Below, one piece after another: positions 1 to 19,920 of a stretch of 19,920 nucleotides of DNA. The notes below the pieces were generated by a model. That model saw only the letters and a list, made by a program, of their open reading frames with translations. It made no database searches and was not told where the DNA came from. Made by a program: the position numbers and the translations under genes. Positions within the stretch are counted from its first letter, which is position 1, and every line of letters begins with the position of its first letter. The stretch comes from Asparagopsis taxiformis (taxonomy: Eukaryota; Rhodophyta; Florideophyceae; Bonnemaisoniales; Bonnemaisoniaceae), in the NCBI GenBank assembly GCA_030407315.1, contig JALQPE010001944.1, forward strand, positions 1-19,920, written 5' to 3'.

Positions 1-458
1 AGTTCACTACTCATACAAAGTGCACGGAATACGAGTAACGTGATGGGTAGTAGTAGTGTTTGTCGTGGAGGAGTAAGGCAGGACCATGATGGAACAGGGG
101 AAACGATGTCACCCTAGCATAACTTAGGCTTGAAGCCTGGAATCGACCCATCGTTAGGCGCATTTAGCCTTACAGTTAGTGCTTACAGAAGCCAGTGATG
201 ACCCCGCTCGGGCGGCCCTGGTTCCGGTGCCTGGGGCCGTTGTGGCCAAATTAGACACCCTGATTTGAATTAAATTTGGGGCTATCTCAAAAACATGCAC
301 ATGTGAACATGTTTTTGAGATGGGGGTGTGCCGTACGGCACAATCGACCGCCCAAATCGATGTTTTTTGCATATTTTTTTTGTGCCCGAAATTGTAGAAT
401 TTCTGGGCGGCCAGAATGCATCTGAGCTGGACATCCACCGGACGTCCATTTCAGGTGA
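1..458 (+). repeat. Dispersed repeat unit, copy A (contains R core)
   Basis: This stretch matches 5255-5707 closely. Shared blocks include the opening gttcactact, the block around gtgcacggaat, the gcataacttaggcttgaagc segment, the cagttagtgcttacagaagc segment and the gggccgttgtggccaaatta segment, followed by the R core. No gene is seen in it; the short open frames on both strands are shared with every other repeat copy. Its left limit is not visible because the window starts inside or at the edge of the unit. It lies downstream of gene 1. Confidence 0.85.
259..455 (+). repeat. R core repeat, copy A
   Basis: About 197 bp, starting at cctgatttgaatt and ending at ggacgtccatttcag. It holds a hairpin with 12-bp arms (ctcaaaaacatg at 286-297 and catgtttttgag at 308-319) and, 8 bp on, the perfect 14-bp palindrome gtgccgtacggcac at 328-341. 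The same two structures recur in the five other R copies at 5007, 5508, 5896 (plus) and 9847, 11127 (minus). It may be a transposon terminus, a miniature element or a protein-binding site; the sequence does not decide. Confidence 0.85.
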
Positions 459-813
459 TCGTGTATCGTGCACGTCCAGCCATACCGAAGCAAGTAGTTT
501 GCGATGAAGCACGTATAAACCCAATTGTTCTGCTATTTCTAGCATAGACCATCGAGTCTAGAGATGTGAGGGAATCGTCCTGGAATCATGCTCCAACCCA
601 CTAGGAATGGACAATCTAGTTGGAAAGCATGGAACGGAAGTGCATTATAGTAGGTTCATAGATTGAAAGTGATAAAGGAGATGATTATATTCTCGATAAT
701 TGTTTGTCTAAAGTAGTTGTTGTAAGTAGTCTAGCCGTCGGAAAACTGTTCTTCCTCTTCGTCCTCACTATGATAGTGAAACTAGATATCAGGTTGTCCC
801 GGCAGAAGAGGCA
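459..813. other. Intergenic, 3' side of gene 1
   Basis: No supported gene. The first 50 bases may still be degraded repeat tail, comparable with the spacers after R at 5206-5254 and 6094-6145. The rest is unique sequence and should include the 3' untranslated region of gene 1. I do not see a convincing minus-strand AATAAA. Confidence 0.5.
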
Positions 814-3800
814 CTACCGGGGCCCATCGGTGATTGGCATACGCTTGCGAGGTTCTGTCGTCTTCATCCGCATCATTCGGAGCTGCCCTGTCTTCGGCCT
901 ACCATCTTTCTTGACCGGGATGGGAACAACTGTCTTGTGGCGAACATTGACAGGTGCCGGTTGACTTTGCCTTGCAGACCGGCGCGGAGCATTGGCGATG
1001 ACTTCTTCTTCGAATCCCAACCGCCTGATGAAACCAAACGAAACATTGTCGGGAATCGGATACGACGCATTCCTGAAATACGTGTGATACCTCGTTGTCG
1101 TGTGTGACACAACTCTGTCGACATGCCCTGCCCCGGCATGTTGTACATGGCCGTGACCGATGAAGACTGAACGTGGCGGAACGATTACCTTCTTCAGCTT
1201 CATCGTCTTGGCGTACATATCTAATTCCAGCGCTTTGGAAAAGACGTACTTGTGGGACCCTGGACACACCCAGATAGGGAATGGGTCATCTCCGTTGGCA
1301 ATAACAAAGTAACCCGGAAGTTGATCTTTGCGGTCGCGAGGAGGAACAGGGAAATCATTGTGTGGGACCTGCCGAGGACACCCCTTTCCCGTTATCAAAA
1401 ACCGTCCCCCAGATGCCGGCATGACAAGTTTTTCTCCCGGTAAACCGCACTCCTCCAGCCCTATCAGCCGGACAAGGATTCCCAACCACACATCCAGTAG
1501 GGCTCGCCGCGTCACAAACTTGAACCGGTCGATATGCGTCTCGTCGTTCTCGGCATAGTCAACCAGGCAGTGGCGTGTAGACGTGAAGCGAGCCCTCCCC
1601 TCATTCCGGTTCTTCTCATCTGTTTCATCGTCCCCTGTATTGACAATGGGACTCCACAGCTGCCGGTTCCCAGGGTCCTTGTGCACCTGCTCCCCCTCCC
1701 ATGTTCCCAAAAGTACCGAAACAATTCCTGGTTAGGAATTTCTTCCATGAGACCCAAGTCAAAGGGGAACTTGTCCGACGCATCGAGGTAGCTTACATCC
1801 GCGAAATTGTGCATCACCGTATACCCTCGCTCGTTGATTTCCGTTCGGCAATTGTGGAAGTACGCCATACCAGTGCCGGCCTCATACGAATCCTTCCAGC
1901 TTGTAGACATTCGCGCAACCTGGGCGAAGTCCAGCCTCGAGGGTAGAAACGTCGATGTAGGCTCACACATCGCCTTGGCAGCCATCTTCCACGCTGCGAA
2001 GAACATCGGATAGACGTGATCGATTTCGAATAGCACACGAGCCCGATGTTCTTCCGGAATATGCAGCCCCTCAAACACAGGGTCCATCGCCACTTGCTTC
2101 AAATACCTCACCTCTCTGCCCTCCTCATCGATTTCCACACTCTCCAATAACAACCTGAGCTCAATCGGGGGCAGACAGCCAACCCTCACCGATGCGATGA
2201 CATCCGCGGGACGCTGCGCCAGATGATGCCCTTCGGCTCGGTCTTCGAAATCGTCAGGAAGAGACGGCATACGGTCGTCGAAGAGGAGGTCGTCTTCAGA
2301 AGGAGAGTCACGAACGATGTAACCGTCTTCATCGACTTCCACTCCTTCCGGAACAGTGAATGTAATTGTCACTTCGCGGACCCCCTTGCTTTCGACTTGG
2401 CCCTCGTCTGCACCCTGTTTGTCTTCCTCGTCCGAAGCGGTATGGACAGATTCTTGGTTGGAGGGAGTCGCACCAGCACGTTGGTTATCTTGGGGGACAA
2501 TCTCAACGGCAGAATCGGGGGAACGGGCGGAGTCTTCGTCAACCTCATCACCGGAAGCAGTGGCTTGTTGTTGATCGGTGGGTTTATCAACAACGGCCTG
2601 CTCTTCTTCCCCGGCGGATTGTTGTACCACAACCGGCTCTTCTTCCTCGAGGCGTGTGCTCCCCGTCGAGCGAAGTCGCTGTGAACGGCGGCGGATGCCA
2701 TGCGAAGCAGGCTCATGTTCGACATTCCGCTGCTTCTTGTGAGTGAGTCTCACATTGGCAGCAGAAGGGCGGCGTTTGCGTCGAGCCTTAGTCTTCTTCT
2801 TCAATGTCGGATTGAAAAACTCTTTCAAGTTCGTTTCCAAATCCTGTAAACGCGTGGTTCTCCGTCGCATTCGAACCTCACTGCTCCGGTCGTCCCCTCT
2901 ATACATTGCAATGGCATTGGTGAGATGCCATTGCAACTCCTTCGGCTGCTTAACCGACCCAATTGCCATCTCTGTGCTCAGAAATGACTTGCGCATAATA
3001 CTCTTTGGGCGCCCAAACGCAGCGTACAGAGAATTTGCTATTGCAGTCACGCGACGGACGTATGTATAAAAGTCGTTCACGTCAAAGCGTCCATCCGGAC
3101 GTCCGCCATGAGCAGGGTTCAAGTACTCCGAAAGACCACGCAAGACGAAGACAAAGTTTTCTTCCAGCAACTCGCGCACTATCTTGTGGTCCAGGTGCGT
3201 TATCCCAATCTCGTTGCGGCGCTCGGAATTGTTCAGCTCACGCAACACGTCGTCGAGAACAGGATGCTTCAGCGTTGCTATAGCCAAACGCGTCCACCGC
3301 CGAGCCGTGTTCGTCGAATTCATCATCCCCATGAACTGCGCCTCGAACAATGTTCGGATGACATCAGACTCACGCAAGTCGCCAGCGTTTTCCACGTTGT
3401 TTGCAACAGCAATCGTACGGATGAACTGCTGGATGGACGACAAGATTCGAACCAGGGAGCGCTCCGTCAGTTGCGTCCCAGTCGTATGGTTCGACTCTGC
3501 ACTCTTGTGGATGATCTCATGAGGCTGGAGATCACTGTCGTCCTTGCGGCGAAGGTAGTACACATCCAGAGGCTGAGTAACCCAGCGCAAGCGGTTTGCC
3601 TCCTGTGGCAGCTTGGTTCTGTGCATACGGGTGAGGCGCGTGAAGTCATCCGCAATGCTATGCATAGCATTGAGACGATGCAGTCCGTCGATCACGGTCA
3701 CGTTCGCATTGGCATGGAATTTGCCATTCTGGAACAGACGCGTGTCGGCGGACAAATGCGTGTTCTGCGACCTCAGCACCGTCACAGTGATACGCGAAGA

Positions 3801-4658
3801 GCTCACATACCCCACCGCCAACATATTGTTGCGCAGGTCCTCCACGTGGTCTTCTTTGACATCGCGAAGGGTCACGGCCGGTTCCACTAGCTGCCTCACC
3901 AACACAGTCGCTCCTTCTCCGACGTAATCCGACGTCACAAACTTGGGCACCATAATTTGCGTCCCCTGCTGCTCACGAATGCTTTCCGCCACCTCCGGTT
4001 CGTCGTCCACCTCGGTTACGTCCTGCGTAGTAGCTTCGGTGACGTTGGAGCGAGCAGGGTGCTTCGTGCCTCCACTGGAGGCTCTGGCAGAGCGAGCAGG
4101 GCGCTTCGTGCCTCCCGAAACCGGGACGGAGCGTGCTGGATGCTTCGTACCCCCCGAACCAGTGATTTCGCCTGCTGGACCGGTACTGGGCATCCGTCCC
4201 GAGCTGGCCTGGTTCGTCGCTGCGTTGAAGTTTGACGCTGCAGCAGGGGTACGAATGTCGCTAGAGCCATCCTCCGCAGCGGGGCGCATCATCCGAGTAT
4301 CCCAAGGGTAAAACGCCGCGGCGTATGCTCCACCCATCGTCTCCGGCGGTCCCTCGGCGCCATCAAACATGTACGGGAACGGGAGGTCCTTGAACTTGTC
4401 CTTAGTCGCAATGTTGCGCACGACGATATAGTCGGCCTCGTCGGTTTCCGGCAGCTTGTGGTTGTGCAGCGTGCGCGGAAGGCCAACATCGCCACCAGCA
4501 GTGCTCACCGAAGCCGTCCCAATATGCACAGCCGCACCGTCCACGTCCGCAAACAAGTCGACATCGACGCCGCGCTTGAGTCCGCGCGACTCCGCTGACG
4601 CGCTCACTTGATCGCCGCAAACCGTTGAAAACAAACTGCTGAAATGCGTATCCGCCAT
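814..4658 (-). CDS. Gene 1: ParB-like / 2OG-Fe(II) dioxygenase protein, one frameshift
   Basis: The start at 4658 is preferred over in-frame codons further upstream because its context is aaccATGG. The first frame runs about 988 residues. A ParB/sulfiredoxin-like domain (about 255-400) carries the signature VIDGLHRLNA at 322-331. A basic stretch at 618-633 (KKKKTKARRKRR type) is a likely nuclear signal, followed by an acidic, disordered stretch to about 800. From about 870 a dioxygenase-like region begins (ERGYTVMHNF), and the frame breaks near 1692-1710. The second frame, ending at 814, has the rest: HND (H at 1360-1362, D at 1354-1356) as the HxD iron ligands, a WVCPGSHK segment as in phytanoyl-CoA-dioxygenase-like folds, a distal HAGAG histidine near 1138-1140 and an arginine near 1090-1092 for 2-oxoglutarate. 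A basic tail with an AT-hook-like DGRPK follows. The ParB domain probably binds DNA or nucleotide; oxidation of a DNA base is an inference, and a protein or small-molecule substrate is possible. Confidence 0.85.
1690..1710 (-). other. Frameshift site in gene 1 at a five-G run
   Basis: On the minus strand the sequence is catgggagggggagcagg; the five-G run is at 1692-1696. Before it the first frame reads sensible protein (NQELFRYFWEH); after it that frame turns into an R/T/S-rich tail that stops at 1512, while the minus-one frame continues with the dioxygenase. The shift is minus one, equal to one missing G. An assembly or sequencing error, a true mutation and ribosomal slippage are all possible. 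The exact base cannot be fixed from one copy. Confidence 0.75.
4047..4157 (-). repeat. Three in-frame peptide repeats in gene 1
   Basis: Residues 168-177, 181-190 and 195-204 of gene 1 read SGGTKHPARS, SGGTKRPARS and SGGTKHPARS. They are short basic repeats in a low-complexity linker before the ParB-like domain. They could contact DNA, but nothing shows this directly. Confidence 0.8.
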
Positions 4659-4941
4659 GGTTGTTGAGTTGGAAAGGAAAAGAGATGGTTGACGTTGACG
4701 TATTCGAGTGATGTGGATGGTATGTTTCACGTTAAGTTGAAGAATGGTCGTGAACGCCAATCGCTGGAAATAATAACACAATACAACCGAAATTTTGTTA
4801 GGTACACACCTATCGTGACCGCTGGAATGCAAGACAGGCAATCGAGATGTGAGTGTCCGTTCAGAACGGGCCCGAGTCGGGCTCTCGAAACCTGACGAGG
4901 TGGCGTGAAGCAGGCAGTGTCCTTGATGTGTAATGTGTTAA
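4659..4941 (-). promoter_or_regulatory. 5' flank of gene 1
   Basis: Unique sequence between the gene 1 start and the extended repeat copy B. It must hold the gene 1 leader and core promoter unless the promoter lies in the repeat. I see no strong TATA box. The gene 1 frame stays open upstream to 4841 without an in-frame stop, but the peptide there is unlike the rest. Confidence 0.35.
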
Positions 4942-5254
4942 AATTACAGCTGTCAAGCTAGGCGGCTTTTGGGGCGGCTGCGAGCACCCCTTTATCCGGG
5001 GAACACCCTGATTTGAGTTAAAATTTGGGCTATTCTCAAAAACATGCACATGTGAACATGTTTTTGAGATGGGGGTGTGCCGTACGGCACAATCGACCCG
5101 CCCAAATCGTTGATTTTTGCAAGATTTTTTGTGCCCGAAATTTTAGAATTTCTGGGCTGGCCAGCAGTGCATCTGAGATGGACATCCACCGGACGTCCAT
5201 TTCAGGTTGGTCGTGTGCTGCCTACATCCACGCATTGCAGCAACTAAGCAGGCG
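4942..5254 (+). repeat. Extended R repeat, copy B, upstream of gene 1
   Basis: R core at 5007-5205, preceded by an extra block from aattacagctgtc (4942-4954) through gcgagcacccctt to the R edge. The same block in inverted orientation sits beside R copy F at 11294-11343, upstream of gene 3. The block includes the palindrome acagctgt. After the R core comes a spacer (5206-5254) that recurs after copy D and leads into the next tandem unit. Confidence 0.8.
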
Positions 5255-6170
5255 GGTTCACTACTAATATAAAGTGCACGGAATATGAGTAACGTGATGG
5301 GTGAGTAGTGTTTCTGTTGAGGGAGTAAGGCGGGACCATGATGAAACACGGAAGAAGATTTCTCCCTAGCATAACTTAGGCTTGAAGCCTGCAATCGGCC
5401 CATCTTCCGGCGCCATTTAGCCTCACAGTTAGTGCTTACAGAAGCCAGTGATGACCCCGCTCGGGGCGGCGGCCGGTTCCTGGGGCCGTTGTGGCCAAAT
5501 TAGACACCCTGATTTGAATTAAAATTTGGGCTATTCTCAAAAACATGCACATGTGAACATGTTTTTGAAATGGGGGTGTGCCGTACGGCACAAACGACCC
5601 GCTGAAATCGTTGATTTTTTACAATTTTTTTGTGCCCGAAATTTTAGAATTTCCGGGCTGGCCAGCAGTGCAATCGAGCTGGACATCCACCGGACGTGCA
5701 TTTCAGGTTGGTCGTGAGAGAGTGGGGTGGGACCATGATGGAACAAGGACCAAGACCTGTCCCTGGCGTATTGAGCCTGAAATTGACCCTTTGTCAGACG
5801 CCATTTAGCCTTACAGTTAGTGCTTACAGAAGCCAGTGACAACCCCACTCGGGGCGGCGGTCGGTTCCTGGGGCCGTTGTGGCCAAATTAGACACCCTGA
5901 TTTGAATTAAAATTTGGGCTATTCTCAAAAACATGCACATGTGAACATGTTTTTGAGATGGGGGTGTGCCGTACGGCACAATCGACCCGCTGAAATCGAT
6001 GTTTTTTGCAATATTTTTTCTGCCCTGAATTGTAGAATTTCTGGGCTGGACAGCAATGCAACTGAGCTGGACATCCACCGGGCGTCCATTTCAACTTGGT
6101 CTTGTATTTTGCATCTGCACGCATAACAGCAACCAAGCAGTCAGGTTCACTGCTCGGACGAAGTGCACCT
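5255..6170 (+). repeat. Tandem repeat units with R copies C and D
   Basis: One nearly full unit (5255-5707, R core 5508-5707) is followed by a unit lacking its first part (about 5717-6145, R core 5896-6093). The start of another (ggttcact followed by aagtgcac) begins near 6144 and is lost by 6170. R starts are 501 bp and 388 bp apart, so the second unit is about 110 bp shorter. Copy D carries ggacatcc with gggcgtcc in place of ggacgtcc; copy C has ggacgtgc. No gene is seen. The remainder to 6321 is the unique 3' flank of gene 2. Confidence 0.85.
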
Positions 6171-6321
6171 AGAGTGTGAACGATTGGTTTTTGACAGGCG
6201 AGTACTGCCGAATAGGTTTCACCCTGGACTAATGGTGGCTGGACATTCTGCATTATATGATATACTTCAACTCTGGAACGTAGCTTTATTTGTAGTCGAA
6301 ATGAAAACATCTTTCGTGACC

Positions 6322-9300
6322 CTAATTCCATGCTCTAAACGCTGTCCCATAATGAACGTAGAGCTCCTGCCCCGGACGGATATCGCGGATTGCACGTACT
6401 ACAATGATCTTCGGATTTTCTAGGTCCTTCGCCTTGAGCTTCTTCCCCGTCGAACCGCTGCTGTAGTTCTCGACAAACTCGACGTTGGCCATCCGCCTGG
6501 TGTCTTCCGCCGGAGTGTCCTCACCTCGCAAATACCGCGGGTCGTTGATGAACTGCGCCGAACAGAACGGAGCCGGAACAATCCAAATTGGATGCTCGAT
6601 GTTTTCGTCGTCCTCCGCTGTTGCATACAGCTTGATAGCATACATCAAGAATGTTTCCTTCGTTATCGCCATGTGACCCTCTCCGTACGCGAACCTCATC
6701 GACTCCTTGCTCATATCAGAGTACACAACAGTTCCGTAGTATGCACATACTTCGTCACCAACATTAAATGTCTGTTCAGCGAAGAGCCCTCTTCCTGCAT
6801 TTGGATGCTTAATCAGCGATGGTCGAACGCTCAATTTTTTCGCAACACAATCGTGTGCCCGCATCACGCGAGGGTTTTCAGTTTGCAACCAGCGGCGCAG
6901 GGAAGGTGGCCAATAATGTACCGGTTTCTCCATGTGCTCGCGCGACGCAATCGACTCTGGGCACAGCTGCCAGAGGTACTGCCGAATATATTTCGGGAAC
7001 CTCTGGTACAGGGGAAGGCCAGGTGGGGGTTCGATGATCCTGCGTTCCCTCTGCGTACGCATCGTGACAGAGGGGGACGCCAAGAACTTCTCAGCACTCT
7101 GTTTCGCTTCTGTCGTGACCCTCATGTCAGTGTTGTTTGAAAGAATTACACGTGACATGACTGCACACAGCTTTGGAAGCGATCGTACCACACACAATTT
7201 GTCCATGTCACTGCCGACGAAAACACGGTGCTCAGGCAAGCTCATAGCTGCTTTTCCCGTTGCGAAAGTGCCAGAGAATGGATCGACAACAATATCACCA
7301 GGCTGTGAATGCTGGCTGATCAACTCCATCATGAGAGCGACGCTCTTCTGCTCTGCACGAACTCTGACCGTAGCACCGGTTGTGCTCCTTGTTCGCCACA
7401 CCATCTCATTCGAATCGATGGCGGGCATATTGATGGTGACGTTGCACCACGCCGGGTACGTGCCGTCCATGTATCCGTGGTTCCTATAGGCCACCATCTC
7501 GCTTCCGGTCTTGAACGGAACACCTCGCTTCCAGAAGTGGATAGCGACCTCTGCCATGTTCATGCGTTGGTACCTCTTCCGCCCCGGCATTTGATAGAGG
7601 TGCCCAGGTAGTCGGACAAACAACAGAGGTACCTCGTCAACGAAGAAAACTGAATTCCGAACGACGTCCTCCTCCTCCTCGTCCTCCTCCTCATCCGCAC
7701 TTTCTTCGCCACTGTGCTGCGATGCTTCGGAGTCCGAATTCATGGACGTAACCTCTTCTTCATCCGACCCGTCATCACTGGCAGCAGTATCGGTTGGGCC
7801 TTCTGACTGCGGTCCTTTGTACGTTTCCAAGTAATGGAACCATTCGTAGAACTGCAAAACCGAGCAGAACACGATGCCGTGGCCACCGGGGCGCAACAGC
7901 TCGTCAAACACTTCGATGCTAGCCTGCATATCTTCTGCAGTTAGCCTGTCGTACGAAGAGTTGGAATCGTTCCTCTTACGACGAACATTGTAGGGCGGAT
8001 CAGTCAGAATGAGCTGAACGTTGCCCGTGATGGGCACGTGTTCTCGGCTCTCGTCGGCACTGACCAAATCTTCGAAAGGGACGTCGTACACCCGGCAATA
8101 CTGACTCATTTTCGAAAGAAAGTCCTTTGCGAGAGCCTGCCCTTCACTTTCCTGCTCTTCTGTCGCATGGGGTGACGGTGACGGGGGAGACGGCCCTTGG
8201 GCAGTAAGACTGGTCCTCCCAGGTCCAAGTTGAAGCCTGGTTGTGTGTCTTGTCGACGGAACCAAACCTCTCCCTCCTGTGTTGCGACGAGTGGGAGTGT
8301 CATCAACCGGCTTGGGGACCTTTTCTGCGTCCGCGGCTTGTGGTGCCGGGCGGAGGACAGCCATAACGTCTTCGTCGAGGGTGTCAAAATACGCTGGCAG
8401 CTTGTCCGGATTTCCGCTTGAGAAGTATATTTCCAGTGCCCCCCAGCGGTCGGACTCCGGCCAGGTGTACAGGTCCGGGTTGACGATAAGAAACTGCAAC
8501 CGGTCGAAGAACTTCCTCACAAGGTCCCTAAATGCACTGTGCTGCGCACTGGTTCTTGTCTCTACTTTTCCACCATATCCATCAGGATGAGATAGGGGAG
8601 CTTTGTTGTGGTAGAGATCTAGCTTCTGCTCCATCGGTGCGAATAGACCTTCATCGAGCACGTCAAACCAATGCTCACTGCTGTCGAAAATGATGTACGG
8701 CGCCATCAACTCTTCGAAGCTGGAAAACTTTGCGGCGTAGGCCACATCGGTCCAAGCATGGTATAAAACTTGAACCACGTAACAAGCTCGATTAGTGCTT
8801 TTCCGATGGGCTGGGACGCGTGCGGCTTCGTTCCCCTCTTCGGCCGCATCTCCTATTCGGCGACGCGGCAGGTTCTTGTTGTGATTTCGGATGATAGACA
8901 ACGCTTGGAAATACATCAATACCTCGAACGTTTCCGGTGGAGCAAGAACGAAGGCGCTTGGTTCCCCGCGCTGCGGCGCCTGTAGTGGCGAAGGAAGCAT
9001 GTTACATCCAATAAGGAAGGTCTGCGGCACGATCCCAGAAAGGATGCAGTGCTCAACCCATTGCCCGATACGCTCATCCTGTCTTGAAAACTCGGCAATG
9101 GGTAATGCCAGACGAACAATCTGCTTGGCTCGCTCAACGTTCATCTCTGCCATGACGATTTCGGCAACATCCGCCTCGACTCCAGCATTCTTCGAACGAC
9201 CGCTGAAGGACATGCTGAGTCGACCTTGCAGCGCCACAAATTGTTCTTCCGTGCCCTGCGCAACCCAAGCGCCAAGGTCCGCGTATGTGAAACCTCCCGG

Positions 9301-9519
9301 CTTGTCCGTCAAGTCTGCGAAACTTGAGTGGGCGAATAAATCCAGCAAGAGGCGGAGGAAGTCTTTGCCAGCGAGAGTAGTTTCGCGGGCGGCGCGACCT
9401 ACGTTTCGACGTGTACCCATGTCACTAGAATCCTCCCAAGGGCTAGCGGGTTCGCGCAGAATTGGCACGGTTGCGTCGTCAACGATCGGATTGCTGTTGC
9501 GCCTGCGCTTATTCGTCAT
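6322..9519 (-). CDS. Gene 2: beta-class DNA methyltransferase fused to SET domain
   Basis: A protein of 1065 residues from the ATG at 9519 (context ATTATG); the frame is open further upstream but that peptide looks non-coding. Residues 1-400 are helical and unrecognised, with a basic start (NKRRR). Motif IV, TDPPYN, is at 506-511 (DPPY codons at 7990-8001), then RPGGHGIVFCS at 543-553. An acidic insert spans about 580-620. SAM-binding motif I, VDPFSGTFATG, is at 745-755. The order IV then I marks the beta class; DPPY fits N6-adenine or N4-cytosine methylation, with adenine the likelier. A SET domain follows at about 899-1062: GRGLFA near 909-914, FINDPR with NVEF in place of the classical NHxxxPN element, and a final GQELYVHYGTAFRAW. 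The two halves could methylate DNA and a histone (or other protein) at the same locus. No frameshift is seen and the motifs are intact. Confidence 0.92.
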   Translation of the reverse strand: MTNKRRRNSNPIVDDATVPILREPASPWEDSSDMGTRRNVGRAARETTLAGKDFLRLLLDLFAHSSFADLTDKPGGFTYADLGAWVAQGTEEQFVALQGRLSMSFSGRSKNAGVEADVAEIVMAEMNVERAKQIVRLALPIAEFSRQDERIGQWVEHCILSGIVPQTFLIGCNMLPSPLQAPQRGEPSAFVLAPPETFEVLMYFQALSIIRNHNKNLPRRRIGDAAEEGNEAARVPAHRKSTNRACYVVQVLYHAWTDVAYAAKFSSFEELMAPYIIFDSSEHWFDVLDEGLFAPMEQKLDLYHNKAPLSHPDGYGGKVETRTSAQHSAFRDLVRKFFDRLQFLIVNPDLYTWPESDRWGALEIYFSSGNPDKLPAYFDTLDEDVMAVLRPAPQAADAEKVPKPVDDTPTRRNTGGRGLVPSTRHTTRLQLGPGRTSLTAQGPSPPSPSPHATEEQESEGQALAKDFLSKMSQYCRVYDVPFEDLVSADESREHVPITGNVQLILTDPPYNVRRKRNDSNSSYDRLTAEDMQASIEVFDELLRPGGHGIVFCSVLQFYEWFHYLETYKGPQSEGPTDTAASDDGSDEEEVTSMNSDSEASQHSGEESADEEEDEEEEDVVRNSVFFVDEVPLLFVRLPGHLYQMPGRKRYQRMNMAEVAIHFWKRGVPFKTGSEMVAYRNHGYMDGTYPAWCNVTINMPAIDSNEMVWRTRSTTGATVRVRAEQKSVALMMELISQHSQPGDIVVDPFSGTFATGKAAMSLPEHRVFVGSDMDKLCVVRSLPKLCAVMSRVILSNNTDMRVTTEAKQSAEKFLASPSVTMRTQRERRIIEPPPGLPLYQRFPKYIRQYLWQLCPESIASREHMEKPVHYWPPSLRRWLQTENPRVMRAHDCVAKKLSVRPSLIKHPNAGRGLFAEQTFNVGDEVCAYYGTVVYSDMSKESMRFAYGEGHMAITKETFLMYAIKLYATAEDDENIEHPIWIVPAPFCSAQFINDPRYLRGEDTPAEDTRRMANVEFVENYSSGSTGKKLKAKDLENPKIIVVRAIRDIRPGQELYVHYGTAFRAWN

Positions 9520-9846
9520 AATGGAATGAGTGGAAAATTCGGTACAGGATGGCGACCGCTCGGCGAGACAGTCAAATTTGACGACGTATCTCGTGACGTT
9601 TGCACTCTTTCGTGAGGAACACTGGTTGATATCGAACGGAACAGAGTATACGGGTACACAGCACTGGAAAGGTCTTGAAACCCGTAACCGGTGTAGGTAA
9701 TAAGTTGTGACGGATACGTGGTAGAGAAAAAATTTTAAAAAGATTGTGATTCCCTGCCTTTGAGTGTTGTACTGCAAGGCCGCCAGTCACATAGGTTGAC
9801 ACAGGTGCCTCACGCTTACCAGGTGAGCGACATCCGGACGGCCACT
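9520..9846 (-). promoter_or_regulatory. 5' flank of gene 2
   Basis: Unique sequence between the gene 2 start and R copy E. An A/T-rich patch at about 9725-9745 (aaaaaattttaaaaa) could serve as a TATA-like element for the minus strand. There is no competing gene. Confidence 0.35.
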
Positions 9847-10033
9847 GGACGTGGGGATGTCCGACTCAGATGCATTGCTGGCCAGCCCAGAAATTCTACA
9901 ATTTCGGGCAGAAAAAATATTGCAAAAAACATCGATTTCGGCGGTCGATTGTGCCGTACGGCACACCCCCATCTCAAAAACATGTTCACATGTGCATGTT
10001 TTTGAGAATAGCCCAAATTTTAATTCAAAGCAG
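9847..10033 (-). repeat. R core repeat, copy E (inverted)
   Basis: The reverse complement of the R core, with hairpin arms and the gtgccgtacggcac palindrome intact. With copy D at 5896-6093 it forms an inverted pair around gene 2, the cctgatttgaatt-type ends facing outward. Its inner end differs: ggacatcc is followed by ccacgtcc rather than accggacgtcc. Confidence 0.85.
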
Positions 10034-10299
10034 GATGCAGATATTCGTCTTCTACCATTGTCAGAACACATTCGTATAACCACATTTGGAGAACCTGAGC
10101 CCAGAGCTATCGGTTTTGGCGGGAGCTAAGCCATATCTCATATAATCAGTAACTACTTCCCGCCAGCTGAGTGGTGGAACCCCTGCTATTTCTACCAACG
10201 AGACATACGGGGTGTCAACTCGGCAATCGTATATGATTTGGGTGCTAAATTTATTCAAGAGACGAATGGGCTTCGAAAAGGAGCCCAACTACGTCTACT
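10034..10299. other. Unique spacer
   Basis: No gene, RNA or repeat recognised between R copy E and the glycine-rich minisatellite. Confidence 0.4.
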
Positions 10300-10657
10300 T
10301 GTGATCCATGGGTATAGGACTATTCTATTCTTCTCCAGGCTTCCACCGTAGCCGCCTCCTCCGCCTCCGTTAATGGAAAGAATATCCGAACCGCACCTCA
10401 ACATGTTCTTCATGTGATCCATGGGTACTGACATCTCACATGCTCTCCAGGCTTCCACCGTAGCCGCCTCCTCCGCCTCCGTTAATGGCAACAATATCCA
10501 AACTGGACCTCTACATGTTTTTCTTGTGATCCATGGGTACTGACATCTCACATGTTCTCCAGGCTTCCTCCAAAGCCGCCACCTCCACCTCCGTTAATGG
10601 AAAGAATACCCGAACCGCAGGCTTCCTCCATAGCCGCCTCCACCTCCGTTAATGGCA
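10300..10657 (-). repeat. Minisatellite with degenerate glycine-rich coding units
   Basis: Four imperfect units; the first three start at 10300, 10412 and 10525 (periods 112 and 113 bp) and the fourth is cut short. Each holds a segment that on the minus strand reads NGGGGGGYGGS or close to it. Differences between units in that segment are mostly at third codon positions (GGC/GGT, GGA/GGT, TAC/TAT), with one Y-to-F change. The period is not a multiple of three, so the array is not one open frame. It may be duplicated exons of a glycine-rich protein gene, or its relic. Confidence 0.7.
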
Positions 10658-11126
10658 AAAACATCTCACCGGGCTGAAAACGGACGGACGACATTGGGTT
10701 CGTTCCGCTGCGTAGACGTTTAGAATCTTGTTAGAAAAAAGTAAACGAAAGAGAATGACATCTCATCTCTGTCGCAATATGTTCCATTTTCAAGTTCTCG
10801 GGTTCCACACCCATCAAGGCCTGGATCGAACCCTCTTCGATGGATAGGACAAATAGTGGAAGGCTTTTAAGCCTGTGACCAAGCGGCTATTGATTGGTTG
10901 GAGGAAGGAAATTACAGAGGAAATTTAGCTGAGTACGGTGCTCGCGATAGCTGTTAGGTTAAAGTCAAATATGTGTTTCGATTATTTTTCGTACGAAAAT
11001 GTCTTGCAAAAGACGATGCTTTGTCGTTCTCCTGGAGGGAGTCCGTTGCATTGCACTCAATTCGAGAGCATCGTCATGAAGGAGAGGATTCTTTCTGCTT
11101 GTTAGAATCGGTTTAGAGCACATAGC
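10658..11126. other. Unique spacer
   Basis: About 470 bases with no gene, RNA gene or clear repeat that I can support. It is moderately A/T-rich. Confidence 0.45.
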
Positions 11127-11343
11127 TAATGCATTACTGGCCAGCCCAGAAATTGTAGAATTTCGGGCAGCAAAAATATTGTAAAAAACCTTGATTTGGG
11201 CGGCCGATTGTGCCGTACGGCACACCCCCATTTCAAAAACATGTTCACATGTGCATGTTTTTGAGAATAGCCCAAATTTTAATTCAAATCAGGACGTCTT
11301 CCGGACATAGGGGTGCTCGCGGCCTAGCTCGACAGCTGTAATT
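11127..11343 (-). repeat. Extended R repeat, copy F (inverted), upstream of gene 3
   Basis: R core at 11127-11293 in reverse orientation, shortened at its inner end, followed by the extra block that ends gacagctgtaatt (11331-11343). That block matches the one at 4942-5006 beside copy B with an internal gap of about 18 bases. Copies B and F are in the same orientation relative to genes 1 and 3, so they may be shared promoter elements as well as inverted ends. Confidence 0.8.
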
Positions 11344-11526
11344 GTACCTCATTAAATACTGTTGATGACTGCCTACCGTATACAATCTGGGCTGTTGGCG
11401 TATTATCCGGTACTTGACCTGACCTGAACGTTCATCGCAGACCGTTGTGGTTACCGACACTATACAGCAATCTTTTTTGTATCTCGTGCAACTCAATCGT
11501 TCCATCGCTTCCGGGAAAGCTTCATT

Positions 11527-13811
11527 ATGCCGCCGCGTATTGCGAAGAAAGCTCCAAAGCCTCCGGGCCTCCAGAAAACCCGGTCAGCAGCTGCTGTATC
11601 GAGTGCCCGACAATCCCGTGCGAAGAAGCGGTCTGGGCCTACCGGCAGCATTGAACCGCGGTCCGGTAGTCGCAAGACGGACCGGCGCAGAACTGGGGAT
11701 CCGCAGCGAGAAAGTGAGGAAGGAGGAACGGCGCGGAGAGAGATGGGGCTTGACCGAGGCAAGCGTGCTCGCAGGGACAGTGAACATCATGATGATGACA
11801 TGATAGTGGCTCAAAACATGTTGGAATTGCGGCAGAGTGCTATGGCAAAGGTAGTTCCTCCCGGGTTGGCAGATGCGGAGGTGCTGCAGACGGAGTCCCA
11901 GCCGGGGGTTCCGAGACACTGGAGGCTGTGACCCCCACTGCGCCAACTATGCCGAGTACATCAGCCCCAGCAGGTAATGCAGTCAGGGACCCGAGGATAG
12001 CGGCAAGGGATGTTGTTTCTGAGCAACGTTCACAGGATGCCAACTATCATCGGCGGTCAGGTGGTACTGAGGGGAGAGAGCAGCCGGAGTGCGGGCCTCG
12101 TCACAACAGAGTGTCATTGGTGCCAAATATGCGCGTAACGCCCCCGCGACGTCAGGCTATTGGCGATGGAGGACATCATATTCCCGATAGCGTGGGAGAT
12201 GGGGGGACGGTGAGGGCAGAGAGGTTGCATCCGCCGGAATCCATCGATTTAATGGCGAGTCGCATCAATGCGCAGAAGAAGAAGATCGCGGAGCTGGAAA
12301 AAAAAGTGTTTAGCCAGGACATAGCAAACAAGGCGCTCACCACGGAGATTGTTGCGTTGGAGGCTAAGGTGAAGACTCTGCAGGCGGAAAATGCCAGCCT
12401 TACTGCAATTGCGAGAACAGGTAGAATCAGTGATCACGGTGGCGGTAAGTCGAAAATACAGAAAGCCATTCCTGTGAAATACCTTGGAGTTCTTAGGGCG
12501 GTTGAGGAAAACCTGACAAAGTGGTGCAAGAACGAGACTATGGAGCTGGACCCTATAGCGGAACAAACGCAGAGACGTTGGACTGGACGTACCATCGAGG
12601 TAGAGCCGGTAGAAGGGGCACTTTGGAGCGAAAACGGTGTAGGATATATTGCTACCCCTCCGGGCTATATCATCAAGAATCTGCAGTGGTATACACCTTC
12701 GTACAGGGACGAGAGTGATCTGCTGAATGACTTGGTGCGACACGTACTGCGTCAAAGTCCGTGGTGTGATGTGTTTTCCGATGAGGAGCAGCGTGTGTGC
12801 TGTCAAGAGGCTGTGGCGGGGAGCAAGGAATTGAAAGTGAAGGTGACGCAGAAACTGTCCGACGTGATGAGTGCACGGAAGCGTAATGCGAGGGACAGAT
12901 TGTTCGGTTCGCTGGGGTACACGAAATTAATGTCTAGATGCACGATGCTGACGACGCGAGCTGAGATGGACGAGCGAGAGGAACAAAAGCGCGAAGCGTC
13001 TGAGAAGCTTTTGAAACGGGAAAGTAACGGTGATTTGGATATGGGGAGGTGGCGAACGGCACCGTTCTCAGAGCTGCGATACAGCAAAGGCTTGGTTCCT
13101 GACAGCTTCGAAATGGAAGTGAATGGTGATGCATGGTTTAACAACCGAGTAGCTGTGAATGTGCTGGACATCTTCAGGGGTTATTCGATACGACCAGAAC
13201 AAGTAATGGACATAGAGACGAGCATACTAACGCTGGCGCGCCTGGATGCTTGGCTAGTGACTACTGTGGAGTGTTTGGATGAACCGAAGGGGAAAGGAGG
13301 TGCACGGCAGAAGGAGTTTACAAGGCGGTACAGTCAATATGTGGGGGTAGCTTTTCAGCAATTAGTTGGTATGGTGGTGTACTGCATGTCTTGTCTCCAA
13401 GGCTCGCAAGCAAGGGAAGAAACGGACGTTGTCGAGAGCGAACAGCGGACTAGTGCACAGTCACGGCATGTGTTTGCAAGCCGTACTGTGACGAGAGAGG
13501 CTGTTGAAGTGTGGCAAAGCGGAGAGGGGTCTGGAATTGTTCATGTCGTTGATGATGTAAACCGCTGCTCATCACTTGTTCTAGTGTCCGAGGATTGGAT
13601 TCAATCGCATATTACGTCAAACCTCGGTGCTGTAATGGATTGTGTGATTGCGCAAGGACTAATTGGCGCAGAACTTTTCGTCGTTGACCCATATGCTGGA
13701 CACCTGACTGCAAACCTGAATGTCGAAATCAATGCCCCACAGTATGGGGGCATGGAGCGGCGCCATGCAGCCACTGCTGATAACGGTTTTGGCGTAATGG
13801 AGGATGGTTGA
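11527..13811 (+). CDS. Gene 3: basic coiled-coil protein of unknown function, one frameshift
   Basis: The ATG at 11527 has context ATTATG, like gene 2, and opens a basic, proline- and serine-rich region (MPPRIAKKAPKPPG). That frame ends at 11931. The main frame is open from 11799 to 13811, and its only start near the overlap is a GTG at 11928, so the two belong to one gene of about 760 residues joined by a minus-one shift near 11904-11908. In the main frame a coiled coil is clear (MASRINAQKKKIAELEKKVF onward, about 12252-12410). Beyond it lies a conserved-looking globular part with many W, C and charged residues (about 12450-13400). The protein is likely nuclear and self-associating. It could be an accessory DNA-binding protein of the element, but I recognise no catalytic motif or named domain. 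It converges on gene 4 with a 77-bp gap. Confidence 0.8.
11900..11915 (+). other. Frameshift site in gene 3 at a five-G run
   Basis: The sequence cagccgggggttccgag has five Gs at 11904-11908. The first frame runs VLQTESQPG before the run and stops 8 codons later; the minus-one frame continues GSETLEAV into the long frame. This equals one missing G, the same sense and the same sequence context as in gene 1. The shift must fall between 11799 and 11931; the G run is the most likely point. Confidence 0.65.
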
Positions 13812-13887
13812 AATTAGTGCAGTAAATGTGACGTTGACTAGAAGGTTTATCATGTAGTACATTATCAATAGAGTGCTGCGATTTAGA

Positions 13888-13893
13888 TTTATT
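13888..13893 (-). terminator. Poly(A) signal overlapping the gene 4 stop
   Basis: On the minus strand AATAAA spans the TAA stop of gene 4 (13889-13891). Cleavage some 15-25 bases on would put the 3' end of gene 4 inside the 77-bp gap and close to the stop of gene 3, so the two convergent transcripts may overlap. Confidence 0.5.
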
Positions 13894-16800
13894 CTTCTTC
13901 ATTATCATCTGTGAATTGGTAATCAGTGTTGGTGTAGAAGCGGTTGAGATAGAAACGGTGGTCCGACCAGTGCATTTGTTTCGTAAATGGCTTGACTGGA
14001 AAGTTACTTCGTACGATGTGCACGGTGCCAGATATAGTAGATGCAGGAATGAGGTCAAACCAAGGACCACCTGCACTGTGGGATGCAGTGTCATTGCTGT
14101 CAACGGATCCGTTGTCCGGGTCCCATGTGGACCACTTTAAACAAATGCACCCAAGTGATTTTTCCACAGCGGTTTTTGGGGCAAAGCAGGTCATATACTG
14201 AACGAAAGCGAGTTCTACAGGTTGAAACAGGTTTGGAGACTGCAGGCGTACCAGTGCCAGGACGCGCCCTACCCATATGGTTCTGTAGTCATCGGCAGTT
14301 CCGGAGATGACGACAAAGGAGTACTGCGATCTCTTTGCGGGGCCGAACGATGAAGTTGCAAAGACGCGCTGCTGCTTGTGCCTCGACACGTTTGTGGGGC
14401 GAAGCATGCCACTGTGCGGGTCAAAGTCGTCGGCATCTGGGACGTACCCTCCCATGACGTAGGCGGACTTTACCACGGTGACGGAAATGTCCATGTCATG
14501 TATTGGAGGGCCTTCTGCCGTGGCGCGCAGTCTAGCGAGGGTGAGGAACGCTTGTGCAGCTGTGTCACCGAGTTGCTGGAATAGCGTTATGGTGCCAGAC
14601 GGGAACGAGGAGTTGTGCAGCGGCAAAAGAGTGGCAGGATCGGGCTGTCCGTCGATATCTGCAACGAGGAGGGTTGCATCGGGCAGCAGGGAGGCAAAGT
14701 CGTGCAGTGCAACGGTGAATCCGTCGCGAACGAGTACTGCACCGTCTGTGGGCGATATCATGCGTGCGTTTCCCAATGTGTTCGATGGGGTATGACCAGT
14801 TGGAGTGGCCAAGGAGAATTCCATGTGGCGAATAGTCTCTTCCATGGCTGTGGAGCGCCTTCGAGAGGTTTTCCTATAACTCTGTTTGAACAGAAGATGC
14901 GAGTGTTCGTAGGGGCCTGCATCAATGTGTTCCAGGGCGCCATATCTCTGCAAGTCACCGGGAAGATGGTCTAGAAGATGGAACTTGAAAGTTTTGAGAC
15001 CTGTGGTGTGGAATGGGCCGAGGGTGGAGAGCATTGATTGTTTGAAATAGGAAATGGAGTTCTGGAGGCTTTCTAGTTCGGCGGCAGTCCAGTGCTTGAT
15101 GCGACCGCGTTTCATGACCCATGCGACGAGGTCAGAGTATTGCGTGCAGATGGAAGTGAGGGGGGCTGTATCTACTTCGTCACAGCATGTGTCAATGAAT
15201 GCTGCGATGAAAGGGAACACCATGTCGACATGGTGATAGTCTTTGGCTGCGAGCATGCCGCGTATGCCGTCCTCCGTGAAGAGGCCGTTCAAATTGGTGC
15301 CCTTCTCACCCTTGGAGAAGTCGACATGAAGACCGGTGATGTAGTAGTCGCGTTCGATAGCGGACAGAATGCTGTTTGAGCCGGCGAGGATGGATTTTTT
15401 CACCTTCTTGAAGGTGCGAGGTGTCCCGGAATGGGAGGCAGTGGTGGTGAGGTCTGGGGAGCTGAGGCGGTGGACAATGCACTGTTTGATGAGCTTTGAG
15501 ATGCCGAGGTGGAGATTGTGCAGAGGCTCGAAGGAGAAAATGTTGTAGGGGTCTAGGGGACTGTTGGTGGGTAAAAGAGCGGTCGATTCGAGGACAGAGT
15601 GTTGTTCGAGGAGGGAGAGAGCTTCGAGCGGAGCAGTTGTATGCTCCTGAGCGCTCTCTTGGCGTGCAGAGCGTGTATCATCGAGGGAGCGGGGCTGGTG
15701 TGGCGCGCTGGATTCAAGTTGAGTGGCGGGGATGTAGCAGCGGTGGCAGGGATGTGTGGTGGTAGTGCTGTTGCGAGTGCATGAGAGCTCTTTGGCCTCT
15801 GGAAAGTCGCAGCAATAATTGGCTAGGATGGGAAAGCATTGGCGGGCAGTTGCAGTGGAGTCTGTGCAGGGGAACCCGGAAGAGAACGCGGTGGATAGGG
15901 ACGAAAACACTTTTTCGAGTGCTTTATGAAGAATATCAATTTTGCGAGCGCGACTAGCAGAACTAGAGGTTGTCGGCATTTCATCACCGAACAAGGCGTT
16001 GGACGAAGGGTTAACAATGTACGGAAGATACCCGACGATGGTGAGGCCGGTACGGATGCAGTGGCGACGGAGGGGGGCGGAGAAGTTGAGCAGTGTGACG
16101 TGTATGGGGTATGCGACGATTGCGGAGCTCTTGAGGCTTGTGCTGCTCTTGTCGGAGTACACTTGGAGGAGGCCGGCAAAGGAGGAAGCGGTGGGATCAT
16201 TTTCCTCTGCCCATACGACCTGTGGATCTTCCGAGAGCTGCACGCGCTGTCTAGTAACCTGGTGCAGCGTTTTCGCGAATTCTGTGTGTAGGGGATGAGA
16301 AAATATTGCGGTGCCGTCTGGGGCGGTCTGTGGGGAGGGGTGGAAGAGAGTATTTTGGTCGTTAGCCAGTGCTAACTGCCTGCGGAGCATGTCGACTGGG
16401 TCGCGGAGGTACAGCTGTGCCGAGTACTTACCAGTTTTGTCTGGAATGATGTGGCTCTTGTAACCTTCGGTGCGGAAATGTGTTTCGACCATGGAAGCGG
16501 TAACGTGGCGACATTCTTCTACGGTGCGAACGGCGCTGTTGAACTTTTCTAGGGAGAATGCGGGGTCTTGTAGGATGGTGATGACTTCGCTCACGCGGCC
16601 AGCGCCGGCCTTGTACTCGAGGGTTGTGAGACTGGCGGCGAGGGATTGCACGAGGAGGTCTGCGCGGGAGGGGGTTGAGGTTGGTGGCAGTGAAGCGTCA
16701 CAGGGTGAGTCGCTGGAGGAAGCACGACCAGATTCTGGGTCTGGGGAGCTGGGTTGCGGGGAATCATGGTCGCCGTTTCGAGCAGGCTCATGGGTGACGG

Positions 16801-16927
16801 CAGGGACACGAGCGTTGTTGAAATGTTGGGGAGAGGGGTTGAAACGGTAGCGACACGTTCGCTCATGCAGCGCGAGCGCATAAGCATCTACGCAGTAGTA
16901 GAAGCACCCTTCATACTTGCATTCCAT
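13889..16927 (-). CDS. Gene 4: Plavaka/CMC-type DDE transposase
   Basis: An intact protein of 1012 residues. Residues 3-25 form a C2HC-type zinc finger (CKYEGC, then H21 and C25). A serine/proline linker reaches about 95. The catalytic core shows the Plavaka-like order: YSDKSST at 257-263 (candidate first D, 259), AYPIHVTLLNFSAPLR at 272-287, GYLPYIV at 299-305, ANYCCDFPEAKELS at 369-382 (candidate second D, 374) with a CHRC zinc pair at 394-397, SFEPLHNLHLGI at 465-476, and HLLDHLPGDLQRYGALEHID at 650-669 with YEHSH at 673-677 (candidate E, 674). The C-terminus (about 870-975) has VGRVLALVRL and ELAFVQYM as in the end domains of such proteins. It should cut and paste DNA bearing its terminal repeats. 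Family membership is from remembered motif pattern; the acid triad needs a structure model. No frame breaks are seen, so the gene may be active. Confidence 0.85.
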   Translation of the reverse strand: MECKYEGCFYYCVDAYALALHERTCRYRFNPSPQHFNNARVPAVTHEPARNGDHDSPQPSSPDPESGRASSSDSPCDASLPPTSTPSRADLLVQSLAASLTTLEYKAGAGRVSEVITILQDPAFSLEKFNSAVRTVEECRHVTASMVETHFRTEGYKSHIIPDKTGKYSAQLYLRDPVDMLRRQLALANDQNTLFHPSPQTAPDGTAIFSHPLHTEFAKTLHQVTRQRVQLSEDPQVVWAEENDPTASSFAGLLQVYSDKSSTSLKSSAIVAYPIHVTLLNFSAPLRRHCIRTGLTIVGYLPYIVNPSSNALFGDEMPTTSSSASRARKIDILHKALEKVFSSLSTAFSSGFPCTDSTATARQCFPILANYCCDFPEAKELSCTRNSTTTTHPCHRCYIPATQLESSAPHQPRSLDDTRSARQESAQEHTTAPLEALSLLEQHSVLESTALLPTNSPLDPYNIFSFEPLHNLHLGISKLIKQCIVHRLSSPDLTTTASHSGTPRTFKKVKKSILAGSNSILSAIERDYYITGLHVDFSKGEKGTNLNGLFTEDGIRGMLAAKDYHHVDMVFPFIAAFIDTCCDEVDTAPLTSICTQYSDLVAWVMKRGRIKHWTAAELESLQNSISYFKQSMLSTLGPFHTTGLKTFKFHLLDHLPGDLQRYGALEHIDAGPYEHSHLLFKQSYRKTSRRRSTAMEETIRHMEFSLATPTGHTPSNTLGNARMISPTDGAVLVRDGFTVALHDFASLLPDATLLVADIDGQPDPATLLPLHNSSFPSGTITLFQQLGDTAAQAFLTLARLRATAEGPPIHDMDISVTVVKSAYVMGGYVPDADDFDPHSGMLRPTNVSRHKQQRVFATSSFGPAKRSQYSFVVISGTADDYRTIWVGRVLALVRLQSPNLFQPVELAFVQYMTCFAPKTAVEKSLGCICLKWSTWDPDNGSVDSNDTASHSAGGPWFDLIPASTISGTVHIVRSNFPVKPFTKQMHWSDHRFYLNRFYTNTDYQFTDDNEEE

Positions 16928-17375
16928 GTCGAGTTTTGACGCAAAAGGGAGGATTGCGAGCTGAACAGGGGAGACTGTGCCGTCCAGATGCGACCAATTT
17001 TATTTTTGTGGTGCTTTCGAGACTTGGAATGTAACGTGTTCGTAGTTTTTTGGGTAGTAGTTTTGTGCTCACTCCAGCTGACATCCCAACGGTGGAATTT
17101 AACCGAGAGTTCAATCATTTCCAACTGTTACATCACATTGCGTGCTGGCAACGTGTGCATGGAAGGACGAACGACTGCCCTGGGAGATGAATTTTCAATT
17201 AATTCATTTGTAATAATAAACTTTTTTATTTCCAAACTTCGTGGAATCTGAATGTGCTTTACAGCGGATATGCCACAGATCATGTAAGGAAAGCAAATGG
17301 ATTCTCATATATATGATTATATGTTTATATTCGTTGTTCTCGATCCGGATCTCTTTGTTCGGGGAATCAGAGACC
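16928..17375. promoter_or_regulatory. Divergent intergenic region, with TATA-like tract at 17306-17330
   Basis: This separates gene 4 (minus) from the microexon gene (plus). A catatatatgattatatg tract lies 46-70 bases before the ATG at 17376 and is a credible TATA element for the plus strand. Toward gene 4 an A/T-rich patch near 16992-17006 (minus strand aaaaataaaatt) lies about 70 bases before its ATG. No other gene is supported here. Confidence 0.45.
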
Positions 17376-18646
17376 ATGGCTTGGGCCATACTCAATCTCA
17401 CTGCCGGCGATGATTTCGAGTATGCACAGCAAGACTTAAGCGGACGCAGAAAGCTGTCCGGTCGACGCCGCAGGCTCCACTCCGCCCTCATCACCGACTG
17501 ATCTTCTTTGACCGACTTTGCTTTGTACGTGCGCGAATCTTGATCAAGATTCGCGCACGTACCTTCGTTCCATCCTCTACCCTCGAGGGTATGCGTTGAG
17601 GGAAGCGTGGGTTTTGAGTCTGACTATTTCCGTTGATGCGATATTTTTCATGGGAAGCCTGTTGACTGATGGTGTGTATTGAGCGGAGGATGGAAGAGAG
17701 GTACGTGAAGTTTTGAAAGTATGCTGTGAGGGAAGGTTGATTTTGAGTCTGACTGTTGTGGTTGATTCCGATGTTGTGTAGATGATGCAGGAATGTTGAT
17801 GACGGAAGGTAAGTTTCATTGAGTGCCAAGATGTGCTTTGCGAAGATATGGACTGCTGACTATGATTATTGTTAATTGCAAGGTTTTTGGATCATGGTTT
17901 GTATTGTGTGTAGGATGGATGAGAGGTACATTTGCGAGTTCTCAGGGTATGTAGCGAGGGAAACGTTGGTTTTCAATCTGACTGTTGCGATTGAATCCGA
18001 TGTTGCGTAGGTGATGGAGGAATAGTGATGACGGAAGGTAAGTCACATTGGGCGCCCAGACCGGTTGTGCGAAGATGCGGAATGCTGACTACTTTTCTTG
18101 GCTACACGATTACGTGATTTATGGTTTTTATTGTGTGCAGGATGGAACAGGTAAAGTAAGTGTGCGAGTTTTGAAAGTAAGCAGCGAGGGAAGGTTGGTT
18201 TTGAGTCTGACTATTTCCGTTGATGCGATATTTTTCATTGGAAGCCTATTGAGTCATGGTGTGTATTGTGTGGAGCGAAGGTAAGTGTGCGAGTTTTGAA
18301 AGTATGCTGTGATGGAAGGTTGGTTTTGAGTCTGACTGTTGTGGTTGATTCCGATGTTGTGTAGATGATGCAGGAATGTTGATGACAGAAGGTAAGTTTT
18401 ACTGAGCACCAAGACTTGTTTTGCGAAGATATGGACTGCTGACTTTGATTATTCATTGCAAGGTTTTTGGATCATGGTTTGTATTTTGTGTAGGATGGAT
18501 GATTCAGTCATCCTCTCGGAGAGGTAAGTAAGGGAGTTTCTAGGATATCTGTCGTGGTAAGCGTTGCTTTTGAGTCTGACTGTTGTGGTTGATTCTGATG
18601 TTGTGTATGTGATGCAGGAGTGGTGAAGCAGGAACGGCAGGACTGA
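17376..18646 (+). CDS. Microexon gene encoding a tandem-repeat peptide (proposed, spliced)
   Basis: Proposed exons after an uncertain first part: 17689-17700, 17782-17808, 17914-17925, 18011-18037, 18141-18150, 18276-18280, 18365-18391, 18494-18523 and 18618-18646 (stop TGA 18644-18646). Sizes are 12, 27, 12, 27, 10, 5, 27, 30 nt and a terminal exon. Every intron between them begins GT and ends AG; five have GTAAGT; branch-like tctgac or tgctgac occurs in each. One frame is open across all joins, including the 10+5 pair, and all introns are phase 1 except the one inside that pair. The product repeats units like DDAGMLMTEGW, GDGGIVMTEGW and DDAGMLMTEGW. Exon 1 could end at 17588, giving LEGW at the join. 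The ATG at 17376 has a perfect ACCATGG context, but its frame stops at 17499-17501, so the link to the array is unresolved. I recognise no family. The sequence suggests the model; no transcript is available. Confidence 0.6.
17525..17562. repeat. Perfect 38-bp palindrome
   Basis: The half gtacgtgcgcgaatcttga is followed at once by its exact reverse complement, with no loop. It lies between the short open frame that starts at 17376 and the first microexon intron. In RNA it would be a very strong hairpin; in DNA it could extrude a cruciform. It is outside the repeated intron units. Confidence 0.97.
17589..18617 (+). repeat. Duplicated intron-exon array, about 585-bp period
   Basis: The segment with gagtctgactatttccgttg occurs near 17616 and 18203, and the segment gagtctgactgttgtggttg near 17745 and 18328, offsets of about 583-587 bp. 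Within each large unit two intron types alternate: a short one (81-94 bp, ending tccgatgttgtgtag or similar) and a long one (102-105 bp, with gcgaagat and tgctgac). The array therefore grew by duplicating whole exon-intron blocks. Confidence 0.8.
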
Positions 18647-18986
18647 AGGAGAGTGAAGAAGGGATGTAGGAAGATGGGGAATGAAGCTGTGAGGTGTTTC
18701 TGGTATGTGTATATTTTGGGGCATACGATAGAAGTGAGAGTGCGTTTCAAGTGGTGTAAGATTTTGCTGACCATGTTCGTGTTTGATGTCTTGATGATTT
18801 AATGGGCTGGGGTGGTGTCGAGGAAAGCGGGGATGGTATTGGGAAGGAGCGTATTTTTTGTAATCTAGGTCGTGAGGGTTCTTGCAGTATGTGCGGATGG
18901 TGGTGCATGGCGTTCGGATGGTAGGGAGAACGCGATAGTGAGGGAGATGGGTGATCGACGATATGCTGACAGGTATTTTGTATTCT

Positions 18987-19082
18987 GGCTGGATACGTAT
19001 TTCCTATTCTAACCGGGTATTTATTTCCTATTCTAACCGGGTATTTATTTCCTATTCTGACCAGATATGTATTCCCTATTCT
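18987..19082. repeat. 24-bp tandem repeat, four copies
   Basis: Units of exactly 24 bp ending tatttcctattct or close to it: 18987-19010, 19011-19034, 19035-19058 and 19059-19082. The middle two are identical. A partial fifth copy may precede them (18968-18986). Confidence 0.92.
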
Positions 19083-19122
19083 AGAGAGACGTATTGTATA
19101 CGAGCAGTTTCCTAAATGAGAG

Positions 19123-19128
19123 AATAAA
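19123..19128 (+). terminator. Candidate poly(A) signal
   Basis: AATAAA on the plus strand, downstream of the microexon gene and just before the satellite. It is the best visible 3' end signal for that gene, though distant from its stop. Confidence 0.35.
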
Positions 19129-19207
19129 ATACGGTCCGATATGGGCCCTGAATTTACCATCCGCTGTAATTTCTTCCCTCCCGGTTTTCGCTGATATATT
19201 GTATACT

Positions 19208-19765
19208 GGATGTCGGGTCCTAGTATTCCGCCATATGTACTAGAGAAAGTGGATGTCGGGTCCTAGTATTCCGCCATATGTACTAGAGAAAGTGGATGTC
19301 GGGTCCTAGTATTCCGCCATATGTACTAGAGAAAGTGGATGTCGGGTCCTAGTATTCCGCCATATGTACTAGAGAAAGTGGATGTCGGGTCCTAGTATTC
19401 CGCCATATGTACTAGAGAAAGTGGATGTCGGGTCCTAGTATTCCGCCATATGTACTAGAGAAAGTGGATGTCGGGTCCTAGTATTCCGCCATATGTACTA
19501 GAGAAAGTGGATGTCGGGTCCTAGTATTCCGCCATATGTACTAGAGAAAGTGGATGTCGGGTCCTAGTATTCCGCCAATGTACTAGAGAAAGTGGATGTC
19601 GGGTCCTAGTATTCCGCCATATGTACTAGAGAAAGTGGATGTCGGGTCCTAGTATTCCGCCATATGTACTAGAGAAAGTGGATGTCGGGTCCTAGTATTC
19701 CGCCATATGTACTAGAGAAAGTGGATGTCGGGCCCTAGTATTCCGCCATATGTACTAGAGAAAGT
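19208..19765. repeat. 43-bp satellite, 13 copies
   Basis: Near-identical head-to-tail copies start with ggatgtcgggtcctag at 19208, 19251, 19294, 19337, 19380, 19423, 19466, 19509, 19552, 19594, 19637, 19680 and 19723. The ninth lacks one base in its ccatatg part, giving a 42-bp step, and the last has gggccc for gggtcc. Such homogeneity implies recent amplification. Arrays of this kind are often subterminal in DNA transposons. Confidence 0.97.
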
Positions 19766-19813
19766 GGACGTCCGCATCCAAAAATTTTATTTTTTTTTGG
19801 ACGCGGACGTTCA
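19765..19813. repeat. Inverted repeat at the satellite edge
   Basis: The arms at 19765-19784 and 19794-19813 pair at 18 of 20 positions around an A/T-rich 9-base loop. The arm motif tggacgtccgcgtcca occurs exactly at 19862-19877. Between, an inverted scrap of the satellite (ctaggaccc at 19840-19848, then gtactagagaga) appears. The arrangement looks like abutting or nested transposon termini. Confidence 0.8.
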
Positions 19814-19920
19814 TTTGTTCTAGTAAATCTCGGGGCCGACTAGGACCCGTACTAGAGAGACTGGACGTCCGCGTCCACTTCCGAAAACACAGACGTTGTG
19901 CCTGCGTGGCTTGTGAAGGT

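What the first reader, a model, noticed from the sequence alone, without database searches (positions are those of the whole stretch)
814..16927. Transposon-linked DNA and chromatin modification cluster
Within 16 kb lie a ParB-like/2OG-Fe(II) dioxygenase, a DNA methyltransferase fused to a SET domain, a basic coiled-coil protein and a Plavaka/CMC-type transposase. R repeats border the first three genes and gene 3 abuts the transposase gene. Seen: the motifs and the repeats. Known: fungal KDZ-type transposons carry TET/JBP-type dioxygenases, so such cargo has precedent. Inferred: one element that marks its own DNA or nearby histones and may also remove or oxidise the mark.
Basis: partly seen in the sequence, partly recalled or inferred. 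Interest (0 to 1): 0.88.

Follow-up and report, generated by a model that had tools for sequence, protein, structure and literature searches.

The report
Giant transposon carrying epigenetic enzymes
A 22-23-kilobase jumping gene, present in about 900 closely similar copies in what is likely a red-seaweed genome, carries its own genes for enzymes predicted to write marks on DNA and histones and to oxidise a substrate that is likely such a mark, which would let a genomic parasite control its own silencing.

Summary
The four genes are real and lie in one mobile element. Five complete copies are 22.0-23.4 kb with matching 34-bp inverted ends; the window lacks about the first 3.1 kb and ends at 19895. 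Exact probes hit 2,404 ends, 929 methyltransferase, 929 transposase and 837 dioxygenase sites, so genes 1 and 2 are cargo, not single host genes; gene 3 is in all five complete copies but was not counted genome-wide.

Gene 2 is a beta-class N6/N4 DNA methyltransferase fused to SET (pN/pS 0.16-0.32 between alleles). Gene 1 ends in a 2OG-Fe(II) dioxygenase (invariant H, H, R; matching fold); 'ParB' is motif only. R repeats share a 30-base hairpin core and a 12-bp palindrome in 16 of 16 copies examined, six of them from an 11-kb relative without cargo ORFs. Gene 2 lies between inverted R clusters and occurs in both orientations (of 97 sites: 56 inverted, 18 as here, 2 mixed, 21 unassigned).

The host is probably not a fungus: long open frames, no C5-DNA methyltransferase found, assembly size near that of the red seaweed Asparagopsis taxiformis. 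That the enzymes mark the element's own chromatin is inferred. New variant of a known kind.

The parts
19862..19895 (-). Right terminal inverted repeat, 34 bp; ends at the host junction (25 bp of flank follow in the window)
   Evidence: same end in 5 of 5 complete copies with different flanks; 2,404 exact TIR hits genome-wide, control 0
19207..19772 (.). Subterminal array of a 43-bp unit, 13.2 copies
   Evidence: Tandem Repeats Finder; also in other copies and in the 11-kb relative
17598..18634 (.). Second repeat family (about 229-bp period) upstream of the transposase gene
13889..16927 (-). Plavaka-type transposase, 1,012 aa
   Evidence: PF18759 E 1.6e-24; 929 exact 40-mer probe hits; 0 variable codons of 1,013 in 6 copies
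11527..13811 (+). Gene 3, coiled-coil protein; two overlapping frames here (11527-11931, 11928-13811), one 761-aa ORF in copy C503
6322..9519 (-). Gene 2, beta-class DNA methyltransferase fused to SET, 1,065 aa from ATG
   Evidence: 929 exact probe hits; 0 variable codons of 1,066 in 7 copies
7198..8019 (-). N6_N4_Mtase domain; DPPY first, DPFSGTFATG later (beta order)
   Evidence: PF01555 residues 587-860 of the 1,151-aa frame; DpnA alignment
6346..6795 (-). SET domain
   Evidence: PF00856 residues 995-1144; weak KMT5A and KMT2 matches
814..4658 (-). Gene 1, broken in this copy; 1,310-aa ORF in six other copies
1014..2081 (-). Approximate place of the 2OG-Fe(II) dioxygenase domain of gene 1 (aa 860-1215 of the intact copy, mapped without correcting for the frame breaks)
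   Evidence: invariant Q, H, H, R in 8 aligned sequences; fold match
3666..3695 (-). Approximate place of the DGLHRLN motif read as ParB-like; motif only
   Evidence: position mapped; no profile support
52..460 (+). R repeat downstream of gene 1 (hairpin from 288, palindrome from 328)
4885..6096 (+). R cluster, three copies, between genes 1 and 2 (hairpins from 5037, 5538, 5926)
9855..10037 (-). Inverted R copy upstream of gene 2
11129..11324 (-). Inverted R copy between genes 2 and 3

Best explanation
This is a Plavaka-type DNA transposon of 22-23 kb that carries a DNA-methyltransferase-SET fusion gene and a predicted 2OG-Fe(II) dioxygenase gene, and it likely uses these enzymes to write and revise marks on its own DNA and nearby histones, probably at its R repeats, so that the host does not keep it silent. 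Shown: the ends, the cargo shared across copies, the high similarity of copies, the domains by profile or predicted fold, the R palindromes, and gene 2 in both orientations with R at the junctions of two inverted copies. Inferred: the transposase moves the element by its 34-bp ends; the MTase methylates an amino group (6mA more likely than 4mC, from the DPPY motif, a recalled rule); the SET domain methylates a histone or another protein; the dioxygenase oxidises or removes a methyl mark; one of the element's proteins binds the R palindromes; recombination between inverted R clusters flips gene 2.
Against: No methylation, histone or expression data. MTase motif I reads DPFSGTFATG, unlike DPFMGSGTTG of the DpnA match. 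The SET match is modest (29.5 bits against a cut-off of 22.4) and its NHS-type stretch is not canonical (motif recalled). Nothing ties any protein to R. The window copy has a broken gene 1, and gene 3 is split or broken in 4 of 5 complete copies, the window and C88. 7 of 29 testable transposase sites lack the MTase probe. The dioxygenase substrate is unknown and its model has mean pLDDT 58.8. The near-identity is partly ascertained: the copies read first were chosen among the best gene-1 hits; C88 and C192 differ from C436 by 0.9-2.0% in the long blocks.
Confidence: 0.5

Rival explanations
1. Transposition control: the element's own adenine methylation likely tells the transposase which ends are newly replicated, as Dam methylation does for Tn10/IS10 (recalled), so that jumps after replication raise copy number; SET and dioxygenase are accessory.
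For: An amino-MTase gene and a DNA transposase gene in the same element and a large expansion of similar copies.
Against: Does not explain the SET domain or the dioxygenase; the conserved R palindromes lie between genes, kilobases from the ends.
Confidence: 0.18
2. Self-silencing: the element likely deposits repressive marks on itself, limiting damage to the host, and releases them through the dioxygenase when it moves.
For: A DNA mark and a histone mark linked in one system resembles the 4mC-H3K9me3 loop proposed for bdelloid rotifers (PMC8885841, passages). A load of about 929 probe hits must be tolerated.
Against: Copies without a variable codon in gene 2 at seven places point to recent activity, which argues against tight self-restraint.
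Confidence: 0.17
3. The cargo is a passenger without function for the element.
For: Gene 3 is split or broken in most copies read and the 11-kb elements spread without cargo ORFs.
Against: Intact gene 1, gene 2 and transposase ORFs in 5 of 5 complete copies; purifying-type ratios, though from 14-19 and 6 changes only; cargo probes about as frequent as transposase probes.
Confidence: 0.12
4. It is an endogenous virus or a Polinton-like element rather than a Plavaka transposon.
For: Length, intron-poor genes and an amino-MTase; fold relatives of the dioxygenase occur in phages and giant viruses.
Against: The transposase is a Plavaka family match; the only other ATG ORFs of at least 200 aa in the complete copies are gene 1, gene 2, gene 3 and two frames antisense to genes 1 and 2.
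Confidence: 0.03

Closest known systems
TET/JBP-carrying Plavaka transposons of Agaricus bisporus and Gymnopus confluens (Kojima 2025, PMC12730594; abstract, sections 3.2 and 4.2 and passages seen)
   Same: Plavaka transposase plus an oxygenase cargo proposed to act against silencing; 2- or 3-bp target duplications
   Different: Here the dioxygenase has no Tet_JBP match; there is also a DNA MTase-SET fusion; ends are CGTCTGTG..CACAGACG, neither TGT..ACA nor CATCA..TGATG
Plavaka giant repeats of Amoebidium (PMC11244446; passages seen)
   Same: Long multi-gene units with a Plavaka transposase, intron-poor genes
   Different: Those carry many tyrosine recombinase genes and are 5mC-methylated; no MTase-SET cargo is described in the passages seen
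Retrotransposons encoding C5-cytosine DNA methyltransferases in dinoflagellates and charophytes (de Mendoza 2018, PMC5890265; abstract and outline seen)
   Same: A mobile element that encodes its own DNA methyltransferase, proposed to self-methylate
   Different: Retrotransposons and 5mC; here a DNA transposon and a bacterial-type amino-MTase fused to SET
N4CMT of bdelloid rotifers (PMC8885841; abstract and passages seen)
   Same: Bacterial beta-class amino-MTase fused to a chromatin domain
   Different: Host gene with a histone-reading chromodomain, not a transposon gene with a SET domain
HarbingerS and MuDR transposons with SET genes in Phytophthora (cited in PMC12730594, passage; originals not seen)
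   Same: DNA transposons carrying a SET methyltransferase gene
   Different: No DNA-MTase fusion or dioxygenase is mentioned in that passage
DpnA, CcrM and YhdJ-type beta-class amino-MTases
   Same: Motif order and C-terminal motif block
   Different: Large N-terminal region and SET fusion; diverged motif I

Membership tests
Plavaka DNA transposons | Plavaka transposase domain | tested here: met
   PF18759 E 1.6e-24, 87.2 bits against cut-off 26.3
Plavaka DNA transposons | 2- or 3-bp target site duplication (PMC12730594) | tested here: inconclusive
   2-bp match in 7 of 14 end pairs, chance probability 8.6e-6 at 1/16 per pair; 7 pairs do not match
Plavaka DNA transposons | Termini of PlavakaA (TGT..ACA) or PlavakaB (CATCA..TGATG) as in PMC12730594 | tested here: not met
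   CGTCTGTG..CACAGACG: outside both described terminal classes, so it is filed as Plavaka-type by its transposase, not as a member of PlavakaA or PlavakaB
TET/JBP dioxygenases | Tet_JBP sequence profile | tested here: not met
   No Tet_JBP match for gene 1 or its slices or for any of 8 aligned members; the genome-wide search is uninformative because no control rang
TET/JBP dioxygenases | TET/JBP fold variant | tested here: inconclusive
   The listed fold matches are other 2OG-Fe(II) enzymes such as KanJ, SnoK and PHYHD1; absence from the list excludes nothing
2OG-Fe(II) dioxygenases | Double-stranded beta-helix with HxD/E..H and a distal Arg (motif recalled) | tested here: met
Beta-class N6A/N4C DNA methyltransferases | DPPY before the SAM-binding motif, plus matching profile | tested here: met
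   PF01555 4.1e-15; DpnA 4.2e-8
Beta-class N6A/N4C DNA methyltransferases | Catalytic activity on DNA | not testable with these tools
   needs protein
SET lysine methyltransferases | SET profile over its full length | tested here: met
   PF00856 positions 1-105 of 105, 29.5 bits against cut-off 22.4
SET lysine methyltransferases | Histone methyltransferase activity | not testable with these tools
   needs protein
ParB/Srx-like proteins | ParB_N profile | tested here: not met
   No ParB match for gene 1 slices at E <= 10 (one unrelated weak match, E 0.13); genome-wide one place, C1526, not the element, while 10 of 14 controls rang

The most novel reading that the evidence does not exclude
A DNA transposon with a complete, portable epigenetic system of its own: a single protein writes an amino-methyl mark on the element's DNA and a methyl mark on the surrounding nucleosomes, R palindromes are the addresses, a dioxygenase edits the mark, and R-R recombination flips the writer gene as a switch between states; a host without 5mC was then overrun by about 900 copies.
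Probability: 0.15. Interest if true: 0.93.

Novelty: new variant of a known kind. Interest (0 to 1): 0.78.

Why it matters
Transposons with one epigenetic enzyme are known (papers under Closest known systems). An element that combines a DNA-MTase-SET fusion, an oxygenase and conserved palindromic repeats would be a natural system for joint DNA and histone marking, and it is a large share of this genome (about 21 Mb if each of 929 probe hits is a full copy, an estimate). A review passage says that DNA transposition drops markedly above 6 kb of cargo (PMC6431247), so about 900 copies of a 23-kb DNA transposon are themselves unusual. If the host lacks 5mC, one can ask directly whether a parasite supplied a new DNA mark. 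If the host is Asparagopsis taxiformis, a figure legend for its bromoform (mbb) gene cluster lists genes annotated as DNA methyltransferases (PMC12115072), which may be copies of this element.

Tried and rejected
ParB domain in gene 1: not supported. TET/JBP assignment: no profile match; the genome-wide Tet_JBP search is uninformative. Fungal host: disfavoured but not disproved; the 5.8S sequence could not be fetched. T-shaped outer stem of R: formed in the typed consensus but not in the copy at 5910-6000, so not claimed. Single-sequence structure of the dioxygenase: useless, pLDDT 29.6. TET/JBP structures do not appear among the 50 rows shown, which excludes nothing. Relatives in viral contigs: none for the gene 1 or gene 2 protein. 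Search with the full-length gene 1 protein: no hit among the 7,993 candidates scored; only the dioxygenase slice found relatives. No Rfam match and no tRNA in the window. PADLOC adds only generic methyltransferase models for gene 2. Whether this is in print was checked only in the held open-licence PMC library; Iyer et al. 2014 was not held.

Rows dropped or partial: 97 of 100 listed MTase hits and 95 of 100 listed dioxygenase hits were typed in; all 100 MTase and all 100 transposase rows. Both use only the first 100 listed of 929 (837 for the dioxygenase). The two copies with mixed orientation probably pair with neighbouring elements. The two ends fetched from C42 face away from each other and were left out of the 14 end pairs. 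The six copies were chosen from the 45 best gene-1 hits, which favours copies like the window. R copies were found by their hairpin with up to 3 or 5 mismatches, so its conservation is partly ascertained; when R flanks without the core were used instead, 47 of 49 flank matches had both core elements nearby, one had the hairpin alone and one neither (matches overlap, so they are not 49 separate copies).

Full report
WHAT THE WINDOW IS. The window is bases 1-19920 of contig C1820 of an unnamed 141.5-Mb assembly of 3,156 contigs. On its minus strand lie gene 1, gene 2 and a transposase gene; gene 3 is on the plus strand between gene 2 and the transposase gene. Pfam finds N6_N4_Mtase and SET in one protein (gene 2) and Plavaka in the transposase, and nothing in gene 1.

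ENDS AND COPIES. I fetched six copies from other contigs; five are complete and one (C749) runs off its contig. They were chosen among the 45 best gene-1 hits, so they favour copies like the window. The five complete ones start with CGTCTGTGTTCTCGGAAATGGACGCGGACGTCCA and end with the inverted, slightly different version; lengths are 21,960 to 23,385 bp. The window's right end is base 19895; its first base corresponds to about position 3,095 of copy C436, so about 3.1 kb of the left end is outside. Of 14 end pairs inspected, 7 have matching 2-bp flanks (C436 TA, C503 TA, C14 TG, C90 TT, C49 GA, C100 CA, C12a AA) and 7 do not (C1569, C1593, C1579, C11, C12b, C88, C67); the chance of 7 or more at 1/16 each is 8.6e-6. 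Mismatched pairs could come from recombination between copies, misassembly, or ends that belong to two elements.

COPY NUMBER. Exact pattern counts in the genome: ends 2,404, MTase 929, transposase 929, dioxygenase 837, R core 4,599; each reversed control gave 0. Gene 3 was not counted. The protein search for gene 1 (1,024 residues of it) scored 45 of 2,865 candidates, and all 45 were 100% identical to the query. Multiplying 929 by the mean length of the five copies gives about 21 Mb or 15% of the assembly; this is an estimate, because many hits are near contig ends. Of 100 listed transposase sites, 54 have an MTase probe on the expected side at 5-9 kb; among 29 plus-strand sites more than 9 kb from the contig start, 22 do and 7 do not. 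So most of these, but not all, carry the MTase gene; a probe can also be missed through one mismatch.

AGE AND SELECTION. In 7 copies (window included) gene 2 has no variable codon of 1,066, in 6 copies the transposase none of 1,013; two non-coding stretches of 1,501 and 2,200 columns have 0 and 2 variable sites. These are the copies chosen above; the inverted copies C88 and C192 differ from C436 by 0.9-2.0% in their long aligned blocks. Gene 1 in 6 copies has 14 synonymous and 3 non-synonymous variable codons, all between codons 911 and 1066, as a recombined allele would leave. Between forms, gene 2 shows pN/pS of 0.16-0.32 and the transposase 0.16; the numbers of changes are small (14-19 and 6).

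GENE 1. The intact copy is 1,310 aa. Its C-terminal slice (aa 860-1215) has one near-identical relative and six more at E 3.2e-59 to 1.1e-23. In the alignment of 8, H241, H315 and R331 are invariant, and the residue two after H241 is D in seven and E in one, the layout of 2OG-Fe(II) dioxygenases (motif recalled). The model built with this alignment (pLDDT 58.8, pTM 0.68) matches KanJ, SnoK, FtmOx1 and PHYHD1, which I recall as PhyH-type enzymes. The substrate cannot be read from this. The N-terminal ParB label rests on a DGLHRLN motif; profile tests fail.

GENE 2. The MTase has DPPY before DPFSGTFATG, the beta order, and aligns with DpnA, CcrM and YhdJ-type enzymes. The SET match covers the full profile. 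One homologous cluster was found in a 5.8-billion-protein collection, P0001 at 98% identity (only the 7,988 candidates sharing most words were scored).

R REPEATS. The five complete copies have 7-10 R cores, the partial copy C749 has 11 and the 11-kb relative 6. They lie left of (downstream of) gene 1, between genes 1 and 2, and between genes 2 and 3. In 16 copies (10 from C436, 6 from the 11-kb element) a 30-base hairpin core and the 12-bp palindrome TGCCGTACGGCA are exact in 16 of 16; the longer 36-base and 14-bp forms are exact in 14 and 13; flanks vary more. The copies were found by the hairpin itself with up to 5 mismatches; a search with R flanks only found both core elements near 47 of 49 flank matches. 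Three single strands fold with z -4.2 to -5.3. The palindromes look like protein-binding addresses; the binder is unknown.

NON-AUTONOMOUS RELATIVE. C12:264414-275483 is 11,070 bp with the same ends, the 43-bp array and R copies, but only one ORF of 150 aa or more (161 aa) in the 10 kb scanned. A probe of its middle has 323 hits with up to one mismatch. Keeping R while losing the genes fits a role of R in cis, but descent from a diverged full element could also leave R behind.

INVERSION OF GENE 2. In the window and the five complete copies gene 2 has the same strand as gene 1 and the transposase gene. Of 97 gene-2 sites typed, 56 are inverted relative to the neighbour probes, 18 are as in the window, 2 are mixed and 21 have no neighbour in range. 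In the inverted copies C88 and C192 both junctions fall in R. C192 carries the gene-2 residues of C436 at five positions where C88 shares those of P0001 (261, 305, 366, 780, 862); so orientation and allele are not strictly linked, which needs more than one inversion or recombination between forms. Inversion by R-R recombination is inferred. Whether it switches expression is unknown.

HOST. The eight best SET places, which I take for host genes, lie in open frames of 761-4,042 aa (SET seen again in six of them). No C5-DNA methyltransferase is found, though 10 of 14 control genomes ring; the controls are prokaryotes, and a eukaryotic gene in small exons could be missed, so this is weak. A Myb gene of a type that I recall from plants, algae and some protists lies next to one SET gene. 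The Asparagopsis taxiformis lineage 6 assembly is 142.472 Mb in 3,308 contigs with 33.48% DNA transposons and 64.32% single-exon genes (PMC12115072, passages). I infer a red seaweed, likely this one, perhaps after removal of contaminant contigs; this is not shown.

FUNCTION. The commitment is self-marking against silencing. What is shown ends at sequence: domains, conservation, copy number, repeats. Writing, editing, binding and their effect are inferred from families. Rivals are listed with probabilities. In the library held here the searches named under Tried and rejected found precedents for single parts (TET/JBP Plavaka, DNMT retrotransposons, SET in Harbinger and MuDR, rotifer N4CMT), and I saw no paper in those listings that describes this combination; the library lacks most subscription journals.

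Noticed in passing
window 10332-10619: Tandem 112-bp repeat (2.6 copies) between genes 2 and 3.
   Followed up: no
window 18747-19160; L036 637-1122: A 137-161-aa ORF over 24-bp repeats near the right end is present in both the window and the 11-kb element; coding status unclear.
   Followed up: partly
window 12001-19000: GC skew turns strongly positive (0.17 to 0.53) over the gene 3-transposase-right end half.
   Followed up: no
G000 C1526:7582-7839: The only ParB_N match reported for the genome, in a 290-aa frame; possibly a contaminant or organelle contig.
   Followed up: no
G000 C100:220069-230492: Two right-type ends face each other 10.4 kb apart around a transposase probe without an MTase probe: a rearranged copy.
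   Followed up: partly
left R array of other copies: R units vary in number: 7 to 11 R cores per copy in the six copies read.
   Followed up: partly
PMC12115072 figure legend: The schematic of the bromoform (mbb) gene cluster contig of A. taxiformis lists site-specific and adenine-specific DNA methyltransferase genes; these may be copies of this element.
   Followed up: no
P0004-P0009: Six diverged relatives of the dioxygenase (E 3.2e-59 to 1.1e-23) from unnamed sources, one with HxE instead of HxD; their gene context is unknown.
   Followed up: partly
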